64,000 bases of DNA, taken from NCBI GenBank assembly GCA_027310305.1, contig DAIDBD010000077.1, positions 1-64,000 of the forward strand, written 5' to 3'. Shown piece after piece: positions 1-64,000 of the stretch; the first letter of the stretch is position 1; each line of letters begins with the position of its first letter. The position numbers and the translations under genes are program-made. Source of the DNA: Herminiimonas sp. (lineage in GTDB: Bacteria > Pseudomonadota > Gammaproteobacteria > Burkholderiales > Burkholderiaceae_D). Under the pieces are notes generated by a model that saw nothing but the letters and a program-made list of their open reading frames with translations, ran no database searches and was not told the origin of the DNA.

Positions 1-123
1 TTGCTACAGATTTTGTCGGTCTCGGTTTTCGAGAAAACCCTTATGTCATGCGCCTTACAGCCCGATGCCACCAGAACAATTGCATCACCCGTCGATAACC
101 AATTGATTTTGTTCGATTTTTAA
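1..123 (+). mobile_element. IS4-type transposase, C-terminal end only (cut by window edge)
   Basis: An open frame runs from base 1 to a TAA at 121-123 and encodes 40 residues. The pattern LLQILSVSVFEKTLM, then a short variable stretch, then NQLILFDF at the very end is the usual C-terminus of IS4-family DDE transposases. The bases after the stop (124-137, CCGGACACTACTGA) look like the outer end of such an element, so its right boundary is probably near 137. Whether the element upstream is complete cannot be seen. Family assignment rests on remembered C-terminal similarity over a short stretch. Confidence 0.6.
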
Positions 124-225
124 CCGGACACTACTGATTGAAGATCGGGATGTTAAAAAGCGGATGTGGTTGATAAATAGTAAGCGCGGAGTAAGTTACA
201 GGTTGTAAGGTAAAAAATATAAGAT

Positions 226-441
226 TCATCCGGGTTTTCTGTGGGTCACTGGAATCGGATACAGATCAAGACCGCCGCAGCGGAAGTAGACGGCGATCTT
301 GAAGTTGTCCCGATTGCGGAACCCGCAGGCGCGTTTTTGTACAGTTGCAATTTTCGAGTTCAATCCTTCTGCTACGGCGTTGGTGATGCGATGCGTGAAA
401 TACGTCAATATGTTGGGCAGGTGGCGGGCGATCAGATGAAA
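226..441 (-). pseudogene. ISL3-type transposase C-terminal remnant
   Basis: Read on the minus strand, the frame ending at the TGA at 228-226 encodes HLPNILTYFTHRITNAVAEG, followed by LNSKI, a CGFRNRDNFK segment and FRCGGLDLYP. This is the conserved end of ISL3-family transposases: the AVAEGLNSKI helix and a final CGGLDLYP motif. The frame is closed by a stop just upstream (about 442-444) and there is no start codon with a ribosome site, so only about 70 residues of a roughly 400-residue protein remain. It is a dead scrap lying between an IS4 end and the formate dehydrogenase genes. Confidence 0.65.
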
Positions 442-581
442 TTATTTCATGTGAAGGCAAATTTAATTGGAAGCAGCGCAGCAAAGGTGTTTTTTGCATG
501 CAAATCGTAAAGAATCATGTTATTTTTAGAAATAGAAAATAATAAAAAATTACTTGCGGTCCCAACCGCTAGGAGACAATG

Positions 582-773
582 ATGGCAGAGCAAAACAAGA
601 TTGCACGACGAACCTTCTTCGCTGGATTAGGATTGGCCGCAGCTGCCGGTGTCGTCGCAAAAATTTCCCCTCAAGCAATTACTTCAAACGCTGTCACTCC
701 GCCGGAACCGGCGGGAGACAGTTACCGTTTGACTGAACACATCAAAAAATACTACCGCACCACCACAATTTAA
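582..773 (+). CDS. Formate dehydrogenase region small Tat-signal protein
   Basis: A 63-residue protein at the head of the formate dehydrogenase operon. It starts with a twin-arginine motif (ARRTFFAGLGLAAAAG) and has a short charged tail ending in an LTEHIKKYYRTT segment. It matches the small proteins found directly before formate dehydrogenase alpha subunits in many proteobacteria (the formate dehydrogenase region TAT target family). Their role is not established; they may assist Tat export or assembly of the enzyme. Two adjacent ATG codons (579, 582) are possible starts. The AGGAG at 571-575 is better spaced for 582. The alpha subunit gene begins 16 bases after the stop. Confidence 0.75.
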   Translation: MAEQNKIARRTFFAGLGLAAAAGVVAKISPQAITSNAVTPPEPAGDSYRLTEHIKKYYRTTTI

Positions 774-789
774 TGATCGAGGTGACACC

Positions 790-3747
790 ATGCTGCTGAC
801 TCGCAAAGGCCAAGCCGGCCAGCGTTCGTCTTCACGTTTTTCCTCCAGTCTTGCCGACAGCCTGTCGCGCGCATTGCCTACGATGGACCGCCGGGTGTTT
901 TTGAAGCGCTCCGGAATCGGTGTCGGCGCCGGTATCGCCGCATCGCAGCTCGGCCTGATTCAAAAAGCCAAGGCGGTCGATGGTGCCAGGAACGGAGGCG
1001 GCAAAATCGAAGTCAAACGCACGGTTTGCACGCATTGCTCGGTCGGTTGCGCGGTCGATGCAGTCGTTGAAAACGGCGTATGGGTCCGGCAGGAACCGGT
1101 GTTCGATTCGCCGATCAACCTCGGCGCGCATTGCGCCAAAGGCGCCGCGCTGCGCGAACACGGTCATGGTGAATATCGTCTGAAATATCCGATGAAGCTG
1201 GTGAACGGCAAGTACCAGCGCATCAGCTGGGATCAGGCGCTGAATGAAATTTCCGCCAAGCTGCTCGACGTCAAAAAGACCAGCGGTCCGGACGCCGTAT
1301 TCTGGGTCGGCTCCTCCAAGCACAACAATGAACAGGCGGCGCTGATGCGCAAGTTCGTGTCGTTCTTCGGCACCAACAACTGCGATCATCAGGCGCGCAT
1401 TTGCCATTCGACCACGGTCGCAGGCGTTGCGAACACCTGGGGTTATGGCGCAATGACCAACAGCTACAACGACATGCAGAATTCGAAAGCTGCAATGTAT
1501 ATCGGCTCGAATGCGGCAGAGGCGCATCCGGTATCGATGCTGCACATGCTGCACGCGAAGGAAACCGGCTGCAAGATGATCGTGGTCGATCCGCGCTATA
1601 CACGCACGGCAGCCAAAGCCGACCAGTACGTTCGGATTCGTTCCGGTTCCGACATACCTTATCTGTACGGCATGCTGTACCACATCTTCAAGAACGGCTG
1701 GGAAGACAAGAAGTACATCAACGACCGCGTCTACGGCATGGAGAAGGTCAAGGAAGAAGTCATGAAGTGGACGCCGGACAAGGTCGAAGAGGCATGCGGC
1801 GTGCCGGAAGCGGAAGTGTTCAAGGCAGCCGAAACGATGGCGAAAAACCGTCCTTCCACGCTGGTCTGGTGCATGGGTCAGACCCAGCACACGATTGGCA
1901 ATGCGATGGTGCGCGCCTCCTGCATTCTGCAACTGGCATTGGGCAATGTCGGCGTGTCCGGCGGCGGCGCCAACATCTTCCGCGGTCACGACAATGTTCA
2001 GGGTGCGACCGACGTCGGACCGAATCCGGACTCGCTCCCCGGTTACTACGGCCTGGCGGCCGGTTCCTGGAAACACTGGGCGGCGGTATGGGGCGTTGAT
2101 TACGAATGGATCAAGAAGCAGTTCGCATCCGTGGCGATGATGGAAAAATCTGGCACCACGGTATCACGCTGGGTCGATGCGGTGCTTGAAAAACCTGAAA
2201 TGATCGATCAGGACAACAACGTCAAGGCGATGGTGTTCTGGGGGCATGCGCCCAACTCGCAGACACGCGGGCTGGACATGAAAAAGGCGTTCGACAAGCT
2301 TGATCTGCTGGTGGTCATCGATCCGTATCCGTCCGCGACCGCCGCGATGGCGGCGATGAAAGTCGATGGTCAGGAACTCAATCCGAATCGCGCCACTTAT
2401 CTGCTGCCGGCCGCCACGCAGTTCGAGACATCCGGTTCGGTGACGGCATCGAATCGTTCGCTCCAGTGGCGCGAGAAAGTGATCGATCCGTTGTTCGAGT
2501 CGCGCACCGATCACATGATCATGTATCAACTGGCGCAAAAGCTCGGCTTCGGAAAAGAGCTGGTTGCCAAGATCAAGCTGGTGCCGGGCAAGGGCGGCAT
2601 GATGGAACCGGAACCGGAATCGATGCTCGACGAAATCAATCGCGGCACATGGACCATTGGCTATACCGGTCAATCGCCGATGCGATTGAAAGCGCACATG
2701 CGCAACATGAACCTGTTCGACGTCAAGACATTGAAGTGCAAAGGCGGCAAGGACGCGGTGTCGGGTTACGACATGACGGGCGACTATTTCGGATTGCCGT
2801 GGCCATGTTACGGCACGCCGGAATTGAAACATCCCGGCTCGCCCAATCTGTACGACACCTCCAAGCATGTGATGGATGGCGGCGGCAATTTCCGCGCCAA
2901 TTTCGGTGTCGAAAAAGACGGCGTGAACTTGCTGGCGGAAGACGGCTCTTTTTCAAAGGGTTCCGATATCACGACCGGCTATCCGGAATTCGATCATCTG
3001 CTGTTGAAAAAACTCGGCTGGTGGAATGATTTGACCGATGCGGAGAAAAAAGCTGCTGAAGGCAAGAACTGGAAAACCGACCTGTCGGGCGGGATTCAGC
3101 GCGTCACGATGAAACATGGATGCCATCCGTTCGGCAATGCCAAAGCACGGGCGTCGGTATGGAATTTTCCCGACCCGGTGCCGCTGCATCGCGAACCGCT
3201 GTATGGGACGCGGCCTGACCTGGTCGCCAAATATCCGACCCACGATGACAAGAAGGCGTTCTGGCGCATGCCGACGCTGTACAAATCGTTGCAGCAAAAA
3301 AATGTCGAAGCCAAGCTGTATGAAAAATTTCCGATCATTCTGACTTCCGGCCGTCTGGTCGAATACGAGGGCGGCGGCGAGGAAACACGTTCGAATCCGT
3401 GGCTGGCTGAATTGCAACAGGTCAATTTCGTCGAGATCAATCCCAAGGCCGCATCCGATCGAGGTATTCGCAATGGCGAGTATGTGATTGTGTCGACGCC
3501 GACCGGTGCGCGCATCAAGGTCCAGGCCATGGTGACGCCGCGTGTCGGGCCCGATACGGCGTTCATACCATTCCATTTTTCCGGCTGGTGGCAAGGCAAG
3601 GATCTGAAAGAGTTTTATCCGGAAGGCGCGGCGCCGATTGTGCGCGGCGAAGCGGTCAATACGGCAACGACCTACGGCTACGACTCCGTAACGATGATGC
3701 AGGAAACCAAGACCACGATCTGCAATATTGAAAAAATCATAGCTTGA
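790..3747 (+). CDS. fdhA: Formate dehydrogenase catalytic (alpha) subunit, Cys-type, Tat-exported
   Basis: This 985-residue subunit oxidises formate to CO2 at a molybdenum or tungsten bis-pyranopterin centre. The start at 790 follows a GAGGTGAC ribosome site. A long n-region precedes the twin-arginine motif DRRVFLKRSG (from about residue 33), so the folded protein is exported to the periplasm. Cys80, Cys83, Cys87 and Cys115 should hold the proximal 4Fe-4S cluster. The active-site residue is Cys205 in RICHSTTV, where E. coli FdnG has selenocysteine, so no SECIS or UGA readthrough is needed. The C-terminal part is the molydopterin dinucleotide-binding domain. The full length agrees with the respiratory family. 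The neighbouring tupBC genes make tungsten a plausible metal, but the sequence alone does not decide between Mo and W. Confidence 0.93.
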   Translation: MLLTRKGQAGQRSSSRFSSSLADSLSRALPTMDRRVFLKRSGIGVGAGIAASQLGLIQKAKAVDGARNGGGKIEVKRTVCTHCSVGCAVDAVVENGVWVRQEPVFDSPINLGAHCAKGAALREHGHGEYRLKYPMKLVNGKYQRISWDQALNEISAKLLDVKKTSGPDAVFWVGSSKHNNEQAALMRKFVSFFGTNNCDHQARICHSTTVAGVANTWGYGAMTNSYNDMQNSKAAMYIGSNAAEAHPVSMLHMLHAKETGCKMIVVDPRYTRTAAKADQYVRIRSGSDIPYLYGMLYHIFKNGWEDKKYINDRVYGMEKVKEEVMKWTPDKVEEACGVPEAEVFKAAETMAKNRPSTLVWCMGQTQHTIGNAMVRASCILQLALGNVGVSGGGANIFRGHDNVQGATDVGPNPDSLPGYYGLAAGSWKHWAAVWGVDYEWIKKQFASVAMMEKSGTTVSRWVDAVLEKPEMIDQDNNVKAMVFWGHAPNSQTRGLDMKKAFDKLDLLVVIDPYPSATAAMAAMKVDGQELNPNRATYLLPAATQFETSGSVTASNRSLQWREKVIDPLFESRTDHMIMYQLAQKLGFGKELVAKIKLVPGKGGMMEPEPESMLDEINRGTWTIGYTGQSPMRLKAHMRNMNLFDVKTLKCKGGKDAVSGYDMTGDYFGLPWPCYGTPELKHPGSPNLYDTSKHVMDGGGNFRANFGVEKDGVNLLAEDGSFSKGSDITTGYPEFDHLLLKKLGWWNDLTDAEKKAAEGKNWKTDLSGGIQRVTMKHGCHPFGNAKARASVWNFPDPVPLHREPLYGTRPDLVAKYPTHDDKKAFWRMPTLYKSLQQKNVEAKLYEKFPIILTSGRLVEYEGGGEETRSNPWLAELQQVNFVEINPKAASDRGIRNGEYVIVSTPTGARIKVQAMVTPRVGPDTAFIPFHFSGWWQGKDLKEFYPEGAAPIVRGEAVNTATTYGYDSVTMMQETKTTICNIEKIIA

Positions 3748-3821
3748 AGTAATGCTGTATGGGGACAAAGTTGAGCGTAGCGGTACTCTGTCCTCATTTG
3801 ATTAAAGCATAGGAGACAATA

Positions 3822-4451
3822 ATGGGCCGAATGAAATTTATCATCGATGCGGAGCGTTGTATCGAGTGCAATAGCTGCGTGACCGCATGCAAGAACGAAA
3901 ATGAAGTGCCGTGGGGCGTCAATCGGCGCCGGGTCGTCACGATCAACGATGGCGTGATAGGCCAGGAAAAGTCGGTGTCCGTCGCCTGCATGCACTGCTC
4001 GGATGCGCCGTGCATGGCGGTCTGTCCGGTGGACGTTTTCTACCGCACCGACGACGGCTTGGTGCTGCACAACAAGGACACCTGCATCGGCTGCGGCTAC
4101 TGCTCCTATGCCTGCCCGTTCGGCGCACCGCAGTTTCCATCCAACGGCACGTTCGGTTTGCGCGGCAAGATGGATAAATGCACGTTCTGCGCCGGCGGTC
4201 CTGAAGCAGATGGTTCGCCAGCCGAATTCGAAAAATACGGCCGTAATCGCCTGTCGGAAGGGAAATTGCCGGCCTGCGCCGAAATGTGTTCGACCAAAGC
4301 GCTGCTGGGCGGCGACAGCGATGTGATTGCCGACATTTTCCGCAGTCGCGTCGTGCGGCGCGGCAAAGGCAGCGAAGTATGGGGCTGGGGCACCGCATAC
4401 GGCAAGCCGACCAACCCTGGAGCCAAGGCGCCTGCGGAGCAAAAATCATGA
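3822..4451 (+). CDS. fdhB: Formate dehydrogenase iron-sulfur (beta) subunit
   Basis: This 209-residue ferredoxin-like subunit carries electrons from the catalytic subunit to the cytochrome b subunit. Four cysteine groups are visible: CIECNSCVTACKNE (Cys13, 16, 19, 23), CMHCSDAPCMAVCP, CIGCGYCSYACPFG, and a split set KCTFC ... PACAEMC, enough for four 4Fe-4S clusters as in FdnH-type proteins. It lacks the C-terminal membrane helix of E. coli FdnH, and it has no signal peptide, so it should be exported by piggyback on the Tat signal of the alpha subunit. AGGAG at 3811 supports the ATG at 3822. Its stop overlaps the start of the lipoprotein gene by ATGA, indicating translational coupling. Confidence 0.92.
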   Translation: MGRMKFIIDAERCIECNSCVTACKNENEVPWGVNRRRVVTINDGVIGQEKSVSVACMHCSDAPCMAVCPVDVFYRTDDGLVLHNKDTCIGCGYCSYACPFGAPQFPSNGTFGLRGKMDKCTFCAGGPEADGSPAEFEKYGRNRLSEGKLPACAEMCSTKALLGGDSDVIADIFRSRVVRRGKGSEVWGWGTAYGKPTNPGAKAPAEQKS

Positions 4452-4672
4452 TGCGCGTCATGTTGATTCTTTTGTCCGCCATGCTGCTGGCTGCTTGCAG
4501 TGAAAAAGATCAGTCGCTAACGGCAACGGTCAATAAATCCGACGGCAAACCGTGGCAGGGCGCTCAAAACGGCTATGTCGTCAAAGGCTGGACGCCCGGC
4601 GACAAAACCAGCTGGGAAAGCCAGTTGCGCACGCGTGCACAGACGCAAAACGAGTACGTCAAAGTTAACTGA
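4448..4672 (+). CDS. Small lipoprotein of the formate dehydrogenase operon
   Basis: A 74-residue protein that overlaps the end of the beta-subunit gene by four bases (ATGA). It has a lipoprotein signal: MMRV, a hydrophobic stretch and the lipobox LLAAC, with Cys18 as the probable lipidated residue followed by SEKD. The mature part is short and polar, with a WQGAQNGYVVKGWTPGDKTSW segment rich in Trp and Gly. I do not recognise a named family. Position between beta and gamma subunit genes suggests a membrane-anchored accessory or assembly factor of the complex. Read in another frame, a longer ORF (4286-4672) shares the same stop, but its N-terminal half lies inside the beta-subunit gene. Confidence 0.8.
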   Translation: MMRVMLILLSAMLLAACSEKDQSLTATVNKSDGKPWQGAQNGYVVKGWTPGDKTSWESQLRTRAQTQNEYVKVN

Positions 4673-4695
4673 TTACCTCAGCGAGGGGAAGCATC

Positions 4696-5847
4696 ATGAA
4701 AAACTGGTTTGCCAATCTCGCATTTGGCCTGTCGCTCGCCGCAGCTTCAGCCGGGTTTGCCGCGGCGCAGAATAGCGGCACGATCACGCCTGCGCCTGCC
4801 GCCGAAAAAACCGCGCCGAACCCGAGCGTTCCCGTGGTCGAATCGGTCGATATCCTGAAACAGAATCAGGCCGAACGCACGAGAGACCAGCCGGGCAATT
4901 TGGCGCCGACCTGGCGCATCGTCAAGGAAGGCACAAAGAATTATTCGAGTCTGCCGGCGCCTGAGGCGGGCGTGCTGATTCAGCCGAAAGCGCAATTTTT
5001 AGGACAGCCGCGTGCGACGACCGCAGGTGAAGCATGGCGCCAGTATCGCAACGGGCCGTTGACCAAAATCGGCGGCTGGCTGCTGCTCATCGCGGTGGCG
5101 GGCATTGCCGCGATGTATCTGATCAAGGGACCCATCAAGCTGAAGGAAGGGCGCACGGGGCGGCTGATCGAGCGGTTTACATCGATCGAGCGGTTGGTGC
5201 ACTGGACGGTGGCGATCAGCTTCGTGATTCTGGCGATTACCGGCCTCACAATGCTGTTCGGTAAATATGTGGTACTGCCGTTGTTTGGCCATACCCTGTT
5301 TAGCTGGATCGCATTCGCCAGCAAGAACGTGCACAACTTCGTCGGCCCTGTTTTTGCGGTGTCGTCGATCGTGTTCTTCATCATCTACGTCAAGGATAAC
5401 TTTCCTGAAAAAGCCGATTTCAAATGGCTGGCCACGGCCGGCGGGGCAATCGGCAAAGGCCATGTCAGCGCCGGCCGCTTCAATGCCGGCGAAAAACTCT
5501 GGTTCTGGGGCGGACTGGTTGTTCTTGGGCTGATTGTCAGTGCATCCGGTTTCGTACTCGACATGCTGCTTCCCGGCATTGAATACACGCGGAGCAATAT
5601 GCAGATCGCCAACGTGATCCATCTTGTCGGCGCTGTCCTAGTCGCAAGCATGTCTCTGGCGCATATTTACATCGGCACGATCGGCATGGAAGGCGCCTAC
5701 GAAGCAATGCGCACCGGCTATGTCGACGACACATGGGCGAAAGAACACCATGATCTGTGGTACGACGATGTCAAGAGCGGCAAGGTGCCGCGCGTGCGTA
5801 CCGAGGAAGGCGCCGCCAAGGTTGGCGTGCCGTTAAAGGCACTATAA
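4696..5847 (+). CDS. fdhC: Formate dehydrogenase cytochrome b (gamma) subunit
   Basis: This 383-residue subunit anchors the complex in the membrane and passes electrons to quinone through b-type haem. It has a signal peptide (cleavage near residue 24, FAAAQ), then about 90 periplasmic residues, then hydrophobic helices. Candidate haem ligands are the His in ERLVHWTVAI, in KNVHNFVG, in NVIHLVGA and in SLAHIYIG. The order and spacing follow the FdnI/FdoI-like Ni,Fe-hydrogenase and formate dehydrogenase gamma family. The long exported N-terminal extension is typical of the betaproteobacterial and epsilonproteobacterial form rather than of short E. coli FdnI. A GAGGGGAAG ribosome site supports the start. 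Confidence 0.9.
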   Translation: MKNWFANLAFGLSLAAASAGFAAAQNSGTITPAPAAEKTAPNPSVPVVESVDILKQNQAERTRDQPGNLAPTWRIVKEGTKNYSSLPAPEAGVLIQPKAQFLGQPRATTAGEAWRQYRNGPLTKIGGWLLLIAVAGIAAMYLIKGPIKLKEGRTGRLIERFTSIERLVHWTVAISFVILAITGLTMLFGKYVVLPLFGHTLFSWIAFASKNVHNFVGPVFAVSSIVFFIIYVKDNFPEKADFKWLATAGGAIGKGHVSAGRFNAGEKLWFWGGLVVLGLIVSASGFVLDMLLPGIEYTRSNMQIANVIHLVGAVLVASMSLAHIYIGTIGMEGAYEAMRTGYVDDTWAKEHHDLWYDDVKSGKVPRVRTEEGAAKVGVPLKAL

Positions 5848-5859
5848 GGAGACGGGCTC

Positions 5860-6288
5860 ATGAGAAAGTTGATGATTGCGGCGGCATGCATGATGGTGAT
5901 GGGCGCGGCGAGCGCCAAGTTGCCACCCTTGAGCGACGAAGCGAAAGCCAAAGCGGCTGAAGCGAAAGGTAAGGCTGACTGGGCCGATAAAGTAGCGGCT
6001 TATCAGCTCTGCGTGCGGCAAAATCAGGTGGCCGATTACTATCGCAAAACGAAAGGTGCGGAGGCCAAACCGGCGAACGCGATGCCTGCAGCAGTTGCCG
6101 CCAATGCCGCGATGCCGGCAGCCGCTGCTGGCGCGCCATCAACTGCAGCACCGGCACCTGCCATACCGCCGTGCCAGGATCCGGGTCCATACGTGGCCAC
6201 CCACGCAGCCGCCAAGATTGGCGTCGCCGATTCATTGCCGGTTCCTGCTGCCGGCAAACCGCCGGTTGCCGGCGAAGCGAAAAAATAA
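5860..6288 (+). CDS. Uncharacterised periplasmic Ala/Pro-rich protein of the formate dehydrogenase operon
   Basis: A 142-residue protein starting 12 bases after the gamma subunit gene, with an AAGGAGA ribosome site that overlaps the gamma stop codon. A signal peptide (about residues 1-19, ending GAASA) is followed by a basic, helical Ala/Lys/Glu stretch, a YQLCVRQNQVADYY segment, a long Ala/Pro linker, and a second cysteine in PPCQDPGPYVA. The two single cysteines on either side of the linker could pair as a disulfide or bind a ligand. No family with a known function is recognised. The tight spacing argues for a job in the same complex or its maturation. Confidence 0.75.
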   Translation: MRKLMIAAACMMVMGAASAKLPPLSDEAKAKAAEAKGKADWADKVAAYQLCVRQNQVADYYRKTKGAEAKPANAMPAAVAANAAMPAAAAGAPSTAAPAPAIPPCQDPGPYVATHAAAKIGVADSLPVPAAGKPPVAGEAKK

Positions 6289-6362
6289 CGAATTCATTGA
6301 GACAATGCGAGTGATGCGTCGCAGCCACCGCCAAATGGAATTGATGAAAGCCATCGGATAAC

Positions 6363-7208
6363 ATGCCGCATCGTCCTGATTTATCGAGCGCCACCATCCA
6401 TCTGACACACGATGTCGACGTTCTGGATGAGCGCGGCCGGCTCTCCACCATTGCGATTCCGGCTGAACGGCCGCTGACGATTTATGTCGACAAGCGGGAA
6501 CTGGTCACGCTGATGACGCTCGGCGGTGCACCGGAGGCATTGACGCTCGGCTATTTGCGCAACCAGCGGCTGGTCAGGGCGATTGAAGATATCGAATCGG
6601 TACAAGTCGATTGGACGGTCGATGCGGTCGCGGTCAAGACGACCAACGGCATTGCCGATATCGAGGAGCGCACGTCGAAGAAGGTCGTCACCACCGGTTG
6701 CGGCCAGGGCTCCGTGTTCGGCGGATTGATGGACGAGGTCGATTCGATCGTGCTGTCGCCGGATGCGCGGCTGAAACAATCCATGCTTTACAAAATCGTG
6801 GACACGATCCGCACGCAACAATCGATTTACAAGCAAGCCGGTTCGGTGCATGGCTGTGCATTGTTTTCGGCGGACGGCGAACTGATTTATTTTATCGAAG
6901 ACGTCGGCCGCCATAATGCCGTGGATGCGATCGCCGGCAAGATGTGGCTCGACGGCATCGGCGGCGAAGACAAGGTTTTCTACACAACGGGCCGGCTGAC
7001 TTCCGAAATGGTGATCAAGGGCGCGCAGATGGGCATTCCGTTTTTGCTGTCGCGCTCCGGCACTACCCAGATGGGCCACATGGTCGCCGAGCGCCTCGGC
7101 ATGTCACTGCTGGCGCGCTGTACCGGCAAGCATTTCCTGCTGCTGACCGGCAAGCACAGACTCATATTCGAGCCGCAACTGACGGATGGCGCGCTGAGGG
7201 TTGCGTGA
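6363..7208 (+). CDS. fdhD: Formate dehydrogenase accessory sulfurtransferase FdhD
   Basis: FdhD transfers sulfur from IscS to the pterin cofactor of formate dehydrogenase, which is needed for activity. The 281-residue protein has the family landmarks: an N-terminal RPLTIYVD strand region, TLGGAPEALTLGYLRNQ, the catalytic cysteine loop VTTGCGQGS, and a C-terminal EDVGRHNAVDAI motif followed by TTGRLTSEMV. Cys113 corresponds to the essential first cysteine. The second cysteine of the E. coli CxxC loop is absent (Gly/Ser here), which is seen in other family members. No strong ribosome site precedes the ATG. Confidence 0.92.
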   Translation: MPHRPDLSSATIHLTHDVDVLDERGRLSTIAIPAERPLTIYVDKRELVTLMTLGGAPEALTLGYLRNQRLVRAIEDIESVQVDWTVDAVAVKTTNGIADIEERTSKKVVTTGCGQGSVFGGLMDEVDSIVLSPDARLKQSMLYKIVDTIRTQQSIYKQAGSVHGCALFSADGELIYFIEDVGRHNAVDAIAGKMWLDGIGGEDKVFYTTGRLTSEMVIKGAQMGIPFLLSRSGTTQMGHMVAERLGMSLLARCTGKHFLLLTGKHRLIFEPQLTDGALRVA

Positions 7209-7337
7209 GATTTTATTCTTGATGCTTTTCGTACCGCCGTCAATCCCGTGAACCGTGCATTTCCTGCGGCTTTATACGACAATTCGTTGTCCGTACCGAA
7301 ATCTTTTCCCTAGTTTTTTGTCTCTCCAACGGTTTTC

Positions 7338-8045
7338 ATGCGCCTGATCGATGCCATCCGCGATGCGTTCGTCCTGCTTTTTTCGGGGGACGCGACGCTA
7401 TGGCAAATCGTCTGGATATCGCTGAAAACAACCGGCGCCGGGCTGGCGATCGCCACGCCGATCGCTGTGCTGGCCGGATACGCGATTGCAACGCACCACT
7501 TTACCGGGCGGCGTATCGCCATCTGGCTGTCGCAGGCGGCGTTGTCTTTGCCTACGGTATTGATCGGTCTGCTGCTGTATCTGATGTTGTCGCGTCAAGG
7601 CCCGTGGGGCGGGCTGGAATGGCTGTTTACACAATCGGGCATCATCGCCGGACAGGTGCTGATCGCGCTGCCGGTACTGATCGCATTCACGCTGGCGGCG
7701 GTGCAGGCAGCCGATCCGCGGCTGGCCGAAACGGCAATTACACTCGGCGCGTCGCGCTGGCGCGTGATGCTCACGGTGCTGTTCGAGGCGCGTTTCGGCG
7801 TGATGGCGGCGATCATCAATGGTTTCGGCCGCGTGATTTCGGAAGTGGGTTGCGCACTGATGGTTGGCGGAAACATAGCCGGCGAAACCCGCACCATCAC
7901 CACCGCCATTGCTCTCGAAACCAGCAAGGGTGAATTCTCGCAGGGCATCGCGCTCGGCATGGTTCTGGTGGCGTTCGCTTTGGCCATCAATGCGGCGCTG
8001 ATGCTGGTGCAAGGCGATGCACGCGCAACACGAGGCATGCAATGA
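7338..8045 (+). CDS. tupB: Tungstate-type ABC transporter permease
   Basis: A 235-residue inner-membrane permease with about five hydrophobic helices. The cytoplasmic coupling loop carries the binding-protein-dependent signature: ETAITLGASRWRVMLTVLFEAR, of which the EA-like core is the ITLGAS segment. Later motifs GFGRVISEVGCALMVGGNI and TRTITTAIALETSKGE are typical of TupB/WtpB tungstate permeases. It overlaps the ATPase gene by ATGA. The location after fdhD suggests it feeds the metal centre of the formate dehydrogenase. No tupA-like binding-protein gene lies on either side. A molybdate role cannot be excluded. Confidence 0.85.
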   Translation: MRLIDAIRDAFVLLFSGDATLWQIVWISLKTTGAGLAIATPIAVLAGYAIATHHFTGRRIAIWLSQAALSLPTVLIGLLLYLMLSRQGPWGGLEWLFTQSGIIAGQVLIALPVLIAFTLAAVQAADPRLAETAITLGASRWRVMLTVLFEARFGVMAAIINGFGRVISEVGCALMVGGNIAGETRTITTAIALETSKGEFSQGIALGMVLVAFALAINAALMLVQGDARATRGMQ

Positions 8046-8695
8046 CGGCCTTGCTGTCGATCGAGCGTCTCCGAAAACGGTTCGGCGAGCGCCTGCTTTT
8101 CGATATCGATCGATTCGCTATCGAATCAGCGCACGCTTACGTACTGACCGGCGCCAATGGCGCAGGGAAAAGCACGTTGCTGCGCATCCTGTGCGGACTG
8201 GAACCGGCCGACTTGTCGAATGTTTTTTTCCGCGGACAACCGGCGCTGCTGTCTCCGTATTCGCAGGCGATGCGCGACGCGATCGTTTATGTCCATCAGC
8301 ATCCGGTAATGTTTTCGACCAGTGTGGCGGAAAACATAGGCTATGGGCTGGCCGCGCGCGGCGTTGCCAAAAAGGAGATTGCACAGCGCGTCGAAGAAGC
8401 AATGGCATGGGCCGGCGTCGCGCACCTGCATGCGAGCCGCCCCGGTATTTTATCGGGTGGGGAAAAGCAGCGTATTGCACTGGCGCGCGCCAAGGTCTTG
8501 TCGCCGAAATTGCTGTTGCTCGATGAACCGACTTCCAACCTGGATGGCGCCGCGCGGGAACAGATCATCGAGTTGATTCCGACGCTGGTCAATGCGGGAA
8601 GCAGCGTCGTGATGGCATGCCATGATCGTGATCTGATCGGTTTGCCGGGCGTGCGGCGCTTGAAGTTAAGGGATGGGCGCCTGGAACTGCGCTGA
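8042..8695 (+). CDS. tupC: Tungstate-type ABC transporter ATP-binding protein
   Basis: A 217-residue ABC ATPase that powers the TupB permease. Walker A is GANGAGKST with Lys43, the Q-loop region reads VYVHQHPVMFSTSV, the signature is ILSGGEKQRIALARA, Walker B is LLLLDEPTSNLD, and the H-loop is VVMACHDRDL. It lacks the C-terminal TOBE domain found in ModC, consistent with a TupC-type partner. The gene ends 31 bases from the convergent ftrD-like gene, leaving almost no intergenic space for a terminator. Confidence 0.87.
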   Translation: MTALLSIERLRKRFGERLLFDIDRFAIESAHAYVLTGANGAGKSTLLRILCGLEPADLSNVFFRGQPALLSPYSQAMRDAIVYVHQHPVMFSTSVAENIGYGLAARGVAKKEIAQRVEEAMAWAGVAHLHASRPGILSGGEKQRIALARAKVLSPKLLLLDEPTSNLDGAAREQIIELIPTLVNAGSSVVMACHDRDLIGLPGVRRLKLRDGRLELR

Positions 8696-8726
8696 GGAAT
8701 GCATTGCTTGCAGCGATCTCCAAAGC

Positions 8727-10100
8727 TCACCAAATCCAGAACATCAGCGCCCAAGCGTAGTCAACCAGTGCCAGCGACAGGCAAAACGCTGCGATACTTT
8801 GCAGATGCCGAGGCAGCGAGGCGGCGTAATGCCGACAGATTCCATTGGCGAGCCAGAGCGACCAAACGTTGGCGCCCGTCAGCAGCAGCAGGCGGACATC
8901 GTTTGCCCAGAATACGGGAATCCCTTCGTTCTTGAGCAGGTTGATGGTCAGCGCGGATAAACCAAGAAAGACGCCGCAGCCGGCGAGCGGAATCAGCGCC
9001 TGGCTGAGGTGATAGAAGCGCTGGCGCTGCCACGGACCGAGGGCACGGTTTGCCAGCGCCAGCAACAGCGTCAGTCCGCCGCCCATCAACAGGCCCATGC
9101 CCAGGATGTAGCTGACGACCAGGCCGCCGTCGAGCCAGGAAAACACATCGCGCTGGGCAGGATAATTGGTGAGCAGCCACCACGGTGCATTTTCATCGAA
9201 CGGCCACATGATATTGCGGTCGATCAGCCATTCGGCAATTTTCTGCTTGGCCTCAATGAAGTGCGGATTGACTGTCCACTGGAATGCGCCGATCGCGATG
9301 CCGAGCAGCCCGAACAAGGTCAGCGCGGTTTGCCAGCCGTCCGCCAGATGTGCTCCCAGCTTGACCACTTCGTGATTCGGCGAACGTGCGCTCAATGCAA
9401 TCGCGTCGCGATGGCCGCTGCAACGGCCGCACATGTGGCAGTCGCTGGTGCCTTCCATGCGGCGTATTGCTACCAGCGGCGCGCAATTGATCGGCTGAAT
9501 GCGGATAACCTTGCTGTACGAAGCGCGCCAGGCGTTTGCATTCACCTTGAAGTGGAGCGGGGCCAGTTTGCTGAGCAGCCCGAATACGCCATTCACCGGG
9601 CACAGATATTTGCACCATACCCGTTTTTCCCGCCCATAAAGATAGCCGACCACGATGGCAGCCAGCGTGGAACCGCCAAGAACAAGCAGTACGGCTTTCG
9701 GGTATTGATACACGCTGACCATCTGGCCATAAATCGTCGTGCCGGCGAAAGCTGCGAACGGCCAGCCTTTCCAGCGCATCCAATGCGGGATGGCGCGGCT
9801 GCGGCCTTTGCCGCTGACCCATTCCGACAGCGCGCCTTCCGGGCATAGAATCCCGCACCAGGCACGGCCCATGAGAATCATGCTGAGTAACACAAAGGGC
9901 CACCAGATGCCCCAGAATACGAATTGCGCAAAAACCGTCAGATGCGTCAGGATGTGTGATTTTTCGTCCGGCAGCGGCAGAAACGTTGGCACGATTACCA
10001 GCAAACCGTAAAATAAAACGACAATCCATTGCAGCAGTCGAATCGCGCGGCCGTGCCGTTGCAGCCAGTCGCCGATTGCGGGTAGCAAAAGCGGGTTCAT
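8727..10100 (-). CDS. ftrD: Polyferredoxin-like membrane protein of the ferrous iron uptake system
   Basis: A 457-residue NapH/FixG-like membrane protein, thought to move electrons across the membrane for the FTR1-type iron importer (FtrD of the Bordetella FtrABCD system). Several hydrophobic helices flank cysteine motifs: GRAWCGILCPEGALSE and KRVWCKYLCPVNGVFG in the NapH style, and a later SDCHMCGRCSGHRD cluster motif. The ATG at 10100 overlaps the ftrC stop by ATGA; a longer in-frame reading to 10163 lies inside ftrC and has no ribosome site. It is the last gene of the minus-strand ftrA-B-C-D run. Confidence 0.83.
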   Translation of the reverse strand: MNPLLLPAIGDWLQRHGRAIRLLQWIVVLFYGLLVIVPTFLPLPDEKSHILTHLTVFAQFVFWGIWWPFVLLSMILMGRAWCGILCPEGALSEWVSGKGRSRAIPHWMRWKGWPFAAFAGTTIYGQMVSVYQYPKAVLLVLGGSTLAAIVVGYLYGREKRVWCKYLCPVNGVFGLLSKLAPLHFKVNANAWRASYSKVIRIQPINCAPLVAIRRMEGTSDCHMCGRCSGHRDAIALSARSPNHEVVKLGAHLADGWQTALTLFGLLGIAIGAFQWTVNPHFIEAKQKIAEWLIDRNIMWPFDENAPWWLLTNYPAQRDVFSWLDGGLVVSYILGMGLLMGGGLTLLLALANRALGPWQRQRFYHLSQALIPLAGCGVFLGLSALTINLLKNEGIPVFWANDVRLLLLTGANVWSLWLANGICRHYAASLPRHLQSIAAFCLSLALVDYAWALMFWIW

Positions 10101-10930
10101 GTTGTTCGGCTCGGTTTTCCGGCCGGGCGCATCATCCAATAAATGGCCAGCCAGTAACCGCAAAACGCCAGCAGGCTCATCAGCGCCGGCCGTGCGCGGT
10201 AGCCGGTGAAGGCGGACACGATTCCGCCGAAAATAGAACTATCGTCCAGTATCGCGGAACTGTCCCATGTCTGGGATTTCAGAGTCGGCAGCAGTTGCAC
10301 GTCGATCAGCTTTTCCACGCCGCCAACCAGCAACGCGCAGCCTAGCAGCAGCAACAGTATTTCGGTCACCCGGAAAAATGTACGCCATGAAATCAGCCTG
10401 CCGCCCAGTTGCAGCAGGTAGAACGTGCCGCCGGCAAGCGCCGCGCCCAGCGCGAGTGCCAGCCAGAACCGCCCGGAAGCGAAGCCGTTGCTGCCCATGG
10501 CGAGACTCGATAGAAACACGACCGTTTCGCTCCCTTCGCGTGCGACGGCAATTGCGGCAAGGGAAAACACGCCCCACCAATTCTGATGCTGCGTACTGTC
10601 GGATAGCGATTGCTCCATATCCTGTTTCAAGCGCCGGCCGTGCCGCCGCATCCAGAACACCATCTGCACGATCAGCACGGCGGCAATCAACAGCATCCCG
10701 GCCCGGAAATATTCCTGGCCTTGATCCGATAATACGGAATTCATGGCTTCTATCCCCAGCCCGAGAAAAAATGCGCCTGCCAGACCTGCCAGTACGCCAA
10801 GCCATAGATAAGTCAGTCCACGCTTGCCGGATGGATTGTGCGCAAGCCATGCGTGCAAAATGCCGACGACCAGCATGGCCTCGACGGTTTCGCGCCACAT
10901 TACAAAAAGTATTTGCCCGAGATTTTGCAT
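10097..10930 (-). CDS. ftrC: FTR1-family iron permease
   Basis: A 277-residue membrane permease with about seven helices. Two REXXE iron-binding motifs are visible, RETVE near the N-terminus and REGSE in the middle, the hallmark of FTR1/EfeU-type iron permeases, which move iron by an oxidation-coupled route. The ATG at 10930 is chosen; a TTG four codons upstream is in frame but unlikely. The gene starts 33 bases after the cupredoxin gene and overlaps the polyferredoxin gene. It lacks the long periplasmic N-terminal domain found in some bacterial FTR1 proteins. Confidence 0.88.
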   Translation of the reverse strand: MQNLGQILFVMWRETVEAMLVVGILHAWLAHNPSGKRGLTYLWLGVLAGLAGAFFLGLGIEAMNSVLSDQGQEYFRAGMLLIAAVLIVQMVFWMRRHGRRLKQDMEQSLSDSTQHQNWWGVFSLAAIAVAREGSETVVFLSSLAMGSNGFASGRFWLALALGAALAGGTFYLLQLGGRLISWRTFFRVTEILLLLLGCALLVGGVEKLIDVQLLPTLKSQTWDSSAILDDSSIFGGIVSAFTGYRARPALMSLLAFCGYWLAIYWMMRPAGKPSRTT

Positions 10931-10963
10931 GGAATTGATCAAGCTGCTAATGGTATGAAATGT

Positions 10964-11299
10964 TCATTTGGCGATGATGCTGCCTTGTCCTACCCGGATA
11001 TGAAAATCATCAAAGTATTTGTATTCGCCTGGATCGAGCGGAAAGATGACGACAAAAGAGGATGAGTCGGGATTAAGCGCCTTTTCCTTGCGCAACTGCT
11101 TGCTTTCGAATTCAATGGCTTCTGTTCCGATGTTGTAGATCTCGATCTTGAATTTCTTGCCGGCCGGGACTTCCAGTTTTTGAGGAGAAAATACCCCGTT
11201 GTTGCAATAGAGTTTGAAGGTCGGCAAATCTTCAGCGGCGGCTGAAAGGGAAGTCGCCAGCATGCTCGCAATCAAGAGAATCAGTAGTTTCTTTAGCAT
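10964..11299 (-). CDS. ftrB: Periplasmic cupredoxin-like protein of the iron uptake system
   Basis: A 111-residue protein with a signal peptide (about residues 1-22, ending SLSAAAE) and a small cupredoxin-fold domain: a KLEVPAGKKFKIEIYN strand pair, FPLDPGEYKYFDDFH and a final GSIIAK. It matches FtrB, the proposed ferrous-iron oxidase or copper partner of FtrA. The usual blue-copper Cys-X-His set is not evident, so copper binding, if any, is of another type. An AAGG element six bases before the ATG supports the start. Confidence 0.78.
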   Translation of the reverse strand: MLKKLLILLIASMLATSLSAAAEDLPTFKLYCNNGVFSPQKLEVPAGKKFKIEIYNIGTEAIEFESKQLRKEKALNPDSSSFVVIFPLDPGEYKYFDDFHIRVGQGSIIAK

Positions 11300-11343
11300 G
11301 TTGAACCTTCTGAACAGTGTCGCCGGTTAATAAACAGCCGGAA

Positions 11344-11886
11344 TTAATATCCGCCTTTTTTCCCGGTCCCGGCAAAGGCAAAGTCATAGGTCAAATCAAA
11401 TGATTTGAACCATGGTCCTACGCCGGTTTCCTTGTCGACGTGACGCCCGAAATGGACGTGAGGATTGGCGGATGGCGGCATTACGGTGAGCTTCAGTTTG
11501 TATTTTCCGGGACCTGCCAGCTTGACGTTGTCGCCGTAATGCGGTCCGTCGCTTGCTACCATCGGCATCAGCTCGCCTTCGGACTTGTAGGCGCTGCCTG
11601 TCTTCGTAAGCTCGAACTTGATCAGCAGATAGGGCATCCATTCGCCTTCGGCAAAGCCGTTTGGATTGTCCTTTGCCGCATGGATGTCGGCTTCAAGATG
11701 AATATCGGATGCCTCCACCTTTTTCATCATGCCTTCCGGATCCATCTTGATCGGCTGCAAATAAACAGCGCCGACTTCCATACCGTTAGCAATCTGATGT
11801 TTGCCAATCGGCGTTTCAGCAGCGGTAGCGAATCGACAGGCGAATGAAAGGCCGGCCAACAGGGTGACAACGATTAAATTTTTCAT
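11344..11886 (-). CDS. ftrA: Periplasmic iron-binding protein, P19/FtrA type
   Basis: A 180-residue exported protein with a signal peptide (about 1-23, ending ATAAE). The mature part has the P19/Tp34 family pattern: NGMEVGAVYLQPIKMDP, a SDIHLEADIHA stretch with histidine and acidic residues, a WMPYLLIKFEL strand, a DGPHYGDN loop and PHVHFGRHVD near the end. Family members bind copper and iron at Met, His and Glu residues and deliver ferrous iron to an FTR1 permease. The ATG at 11886 is preferred over the longer frame to 12048, whose extra part would run through the Fur box. First gene of the operon. Confidence 0.85.
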   Translation of the reverse strand: MKNLIVVTLLAGLSFACRFATAAETPIGKHQIANGMEVGAVYLQPIKMDPEGMMKKVEASDIHLEADIHAAKDNPNGFAEGEWMPYLLIKFELTKTGSAYKSEGELMPMVASDGPHYGDNVKLAGPGKYKLKLTVMPPSANPHVHFGRHVDKETGVGPWFKSFDLTYDFAFAGTGKKGGY

Positions 11887-11937
11887 CGGAAATCCATTTT
11901 TGTACATGCGTCTGTGTATATGGCTATGATACCAAAC

Positions 11938-11961
11938 ATAATAAGAATTATTCTCATTATC
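11938..11961 (-). promoter_or_regulatory. Fur box inside the ftrA promoter
   Basis: On the minus strand the 24 bases GATAATGAGAATAATTCTTA plus TTAT closely follow the Fur consensus GATAATGATAATCATTATC and are nearly palindromic. A TTAGAC element lies directly upstream and TATTAT at its downstream end, about 17-18 bases apart, so the site would cover the promoter. Iron-loaded Fur should shut off ftrABCD. The surrounding gap 11887-12199 holds this promoter; nothing else was recognised in it. Confidence 0.8.
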
Positions 11962-12199
11962 GTCTAAATTTTTATGCTGGAAAAGAACGCCATTATTTAC
12001 GCAGCAAATTTCATTGAATTGCAGGCCTGTCGTTGTACTGAATGGCATTGAATGACGGCGTTTACCACAAGACTGCTTCGGCGATGAAATTTCGATGAAT
12101 TTTTTTAGTTAACGGTGCTCGCGCTGGCGCCCTTGTGCTGCACTTAACGAAAAGGCGCTATTCACAATATTGAGCGGGGATGCTTGTTATAAGAAATTA

Positions 12200-12694
12200 T
12201 CAAAACCGCTTTTTGACGTGCCTGTGATGAACACGATGATGATTGCGGAGATGCTTGCCTATCCACACATGTACGACTAACCCCGTGGTCGCAGCAAATC
12301 CGGTTATCCAGTGAATGGTACTGAGCCATGTGCGGAGCGCATCGCTTCCCGCATAATAAAGACCGTAAGCGGTTATCCCCGATAATGCAATAACTATAAG
12401 CATCAATACGCCTGTGCGGCGATTGTTTCCCGAGTGCCAGGCACGCAAGACATGGGCTGGCAACAGGGCGCCGAAGATAACCAGGAATCCCATTGCGGCC
12501 GCTCCATGAATGCGCAGCCACCAATGTTCCGATACATGATGTGCCTCTCCAAACTCACCCGCTGTGACCAGGAAATAATGCGCGACCAGCCAACCCAGAC
12601 CAGATGCGAGTAGAAGGCCGCCGATTGCATAGAGCCAGAACACATACCGTCGGGCGGGCCTGACGGCTACGAAACCATGGATATGTTCACTCAT
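12200..12694 (-). CDS. Four-helix membrane protein with two histidine pairs, possible dihaem cytochrome b
   Basis: A 164-residue inner-membrane protein with four hydrophobic stretches (about 18-40, 62-83, 94-114, 123-145). Helix 2 carries His63 and His81, helix 4 carries His128 and His142. Two histidines in each of two helices is the arrangement that binds two b haems in small cytochrome b proteins, so a transmembrane electron carrier is plausible. The tail is His/Arg/Lys-rich. No firm family name is recognised. Its start overlaps the stop of the FMN/ApbE fusion gene by ATGA, implying that the two are made together. Confidence 0.72.
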   Translation of the reverse strand: MSEHIHGFVAVRPARRYVFWLYAIGGLLLASGLGWLVAHYFLVTAGEFGEAHHVSEHWWLRIHGAAAMGFLVIFGALLPAHVLRAWHSGNNRRTGVLMLIVIALSGITAYGLYYAGSDALRTWLSTIHWITGFAATTGLVVHVWIGKHLRNHHRVHHRHVKKRF

Positions 12695-14109
12695 ACGTTA
12701 AGCACTCTTTTTTGCTCATACGCGCCATATGTTATGTTGCCTTGCTGATCGATCTGCACCGCATACGCATCGAAGCGTTCAAGAATTTTTTGCGCGCCTC
12801 GCGGTATCAAACGCACCACTTTGGTCAATGCATCGGCCATCATGCAGCTAGAGGCGATCACGCTGATGCTCTGTTCCCAGCGGACGCATGCTTGCGATTT
12901 GGGGTCGACCAGTGGATCGATTCCTGAATCAGCCGTGCGAATTTTCGAAAAATAGCCGGCAGATGTCGCAACAGCGCAATCCTTCAGCATGCCAAGAGAA
13001 ACAAATGCGGTTGGTTTATCGGGATGGCGTATTTTTATGGATTGGGCTTGCCCCAAAAAACGCAGATCGCCACCGGCATTCACGATGGCGCTTTCCACGC
13101 CATGCCCCTGAAGTGCGGCAACAGCGCAGTCCACCGCATAGCCCTTTGCGATACCGCCTAAATCAATCCAGACGCGTTTCTTTAACATTACCTGCGACGA
13201 GGAGAGCAGCATCAAATCACGATAGCTGGCATCAGCGTCAATATTTCCTGCGTGCGCCGGCCTGGGCAGGAAACCTGCATCAACCAACTTGCCTGCGACC
13301 GTCACGTCAAACGCGCCATTCGACAGTGTGCTGATTTGCTGGGCGAATTCGAGTACCTCATAGGTCCGAGGCGAAATAGAGATGGGCGCCGATGCGCCGC
13401 TGCGGTTAATGCGGCTCACATCACTCTCCGGTTCATGAAAGCTCATCAAGCGATGAACTTCTTCAATCGCAGAGAATCCGGTTTCGATGGCGGTAGCGGT
13501 TTGGCCGCCGGTGGCTTGAACGTCCGCCAGAGTACCTAGCAGTGGTCGCGCACGCCGGATCATGGCGTATTTTTTTTTCAACGCGACCTGCGCGATGGCT
13601 GCGATCCGGCGCACCCCATCCGTTACATGCGTGCAGGACAGCGTGGCGCCGCTGATATTGGCAATATCTTCGCCCGGATATATGCCATTCTGCACAGTTT
13701 TACCGACGAACTGTCTGCGCCACGCCGTATTCCTAATCTCATGTCCATGGCTTTCCCGATAGTCAAGGATTTCCACTTGCTTCACGCTTGCATCCGGATA
13801 CAACGCTACTGCATAGGATATGAGTTCGTATTTGCCGATCACATCGTCCATGACGACATGTCCCAATAACGTGTTGTCTTTGTATGCGGCAACGATACGC
13901 CAGGCGACTGATCGGGCAGGAAGGCCGGCTAGTTTTTGCACTTCGGCCATTTGTTCTGCGCTCAGCCGCACGCCGCTATCCTTGAATGCCGTCGCCTCCG
14001 GGAACATCGCGCGCTGCGCTTCCTCGGGCTTCATGTACTGGACGGCGAAGGCATGCGTGCTGACCGTGATGGCGGTCAGCACGAATAGAGGAAAATAACG
14101 ATAAGTCAT
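12691..14109 (-). CDS. Exported FMN-binding domain fused to ApbE-type flavinyltransferase
   Basis: A 472-residue protein from an ATG at 14109. A signal peptide (about 1-22) is followed by an FMN_bind domain whose covalent attachment motif is SGATLS at residues 153-158, within DIANISGATLSCTHVTDGV. From about residue 184 (RRARPLLGTLADV) an ApbE domain follows, with the family motifs SFHEPESDVSRINR, GAFDVTVAGKL, WIDLGGIAKGYAVD and VATSAGYFS. ApbE enzymes move FMN from FAD onto a Ser or Thr of FMN_bind domains, so this protein carries both enzyme and substrate. It overlaps the possible dihaem protein gene. An electron-transfer role, perhaps ferric reduction, is inferred from the iron-uptake neighbours. 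Confidence 0.85.
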   Translation of the reverse strand: MTYRYFPLFVLTAITVSTHAFAVQYMKPEEAQRAMFPEATAFKDSGVRLSAEQMAEVQKLAGLPARSVAWRIVAAYKDNTLLGHVVMDDVIGKYELISYAVALYPDASVKQVEILDYRESHGHEIRNTAWRRQFVGKTVQNGIYPGEDIANISGATLSCTHVTDGVRRIAAIAQVALKKKYAMIRRARPLLGTLADVQATGGQTATAIETGFSAIEEVHRLMSFHEPESDVSRINRSGASAPISISPRTYEVLEFAQQISTLSNGAFDVTVAGKLVDAGFLPRPAHAGNIDADASYRDLMLLSSSQVMLKKRVWIDLGGIAKGYAVDCAVAALQGHGVESAIVNAGGDLRFLGQAQSIKIRHPDKPTAFVSLGMLKDCAVATSAGYFSKIRTADSGIDPLVDPKSQACVRWEQSISVIASSCMMADALTKVVRLIPRGAQKILERFDAYAVQIDQQGNITYGAYEQKRVLNV

Positions 14110-14117
14110 TACGGGAT

Positions 14118-15403
14118 TTAGAAGCTGTAGCCAACGCTCAAGTTTAAGCGATCTTTCGTATTGTCCTGTTTGAATTTTTGGTAATCCGCTTTCAGGACAA
14201 CCCCTTCGCCGATCGTGAAGTTGGTCCCCAATGTCCATACCTGCTCGTCAGGAGCAACTGCGGCCACGGCTGATGCGCTGTAACTTTTCGCAGTGTTATA
14301 GCGCTCATAACGTGCGAACGGCGTGAGGGAGTAGTCTTGCGTTTTCCATAGTTTGTAAGCCGCTTGTGCATACGCGCCGTAAAAAGAAGCGGGGATGGGA
14401 GTCGGGTTGCCCGCGACACTGGCGTTATAGGCTTGCGTATTGCTGATAGTCCCTTTGGCATACAAGGCGGACAAATCCCCTTGCCGACTTGATAGCGGCT
14501 GTGCAGATCAAACAGTGTGATAGCGGCATCTTCCAGAAAGGAACCGGGCGTCTTGTACCCCACCTTGCCGGAAAACACCGATCCACCGAGCAACAGTCCC
14601 GGCACGCCTTGCCAGTTCAAGGCCCCATATACGCTCAAATTTCTGGCTTTTGCAAGTTGTCCTTCCTGATGCGTGCTGCGCAACGGAGAATCCCGCCCAC
14701 TTTGCGATGTGGAATCCCACTTGGTGAGGTCAAAGCCGGTAGTCAGGCCCGCATCCCACGTAAGGGAGTTTGCAGTGGTTCCGGACAGGCCCAGTCCTGC
14801 TTCGCGCCAGGTCGTTGGGATGATTGCGGTTTCAACAAAATTACGTTGTACCCCGTAGTACGCGGTTGGCTCATGATTGGGGTTGATGAAGCTGGCGGGT
14901 ATCAAAAACAAGCCTCCCTTGGCGCGTAAGCCATTGCCCGTTTCATGTTCGACATATAACTGCTCCACAGCAGCTTCACCTTTGTCGCCTGCTGAGGTGA
15001 TCGCATGCTCCCACTCGAATTCGCTCACCATTTTGGTCTTGGGATCAAAGCGGTGCGTGATACCGACGACTGCGCGGCCCACGTCGACCTGGGCATCCTT
15101 CGCACTCTTGGTCGGTCGGGTATAACCGATCTCGCCATAACTGGAAATCGTGGTTTTTTGCGCGCCGGCGCTTGCCTGCTGCGTTTGTTCAATCGATTGT
15201 GATTGTTGCCGTACCTGGACCGCTTGCTTGCCTTGTTCAGCTTTCAATGTGGCTAGTTCATTTTTCAGCGATTACATTTCGGCTGCTTGCTGGAGCAGTT
15301 TCTTTTCCAGATCTTCCAGCGTTGGGGCATGGGCAACGGAACCGAGAGAAACGCCGGTTACGATACCCGCTGCGACGAGTGATTTCCAGAGGGCTTTGTT
15401 CAT
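14118..15403 (-). pseudogene. Outer-membrane porin-like gene broken by a stop codon and a frameshift
   Basis: Starting at an ATG at 15403 the frame gives a signal peptide (MNKALWKSLVAAG ... SVAHA) and a coiled-coil start, then meets an in-frame TAA at 15274-15272 (codon 44). After it the same frame continues as a phosphate-selective-porin-like beta-barrel (SSYGEIGYTRPTK, RNFVETAIIPTTWREAGLG). Near 14477-14480, in a run of four G on the minus strand, the frame shifts by one base. The rest (DLSALYAKGTIS ... LNLSVGYSF) continues in another frame and ends with the C-terminal Phe typical of outer-membrane proteins. Restoring one G and one codon would rebuild a protein of about 428 residues. Decay or sequencing error are both possible. 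Confidence 0.8.
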
Positions 15404-15494
15404 GTCAATTCCTGTAATGAATGGTTAAAAATAAGTTGGGGTTTGTTAAAAATAAAATAAAATCAATTGGTTATCGGCGGATAGTGCAATGGTT

Positions 15495-16220
15495 CTATAG
15501 CGACCACATGTACCAGGTGCCGGCGAGCAAGGCACCGATGCTGGTCATTACCGCGACAGTGCATACCGTATGCAATTGCGTCCAAAGCAATAAGCCGGTG
15601 ATCGATAGCAGAATCAGGCTGCCGGCGACGGTGTCCGACAGCAATATCCAGAATGCGCTGACGCCGACCGACATATGCAAAGGCGTCAAGGTGCCGATCG
15701 GCGTGGCATCCACATGATCAAGTTTGACGAAGCGATTGCCGACAAAATATTCGGCAGTCACGCCGCGCTGCGGGCTCTGCATGCTGATATTCCAGCGTTC
15801 CGGTTGCATTACTTCCCGGTCAGCCCATACGATTTTTTTCGCGGGCTGAAACTTCGTCTGCGTTATCTGTCCCGGCGTAAACCGCAATTCCTTTTGCAGC
15901 CAGCCCGCCATCTGTTCCGGTGATGCGAAGGCTTGTGCCGGCAGGCGCCACTGTGCGGTTTTCTGAACGGTTTTTTCAATCGGGATTTTCATGACGGCCC
16001 GATGATTCAGCAGGATGCCGGTGGCGCCGAACAACAGGCCCAGTACTGCTCCCCACAAGCCGACGTACAAATGCGTTTTGCGCAGCCATGTCAGGAAGAC
16101 GGCGCGCCGGCTGCGGCTGCGTTTTCCGGGTTCGGACGATATTCCCGTCACAGGTTTCACAGGCGCATCGTCCGGCGTGCGGGAAAAGACGTCGGCTTGT
16201 AACGTTTTCCTAAAATGCAT
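15495..16220 (-). CDS. PepSY-type membrane protein next to the siderophore receptor
   Basis: A 241-residue protein. After a basic N-terminal stretch, a membrane helix (about 52-72) follows HLYVGLWGAVLGLLFG and LNHRAV, the start pattern of PepSY-associated transmembrane proteins. A periplasmic domain carries the LQKELRF and WNISMQSPQRG strands. Two C-terminal helices include LHMSVGVSAFWILLSDTVAGSLILLSITGLLLW. Such proteins often sit beside TonB-dependent receptors and have been linked to reduction of imported ferric siderophores. The start overlaps the end of the receptor gene by 11 bases, so the pair is co-transcribed. Substrate and redox cofactor cannot be read from the sequence. Confidence 0.75.
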   Translation of the reverse strand: MHFRKTLQADVFSRTPDDAPVKPVTGISSEPGKRSRSRRAVFLTWLRKTHLYVGLWGAVLGLLFGATGILLNHRAVMKIPIEKTVQKTAQWRLPAQAFASPEQMAGWLQKELRFTPGQITQTKFQPAKKIVWADREVMQPERWNISMQSPQRGVTAEYFVGNRFVKLDHVDATPIGTLTPLHMSVGVSAFWILLSDTVAGSLILLSITGLLLWTQLHTVCTVAVMTSIGALLAGTWYMWSL

Positions 16221-18330
16221 AGCGAGCGGTCAATTGCAGCGAGCGCGGTGCGCCGGGCAGATTCAAATTGGGCGAGCTGCCGTGCCCGGACACGATGTAC
16301 TTGCGATCGAATAAATTCATCAGATTCAGTTGCAGGCTAAAATTTTTCATCCGGTAATAAGCCATCGCATCCGCAGTGACATAACCCGGCAAGGTGACGG
16401 TGTTGCCGGCGTTGGCATAGCGGTCGCCCACATAATTGACGCCGGCGCCGGCGCCGAACCCGTTACCCAGTGCCTTGGTGAGCCAGAAATTGGCGCTGTG
16501 TTCCGGCGTTAATGTCGCGCGCTTGCCTTGCACCGGCTGCCCCGAATCCTGCGCGATCGAAGAAGTCACGCGCGCGTCGAGATAGGAATAGCCGGACCAG
16601 ATTTGCCAGCCATGCGGCAACTCGCCGCTAAAGGTCAGTTCCAAGCCATCGGTACGTTGCGTGCCGATCGGGATCAGGCGATTGGTGGTCGGGTCGGTCG
16701 ACTTGATATTGGTACGCTCCAGGCGGAACAGCGATGCGGTGGCGGATGCCTTGCCGTCGAAGAAGTCGAACTTCGCGCCGATTTCCTGATTGATGGTTTC
16801 CTCCGGTGCAATCTGCGCATTGTTCGCGGCCAGCGGGAAGCTCTCTGCGGACGGCTGGAACGATTTGCTGAAGGAAGCGTAATAGGACTGCGTTTGCGTC
16901 GGCTGGTACACCAGGCCGACACGCGGACTCCATGCGCGGTCGGTGCGGCTCAAATCGGCACGTCCGGCAATGCGCTCCCTGGTTTCCTGCTTGAAGATGT
17001 CGTAACGCACGCCGGCCAATGCTTTCCAGCGCGCCGACAAGGTAACCATATCCTGCACGTAACCACTGGCCACCGACAAAATACCGAGATTGTCGGAGGA
17101 AGGCGCACTGGTAACGGTGAATGGCACAACCGGCGCGACGGGATTGAACAAGGAAACGGTGGCGACATTGCCTTGCGAACGGAACATCTGATCTTTATTC
17201 TGCTTGCCGATCTCCACTCCGTACAACAATTGATGCGCCATCCCGGCCAGACTGGTTTTTTGGATCAATTCAGTTTGGTTGAAATATCCGTCTTCGTCGC
17301 GCCGTACATTGCCGCGGGTGAGCAATGCGGTCTGGGCAGCCTCATTGACCGAGCCGACCAGCGTGTTATTGCGGTCCAGCGAGTAGTCGTAATGACGGAA
17401 TGCGTTGCGGATCGACCATTCGCTGCTGAAGCGGTGATCCAGCGTGAAGCCGAGCGCAGTGACGCGTGCTTGCGAGTAATCGAAATTCTTTGCATCGGCC
17501 GCGCCGTAATAGGTGCCTGGCGGTACGTTGACCGGCAAGCCGCGAAACGCCGGAATGCCGAAATCGGTAACGCGGCGGTCGGCCAGGTATTCGCCCTGAA
17601 TCAGCAGCCTGGTGTCCGGATTCAGCTTGATCGACAAGGATGGCGACAACGCTTCGCGCTTGAGGAATTGTTGATCGCGATAACTGTCGGCGCGTTCCAG
17701 CGCGCCGGTGACGCGAAACGCGATGCCCTTGTCGCTATAGTTGCGCGCCAGATCGAACTCGCCGCGGCGCTGGTTCCAGCTGCCGACCTGGGCGCTGGCC
17801 TCGCTCTTGTCGATGCCGGGTTTCTTGGTGATGCGGTTGATCAGGCCGCCGGAAGAACCGCGACCGTACAGAACCGATGCCGGGCCTTTGATTACTTCTA
17901 CTTGTTCGATGTTCGACAGATCGCGGAAATACAGCGCATCGTCGCGCAAGCCGTCGATGAACTGGTCGGCAATCGCAGTAAAACCGCGAATGGTCACCTG
18001 ATCGCGCTGACCGTCGCCATGCGACAGGCCGATGCCGGGTATCGACTTCAGCGCATCCTGCATCGAACGCATGCCCTGATCGCGCAACAGGCTTTGCGGC
18101 ACCACGTTGACCGTTTGCGGAATATCGTGCAGCGGCGCTTCGATCTTGGTGCCGCTGACCGCCGTTGGCGGATTGTAGGTAGGCGGCAGTCCCCGGCTGC
18201 TTTTTACCTTCACTTCAGGCAACGTCGCGTCGGATTCCGCAGGCGGCGGTTTTTGTGCGAATGCCGGATTGGATAATTGTTGAACGGCTACTGCGATCAG
18301 TAGCGCCAGTCCGGTTTTTTTGACTGCCAT
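16210..18330 (-). CDS. TonB-dependent siderophore receptor
   Basis: A 706-residue outer-membrane receptor of the Fiu/BfrD catecholate-siderophore type. A signal peptide (ends NPAFA) is followed by a probable TonB box around DATLPEVKVKSS and then the plug domain: IPQTVNVVPQSLLRDQ, LKSIPGIGLSHGDGQRD, VTIRGFTAIADQFIDG and VEVIKGPASVLYGRGSSGG. The barrel ends in a C-terminal Phe (QLTARYAF). AGGGAG six bases upstream selects the ATG at 18330 over a frame extended to 18351. A small gene, a repeated octamer and a Fur box lie upstream. The exact siderophore is not known. Confidence 0.9.
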   Translation of the reverse strand: MAVKKTGLALLIAVAVQQLSNPAFAQKPPPAESDATLPEVKVKSSRGLPPTYNPPTAVSGTKIEAPLHDIPQTVNVVPQSLLRDQGMRSMQDALKSIPGIGLSHGDGQRDQVTIRGFTAIADQFIDGLRDDALYFRDLSNIEQVEVIKGPASVLYGRGSSGGLINRITKKPGIDKSEASAQVGSWNQRRGEFDLARNYSDKGIAFRVTGALERADSYRDQQFLKREALSPSLSIKLNPDTRLLIQGEYLADRRVTDFGIPAFRGLPVNVPPGTYYGAADAKNFDYSQARVTALGFTLDHRFSSEWSIRNAFRHYDYSLDRNNTLVGSVNEAAQTALLTRGNVRRDEDGYFNQTELIQKTSLAGMAHQLLYGVEIGKQNKDQMFRSQGNVATVSLFNPVAPVVPFTVTSAPSSDNLGILSVASGYVQDMVTLSARWKALAGVRYDIFKQETRERIAGRADLSRTDRAWSPRVGLVYQPTQTQSYYASFSKSFQPSAESFPLAANNAQIAPEETINQEIGAKFDFFDGKASATASLFRLERTNIKSTDPTTNRLIPIGTQRTDGLELTFSGELPHGWQIWSGYSYLDARVTSSIAQDSGQPVQGKRATLTPEHSANFWLTKALGNGFGAGAGVNYVGDRYANAGNTVTLPGYVTADAMAYYRMKNFSLQLNLMNLFDRKYIVSGHGSSPNLNLPGAPRSLQLTARYAF

Positions 18331-18358
18331 GATGCTCCCTGTCGAATACAAACTGGTG

Positions 18359-18394
18359 GCTGGCTAGTACGTCAAAAACACTCTTGGCTGGCTA
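18359..18394. repeat. Paired GCTGGCTA octamers upstream of the receptor gene
   Basis: GCTGGCTA occurs at 18359-18366 and 18387-18394, with GTCAAAAA between the copies. The segment lies 29-64 bases upstream of the receptor start codon. A very similar segment occurs upstream of the next small gene (18786-18828), also in two copies with GTCAAAAA close by. The duplication suggests a shared leader or regulator site; which is not known. Confidence 0.45.
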
Positions 18395-18434
18395 TCGGAT
18401 AAAGTGAAAAATTGTTGCCGGTATAGAGGAAAAC

Positions 18435-18755
18435 TCAATGCGGACTTGTTCGCGTTACAAGGCGGGTAAAAAATTTTGGACTTTCCGGTCGCGGCATTGC
18501 CCGTTCGACCACTGTCGTCCATTGTTCCGACAATTGTTGGCATGTCGCACGTAACACCGGCGCGAGACCGGGCAAATCGCCGAGAGCTTTCAAATGGCGT
18601 TCGATGACCGACGCCAGCTTGATGCAGGCTCCTGTTTCGCCGACGTTGGCGGTGTAATGAGACATCAGATGCAACAAAGCTGAAACCAGCAACTCCGGCT
18701 GCGAGGTGGTGCCGCTTGGTTCAAGAAATGCGGGATTGGTTTCGTCGATGGCCAT
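18435..18755 (-). CDS. Uncharacterised 106-residue protein between Fur box and receptor
   Basis: A soluble protein of 106 residues with AAGGAG seven bases before its ATG. It has no signal peptide. The middle is helical (LLVSALLHLMSHYTANVG, ACIKLASVIERHLKALGD) and resembles small proteins seen near TonB-dependent receptor genes in betaproteobacteria, but I know no function for them. It is the first gene downstream of the Fur box at 18913 and could form an operon with the receptor, which starts 104 bases after its stop. Confidence 0.7.
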   Translation of the reverse strand: MAIDETNPAFLEPSGTTSQPELLVSALLHLMSHYTANVGETGACIKLASVIERHLKALGDLPGLAPVLRATCQQLSEQWTTVVERAMPRPESPKFFTRLVTRTSPH

Positions 18756-19084
18756 TAAACGCTCCTTGGTGAGAAAGGGCTTTTTGCTGGCTACCGCGAA
18801 TCACAACAATGTTGCGGAGGGCTGGCTAGGTTTGTCAAAAATGCTGCTTGCTGATCCACTATCTGGGACGAAGGCTTGGTTGTTTTCGTCCGGACATTAG
18901 CGCTATTTCTTAGATGAGAATAATTCTTATTAAGATTATTGCTTATTTAAGTAAGGACAGCAAGGATTTTTTGGTTGAGGCGCGACTTTCTGGAATGCAC
19001 CATCGATGCGGCCGTGTTTTGAAACTATTATGGCGAACTTGGATAAGGGCGGCAGCATTGTCGGCTGCTTTGCCGGAGCAAACC
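18756..19084. other. 329-base intergenic region with promoter, Fur site and octamer pair
   Basis: No coding frame with a ribosome site was found. The half next to the small gene carries the GCTGGCTA octamers (18786-18793 and 18821-18828) with TTGTCAAAAA between the second copy and 18841, plus a small CAACAATGTTG palindrome at about 18804-18814. The Fur-like site is at 18913-18933. The part from about 18960 to 19084 shows nothing I can name. Confidence 0.5.
18913..18933 (-). promoter_or_regulatory. Fur box upstream of the siderophore receptor unit
   Basis: GATGAGAATAATTCTTATTA is the same core (GAGAATAATTCTTATT) as the Fur site before ftrA, with one base different in the first half. It lies about 160 bases upstream of the small gene at 18755. 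Iron-dependent repression of the small gene and receptor is expected. The distance to the start is longer than usual, so the promoter must give a long leader or there is a further internal promoter. Confidence 0.7.
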
Positions 19085-19921
19085 TTATTGCCTGGATTTG
19101 TTCCTGCGAGCAGCAAGATCGACCGTCGCTCTGCCTAGCTGTTTGTACAGCGTTCCGTGGCGCTTATCCCATGCCCTGACGGCATGATATTGTTTGGCCG
19201 CCGTCGTCATGTCGCCGCGCGCAATGGGTCCGGATAGCGCATTTTCCGGGCCGCTCCGGAAAATGTCGTCAACGGTTTTCCGGATCAGCGGTTCCATCAT
19301 GGCAAGCGCCACATCGTTCGGCACACCAGCCCCGGCATACGCTTGCTGCGCAACATCGAGAAGCGTGACCAGATAGTTGGAAGCGAACACCGCCGCCGAA
19401 TGATAGAGCATCTTGAAGTCGCCATTGATCGGGACCAGTTGCGCGCCGATTGCCGAAAAGGCTGCGCTCAATATGTCGAGCGCGCGCTGCTCGCCTTCGG
19501 CGCCGCAATAGGTTCCGGCAAAAGATTGCACTACCTGTTCCGGTGCGGCGAAGCTGCGAATCGGATGGATGCTGGCCACCGCTGCGCCACAGTGCCGTGC
19601 CGCTTGCAGTTCGCCGGAATCCAGTGCGCCGCTGCAGTGGAATACGACATTGCCTGCGGAAAGATGGCCGGTGCGCGCCAGTCGTTCGGCGCATTGCGCG
19701 ATCTGGTCGTCGGGCGTTGCGATCAGATAAATATCGCTGGGCTGCAGACCGGCATAATCGCCGATCGCGCGTCCTGCGCCGATAAAGGAAACCGCCTGCC
19801 GGGAACTGGCGAGCGAGCGGCTCAGTACATCCTGGACGACAAAAGTGCGATGTAACGTCCATAGCCGTCCCAGCGTCTTTCCAACATGTCCGCCGCCGAT
19901 AATGGTGAGAGTTTGGGACAC
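19085..19921 (-). CDS. Rossmann-fold and DUF2520 domain oxidoreductase-like protein
   Basis: A 278-residue protein. The N-terminal half is a NAD(P)-binding Rossmann domain with GGGHVGKTLG at residues 9-18, then IYLIATPDDQIAQCAE and the NVVFHCSGALDSGEL segment. The C-terminal half is an all-helical DUF2520 domain (SIHPIRSFAAPE, NGDFKMLYHSAAVFASNYLV, GPIARGDMTT) of the kind fused to F420-type or prephenate-dehydrogenase-like domains. Substrate unknown. It ends the minus-strand run that begins with the racemase-like gene 13 bases upstream. Confidence 0.8.
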   Translation of the reverse strand: MSQTLTIIGGGHVGKTLGRLWTLHRTFVVQDVLSRSLASSRQAVSFIGAGRAIGDYAGLQPSDIYLIATPDDQIAQCAERLARTGHLSAGNVVFHCSGALDSGELQAARHCGAAVASIHPIRSFAAPEQVVQSFAGTYCGAEGEQRALDILSAAFSAIGAQLVPINGDFKMLYHSAAVFASNYLVTLLDVAQQAYAGAGVPNDVALAMMEPLIRKTVDDIFRSGPENALSGPIARGDMTTAAKQYHAVRAWDKRHGTLYKQLGRATVDLAARRNKSRQ

Positions 19922-19934
19922 GATGGCAATCCTT

Positions 19935-21023
19935 TCATATCCGGAATTTTACCGACGCGTCGGTTTCCCAGTAATCGCCTTCGATCGCATGCGTGACATG
20001 CCGTACCGCGCCACGCTTCAGGAACAGCGGATGCGCAATCGCTTCGTCGGTACGCAAAACCGGCGTCACGCAGCAATCGGCAGCGGCAAATCGTTCTGTC
20101 CAGACCGCCAGCGTTTGCTGCGCAAAAATCACATCGAGTTCCGACTTCACCGCCATCGCTTCCGTTCCGCCGATTTTCTGCCCGTGCGACCAATGGCAGG
20201 CTTTTAAATCGGCGCGATCCAGCACGTCGCAGCAGATTTCCCAGAACTTCAGTTCCAGCGCGCCGACCGCCATGAAGCGATCGTCGCTGGTGCGATAGAC
20301 GTTGTAGCAGGGCACGCCGCCGGTCAGCAGATCGCGCCCGGGTGCTGCCGGTTTGCCGAAATTGTTGACGGCGACCAGCGGCATGATGTTGTGCGCGAAT
20401 ACCGCATCGGTCATCGACACATCGACAAAGCGGCCCTGGCCGGTCATTTTCGCGCCCAGCAGCGCGGCAAGAATGCCTTGCACCGCCGTCTGCGATCCGC
20501 CGAGCAGATCGCCGATTTGCAGATTCGGCAGCGCAGGAATGCCATCCGGTCCGACATTCTGTTCCAGCATGCCGGCATAACCGACATAGTTGATGTCGTG
20601 TCCGGCCAGATGCGTGAACGGGCCGTCCTGTCCATATCCGGAAATCGCGCACATGACGAGCCTCGGGTTACGCTGCTTCAGGATTTCCCAGCCGGCGCCC
20701 AACTTGTCCATGACCCCGGGACGGAAACTTTCCACCACGACGTCGGCGGTTTCGACCATCCGCAGGAATTCATCGCGTTGCGATATCTCTTTCAAATCGA
20801 GACGGATGAATTGCTTGCCGCGATTGACCGCAATAAAGAATTGCGACACGTCATGCCGCACATATCCCATCGTGCGGGCATAGTCGCCGATGCCGGGATC
20901 TTCGATCTTGATCACCTCGGCGCCCATGTCGGCCAGATGCATGGTGGCGACCGGACCGGGAAGCAGGCGGGTGAGGTCGAGGATGCGAATGCCGAGCAGC
21001 GGTTTATCGATGGATTGATTCAT
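19935..21023 (-). CDS. CaiB/BaiF-family enzyme, alpha-methylacyl-CoA racemase-like
   Basis: A 362-residue CoA-family III enzyme. The opening GIRILDLTRLLPGPVATMHLADMGAEVIKIE is typical of the family. His142 in GHDINYVGYAG and Asp172 in IGDLLGG are 30 residues apart, the same spacing as the His126/Asp156 acid-base pair of alpha-methylacyl-CoA racemase, so racemisation of 2-methylacyl-CoA esters is the best guess. CoA-transferase activity on an unknown acid is the alternative. The ATG at 21023 is chosen; the frame continues upstream to 21089 through a hairpin repeat without a ribosome site. Confidence 0.82.
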   Translation of the reverse strand: MNQSIDKPLLGIRILDLTRLLPGPVATMHLADMGAEVIKIEDPGIGDYARTMGYVRHDVSQFFIAVNRGKQFIRLDLKEISQRDEFLRMVETADVVVESFRPGVMDKLGAGWEILKQRNPRLVMCAISGYGQDGPFTHLAGHDINYVGYAGMLEQNVGPDGIPALPNLQIGDLLGGSQTAVQGILAALLGAKMTGQGRFVDVSMTDAVFAHNIMPLVAVNNFGKPAAPGRDLLTGGVPCYNVYRTSDDRFMAVGALELKFWEICCDVLDRADLKACHWSHGQKIGGTEAMAVKSELDVIFAQQTLAVWTERFAAADCCVTPVLRTDEAIAHPLFLKRGAVRHVTHAIEGDYWETDASVKFRI

Positions 21024-21065
21024 GGATTGAATGAGTCCTGGCGATTCTGAATGATGAAGGGCAGA

Positions 21066-21144
21066 GTCCACGAAAGACACGAAAAGCACGAAAATTTATA
21101 GCACACTCTTTCGACTTTTCGTATCTTTCGTGATTTCCGTGGAC
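21066..21144. repeat. Imperfect inverted repeat built of CACGAAA-like units
   Basis: The left arm GTCCACGAAAGACACGAAAA and the following GCACGAAA are mirrored by a right arm ending TTTCGTGATTTCCGTGGAC. The outer GTCCACG/CGTGGAC ends pair perfectly; the right arm carries one extra unit of about eight bases. Each arm itself is built of ACGAAA-type repeats. It fills the gap between the ABC-F gene end and the racemase-like gene start. It could fold into a long stem in RNA, or be an imported repeat. Confidence 0.65.
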
Positions 21145-21165
21145 CATGCGTATTTCAATTAACGA

Positions 21166-23172
21166 TTATGCGCAGGCCTGTTCCAGCGCTTCCTGCTGCT
21201 CCAGCCATTCCGCCTCCAGTTGTTCAAGCTCTTTCGCATAATAAGCCTGATCGGCCAGCAGCGTTTTCAATTCCTTCTTGTTGGCGCTATCGTACATCTC
21301 GGGGTCGGCGAGGCGCGCATCGACCACGGCTTTTTGCGCATTGCGCTTGGCGATCTGTTCTTCCAGCTTCTTGATTTTTGACTCGATCGGTTTCTTGCGC
21401 GCGGCAAGTTTTTGACGGTCTTCCGCTTCGAGTCGTTTTTGTTCACGCTTGTCGGTACCCGATGCCGATGTTCCCGGAGCAGCGATCGACGCAACCACGC
21501 TGGCCGATTTGGCGCTTACTGCCGGCAGCGCCGTGCCGCTGCCGGTGGTCTTCGCCGCCAGCTTGGTTTTGAACAGCCAGTCGCGGTAATCGTCCAGATC
21601 GCCGTCGAACGGCTGCAGCTTGCCGTCGGCGACAATGATGAACTGGTCGGTGGTGGCGCGCAGCAAATGCCGGTCATGCGACACGACGACCAGCGTTCCT
21701 TCGAATTGGGCGAGCGCCATCGTCAGCGCCTCGCGCGTTTCCAGATCGAGATGATTGGTCGGTTCGTCCAGCAGCAGCAGGTTGGGGCGTTGCCAGACGA
21801 TCAGCGCGAGCGCCAGACGCGCTTTTTCGCCGCCTGAAAACGGCGCGATCTTGCTGGTCACCATCTGGCCGTTGAAATTGAAGCTGCCGAGGAAATTGCG
21901 CAATTCCTGTTCGCGCACGTTCGGCGCAATGCGGCCGAGATGCCATAGCGGCGATTCTTCGTGGCGCAGCATTTCAACCTGGTGCTGTGCAAAATAACCG
22001 ATTGCCAAACCTTTGCCGAACTGCGAGTCGCCGGTCAATGGCTTGAGTTCGCCTGCGATTGTTTTGATCAGCGTCGATTTGCCTGCGCCATTGACGCCAA
22101 GCAGCCCGATTCTCTGACCGATCTGCAATGAAAAATTGATCCCGGAGACGATGGTCTTTTCAGTCACGCTATGGTCGGTTTCGCTTTCGATCCGGTAACC
22201 GGCATTGACGTGTTCCATCACCAGCAGCGGATTGGGTGCGTTCAGCGGTTCGCGAAATTCGAATGAAAATTCCGCCGCCGCACGCAGCGGCGCCAACTCT
22301 TCCATTTTCGCCAGCGCTTTCATCCGGCTTTGCGCCTGCCTGGCTTTACTCGCTTGCGCCTTGAAGCGATTGATGAACGATTCGAGATGCGCGCGCTGGC
22401 GCGTCTGCTTCTCCAGTGCACCTTGCGCCAAGATCATTTGCGCGGCGCGCTGACGCTCGAACGATGAATAATTGCCGGAATACCGTTTCAGCTTGCGTTC
22501 ATCGATATGCACGATCACGTTGACCACGCCATCGAGAAAATCGCGATCGTGCGAGATGATGATCAGCGTGCCGGGATAGCGCTTGAGCCAGTCTTCCAGC
22601 CAGATGATCGCATCGAGATCCAGATGGTTGGTCGGTTCATCCAGCAGCAGCAGATCGGACGGACACATCAGCGCCTGCGCCAGATTCAGCCGCATGCGCC
22701 AGCCGCCGGAAAAGCTGGCGACCGGCTGCTGCATTTGTTCCAGCGTGAAACCGAGGCCGGTCAGCAATTGTTCGCCGCGCGAACGGACCGTGTACGCATC
22801 CGCATCGGCCAGCGCACTGTACAGTTCGCCGATCAGCGTGCCGTTGGCTGCGCTTTCCGGTTCGCTTTCGAGAAACGCGAGTTCATCTTCCAGCCGCCGC
22901 AACGTGACGTCGCCGTCGATTGCATATTCAAGAGCAGGGCGGTCGAGCGCAGGGGTTTCCTGCGCGACGTATGCCATGCGCCATTTCGATGGAAAGTCGA
23001 TTTCGCCCTGATCGGCGTGCAGTTCGCCGCGCAGCAGGCCGAACAGGCTCGACTTGCCGGCGCCATTGGCGCCGATCAGGCCGATCTTGTCGCCGGGATT
23101 GAGCGTGACATCAACGTTGTCCAACAACGGCTTGATGCCTCGCATGAGGCTGACTTGCTGAAAACGGATCAT
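21166..23172 (-). CDS. yheS: ABC-F family ATPase, YheS-type
   Basis: A 668-residue soluble protein with two ABC domains and no membrane part, acting on ribosomes as other ABC-F proteins do. Domain 1 has GANGAGKSS, FSGGWRMRLNLAQAL and LLLLDEPTNHLDLDA. Domain 2 has GVNGAGKST, FSGGEKARLALALI and LLLLDEPTNHLDLET. The linker and the ERQRAAQ/SRMKALAKMEE region are those of E. coli YheS, and the C-terminal 100 residues form a charged coiled coil (KLEEQIAKRNAQKA). Full length for YheS (about 640). The role in E. coli is still only partly defined: relief of ribosome stalling. Confidence 0.9.
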   Translation of the reverse strand: MIRFQQVSLMRGIKPLLDNVDVTLNPGDKIGLIGANGAGKSSLFGLLRGELHADQGEIDFPSKWRMAYVAQETPALDRPALEYAIDGDVTLRRLEDELAFLESEPESAANGTLIGELYSALADADAYTVRSRGEQLLTGLGFTLEQMQQPVASFSGGWRMRLNLAQALMCPSDLLLLDEPTNHLDLDAIIWLEDWLKRYPGTLIIISHDRDFLDGVVNVIVHIDERKLKRYSGNYSSFERQRAAQMILAQGALEKQTRQRAHLESFINRFKAQASKARQAQSRMKALAKMEELAPLRAAAEFSFEFREPLNAPNPLLVMEHVNAGYRIESETDHSVTEKTIVSGINFSLQIGQRIGLLGVNGAGKSTLIKTIAGELKPLTGDSQFGKGLAIGYFAQHQVEMLRHEESPLWHLGRIAPNVREQELRNFLGSFNFNGQMVTSKIAPFSGGEKARLALALIVWQRPNLLLLDEPTNHLDLETREALTMALAQFEGTLVVVSHDRHLLRATTDQFIIVADGKLQPFDGDLDDYRDWLFKTKLAAKTTGSGTALPAVSAKSASVVASIAAPGTSASGTDKREQKRLEAEDRQKLAARKKPIESKIKKLEEQIAKRNAQKAVVDARLADPEMYDSANKKELKTLLADQAYYAKELEQLEAEWLEQQEALEQACA

Positions 23173-23207
23173 TACTTGAATTCTTTACTGTTCATCTGTA
23201 CAAGGGA

Positions 23208-24092
23208 TTATTTCAATTGGTCTGCGGTCAGCAGGAACACCATGTCGTCGCCGGCGCTGGTCGATAGCCAGGTCAATTCCAGATCGGGGAAAGCCGCTTC
23301 CGCATGGGCGCGTTCATTGCCGATTTCAACCATCAGGATGCCATGTTTCGCCAGACGTTCCGACGCACCCGCGACGATCTTGCGCACCAGATCCATGCCA
23401 TCCGCGCCGCCTGCCAGCGCGATCTGCGGTTCGCGCCGGTATTCTTCCGGCAGCTTGCCTATCGAGCCGCTATTCACATAGGGCGGATTGGTGACGATGA
23501 GATCGTATTGTTTGCTCGGCACGTTCGCATAGAGATCGGATTCGATCAGCGTGATGCGATCCTGCAATGCGTACTCTTCCACGTTGCGGCGCGCGACGGC
23601 CAATGCATCGGTCGAAATATCCACTGCATCGACCTGTGCATTCGGAAAGGCATCGGCCAGCATGATCGGCAGGCAGCCGGAACCGGTGCAGAGTTCAAGA
23701 ATGCCGGTGATCGATTCAGGGTCGCTGACCCATGGCGAAAATTGATCGGGAATCAATTCGGCGATAAAGGAACGCGGCACGATGACCCGCTGATCGACAT
23801 AAAACCGATAGCCGCCCAGCCATGCCTCGCCGGTGATATAGGCGGCAGGAATACGTTCCGTCGCACGCTGTTCGATGACGCGTAAAACAGCATCGACTTC
23901 ATCCGGCAACAGCCGCGCATCGAGAAACGGATCGAGCTTATCGAGCGGCAGTTTGAGCGTGTGCAGGATCAGATACGCCGCTTCATCCAGCGCGTTGCTG
24001 CTGCCGTGGCCGAAGAACAGCTTGGCGGTATTGAAGCGGGTGACCGCATAACGCAACAGGTCGCGCAGAGTGGAAAAATTATTTGGCGTCAT
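23208..24092 (-). CDS. prmB: Ribosomal protein uL3 glutamine methyltransferase PrmB
   Basis: A 294-residue methyltransferase that modifies a glutamine of ribosomal protein uL3 (E. coli Gln150) using S-adenosylmethionine. The SAM-binding motif is ILELCTGSGCLPIMLA, with the acidic VDAVDIS strand after it, and the catalytic DLIVTNPPYVNSG motif (NPPY) binds the glutamine amide. The N-terminal helical part (STLRDLLRYAVTRFN) fits PrmB rather than PrmC, which has a different N-terminal domain. It is the last gene of the dap-prmB run. Confidence 0.9.
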   Translation of the reverse strand: MTPNNFSTLRDLLRYAVTRFNTAKLFFGHGSSNALDEAAYLILHTLKLPLDKLDPFLDARLLPDEVDAVLRVIEQRATERIPAAYITGEAWLGGYRFYVDQRVIVPRSFIAELIPDQFSPWVSDPESITGILELCTGSGCLPIMLADAFPNAQVDAVDISTDALAVARRNVEEYALQDRITLIESDLYANVPSKQYDLIVTNPPYVNSGSIGKLPEEYRREPQIALAGGADGMDLVRKIVAGASERLAKHGILMVEIGNERAHAEAAFPDLELTWLSTSAGDDMVFLLTADQLK

Positions 24093-24194
24093 GGAAGTTG
24101 GATGGTTATGGACAGGCGGAGAATCTCCGTTGCCTGATCTCTCTTCCGAAACGGAAGAGAAATTTATCAGAATAACTGAATTATGCGGTGCGGA

Positions 24195-25322
24195 TTACAG
24201 CAGCAGGTTTTCCAATGTCCGCCGATAAATATTCTTGAGCGGATCGATGAAGCGCAACTCGATATGCTCGTCGATTTTATGAATGCTTTCATTCGGCGGA
24301 CCGCATTCGATGACTTGCGGGCAAATCTGCGCGATGAACCTGCCGTCCGACGTGCCGCCAGTGGTCGACAACTCCGTATCGATGCCGGTTTCCGCCTTGA
24401 TCGCGGCGGCCAGTGCGTCGCTCAGCGTGCCGCGCGGCGTCAGGAACGGCAAGCCGCCTATCGTCCATTTCAAATCGTAGTCAAGCTCGTGCCGGTCGAG
24501 AATTGCCTGCACGCCTTGCTGCAATTGTTCCACCGTGCTGGCGGTCGAAAAGCGGAAATTGAAATCGATCACGGCTTCGCCCGGAATCACGTTCGATGCG
24601 CCGGTTCCGCCGTGGATATTGGACATCTGCCATGAAGTCGGCAGGTAATATTCGTTGCCGTCGTCCCATTTTTTTGCAACCAGTTCCGCCAGCGCAGGCA
24701 TTGCCAGATGAATCGGGTTTTTCGCCAATTGCGGATAGGCGATGTGGCCTTGCACGCCCTTGACCGTCAGCTTGCCGGACATTGTGCCGCGCCGGCCGTT
24801 CTTGATCATGTCGCCCATCCGGTTCACCGACGTCGGTTCGCCGACGATGCAGTAATCGAGCTGTTCGCCGCGCTGCTTCAATTTGTCGCAGACGACCACG
24901 GTGCCATCGGTTGCCGGGCCTTCTTCATCGCTGGTGATCAGAAAACCGATCGATCCCTTGTGATCCGGATGCGAAGCGGTGAATTCTTCCACTGCGACCA
25001 CCATCGCAGCGATCGACGTTTTCATGTCAGCGGCACCGCGTCCGTAGAGCTTGCCGTCGCGCTGCGTCGGAACGAACGGGTTGGATTGCCATTGCGCCAG
25101 CGGGCCGGTCGGCACCACATCGGTATGCCCGGCGAAAACCAGCAGCGGCTGCGCCGTGCCTTTGCGTGCCCATAAATTCGTTACGTCACCCGACTGTACT
25201 GTTTCGCATTGAAATCCAAGCGGCGACAGCAGCTCGATCAGGCGCTGCTGGCAACCCTTGTCTTCCGGCGTGACGGACGATAGCGCGATCAGTTCTTCGG
25301 TGAGCGCGAGCGTTTTGCTCAT
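24195..25322 (-). CDS. dapE: Succinyl-diaminopimelate desuccinylase
   Basis: A 375-residue M20-family zinc hydrolase that removes succinate from N-succinyl-LL-diaminopimelate in lysine and cell-wall synthesis. Metal ligands are visible in [19 protein letters not shown] and [11 protein letters not shown] (the EE pair), and near the C-terminus the [13 protein letters not shown] segment supplies the last histidine. [11 protein letters not shown] is the family substrate loop. Full length for DapE (375 in E. coli). It starts three bases after the stop of the Spx/YffB-like gene, consistent with one transcript from dapC or dapD. Confidence 0.95.
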
Positions 25323-25325
25323 AAA

Positions 25326-25679
25326 TTATTTCTCGAATATCTGTTGATAGAGCGCGTCGGAAAATCCGACATAAGTAGCGGTGCCGGTCGATAAGACAGG
25401 ACGCTTGATGACGGACGGCGATTCGAGCATCAATGCTATGGCGCTGTCTGTATTGGCAATAGACGCTTTGCGCTGCTCCGACAACGCGCGCCAGGTCGTG
25501 CCTTTGCGGTTGATCAATACATCCCACGGCGTATCGGCCAGCCATGTTTCGATCAATGCTCTTTGAACACCGGATTTCTTGAAATCATGGAATACATAAG
25601 GCGTCGCCCGCGTGTCGAGCCAGGCACGGGCTTTTTTTACCTGATCGCAATTGGGTATGCCATACAGATTGATCGCCAT
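25326..25679 (-). CDS. Spx/MgsR/YffB-type ArsC-like protein
   Basis: A 117-residue thioredoxin-fold protein: MAINLYGIPNCDQVKKARAW at the start, then YVFHDFKKSGV and a C-terminal ESPSVIKRPVLSTG segment with the cis-Pro region. It fits the YffB branch, which has a CxxxK-like single-cysteine site rather than the CX5R of ArsC phosphatase types, and is usually next to dapE. Function in the pathway is unproven; glutathione-dependent thiol reductase activity has been proposed for the family. Spacing to dapE is three bases and to pilU three bases. Confidence 0.85.
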   Translation of the reverse strand: MAINLYGIPNCDQVKKARAWLDTRATPYVFHDFKKSGVQRALIETWLADTPWDVLINRKGTTWRALSEQRKASIANTDSAIALMLESPSVIKRPVLSTGTATYVGFSDALYQQIFEK

Positions 25680-25682
25680 GCT

Positions 25683-26816
25683 TTATACGTTCAGCGTGAA
25701 TTCGGTAAAGGTGGCGCCTTCCTCCTTTTCTTCAGGCGCTTCCTGCTTCGCTTCTTTTGACTGTTCGTTATTGAGCATCCAATACAGATTGGTTGCCGAA
25801 TCGGCGTTGGCCAGCGCTTCTTCCTGCGTGATCAGTCCTTCCCTGATCAGCAGCATCAGCGCCTGTTCGAAAGTTTGCGAACCGGGCGACAGGCTTTTTT
25901 CGATGGCTTCCTTGATCTGGCTGATGTCGCCTTGTTCGATCAGTTCGGATACATGGCGGGTATTGAGCATGACTTCGACCGCGGCCCTGCGCCCGCCATC
26001 CACCGAGCGCACCAGGCGTTGGGAAACGATGGCCTTGAGCGTGGTTGCCAGATCCGGCAATAGCGACTGGCGGGTTTCGAGCGGATAGAAATTGATGATG
26101 CGGGTCAGTGCCTGATAGCTGTTATTGGCATGCAATGTCGCCACCACCAGATGGCCGGATTGCGCATACGCGATCGCATTCGACATCGTGTCCTTGTCGC
26201 GGATTTCGCCGATCAGAATGCAGTCCGGCGCCTGGCGCAGCGCATTTTTCAGCGCGATCGTCAAACTTGCCGCATCGGTTCCGATCTCGCGTTGATTCAC
26301 GATCGATTTCTTGTTTTTGAACAGATACTCGATCGGATCTTCCAGCGTCAGAATATGGCCGGCCTGCAATGCATTGCGATGATCCAGCATCGACGCGATG
26401 GTGGTCGATTTGCCGGAACCGGTCGCGCCGACGACCAGCAGCAACCCGCGTTTTTCCATGATCAGACCAGACAGAATCGGCGGAATATGCAAGTCTTCGA
26501 TCGGCGGAATTTCACTCGGAATGTAGCGCAGCACGGCTGAAGTGGAACCGCGCTGGCAAAATGCGGACAAGCGGAAACTGCCTATCCCCGCTACCGGAAT
26601 GCCCATGTTGAGTTCGTTGTTTCGATCCAGCTCTTTCAATTTTTCAGTCGACACCACTTCACTCAGCAAAGTGGTGATCGACATTTGATCCATCTTCTGC
26701 TGATTGATCGGAATCATGTTGCCATTGATCTTGAGCTGGATCGGCGAATTGACCGCGAGGAACATGTCCGATGCGCCTTTGTCCTTCATCAGCTGAAACA
26801 AGCGATCCATCGCCAT
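25683..26816 (-). CDS. pilU: PilT/PilU-type pilus retraction ATPase, PilU-like
   Basis: A 377-residue hexameric secretion ATPase. Landmarks: an N-terminal KGASDMFLAVNSPIQLKING domain, Walker A VGATGSGKSTTIASML, the Asp box LTLEDPIEYLF, Walker B APDCILIGEIRDKDTM, and the His box HLVVATLHANNSYQAL. The C-terminal tail contains LYWMLNNEQ followed by an acidic Glu-rich end, as in PilU (accessory to PilT) rather than PilT. It lies inside the dap gene run, between the YffB-like gene and dapD, a placement seen in other betaproteobacteria. Confidence 0.85.
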   Translation of the reverse strand: MAMDRLFQLMKDKGASDMFLAVNSPIQLKINGNMIPINQQKMDQMSITTLLSEVVSTEKLKELDRNNELNMGIPVAGIGSFRLSAFCQRGSTSAVLRYIPSEIPPIEDLHIPPILSGLIMEKRGLLLVVGATGSGKSTTIASMLDHRNALQAGHILTLEDPIEYLFKNKKSIVNQREIGTDAASLTIALKNALRQAPDCILIGEIRDKDTMSNAIAYAQSGHLVVATLHANNSYQALTRIINFYPLETRQSLLPDLATTLKAIVSQRLVRSVDGGRRAAVEVMLNTRHVSELIEQGDISQIKEAIEKSLSPGSQTFEQALMLLIREGLITQEEALANADSATNLYWMLNNEQSKEAKQEAPEEKEEGATFTEFTLNV

Positions 26817-26867
26817 GACCGGCTCCTAAAATCAGGTAAAAAAGCTAAACGAACAAACCTTTGACAA

Positions 26868-27695
26868 TCACGCTTCGCGCAACAATTCATTGATGCCGGT
26901 CTTGGCGCGGGTTTTGGCATCCACGCGTTTGACGATCACCGCGCAATACAAGCTGTATTTGCCGTCGGCCGATGGCAAATTGCCCGATACCACGACCGAT
27001 CCCGCAGGGATGCGGCCATAGCTGACTTCGCCGGTTGCGCGATCGTAGATTTTGGTCGACTGGCCGATATAAACGCCCATTGAAATCACCGAATTTTCTT
27101 CCACGATCACGCCTTCGACGACTTCCGAGCGGGCGCCGATAAAGCAATTGTCTTCGATGATGGTCGGATTCGCCTGCATCGGCTCCAGCACGCCGCCGAT
27201 GCCGACGCCGCCGGACAAATGCACGTTCCTGCCGATCTGCGCGCAAGAGCCGACGGTGGCCCAGGTATCGACCATCGTGCCTTCATCGACATAGGCGCCG
27301 ATGTTGACGTAAGACGGCATCAGCACCACGTTTCTGCCGATGAAGCTGCCGCGCCGCGCAACCGCAGGCGGCACCACGCGAAAACCGCCTTTGGCGAAAT
27401 CTTCCGCCGTGTAGTTGGCGAATTTGGTCGGCACCTTGTCGTAAAACTGCATATCGGCGCCGGCCGGCATCGGCAGGTTGTCTTCCAGCCGGAACGACAG
27501 TAGCACGGCTTTCTTGATCCATTGATTGACGGTCCAGTCGCCGCCGGTTTTTTGCGCAACGCGCAACGTGCCCTGGTTCAATTGTTCGAGAACATGCGCA
27601 ACCGCGTCGCGCACCTCCGACGGAGCGGACTTGGGAGAAAAATTGGTGCGGTCTTCCCACGCCTGATCGATAATTTGCTGGAGCTGTTGAGTCAT
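26868..27695 (-). CDS. dapD: 2,3,4,5-tetrahydropyridine-2,6-dicarboxylate N-succinyltransferase
   Basis: A 275-residue left-handed beta-helix enzyme that succinylates tetrahydrodipicolinate in the lysine/diaminopimelate pathway. After an N-terminal helical part ([17 protein letters not shown]) hexapeptide repeats run through [39 protein letters not shown] and [20 protein letters not shown], the DapD signature. The ATG at 27695 gives the usual 274-275 residues; the longer frame to 27845 would start inside the neighbouring dapC region. Gap to dapC is 28 bases. Confidence 0.95.
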
Positions 27696-27723
27696 TTTTT
27701 TTGAATGTCTTAAAGTTAAGTGA

Positions 27724-28932
27724 TTAGTGCGATGCCAGATTTTGCGTGAATGCGACGATGCGCCGTGCTGCTTCCACGCATTCGTCGACTTCGGCGACCA
27801 GCGCCATGCGAATGCGATTCCGGCCCGGATTGATGCCGTGCGCATCGCGCGCGAGATAGCTGCCGGGCAATACCGTCACATTATATTCGGCATAGAGGCG
27901 CCTGGCGTATTCGGTATCCGAGATAGCGAAGAGTTTATCGACCTTGGCCCACAGGTAAAAACCGGCATCCGGCAATTCGACATCCAGTACCTGTTGCAGC
28001 ATCGGCGTGACCTGGCTGAATTTCGCGCGGTATTTTTCCCGGTTTTCGACGACGTGCCGTTCATCGTTCCATGCCGCAATCGACGCCGACTGAATCGACG
28101 GGCTCATTGCGCTGCCGTGGTAGGTGCGGTACAGCAGGAATTTCTTCAGGATTTCAGCATCGCCGGCGACAAAGCCCGAACGCATGCCGGGAACGTTGGA
28201 ACGCTTGGATAAACTCGAAAAACCGATCAAGCGCGGATAGCCGGTGCGTCCAAGCTTGTTGGCCGCTTCCAAGCCACCCAAAGGCGCTTCAGTCTTGAAA
28301 TAAATTTCGGAATAACATTCGTCCGCCGCGATCACGAACCCATAGCGGTCGGACAGGTCGAACAATTCTTTCCAGTCGTCGAGCGACAGTACCGCGCCGG
28401 TCGGATTGCCCGGCGAGCAAATGTACAGCAGTTGCACGCGCGGCCATATATCGGCCGGGACGCTTTTGTAATCCGGCGCAAAATTGCGGGACGGATCGGA
28501 ATTGACGAAGTAAGGCTGGGCGCCTGCCAGATACGCAGCGCCCTCGTAAATCTGGTAGAACGGATTCGGGCACAGCACCAGCGCATTCGCCGAAGGCGTA
28601 ACGACCGTTTGCGCCAATGCAAAAAGAGCTTCGCGGGAACCGTTGACCGGCAATATCTGCGTTGCCGGGTCAAGTTTCGGCAAGCCGTATCGGCGTTCCA
28701 GCCAGCCGGCAATCGTCGCGCGCAACGCGTCGGTACCGGCGGTGGTCGGATAGCTTGCCAGGCCATTCAGGTTATCCGCCAGCGATTGCTGGATGAATGC
28801 CGGCGTCGGATGCTTGGGCTCGCCGATGCCCAAGCTGATCGCTTGATAGGCGGGATTGGGCTTGATGTCGGAGAAAAGTTGCCGCAGCCTTTCGAAAGGA
28901 TAGGGCTGTAAATTATCTAGGAGCGAGTTCAC
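27724..28932 (-). CDS. dapC: Succinyldiaminopimelate aminotransferase
   Basis: A 402-residue fold-type I PLP aminotransferase that makes N-succinyl-LL-diaminopimelate. It has [13 protein letters not shown] near the start, [16 protein letters not shown], the [12 protein letters not shown] substrate loop, the [10 protein letters not shown] motif, and the PLP lysine in [20 protein letters not shown] at 28932 ([16 protein letters not shown]) matches the family start; the frame to 29022 lacks such a match. A TATAAT box on the minus strand at 28986-28981 suggests a promoter directly upstream. It probably begins the dapC-dapD-pilU-dapE-prmB run. Confidence 0.9.
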
Positions 28933-29015
28933 GGATAAATGGGAAAATAAGCAATCGGAAAGCGTAAAAGCAAGGTGAGCATTATACCTTCCGGCATTGG
29001 CAAAGGAGGCATTGA

Positions 29016-29384
29016 ATGGCAAGTATCAAAAAGGACCAGGAACGGGAACATCGAATAATGATGGAAGTCGTTGTGGATGCCTATGACGAAATGGAACGCG
29101 CGATGAGCTGGTATTACTACCTTGAAGAAAATCTCGGATTTCCTTTCAACGCGCAATGCGGCGTCAAGCGAGCGACTTCGCCGCTCAGGATAGGCGAAAA
29201 GGTGCAGGTGCTGGCGATGGCGCCTGAATCGGAATGCGAGTCCGAAATTTTCGTATGGATCAATCGAGGCCATGAGAAATTCGCCGTCCCTCTCGCGCAA
29301 CTGAACTCTTCATCAAAAGATAATGAAACGCAAGAGGCGCATGCGGATTGGCTTTATTGGGTAGCCAGCGGGTATCAATTTTGA
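29016..29384 (+). CDS. CcbP-like calcium-binding protein
   Basis: A 122-residue soluble acidic protein. The N-terminal EREHRIMMEVVVDAYDEMER helix and WYYYLEENLGFPF motif, followed by a beta domain (IGEKVQVLAMA, SEIFVWI), match the calcium-binding CcbP family first described in Anabaena. GGAGG seven bases before the ATG is a strong ribosome site. It starts divergently from dapC and is followed after 15 bases by an unknown gene, so the two form a small operon. The role in this organism, for instance calcium buffering, is inferred only. Confidence 0.65.
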   Translation: MASIKKDQEREHRIMMEVVVDAYDEMERAMSWYYYLEENLGFPFNAQCGVKRATSPLRIGEKVQVLAMAPESECESEIFVWINRGHEKFAVPLAQLNSSSKDNETQEAHADWLYWVASGYQF

Positions 29385-29399
29385 GAGCGAGGAAGCGCT

Positions 29400-29759
29400 A
29401 TGGATCTGAACGAGGAAATGCATTTCGATGTTTTGCAAAATATCGAAATCGGGCTGAAGCATCAGTATGAACTGCACCTCGATTTGACGGATAGTTTATG
29501 CGTTTTGGCTCTGGGAAATGCTGTAATCGCTATCAAGAAAGAATTCGGCTATGCAAAAAATGAAACTGTGCTGCAGCACCGGCTTACCGCCGGCATCATC
29601 GCCTGGTGTACCGAAGTAGGCATGAACCGAATCAACAAGGTTGATAACTTGTCGCTCAAGGAATATGTCGTCGCACTCAACCAGGTAAAAAGATCGGTTG
29701 TTCGGCATTCTGCGTATGGGGTGCGCGGTTACTACGACTTCATACGAAATTACGTTTGA
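29400..29759 (+). CDS. Unknown 119-residue protein paired with the CcbP-like gene
   Basis: A soluble helical protein that begins 15 bases after the CcbP-like stop. Features: MNLEEMHFDVLQNIEIGL-type helical start, a central ALGNAVIAIKKEFGY stretch, an IIAWCTEVGMNR segment, and an aromatic C-terminus (YGVRGYYDFIRNYV). No signal peptide and no membrane segment. No family is recognised. It ends 14 bases from the convergent end of the restriction-methylation gene. Base composition is lower in GC than the flanking core genes, in line with an accessory patch. Confidence 0.6.
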   Translation: MDLNEEMHFDVLQNIEIGLKHQYELHLDLTDSLCVLALGNAVIAIKKEFGYAKNETVLQHRLTAGIIAWCTEVGMNRINKVDNLSLKEYVVALNQVKRSVVRHSAYGVRGYYDFIRNYV

Positions 29760-29773
29760 ACGTAGCGTGGTTT

Positions 29774-32700
29774 CTAAACGAAGTCGTCATGCCGCAACTG
29801 TCCGGCGGCGATGCGCTGCATGTAGGCCAGTATCAGGTCGCGCGTGCGGAAAGTGCGGTGCGCCGCCATATCTTTTTCCCGCACGATGGGAAAGGTCGAC
29901 AAGATGTAATCGGCATCGTCTTCCGACAGACCGTACAAGTGCATGAACAGCGCATCGAGCCGCGCCATGCGATGGACGCGATCTTCGGTGTCCCACACAA
30001 ACGGCGGCTTGACCTGGCCTGCTGCATCGAGATAACCCATGTCGCGCGCGAACGGCGCCATGTCGTGCGCTGTGTAGGTCAGCGCCAGCACTTCGGTGCG
30101 AATGTAGTCGGCGATGTTGATGCCGCCGATGGATTGCTCGAACGTTTCGGGAGAAATAATGGGGAGCTGTTCGACGATAAACCAATTGATACTTGTACTT
30201 TGAATTTTTTGGCGGGTCACAAAATCAAAAGCTAAAGAGTTCAAACCGGCAAGCAATAGCGGCAAAAAGTTCGATGTTTTTCTCTGGTCCGTGTCTGTAG
30301 ACATTAGCAATGGGAGTTTGTTGCTGCATGCAGACGTCGGCACAAAACTGGCAATCATGGTTCGCGCATCGGTCGAACGCGCAATATCACGGAATGCCAG
30401 CGCCCAATCGACGCGATATTCATTTGGAATGGCGTCCGCACTTACCCAATACTGCGGTTCAGGAAAACGATTCACATCTTTTTTTTCCGCATCGCTCAAT
30501 GCAGTGCTAAGCGCCGCATTGTGAAGATTACTTTCATTGACCTTAACGTGCGACGCCCGATGATCGAAAATATTCATCATCCGCCCTGCATACAGCGGGT
30601 ACGCTAGCGCCTGACTCTTTTTCAAGCGATTCAGTTCAGCGGGCTTCCATCCCGCTTTTTCCATTTCTGCACGGGTCATGAACAGATGCGAATCATTCGT
30701 CATGTGAAACACCGTCACATACTTTACCGGCCATGCACGCTGTTCCCGTCCATTGCTGCGATTGACCAGTATCGGATGCCGGCGGTAGATGCGGGTGGTA
30801 ATGTCGGCATCGCGCTGATTGCGGAAAATAGGTGCTGCACCCGTGTTGGGATTGACCAGCGTGAAATCTTGTGCGGTCAGCGTAAGAACGCGACCGGTCT
30901 CCACCAGTTCATCCAGCCTATGGAGGAAAAATGCGCAGCGGCTCACTTCAAAGCTGCGTTGTGCGGCACCGAAAATCAGTGCGCTGAATTTGAAGCGGGA
31001 ATCAACATCAGGGAAATAGCTGCCTCCGGGGTTATTGCGGTTTTCAAAATCCAGCAGCGCACCAAGCCGTCCGGTACTGGAAATACTGCGGAAGAATTCA
31101 GACGCACCTTTGTCCGCAGCAATGCCGGACGGTGTCAGCAAGCCGATAATCCCGCTATTGTGCGTCAATGCCTGCGCGCGCTCGACAAACAGGCTATAGA
31201 TGTTGATGTCACCGCCCGATAGCATCGGAAACTCATCGCAATTGCGTATCACGCGTGCGCTGGCTTCGGCAGTTTCGACCGCCAGTCCATATTCTTTCCA
31301 GAGTGCGGTTTTTCTGCGCTCTTCTTCCTTGATCAGTTTTGCACGGTCGGCGGCGCGCGTCTGCAGCGCGATCGCGGGCTTGCGCTCGGCGAACCATTCG
31401 ATCTGTTGCAGCTTGATCCTGTCCCACGGCGGATTGCCGATGACTGCATCGAAGCCGTCTGCGCTTTTGCCACCCGATCCGCGCCATACCGTCGGGAATG
31501 CAGTCCACCAATGAAAGAAATTTTCCCGCTTTGACAATGCGCCTGCACGCGCCAGCAACGCATTGGCGGCGTCGATTTCCGGACCTTCGCCCGCTATCTT
31601 GCCGGCGGCGACAACGCCGCTCAAGATATGGTGATCCGAAAACAATTCTGCAAGTGCAATACGCGCATGTTCGTCTTTGATCTTGCCGATTTTGCTGGTG
31701 GGCCACCCGGGTACTAGCCAGCGTAGCGCTCGCCAGAAGTCGAGCAGCGCATGGATCGGCGCGACTTGCCGGGCCGCAGCATCGGCCAGTTGCTTCGATT
31801 CGTGCGCTTCGGCAATGCTGGTGTCGGTTAGTTCGGCTACCGCATCAAGGCTTTGGGCGGCAATTTCAAGTCGCGTCAGTTCCGCATCCTGAAACAATGC
31901 GCCCAGTTCGGCCATGCCGGCGCGCACGGTGTCAAGTTTTTCGCCATGCAGGGAATCACCGCATTTCAGATGGTGATCGAGAAAACTAAGCGGAGCGCCA
32001 ACGGTAAAGGTATGCAACCACAATGCAACTTTCGCCAGTTCGACTGCCATCGGATTTTTATCGACACCGAAGACGACCTTTTTCAAAATCATGCGGCGGA
32101 TGATGTGACGGTCGTCAAGCTGGCGGCTGTCGATTGCCCAGCCATGCTCCTTGGCGGCTTTCTGGATGCGGCGACGAATGTCGGCTACGCGCGCTACAAC
32201 CGGCGAGGTCCAAGGCGTGCCGCGTTCGACCAGATGCGCAGCCCACGGCGCTTCATTGACTGCATCATCCACCGTTTGAATCGCTTCCAGCACACGATCG
32301 GCCAGATAATCGACCAGCGCTACCAGAAAGTGACCGCTGCCCATTGCCGGATCGCATATCTTCAGCTCCAGAATCTGGCTGGCGGTGTCGGCCGATTCAA
32401 GCGCATCCCATTCATAGGGCTTGAGCGCTGTTTTTTTCTTGTATTTGCCCAGCAATTGCTCGTAAGCGAAGCTGCGCTCCGTCGTCAGCAGGCCAACGGC
32501 CTCGTCCAATATCAGCCGTACCAGGTCGTCATGCGTGTAGTAACTGCCTGAGCCTTTACGTGCAAAACTGGCGGGACGCGCAAGTAGAGGGCCGAAAATC
32601 GGGCCGCCAACTGAAAGAGGCGGTGTAATGTCTTCCTGCACCAGCGAATAGGCCAACAGCCTTTCGTAAATGCCGCCCAGATGCGAAACCGACAAATCGC

Positions 32701-33973
32701 GATAATTGATCCGGGGTTTGAAAATATCTTCCACACGGCGCGACAGCGCATCGATTACCGGCGCCATTTGTGCGTCGGTCACGCGTATGCGGGCCAGTAT
32801 GGGTGCACGGGCGCGTTCGAACAGGCCGCCGTTGTATGCGGGCATGCCTAACTGGTCGTCACCTTCGGCAATCACGAGAAAAAGTTCGGATAACTTGTGC
32901 CAATAATTGGCTGCCCGTTTTGAAAGTACCGCGCCGCTATCGCAGGCGTGCGCTATCTCGTCCCGCAAGACTGACAGACTGTATGGTGCATAACGCGAGT
33001 CGGTGACAGGAAGCAGGCGCCGGTCTTCCGCATACAGTACGAATAGCAGCCTGTACAGTAACACCAGCGTTGCCTCGCGCACTTCGTCGAGATAGCCGCG
33101 ATCGTATTGACCGTGAGCGTTTTTCACTGCACCGAGGTCGTTGGAAGCCAGTGCATTGGCCAAGCTGGGAAATACTTCCTTGAATACGCGCTCGCCCAGA
33201 TTCTGCGATACGATTTCTTCGTACAGGCGCGCTTCCGATAATGCAATCGCATGAAAGGTGCGGCGCTGGCTATCCCAGGGTTGCAGCAAAAAAGCCGCGC
33301 GATGAAACAGCAGGAAAAAAAGTTTGAGCGCATCCCGTGCATCAATTTTATCCAGCTCGGGCTGGGCTCCCGGTATTTCCAGCGCAGCCGCAACATCGAT
33401 TTCAAAAAAATCTTCTGCGCGCGATCGTGCGTCCTGCCAATACAAGCGCCAGACGCCGCCGTTGGTGAGCATGCCCCATTTGACGGCGCGGTCGCTCATC
33501 ACGTCCGCACGCGATAAATAGCGCAGCATTTGCGAAGACGGTGCGCCAAAGTCACGCTTTTTGCGGTTGGCGGCGGCGTTTTCATCGTTGCGGTCCAATA
33601 CCCGCATCCAGCGCTTGGCCTCGATCAGCGCGATGCCATGCCGCACGCGCCCATCGTCTTTCTCTCCCATTGCACGGGCTTTGGCAGCCGGATCGGGAAA
33701 CAGCAGGAAATCCGGGACGTCTTCGCGGCCTTTTTCGGACATGTTGACCTGCGACAGCCAGCATTCATGCCATCCCAATTCGGCCAATATCGGCGCGATC
33801 AATTCGTCTTCGGTTTGCGCTTCGTTGAGTTGCGTATCAATCGCCAGGCCGCTGTAGAGTTGCTTCAAGCGGTCGATAAATGCATCCAGCGCTTGGTCCG
33901 ATAAAGCTTGCCAAGGTTCGGTTTCCTTGATGCCGCGGAAGAGAAAGTCGCTGGTGAATAGTTGACCTTGCAT
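29774..33973 (-). CDS. Fused restriction endonuclease and DNA methyltransferase (Type IIG-like, Eco57I-type)
   Basis: A single 1399-residue protein. The N-terminal part has a PD-(D/E)XK nuclease motif: Asp88 in EDVPDFLLF and Glu118-Ala-Lys120 in LIEAKRW. The middle is an adenine-N6 methyltransferase with SAM motif CDPAMGSGHFLVALVDYLAD (Asp541) and catalytic NPPWDRIKL (Asn847). After residue 1000 a specificity part follows. This architecture is that of single-chain Type IIG enzymes (Eco57I_N6 methylase domain, as in Eco57I or MmeI), which cut and methylate the same site. No separate specificity or methylase gene is nearby. It sits next to the CcbP pair, in an apparent insertion between dap and smc. 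The AT-rich region 30170-30620 covers the predicted target-recognition part. Confidence 0.85.
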   Translation of the reverse strand: MQGQLFTSDFLFRGIKETEPWQALSDQALDAFIDRLKQLYSGLAIDTQLNEAQTEDELIAPILAELGWHECWLSQVNMSEKGREDVPDFLLFPDPAAKARAMGEKDDGRVRHGIALIEAKRWMRVLDRNDENAAANRKKRDFGAPSSQMLRYLSRADVMSDRAVKWGMLTNGGVWRLYWQDARSRAEDFFEIDVAAALEIPGAQPELDKIDARDALKLFFLLFHRAAFLLQPWDSQRRTFHAIALSEARLYEEIVSQNLGERVFKEVFPSLANALASNDLGAVKNAHGQYDRGYLDEVREATLVLLYRLLFVLYAEDRRLLPVTDSRYAPYSLSVLRDEIAHACDSGAVLSKRAANYWHKLSELFLVIAEGDDQLGMPAYNGGLFERARAPILARIRVTDAQMAPVIDALSRRVEDIFKPRINYRDLSVSHLGGIYERLLAYSLVQEDITPPLSVGGPIFGPLLARPASFARKGSGSYYTHDDLVRLILDEAVGLLTTERSFAYEQLLGKYKKKTALKPYEWDALESADTASQILELKICDPAMGSGHFLVALVDYLADRVLEAIQTVDDAVNEAPWAAHLVERGTPWTSPVVARVADIRRRIQKAAKEHGWAIDSRQLDDRHIIRRMILKKVVFGVDKNPMAVELAKVALWLHTFTVGAPLSFLDHHLKCGDSLHGEKLDTVRAGMAELGALFQDAELTRLEIAAQSLDAVAELTDTSIAEAHESKQLADAAARQVAPIHALLDFWRALRWLVPGWPTSKIGKIKDEHARIALAELFSDHHILSGVVAAGKIAGEGPEIDAANALLARAGALSKRENFFHWWTAFPTVWRGSGGKSADGFDAVIGNPPWDRIKLQQIEWFAERKPAIALQTRAADRAKLIKEEERRKTALWKEYGLAVETAEASARVIRNCDEFPMLSGGDINIYSLFVERAQALTHNSGIIGLLTPSGIAADKGASEFFRSISSTGRLGALLDFENRNNPGGSYFPDVDSRFKFSALIFGAAQRSFEVSRCAFFLHRLDELVETGRVLTLTAQDFTLVNPNTGAAPIFRNQRDADITTRIYRRHPILVNRSNGREQRAWPVKYVTVFHMTNDSHLFMTRAEMEKAGWKPAELNRLKKSQALAYPLYAGRMMNIFDHRASHVKVNESNLHNAALSTALSDAEKKDVNRFPEPQYWVSADAIPNEYRVDWALAFRDIARSTDARTMIASFVPTSACSNKLPLLMSTDTDQRKTSNFLPLLLAGLNSLAFDFVTRQKIQSTSINWFIVEQLPIISPETFEQSIGGINIADYIRTEVLALTYTAHDMAPFARDMGYLDAAGQVKPPFVWDTEDRVHRMARLDALFMHLYGLSEDDADYILSTFPIVREKDMAAHRTFRTRDLILAYMQRIAAGQLRHDDFV

Positions 33974-34252
33974 GGGGCTATGGTTTCACAAGAAATAGAA
34001 GATGCGTCAGAGTAAGGGATTTTAATGAACTTGTCGTTATGCATGGCGATATAAATCTACTGCGTCATCGGATATCGCATCCGGGATTTCTAAAATCATG
34101 TATGGCTTTCATCGGCGGGAAATAGCAAAAACGAAGGATTGAAATGATATGATTAGCCGCTTTCGCGAGACGATTTTCGCAATTGCCCATGGAGTCCAAT
34201 CCGGGGCCGCCACTTATGTTTCAGCAATCTCAATCCAGGAACAGTCGATAAC

Positions 34253-37200
34253 GTGCGTCTAACTTCCATTAAATTGTCGGGGTTCAAATCCTTTGTCGAT
34301 CCCACGAATTTCCAGGTGCCGGGGCAGCTGGTCGGCGTCGTCGGCCCCAACGGCTGCGGTAAATCGAACATCATCGATGCGGTGCGCTGGGTATTGGGTG
34401 AATCCAAGGCGTCCGAATTGCGCGGCGAGTCGATGCAGGACGTGATTTTCAACGGCACGACTACCCGCAAGCCGGCAGGTCGTTCTTCGGTCGAACTCGT
34501 GTTCGACAACGGCGACGGCAAGGCAGCCGGCCAATGGAGCCAGTACGCGGAAATCGCGGTCAAGCGCACGTTGACGCGCGACGGCACATCGACTTATTAC
34601 ATTAACAATCAGGCGGTCCGGCGGCGCGACATCCAGGATATTTTTCTCGGCACCGGTCTGGGGCCGCGTGCGTATGCGATCATCGGGCAGGGCATGATTT
34701 CGCGGATCATTGAAGCGCGGCCGGAAGAATTGCGGATTTTTCTCGAAGAAGCGGCAGGCGTCTCGAAATACAAGGAGCGGCGGCGGGAAACCGAAAACCG
34801 TTTGCAGGATACCCGTGAAAACCTGCTGCGCGTCGAAGATATCCTGCGCGAACTGAATGCGAATCTGGAAAAGCTGCAAAGCCAGGCGGCTGTCGCGCAG
34901 AAATTCCATGAACTGCAGGCCGACCAGGAAGAAAAGCAGAAACTGTTTTGGCTGTTGCGCAAGAACGAAGCGAAGTCCGAGCAGGAAAAGCACTTCCGCG
35001 ATATTGAAAAAGCGCAGACCGATCTGGAAGAGCAAACCGCGAAATTGCGCCATGTCGAAACCGAACTCGAGCATATGCGTCAGGCGCATTATGCTGCCGG
35101 CGACCGCATGCACCAGGCGCAGGGTCATTTGTATCAAACCAATTCCGAAATCGGCAGCCTGGAAGCGCAAATCAAGTTCGTCATCGAATCGCGCAACCGG
35201 CTGCAGTCGCAACTCAATTCATTGACCGCGCAGCGCGATCAGTGGCAACGTCAAGGCACGCAGTATCAGGAAGATCTGGCGGAAGCCGAGATGCACTTGG
35301 AAGAACGTGCCGCGCGCGTCGAACAGACACAGCAGGCGGCGCAACGGCAGAACGACGGATTGCCGGCACTGGAACAGGCCTGGCGCGAAGCGCAACTCAA
35401 GACCACCGAATCGCGCGGCAAGATCATGCAGGCGCAACAGCAGATCGAGCTGGAATCCGCGCATCAGCGCAATGCGTCCAATATTCTCGCCAGCCTGACC
35501 GTGCGCCGCGAGCGTCTTTCGCAAGAACAAAACGGCTTGAACCTGCCCGATACGGCGCATCTGTCGAACCTGAAGATGCAACTGGAAGAAAAACAGGCGG
35601 CGTTGGAAGAAACGAAGCAATTGCAGGAAGAAGCGCAGGAACAGCAACCGAAACTGGAAGAAGAGCGCCGCACCGCGCAGCAGCAAGTCAATACCGAAAC
35701 AGCGAACAATGCGCAACTGGAAGCGCGGCTGAATGCATTGAAACAGTTGCAGGAAAATGTGCAGACGCAAGGCAAGGTGCAGCCGTGGCTCAACAAGCAT
35801 GAATTGGGCGAATTGCCGCGGCTGTGGCAGAAACTGCATATCGACCAGGGCTGGGAAACCGCGCTGGAATCGGTGCTGCGCGAACGGACCTCGGCGCTGG
35901 AAATGTCGAATCTCGACTGGGCCAAGGCTTTTTTCAACGATGCGCCGCCGGCGAAACTGGCGTTGTTTACGCCGAATCCCGGCGCAGGCATGCCGGCCAA
36001 TGCAGATGCGCCCGCCGGCCTGAAACCATTGCTGAATTTGCTGCAATTGAACGATCCAGGCCTGCGCGCATTGATGCAGGACTGGTTGCATAACGTATTC
36101 GTCGCGGAAGACACGACGGCGGCATTCATCGATCGGACCAAACTGCCGGCCGGCGGATATTTCGTGACCAAGCAAGGACATGCGATCGGCCGATCGAGCG
36201 TGCGTTTTTATGCATCCGATTCCGAACAGGATGGCATGCTGGCGCGTCAGCAGGAAATCGAAAACATCACCAGGCAATTGCGCGCGCAGCAAATGCTTGC
36301 CGATGAAGCGAAATCGCGTTCGGTACGGGCCGACGCCGCGTTGTCGCAAGCGACGCAGCGTTTGCAAGAGATCCGTCAGCGCGTCAATATGTTGACGCAG
36401 ACGGTGCACGGCTTGCAAATCGATGTGATGAAACTGTCCGAAGTGCAGGAGCGCTTCAATCAGCGCAGCGCGCAAATCGTGGCCGATTTGGCCGAAATCG
36501 CCGCGCAGGAAGCCGAGCAGCAACAGGTCAAGGCCGAGTCGGAAGCGAAATTCGAACAGCTCGATGCCGAACTGGCCGAGATGCAGGAAAAACATGAAGA
36601 CGGCCAGACCGATTATCTGGCAAAAGAGCAGCAGTTGAATGATGCGCGCCAACGCGTGCGCGAACTGGAACGCGCCGCGCAGGAGGCGGAATTCGCCGAG
36701 AAATCGCATCGCGGCAAGATCGATGAATTGAAGCGCAGTATTGCCACGGCCCTGGAGCAAGCCGCGCAATTGTTTGCGAACATGCAGCAAGGGCATCTGG
36801 AACTGGAAAGCCTGGACGATCAGGCGGCGCAGGCCGGCTTGCAGTCGCTGCTGGAAAAGCGCAGCGATCAGGAGCGTGCGCTGGCCGATGCGCGGCACGA
36901 ACTCGATCAGCTTACGCAGAAATTGCGTCATCACGAAGAGGCGCGGATGCAGGCGGAGCGCAGCTTGCAGCCGCAGCGCGACCGCATCATGGAATTGCAG
37001 TTGAAAGAGCAGGCTGCACGCTTGAATCAGGAGCAGTACGCGCAGCAACTGGCGGAAGCGCAGGCCGACGAGGCCGTACTGACGGAAAAGCTGAACGGCG
37101 ATATCCGGCCGTCGTATCTGCAAGGCGAAGTGATGCGCCTGACCAATGCGATCGCCGCGTTAGGCGCGGTCAATCTGGCGGCTCTGGACGAATTGGCGCA

Positions 37201-37786
37201 GGCATCGGAGCGCAAGAATTTCCTGGATGCGCAAAATGCCGATCTGACCGAAGCGATCAATACGCTGCAGGATGCGATCCACAAGATCGACAAGGAAACA
37301 CGCGACCTGTTGCAAGACACGTTCGACAAGGTGAATCGTCATTTCGGCGAACTGTTCCCGATCCTGTTCGGCGGCGGCAATGCGAAACTGATGATGACCG
37401 GAGAAGAAATTCTCGACTCCGGCGTGCAGGTGATGGCCCAACCGCCCGGCAAAAAGAATGCGACGATTCACCTGCTGTCGGGCGGTGAAAAGGCGCTGAC
37501 CGCGACCGCGCTGGTGTTTTCGATGTTCCAGCTCAACCCCGCGCCGTTCTGCCTGCTCGATGAGGTCGATGCGCCATTGGATGATGCCAATACCGAACGC
37601 TTTTGCAACATGGTCAAGCGGATGTCGGCGCATACGCAGTTCCTTTTTATCTCGCACAACAAGATCGCGATGGAAATGGCGCAGCAGTTGATCGGTGTGA
37701 CGATGCAGGAACAAGGCGTATCGCGCATCGTTGCGGTGGATATGGAATCCGCCGCCAGTTTTGCCGCCGAAGCGCAAGCGGCGTGA
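34253..37786 (+). CDS. smc: Chromosome partition protein SMC
   Basis: A 1177-residue SMC ATPase for chromosome organisation. The GTG at 34253 opens LTSIKLSGFKSFVDPTNF. Walker A is GPNGCGKS with Lys37. A long coiled coil follows, a hinge lies around residues 520-660 (GWETALESVLRERTSALEM), and a second coiled coil leads to the C-terminal head with LSGGEKALTATAL (Ser1076) and Walker B CLLDEVDAPLDDAN (Asp1103). Length is normal for bacterial SMC. The 279 bases upstream (33974-34252) hold no gene that I can support and presumably carry the promoter. No scpA or scpB gene is in the window. Confidence 0.96.
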   Translation: MRLTSIKLSGFKSFVDPTNFQVPGQLVGVVGPNGCGKSNIIDAVRWVLGESKASELRGESMQDVIFNGTTTRKPAGRSSVELVFDNGDGKAAGQWSQYAEIAVKRTLTRDGTSTYYINNQAVRRRDIQDIFLGTGLGPRAYAIIGQGMISRIIEARPEELRIFLEEAAGVSKYKERRRETENRLQDTRENLLRVEDILRELNANLEKLQSQAAVAQKFHELQADQEEKQKLFWLLRKNEAKSEQEKHFRDIEKAQTDLEEQTAKLRHVETELEHMRQAHYAAGDRMHQAQGHLYQTNSEIGSLEAQIKFVIESRNRLQSQLNSLTAQRDQWQRQGTQYQEDLAEAEMHLEERAARVEQTQQAAQRQNDGLPALEQAWREAQLKTTESRGKIMQAQQQIELESAHQRNASNILASLTVRRERLSQEQNGLNLPDTAHLSNLKMQLEEKQAALEETKQLQEEAQEQQPKLEEERRTAQQQVNTETANNAQLEARLNALKQLQENVQTQGKVQPWLNKHELGELPRLWQKLHIDQGWETALESVLRERTSALEMSNLDWAKAFFNDAPPAKLALFTPNPGAGMPANADAPAGLKPLLNLLQLNDPGLRALMQDWLHNVFVAEDTTAAFIDRTKLPAGGYFVTKQGHAIGRSSVRFYASDSEQDGMLARQQEIENITRQLRAQQMLADEAKSRSVRADAALSQATQRLQEIRQRVNMLTQTVHGLQIDVMKLSEVQERFNQRSAQIVADLAEIAAQEAEQQQVKAESEAKFEQLDAELAEMQEKHEDGQTDYLAKEQQLNDARQRVRELERAAQEAEFAEKSHRGKIDELKRSIATALEQAAQLFANMQQGHLELESLDDQAAQAGLQSLLEKRSDQERALADARHELDQLTQKLRHHEEARMQAERSLQPQRDRIMELQLKEQAARLNQEQYAQQLAEAQADEAVLTEKLNGDIRPSYLQGEVMRLTNAIAALGAVNLAALDELAQASERKNFLDAQNADLTEAINTLQDAIHKIDKETRDLLQDTFDKVNRHFGELFPILFGGGNAKLMMTGEEILDSGVQVMAQPPGKKNATIHLLSGGEKALTATALVFSMFQLNPAPFCLLDEVDAPLDDANTERFCNMVKRMSAHTQFLFISHNKIAMEMAQQLIGVTMQEQGVSRIVAVDMESAASFAAEAQAA

Positions 37787-37798
37787 TCGACGTTGATA

Positions 37799-38008
37799 TT
37801 AAAGCCGGGACGAGCGGGCCAAGGCGGCCCGTTTCTGATAATAGGCCACGTTCTGCTGCGCTTCGCGGGCACGGGCCTGTTCCACGTCCGCGCAGATCAG
37901 ATAGTGGTCCTCCGCTCGGCGCAACCACCAGCGGCGAATTACTTGCACGACAGGGCTGATCGACAGCATGGTGAGATCTTGAAGCTTGTATTCTTTGGCG
38001 TTAGACAT
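37799..38008 (-). CDS. Small unknown basic protein convergent with smc
   Basis: A 69-residue protein from an ATG at 38008 with an AGGAG seven bases upstream. The sequence is rich in Arg, Gln and Ala with a VIRRWWLRRAEDHYLI segment and a C-terminal helix AREAQQNVAYYQKR. No membrane helix is present and I do not recognise a family. It ends 12 bases from the smc stop. A GC-rich hairpin around 37814-37834 (GGGCC AAGGC GGCCC) lies within its last codons and could slow the smc transcript. Confidence 0.5.
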   Translation of the reverse strand: MSNAKEYKLQDLTMLSISPVVQVIRRWWLRRAEDHYLICADVEQARAREAQQNVAYYQKRAALARSSRL

Positions 38009-38637
38009 GATGTGCTCCTGCATTGATAATATTCGCAACACAGTACGCATTGAGAGTCGGCCAGTCGCAAGGAACGGCGGCAATGGCATGCACGGCCATT
38101 GTCAGGCATCCTTCATAGTCAGCTTTCATATGGATCTCCGGGTTAGGCAAGTTTCAAATATGCAAGGTTGATCGATTTCAACAAAACTGTGGTGCTGTAT
38201 TCTCATGTTCGTTGGGTAAAGCAATGGATGTTGTTGCCTGATTGCTATCTTATTATTGCCAGCATTCATCGCATTGATTATGGTCAACCCACTGTTTTTT
38301 TTATCTACATGACACGCTAAGCAGCGATTTAATGTTCTATCGCAAAGATGAATATGCAAACCATGTTATTCGCGCATCCAGCTTCGGCCCCCTATGCGGA
38401 GATGCCTTCGGCTTGACAACTTTGCCGGCTAACACTTACCCTGACCTGGTTGTCATGCAGTGCATCGTCCCCCTGGATTCAGACGTTTGAAAAAAGAGCG
38501 CATACCGATGCCGCAGAATCGTCAACTCTCTGGATTTCGACAATGATCCGATCACTATTTCCGCTATGGGACGCTTCCGGTTTGTGCCTGTTCGATCCGG
38601 CATCCATCCTTCATGGCATTTTTAAGGCATCCGCAGC
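38009..38637. other. 629-base gap upstream of zipA, no gene supported
   Basis: This gap is AT-richer than its neighbours, especially 38180-38340, and contains several short frames, none with both a ribosome site and plausible protein composition. TTGACA at 38415-38420 could be a -35 element for zipA-ligA, but no good -10 is found at the right distance. No RNA gene, repeat or mobile-element sequence was recognised. Confidence 0.4.
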
Positions 38638-41822
<3,185 letters not shown>

Positions 41823-41832
41823 AAATCAGCAA

Positions 41833-42708
41833 ATGAAGAAAATCACCAAAGCGGTATTTCCGGTCGCCGGCCTGGGCAGCCGCTTCCTGCCGGCAACCAA
41901 GGCGCAGCCGAAGGAAATGCTGCCGATCGTCGACAAGCCGCTGATTCAATATGCAGTTGAAGAGGCAGTTGCGGCCGGCATCACCGAAATGATCTTCATC
42001 ACCGGCCGCAACAAGCGCGCCATCGAAGACCATTTCGACAAGGCATATGAACTGGAAGCGGAGCTGGAAGCCGCAGGAAAAACGCAACTGCTTGAATTCG
42101 TTCAAAACGTTATTCCAAAGCACATTACCTGCATCTACATTCGGCAGTCGGCGCCGCTCGGATTGGGACATGCAGTGCTATGCTCGCGCCCGGTGGTCGG
42201 CAATGAACCGTTTGCGGTTTTGCTGGCTGATGATTTCATGGATGTCGCGCCCGGCCAAATGCCTGTGCTGGCGCAGATGACCGACGTATTTTCGCGGGAG
42301 GGCAGCAGCATTTTGGCGGTGCAGGACGTGCCTCTCGCAGACACCAAACAGTACGGCATCGTCAGTGCGACGTCTTACCGGCCGAACCTGGAACGGGTGA
42401 ATGCGATTGTTGAAAAACCGGCGCCGCAATCCGCGCCTTCCACGCTTGCCGTGGTGGGGCGATATGTACTCAGCAATAAAATATTCGATTATCTTGAAGG
42501 TATCGGCAAAGGTGCTGGCGGCGAAATTCAACTGACCGACGGCATTGCCGCGCTGATGCAATCCGAACCGGTGCTGGCGTACCGGTACAGCGGACAACGA
42601 TACGACTGCGGCTCCAAACTCGGCTATCTGAAAGCGACTTTGGCGATGGGGCTGAAGCATCCCGAAATCGGCAAGGAACTGGCGAACCACTTGAAGAGAA
42701 TGACATGA
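41833..42708 (+). CDS. galU: UTP-glucose-1-phosphate uridylyltransferase
   Basis: A 291-residue nucleotidyltransferase making UDP-glucose for envelope sugars. [31 protein letters not shown] is the GalU signature, with the Lys near the LPIVDKP; also [15 protein letters not shown] and [12 protein letters not shown] motifs. The ATG at 41833 is chosen over an extension (41761) that reads through the end of ligA. It starts 10 bases after the ligA stop and overlaps def by ATGA. Confidence 0.95.
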
Positions 42709-43238
42709 GCGTGCGCGATATTCTCAAAATGGGCGATCCGCGCCTGTTGCAGCAGGCAGAGCCGATCACCCGGTTCGGCACGCCTGATCTGGACGCGCTG
42801 ATCGAGGACATGTTCGATACGATGCACGCGGTAAATGGCGCAGGGCTGGCCGCGCCGCAAATCGGCGTGAACCTGCAATTGGTTATTTTCGGATTCAAGC
42901 AAAATACCCGTTACCCGGATGCGCCTCCGGTGCCGGAAACGGTATTGATCAATCCGGTGCTGACGCCGTTATCCGATCAGATCGAAGAAGACTGGGAAGG
43001 CTGCCTGTCGGTGCCCGGACTGCGCGGCGTGGTGCCGCGCTGGACCAGGCTTCACTATCAAGGCGTCGATCAATACGGCAAAGTCATCAGCCGCGATGCC
43101 GAAGGATTTCATGCGCGGGTCGTGCAGCATGAGTGCGATCACCTGGCAGGCATTCTGTATCCGATGCGGATCGAGGATTTTTCGCGCTTCGGTTATGTGG
43201 ATGTTTTATTTCCTGGATCGGATGCGCACGACGACTGA
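42705..43238 (+). CDS. def: Peptide deformylase
   Basis: A 177-residue metalloenzyme removing the formyl group from new proteins. All three motifs are present: [11 protein letters not shown] (motif 1), [11 protein letters not shown] (motif 2, metal Cys), and QHECDHLAG (motif 3, HExxH). Overlap with galU by four bases and the usual length suggest co-transcription from ligA onward. An isolated def copy outside the usual def-fmt pair is common in betaproteobacteria with several deformylase genes. Confidence 0.96.
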
Positions 43239-43247
43239 CGCAGGAAA

Positions 43248-43994
43248 TTAAAATTGCTCGTCTGCTCGCAGGTAACGCCACTGTCCCACCGGCAAATCAC
43301 CTAAGGTGATGCGGCCGATGCGGACCCGTTTGAGTCCGAGCACTTTCAGGCCGACCGCTTCGCACATGCGTCGAATCTGCCTTTTCTTTCCTTCTCGCAG
43401 CACGAAACTCAACTGATCCTCGTTTTGCCAGCGCACTTTTGCCGGCAGCAGTTTTTTACCGTCGAGCGACAGGCCGTGGTTCAAGCGCTTCAATTCCGCA
43501 TCCGGCAGCTTGCCTGCTTTCGCGTATTGAACGCGAACCAGATATTCCTTTTCGACTAACGTATCCTGTCCAATCAATTGCTTGGCGATGCGCCCGTCTT
43601 GCGTCAGCACCAGCAACCCGACCGAGTCGATATCGAGCCGGCCGGCCGGCACCAGACTGCGCAACTGGCTCGGATGGAACTGGATTGGTGCGGTATCTTC
43701 CTTCCAGCGGCTATCGGCATCGACCAGTACCACCGCAGGCTGATAGCCGTCTTCCGCCTGGCCGCTGACGTAACCCATCGGCTTGTTGATCAGGACGGTG
43801 ACGCGCCTGGCCTGCTGCGCGCTGGCCTGACGTTCAATCGTGATGCGCTGATGCGGCAACACCTTGCTGCCGAGTTCCGACACCACGGCACCATCGACGC
43901 GAACCCAGCCACGCTCGATCCAGTCATCCGCCTCGCGGCGCGAACACAACCCGAGTTCGGACATGCGTTTGGAGAGGCGAAGCGGCTCGGTCAT
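43248..43994 (-). CDS. rluF: RluF/RsuA-type pseudouridine synthase
   Basis: A 248-residue RNA pseudouridine synthase. An N-terminal S4 RNA-binding domain (LRLSKRMSELGLCSRREADDWI) is followed by the catalytic domain with GRLDIDSVGLLVLTQDG, where the Asp after GRL is catalytic, and an EGKKRQIRRM motif. The S4 start and the GYVSGQAEDGYQPA region resemble RluF, which acts on 23S rRNA position 2604 in E. coli; RluB or RsuA relatives cannot be fully excluded. It faces def convergently with nine bases between. Confidence 0.82.
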   Translation of the reverse strand: MTEPLRLSKRMSELGLCSRREADDWIERGWVRVDGAVVSELGSKVLPHQRITIERQASAQQARRVTVLINKPMGYVSGQAEDGYQPAVVLVDADSRWKEDTAPIQFHPSQLRSLVPAGRLDIDSVGLLVLTQDGRIAKQLIGQDTLVEKEYLVRVQYAKAGKLPDAELKRLNHGLSLDGKKLLPAKVRWQNEDQLSFVLREGKKRQIRRMCEAVGLKVLGLKRVRIGRITLGDLPVGQWRYLRADEQF

Positions 43995-44027
43995 GTGATG
44001 AAGGTAATTTGATTGAAGGACAATGCG

Positions 44028-46601
44028 TCACACGTGCAGCGCATCCAGTAAATCCGTTTCCAGCTGAATCTGCCTGCGCGCATTATTCAGCACCGGCCCA
44101 TCCACCAGAAAAACGTCTTCCACGCGCTCGCCCAAGGTCATGATTTTGGCGGTATGCAGGTTGATCTTGTATTTGGCCAGCACATTCGCAATCGAATACA
44201 GCAGGCCGGTGCGGTCGTTGGCGGACACCGATAGCAAATAATATTGGCCGCGTTCGTCCGGCCGCAGGTCAACCGTCGGTGTCGCCGGAAACGTGCGCGA
44301 CAGGCGCGACAGGCGGCCCTGGCTTGGCGGCGGCAGCGCTGCTTGCGACTTGAGCAATTCCGTCAGTTCATGCTCGACCAGCGTAATGATGTCGCGATAA
44401 TTTTTCGCGAATGCCGGTGTCGTCACGAGAAAGGTATCCAGCGCATAACCGTTTTTGGTCGTGTGGATTTTCGCATCGAGTATGCTGAAATTCTTCCGGT
44501 CGAAATAACTGCAGATGCGTGCAAACAGATCGGGCTGATCCCGGATGTATACAGTGACTTGCAAGCCTTCGCCGATCGGTGCCAGCCGGCACTTCACCAC
44601 CGGGCTGCCGCTGTCGATCTTGTTGCAGAGCACGCGGGTTTGCCACGCGATATCGGACGCGTCGTGACGCAGGAAGTACGCTACATCGAGCTGCTGCCAC
44701 AACTGCTCATGCGCCTTGTCCGGCATGCCGTACAGCCGCAGCGTCTTGAGCGCTTCTTCCTGGCGGTTTTTAAGCTCGCGATCGGCCGACGGCGCTTCAC
44801 CGCCGAGCACGCGCAAAGTCATCCGGTACAGGTCTTCCAGCAGCTTGCCTTTCCATGCATTCCATACTTTCGGGCTGGTGCCGCGGATATCGGCCACCGT
44901 CAGCAAATACAAGGCGGTCAAATGGCGTTCGTCCTTGACCAGATCCGCAAAATGCCGGATCACGTCCGGATCCGACAAATCCTGTTTCTGCGCAATCTGC
45001 GACATCGTCAGATGTTGCTCGACCAGGAATACCACCAGTTCCGTATCTTCTTTCGACAGAGAGTGATCCTTGCAGAATTGCCTTGCGTCCGCCATCCCGA
45101 GCTGGGAATGATCGCCGCCGCGTCCCTTGGCGATGTCATGGAACAGCGCGGCGATATACAGCACCCATGACCGCGGGAAATTTGCGATCAACTGGCTGCA
45201 AAACGGGTATTCGTGCGCATGTTCGGTCAGCGTGAAACGCCGCACGTTGCGCACCACCATCAGGATATGCTGGTCGACCGTATAAACATGAAACAGGTCG
45301 TGCTGCATCTGGCCGATGATGCGGCGAAAATTGGGCAGATAACGGCCGAGAATGCTGACCTGGTTCATGCGCCGCAGTGTGTGCGTAATGCCTTGCGGCG
45401 CCCGGATGATCTGCATGAACAGCGCGTGATTGGCGGGATCGCGCCGGAAATTGCGATCGATCTTGAAACGGCCATGCCATAGCGCCCGCAAGGTGCGCGC
45501 GGTCATGCCTTTCAATTCGGTGTGCTGCGCCAGCAGCAGGAATACTTCCAGCATCGCCGACGGCGCCGATGCGAAAGTATCGTCATCAGCGATGTCGATC
45601 AAGCCGTTGACTTCATTGAAGCGTTCATTGATCGCTTGCGGGCAGGCCGGCTGAGGGAACAGTTGCGCTTCGATATTCTGCAGCAGGATCATGTTGAGCT
45701 GCATGACTGCTTTCGCCGCCCAGTAATAATGCTGCATCAGATATTCGCTTGCGCGGCGCGTGTCGGTCGTCTTGAAACCGAACGATTCCGCAATCGGCGT
45801 TTGCAGATCGAATACCAGCCGGTCTTCACGCCGCTTTGCGTAAACATGCAGGCGGATGCGAATATCCTTGAATGCACGTTCCTTTTGCGTCAATTGGCGC
45901 GCTTCGGTAGCCGTGATCAACCCGCGTTCGGCCAGTTTGCGCCATGAATCGCCCAAACCCGCCGCTTTCGCAACCCATAAAATGACTTGCAGATCGCGCA
46001 GTCCGCCGGGACTTTCCTTGCAGTTGGGTTCGAGGCTGTAGGGCGTGTCCTCGTACTTCACATGCCGCTGGCGCAATTCCAGCGTCTTGGCCTGAAAAAA
46101 AGCCTGCGCATCCATTGCGGCGCTGCAGCGATCGCGGAGCGACTGGAACAGCTTGCGATTGCCTGTAACGAGCCGCGCTTCCAGCAGGCTGGTCTGGACG
46201 GTGATATCGGCTGCCGATTCGCTCAGACATTCATCGATGGTACGGATGCTATGGCCGATTTCGAGGCCCAGATCCCAGAAAAGCTGGACGATTTCTTCCA
46301 GCTTGGCCTGGAGTGCCGCATCCGGCGCGGAGTCGAGCAGAATCAGCACGTCGACGTCCGAATGCGGAAACAACTCTCCGCGGCCATAACCGCCCACCGC
46401 AACCAGTGCCGCATTGCGCGGCAGTCGGAACGCCTGCCATGCCTGCGTCAAAATGCCATCCACGCTGCGGCGCAGTTTCGTGAGCAGCTTCTCCGGTTTG
46501 CCGTCGGCTTGAAACGCGGCAATGATCGCTTGCCGTTCGGATCGCAGCTGTTCCTTCAGCGGCAGCGCGAGAGACGCCACGGGGTTGCCTGGAGAGGCCA
46601 T
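44028..46601 (-). CDS. glnD: [Protein-PII] uridylyltransferase/uridylyl-removing enzyme
   Basis: An 857-residue nitrogen sensor that adds or removes UMP on PII. The nucleotidyltransferase motif [20 protein letters not shown] is near residue 70, the HD hydrolase part has [18 protein letters not shown], and two C-terminal ACT domains bind glutamine ([25 protein letters not shown] at the end). The ATG at 46601 is preferred; a TTG two codons upstream is also in frame. It starts two bases after the stop of map. Confidence 0.95.
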
Positions 46602-46603
46602 TT

Positions 46604-47437
46604 TCAACCAGCGGCGGATTGGGATGTTGCAGGTTGCTGAATCAGCGCGGGCGGAGGCGGCATGCCGGGCGATACGGTCAATACCTCATAACCGGTTTCG
46701 GTTACCAGCACCGTATGCTCCCATTGGGCGGACAGGCTGCGGTCCTTGGTCTTGATGGTCCAGCCGTCGCTCATTTCGCGGATGTCGCGCCGTCCTGCAT
46801 TGATCATCGGTTCGACCGTGAAAATCATGCCGGGAACCAGTTTTTCCAGTGTGCCGGGGCGGCCGTAATGCAATACCTGCGGCTCTTCATGGAAGACCTT
46901 GCCGATGCCATGGCCGCAAAATTCGCGCACCACGCTGTAGCCCGCTTTTTCCGCATGCTGCTGAATCACGAACCCGATATCGCCCAGATGCGCGCCCGGC
47001 TTGATTTTGGATATGCCGAGCCACATGCATTCGAACGTGATGTCGCCCAGCCGCTTGGCAAGAATGGACGGCTCGCCCACATAGAACATGCGGCTGGTAT
47101 CGCCGTGGTAACCGTCCTTGATCACCGTGATATCGAGGTTGACGACATCGCCGTTCTTGAGCACCTTGTCGCCCGGAATGCCATGGCACACCACATCGTT
47201 GACCGAGGTGCAGATCGCTTTCGGATAAGGAGTATAGCCGGGCGGGCAATAATTCAATGGAGCGGGTATGGTTCCCTGCACATCGGTCATGTATTCATGG
47301 CAGAGGCGGTCCAGTTCGCCTGTCGTGATGCCGGCCTTGACGTGAGGCGTAATGAAATCGAGCACTTCGGCAGCCAGTTTGCCGGCTATCCGCATGCCGG
47401 CGATATCGTCCGCGGTTTTGATTGAAATAGAAGCCAT
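46604..47437 (-). CDS. map: Methionine aminopeptidase, type I
   Basis: A 277-residue dinuclear metallopeptidase that removes the initiator Met. Metal and catalytic residues are seen in [20 protein letters not shown] (Asp and Asp), [15 protein letters not shown] (His), MIFTVEPMI (Glu) and [11 protein letters not shown] (Glu). It is transcribed away from rpsB, an arrangement (map, glnD minus; rpsB, tsf plus) common in betaproteobacteria. The divergent gap of 257 bases holds the rpsB promoter and leader. Confidence 0.96.
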
Positions 47438-47536
47438 GAAGTAACAAAAATCTGCCGGGAGGCAGTAAAAAGCAGTGGGAATGAATAATTATAGACGAGC
47501 GCCCCAGCATTCGCCTAAGCAAAAGCGGCGCCAGGC

Positions 47537-47566
47537 TTGAAAGAATCAAGGATTTCAGGGTACAAT
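47537..47566 (+). promoter_or_regulatory. rpsB: Sigma-70 promoter for rpsB
   Basis: TTGAAA at 47537-47542 and TACAAT at 47561-47566 are 18 bases apart and face rpsB. Transcription would start near 47573, giving a leader of about 120 bases, which is long enough to hold the conserved hairpin described next. Confidence 0.7.
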
Positions 47567-47633
47567 CTCGGGCTTGCTTGGATTGTCCATCAAGTGAAAT
47601 TTTTGTAAATCGCGAATCCGGTCGAAAAGGGTG

Positions 47634-47657
47634 CCTGAATCAGTTGGCTGATTCAGG
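47634..47657 (+). promoter_or_regulatory. Perfect hairpin in the rpsB leader
   Basis: CCTGAATCAG TTGG CTGATTCAGG is a perfect 10-base-pair stem with a four-base loop, about 40 bases before the rpsB ATG at 47695. No T-run follows, so it is not a terminator. Ribosomal protein S2 controls its own operon through leader structure in E. coli; this hairpin may serve the same purpose, but is not shown to bind S2. Confidence 0.55.
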
Positions 47658-47694
47658 TGACTGATCGGATTCCAGACCCAACCCTGGAGATATC

Positions 47695-48453
47695 ATGTCT
47701 GTAACCATGCGCGAAATGCTGGAAGCCGGTGTCCATTTCGGCCACCAAACCCGCTTCTGGAATCCCAAGATGGCTCCGTTCATTTTCGGCCATCGCAACA
47801 AAATTCATATCGTCAATCTGGAAAAAACCCTGGGCATGTACCAGGAGGCGATGAAGTACATTCGCCAACTGGCATCCAATCGCGGCACCATTCTGATGGT
47901 CGGCACCAAGCGCCAGGCGCGCGAAACGATTGCAGCCGAAGCGCAGCGCGCCGGCATGCCTTATGTCGACCAGCGCTGGCTGGGCGGCATGCTGACCAAC
48001 TTCAAGACGATCAAGACCTCGATCAAGCGCCTGAAAGACATGGAAACATCGATCGAAGACGGTTCCGTCGAGAAATTAAGCAAAAAGGAAGCGCTGATGT
48101 TCCAGCGCGAGATGGTGAAGCTGCAAAAAGCGATTGGCGGCATCAAGGACATGGGCGGCGTTCCCGATGCAATTTTCGTGATTGACGTCGGCTATCACAA
48201 GGGCACGATCACCGAAGCCGCCAAGCTCGGCATTCCGATTATCGGCGTGGTCGATACCAACCATTCGCCGGAAGGCGTGACCTATGTCATTCCAGGCAAT
48301 GACGACTCCTCCAAGGCGATCATGCTGTATGCGCGCGGCGTTGCCGATGCAATCCTGGAAGGCCGCGCCAATGCAACGAATGATCTGGTCGATGCAATCA
48401 AGGGCGGTGCCATCGGCGGCGATGAATTCGTCGAAGTCAGCGAGCAGGCTTGA
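47695..48453 (+). CDS. rpsB: 30S ribosomal protein S2
   Basis: A 252-residue ribosomal protein. It begins [26 protein letters not shown] and has the conserved [38 protein letters not shown], and [34 protein letters not shown] segments. It assists 30S assembly and binding of S1. CTGGAG precedes the ATG. A terminator directly after the gene separates it from tsf. Confidence 0.98.
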
Positions 48454-48481
48454 ACCCCGGCCTGATCTTCAGAGGTTAGGC

Positions 48482-48516
48482 AAAAAAGGGGCAACAGCGG
48501 TTCGCCCCTTTTTTTC
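48482..48516 (+). terminator. Rho-independent terminator after rpsB
   Basis: AAAAAAGGGGC, an AACAGCGGTTC loop and GCCCCTTTTTTT form a strong stem followed by a T-run at about 48508-48516. It lies between rpsB and tsf, so part of the transcripts should end here and tsf is likely read through at reduced level or from its own promoter. Confidence 0.85.
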
Positions 48517-48633
48517 GAGCGAGTTTTGAACGTATTTTGTTAGTGAGCGTCCGATTAGACGTTCATTTTATGAATTGCGGGACGGTGTTGAGCGAAGCGG
48601 TGCTCAAGTCCCCAACTGGAAGGAGTGAAGAAT

Positions 48634-49545
48634 ATGGCGGCAATTACGGCAGCAATGGTAGGCGAACTGCGCGCGAAAACGGACGCGCCGATGATGGAAT
48701 GCAAAAAGGCATTGACTGAAGCCGACGGCGATCCGGTAAAGGCGGAAGAGCTGCTGCGCGTCAAGCTGGGCAGCAAGGCTTCCAAGGCATCTTCCCGCAT
48801 AACGGCCGAAGGCGTGGTCGCGGCTTATATTTCGGGCGGCGTCGGCGCATTGGTGGAAATCAATTGCGAAACCGATTTCGTGACCAAGAACGACGAATTC
48901 CTCGCGTTGGCGAATGCCTGCGCCAAATTGATCGCCGAAAAAAATCCGGCCGATGTCGCCGCATTGGCCGCTTTGCCGCTGAACGGGAAAACGGTCGAGG
49001 AGCAGCGTGCCGCGCTGATCGGAAGGATTGGCGAAAACATGTCCATCCGCCGCTTCAAGCGCTTTGAAACAAGCGCCAGGCTGGCGGCATATCTGCATGG
49101 CACCCGCATCGGCGTGATGGTGGAATTCGACGGCGCCGACGAGCAGGTCGGCAAGGATGTCGCGATGCATGTGGCCGCGATGAAGCCGGTGGCGCTGTCG
49201 TCGGCCGACGTGCCTGCCGACCTGATCGAAAAAGAGCGTTCGGTTGCGGCGCTGAAGGCTGCGGAAGATGCCGCCAAGGCGCAAGCTGAAGGCAAAGCGC
49301 CGCAGCCGGCTGAAATCGTAGCCAAGCGGGTTGATGGTTCGGTGCAAAAATATTTGAAAGAAGTTTCCTTGCTGAACCAGCCGTTTGTCAAAAACGACAA
49401 GCAGTCGATCGAGCAAATGCTGAAAGCCGCCAACACGGCCGTGAAAGCTTTCACGATGTACATCGTGGGCGAGGGCATCGAGAAAAAGCAGGATGACTTT
49501 GCAGCGGAAGTCGCTGCGCAGGTCGCGGCAGCCAAGCAGGCATAA
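48634..49545 (+). CDS. tsf: Elongation factor Ts
   Basis: A 303-residue nucleotide-exchange factor for EF-Tu. The start [33 protein letters not shown] is characteristic, followed by the [31 protein letters not shown] and [14 protein letters not shown] motifs, and the long C-terminal helices. AAGGAG at 48620-48625 supports the ATG at 48634; an in-frame GTG at 48625 overlaps that site and is unlikely. A terminator follows the gene. Confidence 0.97.
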
Positions 49546-49554
49546 GCGACGCAA

Positions 49555-49578
49555 GCGGGCCGAAAGGCCCGTTTTTTT
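49555..49578 (+). terminator. Rho-independent terminator after tsf
   Basis: GCGGGCC, a GAAA loop and GGCCCGT followed by TTTTTTT form a classic terminator just after tsf. The downstream pyrH has its own promoter at 49618. Confidence 0.9.
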
Positions 49579-49617
49579 GGGGCAATCAACGCTATCCGTC
49601 GGTTGCCCCAAAAAATA

Positions 49618-49646
49618 TTGATTCGATCTAATTGTCAGACTATAAA
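49618..49646 (+). promoter_or_regulatory. pyrH: Sigma-70 promoter for pyrH
   Basis: TTGATT at 49618-49623 and TATAAA at 49641-49646 are exactly 17 bases apart. Transcription would begin near 49653, 65 bases before the pyrH ATG, and probably reads through frr and on into the envelope genes. Confidence 0.7.
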
Positions 49647-49717
49647 ATAGCGATTGACCGGAGCGGATCAGGCAGTACCGGCACACCGATATTTGGATAC
49701 CACAAGGAGTTCAGCCC

Positions 49718-50434
49718 ATGACGAAACCAGCCTACAAGCGTGTCCTCCTCAAACTTTCCGGTGAAGCGCTGATGGGCGACGATGCTTACGGCATCAACCG
49801 CGCAACAATCGAGCGCATGGTGGCGGATGTTTCCGAGGTGGCGGGTTTGGGCGTGGAATTGGCGATTGTCATCGGCGGCGGCAATATTTTTCGCGGTGTC
49901 GCGCCCGGCGCCCAGGGGATGGATCGTGCCACGGCCGATTACATGGGGATGCTGGCGACGGTGATGAATTCGCTGGCGCTGGCCGATGCGATGCGGCAGG
50001 TCGGCATTACGGCGCGCGTGATGTCGGCCATCAACATCGAGCAGGTAGTGGAACCTTATGTGCGTCCGAAAGCGCTGCAATATCTGGAAGAAGGCAAAAT
50101 CGTCATATTCGCTGCCGGCACCGGCAATCCGTTTTTCACCACCGATACCGCTGCCGCGTTGCGCGGTTCCGAAATCGGCGCGCAAATCGTTCTGAAGGCA
50201 ACCAAAGTCGACGGCGTGTATAGCGCGGATCCGAAGAAGGATGCGGATGCGACGCGTTATTCGACCATTACATTCGACGAAGCGATCGCCAAGCATCTTC
50301 AAGTGATGGACGCGACCGCTTTTGCGCTGTGCCGCGACCAGAAACTGCCGATCAAGGTATTTTCCATTGTCAAGCCCGGCGCGTTGAAGCGCGTCATCAT
50401 GGGGGATGACGAGGGCACGCTGGTTCACGTGTAA
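49718..50434 (+). CDS. pyrH: UMP kinase
   Basis: A 238-residue amino-acid-kinase-fold enzyme that makes [25 protein letters not shown] is the P-loop-like start, [12 protein letters not shown] binds phosphate, and [31 protein letters not shown] is the bacterial UMP kinase core. Bacterial UMP kinase is regulated by GTP and UTP, as in the family; nothing here indicates otherwise. CAAGGAG precedes the ATG. Confidence 0.97.
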
Positions 50435-50474
50435 ACTATCGTACGTTTCATTCGTTGCAACAGAGGAGAGCGGC

Positions 50475-51035
50475 ATGACTATCGCTGACGTCAAGAAAAA
50501 TACCGAACAAAGAATGCACAAGTCGATCGAGACGCTGAAAGCGGACCTCGCGAAGGTCCGCACCGGTCGTGCGCATACCGGAATTCTCGATCATGTCCAG
50601 GTCGATTATTACGGCAATCCAACCATGCTTAGCCAGGTTGCCAACGTGACGCTGATCGATGCGCGCACGATCGGCGTGCAGCCCTGGGAAAAGAAAATGG
50701 TGGCGGTGGTTGAAAAAGCGATCCGCGATTCCGATCTGGGCCTGAACCCTTCCACGCAGGGCGACATGATCCGCGTGCCGACGCCGCCATTGACGGAAGA
50801 ACGCCGCAAGGAAATGGTGAAGCTGGTCAAGAACGAGGCGGAAGACGCAAAAATCGCCATTCGCAATATCAGGCGCGATGCGAACGAAGGATTGAAAAAG
50901 CTGTTGAAGGATAAAGCCTGTTCGGAAGATGACGAACGCCGCGCGCAGGACGACGTGCAAAAACTGACCGACAAGTTCGTCGCTGAGGTGGACAAGCTGG
51001 TCGCCGACAAAGAGAAAGAAATCCTGACGGTTTGA
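50475..51035 (+). CDS. frr: Ribosome recycling factor
   Basis: A 186-residue factor that splits the post-termination ribosome with EF-G. Landmarks: [61 protein letters not shown] and the final coiled-coil [34 protein letters not shown] near 50462-50469 selects the ATG at 50475. It follows pyrH by 40 bases. Confidence 0.97.
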
Positions 51036-51069
51036 TTGCAGACAATTCAATTTTGGTTTTCCATTTCTC

Positions 51070-51828
51070 ATGACGCATACGAGTTCAACGCAGGCAATAC
51101 CGGAAACCGCGTCCGTGCCGCGCCATATCGCCATCATCATGGATGGAAACGGGCGCTGGGCCACCAAGCGCTTTTTGCCGCGCGTGGCCGGCCATGCGAA
51201 AGGCGTCGAAGCGGTGCGGGGCATAGTCGAAGCGTGCGCACTGCGCGGCGTCGAATACCTGACTCTGTTTGCCTTCAGTTCGGAAAACTGGCGGCGTCCG
51301 GCAGATGAAGTGTCGGTACTGATGCGTCTTTTCGTTACCGCACTGGAGCGCGAAGTCGCGAAAATGCATGCAAACAGCATTTGCCTCAAGGTCGTGGGAG
51401 ACTTGACAAAATTCGATGCTCCCTTGCGGGAAATGATAGCGAATGCGCAACGAAAAACAGCGCAGAATAGCCGGCTCACCGTCACGATTTGCGCGAATTA
51501 CGGCGGCCGCTGGGACATCATGCAAGCGATCGAAAAAATGGTCGCCGCACATCCCGGATCGACAGCCTTCACGGAAGAACAGCTGGCGCCGTATTTATCG
51601 ATGGCGTATGCACCGGAACCCGATCTTTTTATCCGGACCGGCGGCGAAGAGCGCATCTCGAATTTCCTGCTCTGGCAACTGGCGTATTCGGAGCTCTACT
51701 TCACCGATATTTACTGGCCCGATTTCGATGGCGCCGCATTGGATGCCGCGATTGCCTCTTACCGCCAGCGGGAACGGCGTTTCGGGCGTACCAGCGAACA
51801 ACTGGTCGAGACCAAGAAGGCATCCTGA
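51070..51828 (+). CDS. uppS: Undecaprenyl diphosphate synthase (cis-prenyltransferase)
   Basis: A 252-residue cis-prenyltransferase that makes undecaprenyl diphosphate, the lipid carrier for peptidoglycan. [15 protein letters not shown] holds the catalytic Asp, with [38 protein letters not shown] and [18 protein letters not shown] as other motifs. Full length for UppS. It overlaps cdsA by TGATG. Confidence 0.97.
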
Positions 51829-52646
51829 TGCTGAAAACGCGAGTGATCACGGCGTTGATATTGCTGGCGATTTTTCTGGCGGTCCTGTTCTCTCGATCGT
51901 TTCTTGTCTTTGCACTCGGCGCCACAATATTTTTCGCGGCGGCGGCATGGGAAAGCTTTCGCTTGTTCCATGGAAAACATCCGATCGTCGGCGCCGCGCT
52001 GTGGACTGCTGCATTCGTGTTCATTCTTTTCAGGGAAAACTTCGCCGAAGCGGCATTACTGTTCGGTTTGTGTAGCGCGATCTGGGTAATTCGCCTCGCG
52101 CCTTCGCTGGCATTGGGACTGCCGCCGCTTGACAGTACAGGCAGCCGCCTTTTGAATGGCATCTACGGGATAACCATTCTCGGCTGCTTTATCGCGATCG
52201 CAGCGCTTTTCAAGCACAGCCCGCTGTATCTGTTTTCCGTGATGGCGATCGTATGGATCGCAGACATCGGCGCCTACTTCGCCGGCAAGGCGTTCGGCAA
52301 GCGCAAGCTGGCGCCATCCATATCGCCCGGCAAATCATGGGAGGGCGCGGTCGGCGGCTGGCTCGCCGTGCTGGTCGTGTCTGCCGCGACGGCGGCACAT
52401 CCGATGCTTGCCGATACATTTGCCGCGCGCCTGCAAATCAAATGGGGCTGGCCGGGATTGGCAGGCGTGATGACGCTGCTGGTAGCCGCCAGTATTGTCG
52501 GCGACTTGTTCGAATCGCAGTTGAAGCGGCGCGCCGGCGTCAAGGACAGCAGCAACCTGTTACCCGGGCACGGCGGCGTGCTGGACCGAATCGATGCGTT
52601 GATACCGGTCCTTCCGCTGGCCATTCTTTTTGATTCATGGCGATAG
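51828..52646 (+). CDS. cdsA: Phosphatidate cytidylyltransferase
   Basis: A 272-residue inner-membrane enzyme that makes CDP-diacylglycerol from phosphatidate and CTP. It has about seven helices; the C-terminal signature [26 protein letters not shown] is the family pattern, with the Ser-Lys-Asp and Asp residues used for metal binding. [13 protein letters not shown] is the conserved cytidylyltransferase loop. Start overlaps uppS; stop lies two bases before the first possible dxr start. Confidence 0.95.
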
Positions 52647-52662
52647 CATGGGAGCGGACCGG

Positions 52663-53835
52663 ATGCAGCGCATTACGATTCTAGGCGCGACCGGCTCGAT
52701 CGGCGTTTCGACGCTGGACGTCATCGCGCGCCATCCGGATCGCTATGCGGTCCATGCATTGACTGCGCATACTCGCGTCGATGAACTGGCGGCTCTGTGC
52801 GAACGGTTTCGGCCGCAAGTCGCGGTAGTCGGCTCCGCCGATTCGGCAAAAAAGCTGACGCGCCTGTTGCGCGAAAAAAATCTGAAAATCCAGGTCGAAT
52901 ATGGCGAAGCGGCGTTATGCGCCGTCGCTGGCGCGCCCGAATGCGATGCGGTGATGGCCGCCATCGTCGGTGCGGCCGGCTTGGCGCCGACGCTGGCCGC
53001 CGCGCATGCGGGTAAAAAGGTGTTGTTGGCGAACAAGGAAGTCCTGGTCATGTCCGGCCGGTTGTTCATGGACGCGATCGCTGCCAGCGGCGCCATACTG
53101 CTGCCGATCGACAGCGAGCATAACGCGATTTTTCAGTGCCTGCCGCACGGCTATCAACGCTCGCCGGCACAGCATGGCATCGCAAAAATTTTGCTGACCG
53201 CTTCCGGCGGGCCGTTTCTGACGCGGGACGTCGATACGCTTGCTTCGGTCACGCCGGAAGAAGCGGTCGCCCATCCGAACTGGGTGATGGGGCGCAAGAT
53301 TTCGGTCGATTCCGCCACAATGATGAACAAGGGACTGGAAGTGATCGAGGCGCACTGGCTGTTCGGTGCTTCCGCCAGCCAGATCGACGTGGTGATTCAT
53401 CCGCAAAGCGTGATTCACTCGATGGTGTCGTATGTCGACGGTTCGATCCTGGCGCAACTGGGCAATCCCGACATGCGCACGCCGATCGCTTATGCGCTGG
53501 CTTATCCCGAACGGATGGCGTCAGGCGTGGCGTCGATCGATCTGACGGCGATAGCGCAACTGGTCTTCGAGCGCCCGGATTTCAATCGGTTCCCTTGTCT
53601 TAAACTGGCGTATGATGCACTGCAGGCGGGGGGCACCGCACCGGCGATCCTGAATGCCGCCAATGAGGTGGCCGTCGACGCGTTTTTGAATCAGGCAATC
53701 GGATTCCGCATGATCGATCAATTGATTGCGCGCGTGATGGATATGCTGCCTCATCGACCGGTTACGGATATTGACGACTTGATCGAGCAGGATCGCCATG
53801 CTCGGCAAGTCGCTTACGATTTCATTCAATCATGA
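52663..53835 (+). CDS. dxr: 1-deoxy-D-xylulose 5-phosphate reductoisomerase
   Basis: A 390-residue NADPH enzyme of the non-mevalonate isoprenoid pathway. [18 protein letters not shown] is the NADPH-binding start, [18 protein letters not shown] and [11 protein letters not shown] form the metal and substrate site, and [27 protein letters not shown] is the DXR signature. The ATG at 52663, with GGAG nine bases ahead, matches the family start; an ATG at 52648 is also possible. It overlaps rseP by four bases. Confidence 0.95.
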
Positions 53836-55202
53836 TGCTGCTACAGACTATCCTTGCGTTTTTCGTTGTGCTCGGCACGCTCGTCGTGGTGCACGAGCTG
53901 GGCCATTACTGGGTCGCCCGCCTGTGCGGCGTAAAGGTTCTGCGGTTTTCGGTGGGCATGGGGAAAGTCATATTTTCCCGCCGCTTCGGCCCCGATCAAA
54001 CCGAATGGGCTGTTTCCATATTGCCGCTGGGCGGTTATGTGAAAATGCTCGATGCGCGCGAACAGGATTTGAGCAATTTGCCGCCCGCCGATCTGAAACG
54101 CGAATTTACCCGGCAAACGGTATGGCGGCGCATTGCCATCGTGGCGGCTGGACCGATTGCCAATTTCATCCTCGCCATCCTGATTTTTGCCGGACTGTAT
54201 AACCACGGCATTCCCGAGCCGATTCCCAGGTTACGCGCCGTTCCGGAAAAAACGGTGGCTTATCAGGCCGGTTTGCGCGGCGGTGAATTGATTACCGCCA
54301 TCAATGGTGAACCGATCCGGATCTGGTCGGATCTGCGCTGGAAACTGGTGCAGTTGGCGATCGAAAAAACTCCGGCGCGGCTTGATGTCCAGCACCCCAA
54401 TCCCGGGCCGTCCGCCGGCAATCTGCTCGATACGGTTACCATTCCGATGGATAGCCTTTCCACCTCGGATCTGGAAACCGATTTTCTTGCGAAACTGGGC
54501 ATCGACTTGGCCAGACCCAAGGCGATACTGGGGAAAATCATGCCTGGCGGCCCTGCGCAGCAGGCCGGCCTGCAACAAGGCGACCTCATTCTGAATGTAG
54601 ACGGAACGCCGGTATCCGATGGCCTGGCATTTGTAGAGATGGTGCGCGCCTCTCCCGAAAAATCATTGACGATCAACGGACTGCGTAATGACGGACAGGC
54701 ATTCAGTCTTGCAGTCACGCCGCAAAAGCAGAGCAAGGATGGGCAGACTTTCGGCAGGATCCAGGTCGAAGTACCTCTGGTGCCTGAAATGATCGTTGCC
54801 AGTTCGCCGCCGTTGAAAGCAGTGAGCAAGGCTGTCAAGAAAACGTGGGACACCAGCGCATTGACGCTTAAAATGCTCGGGAAAATGCTGACAGGCGAAG
54901 TATCGCTGAAAAATATCACCGGCCCTATCACGATCGCCGATTACGCAGGGCAAACGGCACGCGTCGGACTCATCAGTTTCCTCAGCTTTATTGCATTCAT
55001 CAGCATTAGCCTGGGCGTGATGAACCTGCTTCCCATTCCGGTTTTAGACGGAGGGCTTTTGCTGTATTATTCGCTGGAAGTTTTGACCGGACGCCCGGTT
55101 TCCGAACGGTTCGGCGAGATTGCCCAGCGTGCGGGCATAGGCATCTTGATGACATTGATGGCGGTAGCCGTATTCAATGACATTGTCCGCCTGATGTCTT
55201 GA
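53832..55202 (+). CDS. rseP: Site-2 intramembrane protease RseP
   Basis: A 456-residue zinc metalloprotease of the inner membrane that releases sigma-E by cutting RseA. His21 and Glu22 in VVHELGHYW, with His25, form the HExxH site, and Asp406 in [11 protein letters not shown] is the third metal ligand. Two PDZ domains lie between the first and later helices ([21 protein letters not shown] and [20 protein letters not shown]). Length is normal for the family. The next gene is bamA, whose product level the sigma-E response controls. Confidence 0.96.
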
Positions 55203-55260
55203 GATGTTGTCGATAGCGCCTGTTGGAAACTGCGACAAGAATATTACACAACGATAGCCA

Positions 55261-57612
55261 ATGAAATTACATTCCGACCGTTTTTCCTTACCGACTTCCC
55301 CCCGCCGTATCATTGCCATTGCCGTACTTGCCCTATGTTCAGGCAGCGCATTGGCTGTTGATCCGTTTACGGTCAAGGACATCCGCGTCGAAGGCATTCA
55401 ACGCACCGAACCCGGAACGGTATTCAGTTATTTGCCGGTCCAGGTTGGCGAAACCTTCACTGACGAAAAGGGCGCGGCTGCGATCAAGGCGCTGTATGCC
55501 ACGGGCTTCTTCAAGGACGTGCGCATTGAAACGGAAGGCGATGTGCTGGTTGTCCTGGTTGAGGAGCGGCCGGCCATTGCAGGCGTTGAATTTTCCGGCA
55601 CCAAGGAATTCGACAAGGATCAGCTCACCAAGGCTTTGAGGGATATCGGCCTGGGAGAATCCCGCATCTACGACAAGGCATTGGTCGATCGGGCGGAACA
55701 GGAATTGAAGCGGCAATACCTGTCGCGCGGCTTGTACGGCGTGCAGATCACGACGACGGTTACGCCGACCGAGCGCAATCGCGTCACGATCAATTTTGCC
55801 GTGGATGAAGGCGATGTATCGCGCATCAGGCAGATCAATTTCATCGGCAACAAGGCATTCTCCGATAGCCGGTTGCGCGCACTGCTGAAGCTGCGGACGC
55901 CGGGCTGGTTTACCTGGTACACCAAAGCGGATCAGTATTCGAAGCAGAAACTGGCCGGCGATATCGAAGCGCTGAAATCCTATTATCTGGACCGCGGTTA
56001 TCTCGAGATGCAGGTCGAATCGACGCAAGTGTCGATCACGCCGGACAAAAAAGACATCTTCATCACGCTGAATATCAACGAAGGCGATAAATTTACCGTC
56101 GCCGATGTCAAGCTTGAAGGTGAAATGTTCGGCCGCCAGGAAGAATTGAAATCGCTGATGCAGCTGAAAAGCGGCGATGTCTACTCGGGCCAGAAATTGG
56201 CGGAAAGCATCAAGAAAATTTCCGAACGCATGGGTAATTTTGGCTATGCGTTCGCCAACGTGAACGCCAATCCGGAAATCAATCGCGAGAAAAAAGAAGT
56301 GTCGTTCACCGTTCTGATCGATCCGGGCAAACGGGTTTATGTGCGCCGGATCAATGTTGCCGGCAACACCAAGACGCGCGATGAAGTCGTTCGGCGGGAA
56401 TTGCGGCAATTCGAAAGTTCCTGGTACGACGGTGAAAAAATCAAGCTTTCGCGCGACCGCGTCGATCGTCTGGGTTATTTCAGCGCAGTCAATATTGAAA
56501 CCCCCGAGGTGCAGGGAACGACGGATCAGGTGGACGTCAACATGACGGTTACCGAAAAGCCGACCGGAAACATCACGCTGGGCGCAGGGTTTTCCAGCAG
56601 TGAAAAACTGACGTTGACCGGCTCCATTCAGCAGGCCAATGCTTTCGGCAGCGGCAATACGCTGGGAATCGATGTCAATACCAGCAAGCGCTTTCGCACA
56701 ATTGCCGTTTCGCAGACGAATCCGTATTTTACCGATGACGGCATCAGCCGCAGCTACGAAGTGTTTGTGCGCACGACCCGTCCGCCGTTATATTTCACCA
56801 GCGATTACAAGATCCAGACAGCCGGCGGCAATGTCAAATTCGGCGTGCCATTTTCCGAATTGGATACCGTGTTCTTTGGACTGGGCGTAGAACAGACCAG
56901 CGTGGAAACTTTCACGGGCCTGCTTGACAGCCCTGAACCTTACAAAAAATATGTCAGGGATTTCGGCAATATTCCGAGCGGTATCGGCACTGCGAAAACG
57001 ACATCGTTTCCTTTGACGGCAGCCTGGCAGCGCGATAGCCGGGACAGTGCGCTGGTTCCTACCATCGGGCGATATCAGCGGGCCAATCTCGAACTCGCTG
57101 TTGCCGGCAGTTTGCGTTATTACCGTGCTATCTATCAGCATCAGTATTTCAAACCGCTGTTCAATACTGCAACGTTGGCGCTGAATGGAGAAATCGATTA
57201 CGGACGGGGTATCGGCGGCAAGCCATTCCCGGTTTTCAAGAATTTCTATGCCGGCGGGATTGGTTCGGTGCGGGGATATTCATCTTATTCCTTGGCTGTT
57301 CAGCGTACGCCCGGCGTGAATCCTGTCGGCGGGCAAGCACGGTTGATCGCAAATGCCGAACTCCAGCTTCCTTTCCCCGGTTCGGGCGTCGATCGCAGCC
57401 TGCGCTGGTTTACCTTCTTCGATGCGGGAAATGTGTTTAACCTGGAGCAAGGGGAAAAACTGGCGATAAGCAATTTGAGATACAGCGCGGGCATCGGCAT
57501 CAGCTGGATTTCGCCAATCGGGCCGTTGAAACTGAGCTACGGTTTCCCTTTGAATGCGAAACCGAACGATATAAAACAGCAATTCCAGTTCCAGTTGGGC
57601 ACAGGCTTCTAG
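55261..57612 (+). CDS. bamA: Outer-membrane protein assembly factor BamA
   Basis: A 783-residue Omp85 protein that inserts beta-barrels into the outer membrane. A signal peptide (ends SALAVD) is followed by five POTRA domains (the first starts FTVKDIRVEGIQRTEPGTV), then a 16-strand barrel with the VRGYSSYSL loop (VRGF motif) and a C-terminal Phe. Length and domain order are normal. It begins 58 bases after rseP and precedes skp, as in most proteobacteria. Confidence 0.97.
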   Translation: MKLHSDRFSLPTSPRRIIAIAVLALCSGSALAVDPFTVKDIRVEGIQRTEPGTVFSYLPVQVGETFTDEKGAAAIKALYATGFFKDVRIETEGDVLVVLVEERPAIAGVEFSGTKEFDKDQLTKALRDIGLGESRIYDKALVDRAEQELKRQYLSRGLYGVQITTTVTPTERNRVTINFAVDEGDVSRIRQINFIGNKAFSDSRLRALLKLRTPGWFTWYTKADQYSKQKLAGDIEALKSYYLDRGYLEMQVESTQVSITPDKKDIFITLNINEGDKFTVADVKLEGEMFGRQEELKSLMQLKSGDVYSGQKLAESIKKISERMGNFGYAFANVNANPEINREKKEVSFTVLIDPGKRVYVRRINVAGNTKTRDEVVRRELRQFESSWYDGEKIKLSRDRVDRLGYFSAVNIETPEVQGTTDQVDVNMTVTEKPTGNITLGAGFSSSEKLTLTGSIQQANAFGSGNTLGIDVNTSKRFRTIAVSQTNPYFTDDGISRSYEVFVRTTRPPLYFTSDYKIQTAGGNVKFGVPFSELDTVFFGLGVEQTSVETFTGLLDSPEPYKKYVRDFGNIPSGIGTAKTTSFPLTAAWQRDSRDSALVPTIGRYQRANLELAVAGSLRYYRAIYQHQYFKPLFNTATLALNGEIDYGRGIGGKPFPVFKNFYAGGIGSVRGYSSYSLAVQRTPGVNPVGGQARLIANAELQLPFPGSGVDRSLRWFTFFDAGNVFNLEQGEKLAISNLRYSAGIGISWISPIGPLKLSYGFPLNAKPNDIKQQFQFQLGTGF

Positions 57613-57655
57613 CCGCTCAATGGCATAATAGTAATTTGAATCACGGAGAACGACC

Positions 57656-58174
57656 TTGAAGTCTCTCATTAAAATATCAATATTGTCCAAGTGCGCCGTT
57701 CTGCTCGCATTATCGTTATTTTCGCTTGCCAACGCGCAGGCGCAGGAAACCAGAATCGGGTTTGTCAGTACCGAGCGGATTTTCCGCGAAGCCGCTCCCG
57801 CCAAATTAGCTACCGCAAAAATCGAGCAGGAATTTTCCAAGCGTGAAAAAGAGCTGCAGGATTTGGGCAGCCGTTTGAAAGGTGCTTCAGACAAGCTCGA
57901 TAAAGATGCGGCGGTGCTATCCGAATCGGATCGGATCCGGCGTCAGCGCGAGTTGAGCGATATGGACAAGGATTTCCAGCGCAAGCAACGCGAATTCCGC
58001 GAAGATTTGAATCAGCGCCGCAACGAAGAACTGGCAACCGTTCTTGACCGCACCAACAAGGTGATCAAGCAGATCGCCGAAGCGGAAAAATACGATATCG
58101 TGTTCCAGGAAGCTGTCTATATCAGTCCGCGCATCGACATCACCGACAAGGTGCTGAAAGCGCTTAACAAGTAA
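57656..58174 (+). CDS. skp: Periplasmic chaperone Skp/OmpH
   Basis: A 172-residue periplasmic chaperone that holds unfolded outer-membrane proteins for BamA. A signal peptide (ends ANAQAQ) is followed by RIGFVSTERIFREAAPAKLATAKIEQEF and a long helical KREKELQDLGSRLKG section, then a beta strand set ending AEKYDIVFQEAVYISPRIDITDKV, the Skp trimer body. The start is TTG at 57656 with GGAG at 57645. It links bamA and lpxD. Confidence 0.93.
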   Translation: MKSLIKISILSKCAVLLALSLFSLANAQAQETRIGFVSTERIFREAAPAKLATAKIEQEFSKREKELQDLGSRLKGASDKLDKDAAVLSESDRIRRQRELSDMDKDFQRKQREFREDLNQRRNEELATVLDRTNKVIKQIAEAEKYDIVFQEAVYISPRIDITDKVLKALNK

Positions 58175-58293
58175 CTCGAAAAGCGGAGTGGAGTCGTGCC
58201 ATGCCTGACCCTGCTCCGTCATCCTGAAATTTGCCGGGAGCAGAGTGCTGATGCGCTTGGCGCTGCCGGGCAAGCTTGAATATAAAGGCCGCG

Positions 58294-59352
58294 ATGGGCA
58301 CTCGACTGACGGAACTGGTCGAACGCTTGGGTGGGCAATTGATGGGTGATCCGGAGATTGAAGTATCCGGCATCGCGCCTTTGGATGGCGCCGGTTCGTC
58401 GCACATCACATTTCTCTCCAATCCCAAGCTTCGGGTGCAAGCCGCACGAACGCGGGCTGCCGCAGTCATTTTGTCGGCAGCCGATAGCGCGATCATCGGC
58501 ACTGCCTACAAGGGTGCGCGCATCCTTACGGACAATCCGTATGCATATTTCGCGAAAGTATCGCAATATTTTGCTGCACAGCAGATGATTCCGATAAATC
58601 CGGGCATTCATCCCGGTGCGAGCGTCGACCCAAGCGCCCAAATCGCATCCAGCGCCTGGATCGGTCCGCATGCCACGATCGAGGCTGGAGCGGTAGTTGC
58701 AGACCATTGCATTATTGACGCCGGATGTTTCATCGGACGCGATGCGAAGGTTGGCGCACATACCCGGTTTTTCGCCCGCGTGACATTTCTTGCAGGTTGC
58801 GAAATCGGCCGATCCGGCATTATTCATTCGGGCGCCGTCATCGGTGCGGACGGTTTTGGCTTCGCCAATGAAAAAGGAACGTGGGTCAAGATTGCGCAAA
58901 CGGGCCGGGTGGTGATCGGCAACGATGTCGAAATCGGCGCCAATACCACCATCGACCGTGGCGCATTGGCCGATACGATCATCGAAGACGGCGTGAAACT
59001 GGACAATCAAATCCAGATTGCCCATAACTGCCAGATCGGCGCCCATACCGCGATGGCCGCCTGCGTCGGTGTCGCCGGCAGTGCGAAGATCGGCAGACAC
59101 TGCACTTTTGGCGGTGCGGCGATGGTGCTGGGCCATTTGACCATTGCGGACCACGTGCATATCTCGGCGGCAAGCATGGTATCGCGCTCGATCCTGGAAC
59201 CGGGCCAATACACCGGTTTTTATCCATTGGCTAAAAATGCCGAATGGGAAAAATCCGCCGCGATCGTGCGCAATTTGACATCGATGCGTGAGAAAATACG
59301 CGAGCTGGAAAAAGCGATCAAAACACTCACGAAAAATAATGAACAGCCCTGA
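58294..59352 (+). CDS. lpxD: UDP-3-O-(3-hydroxymyristoyl)glucosamine N-acyltransferase
   Basis: A 352-residue acyltransferase for the third step of lipid A synthesis. The start [20 protein letters not shown] matches the family; the in-frame TTG at 58276 would add six residues. A UDP-binding N-terminal part is followed by left-handed beta-helix hexapeptides ([27 protein letters not shown]), with the catalytic His in the [19 protein letters not shown] region and [26 protein letters not shown]. The tail forms a coiled helix ([15 protein letters not shown]). Confidence 0.95.
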
Positions 59353-59368
59353 AACAATCCATCAAAAA

Positions 59369-59839
59369 ATGAGCAGCCTCGATATCAACCAGATCAAGGA
59401 ATATTTGCCGCACCGGTATCCGCTGCTGCTGGTGGATCGTGTGCTGCACTGGGAATCGGGCAAAACCATCACCGCCATCAAGAACGTCACCATCAACGAA
59501 GAGTTTTTCAATGGCCATTTTCCGCACAAACCGGTGATGCCCGGCGTCATGATGATCGAGGCGCTGGCGCAAACGGCGGCGTTGCTGTCGTTTCTGACGA
59601 TGGGACAGAAACCGGATGACAAGGCGATAGTTTATTTCATCGGCATCGATGGTGCGCGCTTCAAGCGGCCGGTCGAGCCGGGCGATCAGCTCCGGATGGA
59701 AGTGGAAATCATCCGCGCTGCGCGCGGCATCTGGAAGTACAAGGCGAAAGGATCGGTTGACGGCCAGACCGCTGTCGAAGCCGAACTGATGTGCACGATG
59801 CGCAACGTCAGCGACGCGAGCCAGCCAGCGGGACAATAA
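59369..59839 (+). CDS. fabZ: 3-hydroxyacyl-ACP dehydratase FabZ
   Basis: A hot-dog-fold dehydratase of about 156 residues for fatty-acid elongation. [18 protein letters not shown] is the family start, and [25 protein letters not shown] holds the catalytic His and Glu. The ATG at 59369 fits [10 protein letters not shown]; an ATG at 59339 inside lpxD would add ten residues, and neither has a good ribosome site. The lpxD-fabZ-lpxA order couples lipid A and phospholipid synthesis, which compete for 3-hydroxyacyl-ACP. Confidence 0.94.
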
Positions 59840-60627
59840 TGACCGTTATCCATCCAACCGCCATTGTCGATCCGAAGGCGGCGCTCGATGGCTCTGTCGA
59901 GATTGGCGCTTATTCGATCATCGGTCCGCACGTAACGATAGGAGCGGGCACCAGAGTCGGTCCGCACGTCGTCATCGACGGCCATACGACCATTGGCCGC
60001 GACAATACATTTTTCCAGTTTTCGTCGATCGGCGCGGCGCCGCAAGACAAGAAATACGGCGGCGAGCCGACACGGCTGGAAATCGGCGACCGCAACACCG
60101 TTCGCGAGTTTTGCACCTTCAATCTCGGCACGGCGCAGGACGCCGGCGTCACCCGGCTCGGCAACGACAATTTGATCCTGGCGTATGTGCACCTGGCGCA
60201 TGACTGCCAGGTCGGCAGCAACACGATTTTTTCGAATAACGCGACGCTGGCGGGGCATGTCCATATCGGCGACTGGGCGATTTTGAGCGGCTTCGCGGCC
60301 GTCCATCAATTCTGCAGAATCGGCGCGCATGCATTTGTCGGCATGAATACCAGCCTCACGCAAGACGTGCCGCCTTTCGTTCTGCTGGCCGGCAATCCGG
60401 CGACCGCGCGCGGCATCAATGCGGAAGGCCTCAAGCGCCGTGGCTTTACCCGCGAGCAAATCGGCGACATCCGCACTGCCTACAAGCTGATCTATAAATC
60501 CAATCTCACTCTGGATGAAGCGAAAGCCGCACTGGCCGCGGAAGAAGCCGATGCGCCGGATTCGGCCGTTCATCTGCGCCTGATGCGCGAATTTCTCGGC
60601 AGCGCGACGCGTGGCATTGTCCGATAA
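59839..60627 (+). CDS. lpxA: UDP-N-acetylglucosamine O-acyltransferase
   Basis: A 262-residue beta-helix enzyme that begins lipid A synthesis. [28 protein letters not shown] and [38 protein letters not shown] are the family segments, and the catalytic His lies in [12 protein letters not shown]. Length equals E. coli LpxA (262). ATG overlaps the fabZ stop by one base. The longer frame from 59791 runs inside fabZ. Confidence 0.97.
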
Positions 60628-60628
60628 G

Positions 60629-61780
60629 ATGCCGATAGCGATGGTCGCCGGCGAAGCGTCAGGCGACTTGCTGGCAGGCCGCTTGTTATCCGGTTTGCGT
60701 CCGCGTTTTCCCGATGCGCATATTCACGGCATCGGCGGTCCGAACATGGCCGAACATGGTTTTACCAGCGACTGGCCGATCGACAAACTCGCCGTGCGCG
60801 GGTTGTTTGAGGTGTTGGCGCATTATCGTGAAATCAAAGGCATTCAGAACGCGCTGCGTGACCAGCTTCTGGCGGAAAAACCGGCGGTTTTCATCGGCGT
60901 CGATGCGCCCGATTTCAATCTCGGCCTGGAAATTCAATTGAAGAAGGCCGGCATCCCGACGATGCATTTCATCAGTCCGTCGATTTGGGCCTGGCGCGGC
61001 GGACGCATCAAAAAGATCGCGCAATCCGTCTCGCACATGCTGGTGGTTTTCCCGTTCGAGGAAGCGATTTACCGCAAAGCGGGAATCCCGGTGACCTATG
61101 TCGGCCATCCGCTGGCGGAAGTGATTCCAATGCAGCCGGATATGGCCGCCGCTCGCAGCGCATTGGGCTTGCCATCAGATATTCCCGTCATCGCCATTCT
61201 GCCGGGCAGCCGCATGTCGGAGCTGAAATACAATACCGTCGCGTTCATTGAAGCTGCCCGATTGCTTGCAAAACGCGCCCCTTCGATTCGCTTCATCGTA
61301 CCGATGGCAGGCGAACGGCAAAGGCGTTATTTCGTTGAACTGATCGCGCAGGCAGGCTTGCAGGATGCGCCGCTACAGATAACCGATGGTCAGTCGCATA
61401 CCGCGATGGCGGCCGCCGATGCGGTGCTGGTTGCGTCCGGCACCGCATCGCTCGAAGTGGCGCTGTTCAAGAGGCCGATGGTCATTGCCTACAAGATGAT
61501 GCGGGCTTCGTGGCAAGTCATGCGCCATATGGCTTACCAGCCCTGGATCGGCTTGCCCAATATTCTTGCGCAGGAATTCGTCGTGCCGGAATTGCTGCAG
61601 GATGACGCAACGCCGCGTGCACTGGCGGATGCGCTATGGAAGCAATTGAATGATCGCAGCCATGGCGCGATGCTGCGCCGGCGGTTTACCGACATGCATC
61701 ATGCGTTATTGCGCGACACGGCGAACGAAAGCGCCCAGGCGGTATCGGCATTGATCGCGCAGTCGGCCGGCGGGAAATGA
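60629..61780 (+). CDS. lpxB: Lipid A disaccharide synthase
   Basis: A 383-residue GT-B glycosyltransferase that joins two acylated glucosamines in lipid A. Motifs: [17 protein letters not shown] at the start, [33 protein letters not shown] and the UDP-sugar site [24 protein letters not shown] at 60629 follows the lpxA stop by one base; a GTG at 60611 overlaps lpxA. Length is close to E. coli LpxB (382). Confidence 0.95.
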
Positions 61781-62475
61781 ATCCAGCGGTTGCAACAATG
61801 GTCCGATTGAGCCCTGATGTGAAAATCCACGATACGAATCTGCCGCTTTTCGACTATGCCAATCAGATCATCTGCGGCGTGGATGAAGCTGGCCGCGGTC
61901 CGTTGGCGGGACCGGTGTTTGCTGCGGCCGTGATACTCGATCCGGCCAGGCCCATTGCAGGTCTGCGCGATTCAAAAAAACTGACCGAAGCGCGGCGCGA
62001 TGCACTTGCCATCCGGATCAAGGCCGATGCGCTGGCATGGTCGATCGCCCAATGTTCCGAAGCTGAAATCGACACGCTCAATATCCTGCAGGCGACAATG
62101 CTCGCCATGCGCCGGGCAATCGAAGGATTGAAATTGTTGCCGACGCTGGTCTTGATCGACGGCAATCGATGTCCGGTCAGTGCGATCCGGTCGGAAGCGA
62201 TCATCAAGGGAGATGACAAGGTGCCCGCTATTTCCGCTGCCTCGATTCTCGCCAAAACTGCGCGCGATGCGGCGCTCGGCGTTTTGCATCAGCAGTATCC
62301 GCATTATGCGTTCGATCGGCATAAAGGTTATCCGACTGCGTTGCATCTGGAGCGCTTGCGGATCCATGGCGTGTCGCCGGTGCATCGAAAATCCTATGCG
62401 CCGGTCCGTGCATTGCTTGATCTCGCGCTTGCGCAGAAAGAGGCGGAAGTGCAAGGCGGCATTCCGAGACCATGA
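61777..62475 (+). CDS. rnhB: Ribonuclease HII
   Basis: A 232-residue nuclease that cuts RNA in RNA-DNA hybrids and single ribonucleotides in [27 protein letters not shown] carries the catalytic Asp and Glu, [23 protein letters not shown] and [21 protein letters not shown] complete the active site. It has a longer N-terminal tail than E. coli (198 residues) before the catalytic part. Overlaps lpxB by four bases. Confidence 0.96.
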
Positions 62476-63266
62476 ATATAAAGTCCATTTCTTCGCGCGA
62501 AAATCCGCTCTACAAGGAGCTGAAACACCTCGCATCCAGCTCGCAGGCGCGGCGCAAGGCGGGGCGTACCTTGCTGGATGGCGTGCACCTGTGCGACGCT
62601 TATCTGCAGCATGTCGGCCCGCCGCCTTTTTGCGTGGTGAGCGAGGCTGCACGGGCGCATCCCGAAGTCATGGCTATCCTTGCCCGTTGCGCAGGGGAAC
62701 GGACGCAATGCATTGCGCTGCCGGATGCGCTCTACCATGTGCTTAGCCAGATCGAACATGGCATCGATCTGCTGTTTGTAATCGACACGCCGCAGGCTGG
62801 CGCGCCACCAGCGCTGATGCAATCGGCCGTGCTGCTCGATAACCTGCAGGACCCGGGCAATCTGGGTTCTATTTTGCGGAGCGCAGCAGCGGCGGGCATC
62901 GAATCCGTGTTTTGCAGCGCCGGAACCGCTTTTGCCTGGTCACCCAAGGTATTGCGGGCCGGCATGGGCGCGCATTTCATCCTGACGATATTCGAAAACG
63001 TCGATTTGGCGGATTTGATTGCGGGGGCGAGTGTGCCGGTCTTGGCTACCAGTTCACATGCACAGAAACAATTGTATGAAATTGACCTGAAGCGCCCGGT
63101 CGCATGGCTGTTCGGCCATGAGGGGCAGGGAATTGCGGACGATTTGCTGGCGCTGGCTACGCATCAAATAACCATTCCGCATTTCGGCGCAATGGAATCA
63201 TTGAATGTTGCGGCCAGTGCCGCCGTCTGCTTTTTCGAACAGGCGCGGCAAAAGCGCTGCGGCTGA
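62472..63266 (+). CDS. TrmH-family rRNA/tRNA 2'-O-methyltransferase, RlmB-like
   Basis: A 264-residue SpoU-type methyltransferase. An N-terminal substrate-binding part ([25 protein letters not shown]) is followed by the trefoil-knot domain: [26 protein letters not shown], the [13 protein letters not shown] motif and the final [22 protein letters not shown], which together bind SAM. The N-terminal part is in the RlmB/TsnR style, and the exact target nucleotide cannot be told from sequence. Overlaps rnhB by four bases and is the last gene of the run. Confidence 0.88.
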
Positions 63267-63320
63267 ACATCCACCATCATTCGGGCATGGGCTTGATCTG
63301 CCGCCTGCGCTCGATGTTGC

Positions 63321-63656
63321 TCAACACTCCATGTAGACCAGCCCGGGCGCCAGGCAACGCTGCTTTTCCGGTAGGGCTAGCGTTTCTACGGAAGGGCAGA
63401 CATGATCAAACTGATAGCGCTTTCCTTCTATGATGGCGTAACGGTATATCGACACGTCCTGATAGCTGCCAATCGGATCGAGAACCTTTTCCGGATGTGC
63501 ATAGCGCGAGTTTTTCGAGCGCATCCCGTTCTTGCCGGAATCAGACGATTCACCAGCCTCAATGTCGGATTCAACGCGTTCCAGATTATCCTTCAAGATC
63601 CAAAAGAAAAATATCAGACACATCCACAAAATCAGTTGAATAAAGATAACGTCCAT
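63321..63656 (-). CDS. Small unknown single-span membrane protein
   Basis: A 111-residue protein with GGAGG six bases before the ATG at 63656. One hydrophobic helix (about 4-20, FIQLILWMCLIFFFWIL) is followed by an acidic, Ser-rich soluble tail (ESDIEAGESSDSG), then a domain with DVSIYRYAIIEGKRYQFDHVCPS and a Cys near the end (KQRCLAPGLVYMEC). Three cysteines are present. No family is recognised. It faces the RlmB-like gene convergently, with 54 bases between. Confidence 0.65.
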   Translation of the reverse strand: MDVIFIQLILWMCLIFFFWILKDNLERVESDIEAGESSDSGKNGMRSKNSRYAHPEKVLDPIGSYQDVSIYRYAIIEGKRYQFDHVCPSVETLALPEKQRCLAPGLVYMEC

Positions 63657-63789
63657 GATTCCTCCGCAAGCTTTATTTATTTATAATAAATTTGTAAGAT
63701 TTATGTAAGTTTTTTTTTGCGGATTTCATCGCCAATTAAAACGATTTGTCCAAGCCGCGGTTTGCGGCATTGCAGATTTGCAGCGTGAA

Positions 63790-63825
63790 AGAAAAAAGCG
63801 CCATTCATCAAATTGGAATGGCGCT
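63790..63825 (-). terminator. Rho-independent terminator for ppsR
   Basis: On the minus strand AGCGCCATTC, a nine-base loop and GAATGGCGCT form a perfect 10-base-pair stem, followed by TTTTTTCTTT. It lies 50 bases downstream of the ppsR stop, in the direction of ppsR transcription. Confidence 0.88.
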
Positions 63826-63877
63826 CTCGGAAAACGGTTTCTTTAGCGGTAAGGCTGTTATCCAGATAGCGCAGTGA

Positions 63878-64000
63878 TCAATATGCCCTTTTATCCGACT
63901 TGAGTTCTTGCAAAACCATGGCGGCGATCTCTTCGATCGATTTCACAGTGGACGACATCCAGCGTATGCCTTCCCGCTGCATCATTTTTTCCGCTTCGTT
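63878..64000 (-). CDS. ppsR: PEP synthase regulatory protein PpsR, C-terminal part (cut by window edge)
   Basis: The minus-strand frame from 64000 to a TGA at 63880-63878 gives 40 residues: [20 protein letters not shown], then [20 protein letters not shown]. This is the C-terminus of the DUF299 family, a bifunctional kinase and phosphorylase that regulates phosphoenolpyruvate synthase. The rest lies outside the window. Confidence 0.82.

Follow-up and report, generated by a model that had tools for sequence, protein, structure and literature searches.

A cassette consisting of an FMN_bind domain, an ApbE flavin transferase and a four-helix membrane protein with four invariant histidines was found in the window, by which is meant the whole stretch of 64,000 nucleotides that was analysed, and it recurs in other genomes of the order and of the phylum. 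With moderate confidence, the core of this cassette is read as a two-protein flavin-haem relay across the inner membrane, supplied with a cognate ApbE and having a cytochrome c peroxidase (CCP) as the likely acceptor in closer relatives. The reading was built on gene content, motifs, conservation, linkage and modelled helices.

As regards haem binding, FMN attachment and the direction, donor and acceptor of the electrons, we infer the following route. Electrons would be given by the membrane, most likely by quinol, to the four-helix protein, which would bind two b haems, one through His63 and His128, probably on the periplasmic side, and the other through His81 and His142 on the cytoplasmic side. 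The next carrier of the electrons would be an FMN that is bound covalently to Thr156 in the exported FMN_bind domain and that the cognate ApbE would attach there, with FAD as its source. In the closer relatives, the final acceptor is probably a BthA-class dihaem CCP (H2O2), because the same operon encodes such a peroxidase together with a porin, and the O/P porin may act as the outer-membrane partner. In the genome under study, the inner half of the system seems to persist alone, since the porin gene is broken and the peroxidase query gave no match. The features concerned are listed in Table 1.

Table 1. Positions of the cassette genes, their sequence features and the flanking genes in the window
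Feature	Positions	Strand	Remark
FMN_bind-ApbE fusion, 472 aa	12691..14109	-	Start set by alignment with relatives
Four-helix dihaem-b-like membrane protein (candidate), 164 aa; His63, His81, His128, His142	12200..12694	-	
FMN_bind half, residues 1-179, SGATLS at 153-158	13573..14109	-	
A9 tract at the join (T9 on +), codes for K178-K180	13570..13578	-	Read directly from the sequence
In-frame ATG, residue 183; corresponds in alignment to the start of separate ApbE proteins	13561..13563	-	
O/P-type porin gene, directly upstream of the fusion, broken	14118..15403	-	
P19/FtrA-like Fe2+ transport protein, PF10634	11344..11898	-	Start picked inside a longer ORF
Cupredoxin, FtrB-like	10964..11299	-	
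FTR1 permease, FtrC-like	10097..10942	-	
Fer4_5 membrane iron-sulphur protein, FtrD-like	8727..10163	-	ORF as listed
Group of overlapping Fur-box-like sites before the P19 gene, with at most 15/19 bases matching	11937..11961	-	
PepSY-TM-like protein, upstream	15495..16220	-	
TonB-dependent receptor, upstream	16210..18351	-	

Layout of the locus and conservation of the cassette

The open reading frames were re-read, and the coordinates, strand and frames assigned to both proteins in the initial annotation were reproduced, together with the ATGA overlap, in which the TGA of the fusion and the ATG of the membrane-protein gene share positions 12691-12694. Elsewhere in the window, a small protein without NCBIfam match is encoded beyond the TonB receptor (18435-18755), and formate dehydrogenase-like and oxyanion-type ABC transporter-like genes were recognised by eye at 733-8695.

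Relatives of the membrane protein were detected by sequence search in 42 of the 250 order-level genomes and by profile search in 14 of the 398 phylum-level ones, both counts including this genome and the phylum-level set overlapping the order-level one. In a first scan of named genomes, the membrane-protein query gave no match. The pairing count at the order level covered 29 loci of the 43 non-window matches, all outside this genome, and of these 29, 26 have FMN_bind and 21 have ApbE at a distance of at most 1.5 kb from the membrane protein. For the phylum-level matches outside this genome, FMN_bind adjoined the membrane protein (within 1.5 kb) in 14/15 and ApbE in 12/15; the single match without FMN_bind is the weakest one, and at one locus (L100) the FMN_bind gene lies on the opposite strand.

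Gene content was compared over 69 loci, namely 20 from the searches of the order and of relatives, 20 picked among the high-ranking ApbE matches of the family and 29 from named genomes retrieved via the window FMN_bind; a named and an unnamed record may stem from one genome, and L053 is the second copy of the genome under study. The hosts of the loci found with FMN_bind include Herminiimonas, Rhizobacter, Azohydromonas, Roseateles and Acidovorax soli. At two of the 69 loci (L068 and L069), the membrane protein has no FMN_bind partner in the 16-19 kb that the stretches cover. Among these loci, all of which were chosen by a match to one of the three cassette proteins, the pairing of FMN_bind with the membrane protein is the rule. 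FMN_bind, ApbE and the membrane protein are thus conserved together, both within the order and more widely in the phylum.

The membrane protein, the FMN_bind domain and ApbE

The histidines previously assigned to positions 63, 81, 128 and 142 of the 164-residue membrane protein are in place, and all four are invariant in the alignment of 54 sequences (the window protein and 53 relatives), where they account for four of only ten invariant columns. Of the 13 other histidines, 12 were checked: His39 and His53 recur in 43 of the 54 sequences and each remaining one in at most nine. Homologues without the histidine pairs, which had been named as evidence against the proposal, were looked for and none was present among the 54 aligned sequences; the pattern is more than a chance one, and the dihaem reading gains support from this invariance.

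An AlphaFold model of the membrane protein (mean pLDDT 91.3) contained four helices, at residues 15-41, 55-88, 92-114 and 118-163, respectively. His63 and His81 lie 18 residues apart in helix 55-88, and His128 and His142 lie 14 residues apart in helix 118-163. Judged by the order of the modelled helices, His63 and His128 can share one haem and His81 and His142 another. The best Foldseek match was hydrogenase-1 cytochrome b (E 0.03), none reaching E 0.001. Z values of 11.0, 11.4 and 10.5 were obtained by VIA-align for HyaC, cytochrome b6f and CybB (E. coli superoxide oxidase), respectively, and designed haem proteins gave 14.1 (m4D2) and 12.6 (two-haem 4D2, rmsd 2.2 over 102), the same list also holding unrelated bundles and channels and such Z values being reachable by any helical bundle. 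The modelled four-helix fold is compatible with haem binding, and is not proof of it.

With respect to known families, neither Pfam nor NCBIfam gave a match to the window membrane protein at E<=0.01, DUF4405 (PF14358) and cytochrome b561 (PF01292) included, and the profile of this protein gave nothing credible against the sequences of solved structures. At E<=1e-3, cytochrome b561 was matched by 24 and DUF4405 by 19 of the 54 aligned sequences, the window protein being in neither group. Three of the cytochrome b561 scores were 14.1-19.7 bits, all below the cut-off of 30.1, and the membrane protein of L083 scored 25.1 bits against DUF4405 with a cut-off of 26.7.

In the fusion, the Pfam match to FMN_bind (PF04205) covers residues 97-169 (28.3 bits, cut-off 22) and that to ApbE (PF02424) residues 192-445 (162 bits, cut-off 25.6); residues 184-431 matched a solved FMN transferase (E 2e-18). 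The SGATLS motif was found at residues 153-158 as annotated. A155, T156 and S158 are invariant in all 19 FMN_bind sequences but S153 varies, so that Thr156, rather than Ser153, is likely to be the FMN attachment residue.

From its signal-peptide-like N terminus, judged by eye and by hydropathy, the FMN_bind domain of the fusion looks to be exported. In the separate ApbEs of 36 relatives, no clear signal-like run was seen by hydropathy alone before the ApbE match, the highest 10-residue hydropathy mean being 1.69 (L058). Many of the separate ApbEs at loci L053-L096 begin at the motif M-x-R-A-x-P-x-L-G-T without a clear signal peptide. Characterised ApbEs are mostly exported and a few are cytosolic, according to the accessible parts of PMC12052999. 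A seemingly signal-less ApbE beside an exported-looking substrate raises the question of where flavinylation takes place. The structure model of the fusion was poor (mean pLDDT 62, with the ApbE half mostly below 50) and unusable for the geometry of self-flavinylation, probably owing to the placement of separate FMN_bind and ApbE rows in one alignment.

The fused frame and the five-gene operon

That FMN_bind and ApbE read as one frame was confirmed for the window sequence, at 12691-14109 (-); the fusion did not hold up as the defining arrangement. Among the 69 loci, FMN_bind was present in 67 and both FMN_bind and ApbE in 66, and at 66/66 of the latter the two are separate genes. When the whole fusion was searched against 399 genomes of the order, no other match spanned both halves in an open frame at E<=1e-40, the level to which matches were listed and beyond which a distant fusion could escape; the only other spanning match listed (G013) holds two stops. 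In the near relatives L055, L057 (the contig of which ends inside ApbE) and L070, the TGA of FMN_bind overlaps the ATG of ApbE. The window reads TTG, nine A, TAC GCC ATG at the join, and a single homopolymer base separates this reading from the overlap layout, because eight A would bring the frame to a TGA that overlaps the ApbE ATG.

It is quite possible, with a likelihood somewhat short of even, that an error of sequencing or assembly within the A9 tract has created the fusion and that the true genes are separate with an ATGA overlap, as in the near relatives. Such a slip would agree with the separate genes at all 66 other loci, with the lack of another open-frame spanning match in the search of the order, with the return to the layout of L055, L057 and L070 on removal of one base, and with another one-base shift in the adjoining porin gene. 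On the other hand, conserved sites are retained in both halves of the fusion, and the second lesion of the porin gene is an in-frame stop, not an indel, and looks like real decay. Outside the porin gene, a codon model also pointed to no further obvious frameshift in the window, the model being coarse (the membrane-protein gene was called non-coding and neighbouring genes were bridged) and part of the gene boundaries having been checked.

Runs of at least nine A promote slippage. The join coincides with the A9 tract, and a stop overlapping the start of ApbE would arise if a single base were missing. It is nevertheless unlikely that slippage during transcription, or frameshifting, takes place on this tract and yields fused and separate products side by side: the boundary between FMN_bind and ApbE varies among the relatives, in which the A runs are shorter and, in the case of L054, about 30 bases separate the two genes, which argues that recoding is not a conserved feature. 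Conserved programmed frameshifting was rejected because the spacing of the genes and the run of A at the boundary vary in this way. If the fusion is real, ApbE would be exported together with its substrate.

In closer relatives, the operon runs in the order CCP, porin, FMN_bind, ApbE and membrane protein, and this order of genes suggests a relay from quinol to peroxide. CCP was found in 47 and the porin in 58 of the 69 loci. The distribution of CCP is uneven (3/20 of the loci from the order and relatives searches, 16/20 of those with high-ranking ApbE matches and 28/29 of the named ones), and CCP is common only among closer relatives, the last two fractions coming from sets chosen by closeness. 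The CCP of one representative is a CCP_MauG protein (124.7 bits), and its best solved relative is 6nx0 (E 8e-69), which is BthA, a dihaem peroxidase of Burkholderia thailandensis (PMC6405878). In the accessible parts of that paper, BthA is described as a good peroxidase with an artificial donor and as having no activity with horse heart cytochrome c. If the link to CCP is true, an electron donor is named for the BthA-class peroxidases. The joint proposition that a BthA-class peroxidase has its dedicated electron donor, from quinol to the periplasm, in the four-helix dihaem protein together with the flavinylated domain, and that this genome, after losing the outer-membrane half, evolved an exported self-flavinylating FMN_bind-ApbE protein by which an otherwise signal-less ApbE reaches the periplasm, is regarded as rather doubtful.

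At L078 (2134-6819) and similar loci, the BthA-class peroxidase heads the five-gene operon, and its N terminus resembles a lipoprotein signal by eye. Instead, a DUF6662 outer-membrane-like protein is encoded upstream of the cassette in 8/69 loci; such a protein was seen upstream in L058, L061, L063, L064, L067, L071 and L077, and no mention of DUF6662 was found in the literature searched.

The porin gene of the window carries two lesions, namely an in-frame stop (TAA, 15274-15272) and, near 14478, a shift of the frame by one base. The open frame spans 428-514 codons in 21 of 22 clustered porin relatives and 324 codons in the remaining one, L096, which lies close to the end of a contig. The genes that precede the window porin are the PepSY and TonB-receptor genes. 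The CCP query gave no match in this genome, in a search run without a positive control. On another contig of the same genome, a second cassette (L053, 1112-2953) contains FMN_bind, ApbE and the membrane protein unfused, with DUF6662 upstream. Decay of the operon in this genome, by which the cassette would be non-functional here, would account for the two porin lesions, the failure of the CCP query and the presence of a second, unfused cassette. It would also fit the window membrane protein, which deviates at 3/25 conserved positions, a number exceeded by only two of the 53 relatives, its rank of third most deviating among the 54 being shared with the second copy of this genome. Against decay, only 1/53 conserved positions of FMN_bind and 2/60 of ApbE deviate in the window, and the four histidines and Thr156 are intact, and we consider a non-functional cassette to have a low probability.

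Neighbouring iron genes and known flavinylated systems

Membership of the cassette in an iron-uptake block, as had been supposed in the initial annotation, was not borne out by the relatives. The P19, cupredoxin, FTR1 and Fer4_5 genes lie together at 8727-11898, directly downstream of the cassette, and represent the FtrABCD set. P19, cupredoxin and FTR1 were found in 0/69 cassette loci. Among the 29 loci of P19-gene relatives that were examined, none had a cassette gene within 1.5 kb (one flank being 0.8 kb) and 29/29 keep cupredoxin and FTR1; no locus was obtained for another 27 P19-bearing genomes besides that of the window. The P19 iron operon is probably a unit separate from the cassette. 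A scan with a Fur-box consensus gave no site of at least 13/19 bases before the cassette. Besides the sites that precede the P19 gene, weak Fur-box-like ones (13/19, near 18913, at 18913-18934) were found farther out than the TonB receptor, past the small ORF that precedes it. The scan is a weak one, about 0.5 matches of at least 14/19 being expected per window in base-shuffled sequence, and the site of at least 14/19 at 59832 is probably due to chance.

That the relay is an iron reductase for the neighbouring P19-FTR1 system or for the TonB receptor is quite improbable: P19, FTR1, TonB and PepSY genes do flank the cassette, relatives of TonB lie near five and of PepSY near one of the 69 loci, and PMC8238504 counts 260 P19 clusters, most of them Gram-positive, in which FMN-binding genes occur, but the cassette loci without P19, cupredoxin or FTR1, the P19-gene relatives without a cassette and the lack of a Fur-like site before the cassette all weigh against it.

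The description of the system as little-described stands for the five-gene operon, which was not found in the literature searched, and fails for the class of mechanism, that of flavinylation-associated DUF4405-like cytochromes, which is already published (PMC10979944, PMC11334425). The published systems are compared here by the accessible parts of the respective papers. Haem b was shown for one DUF4405 protein and for FezC (Huang et al. 2024, PMC11334425 / PMC10979944). The DUF4405 proteins resemble the membrane protein of the cassette in four conserved central histidines (PMC10979944), here kept in 54/54 sequences. Their models have six helices (PMC11334425 / PMC10979944), whereas the window protein has four and is without a significant Pfam match, and their partner is often a flavinylated flavodoxin (PMC11334425 / PMC10979944), whereas FMN_bind takes this place here, with CCP and porin added in closer relatives.

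In the ApbE-fused fumarate reductases of Leptomonas and Trypanosoma, ApbE is likewise in one chain with its own substrate (PMC12052999); these trypanosomatid fusions differ in being eukaryotic and intracellular, with ApbE at the N terminus and the reductase as the substrate (PMC12052999). The flavinylation clusters with PepSY-like (FoxB) or MsrQ-like proteins and those associated with P19 share a membrane carrier that feeds an extracytosolic flavinylated protein, as well as links to iron (Meheust et al. 2021, PMC8238504), but their membrane proteins belong to families other than the one described here (PMC8238504). The main text of PMC8238504 contains none of the terms porin, MauG and cytochrome c peroxidase. 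BthA, the best solved relative of the first operon gene in closer relatives, differs in that bthA is reported to adjoin a phosphatase gene, and no flavin partner is named in the part of PMC6405878 that was accessible. The FtrABCD iron uptake system (PMC11966278) is represented by its four gene types directly downstream, only as a neighbour, the cassette standing beside 0/29 of the relatives.

In the literature searched, no operon of CCP, porin, FMN_bind, ApbE and membrane protein, no four-helix form and no bacterial FMN_bind-ApbE fusion was found. The four-helix protein would be a very small candidate for a transmembrane dihaem relay tied to covalent flavin in several families of the phylum. 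A relative of it is carried in seven plasmid records, six of which call it hypothetical, and the seventh lists no gene at that place.
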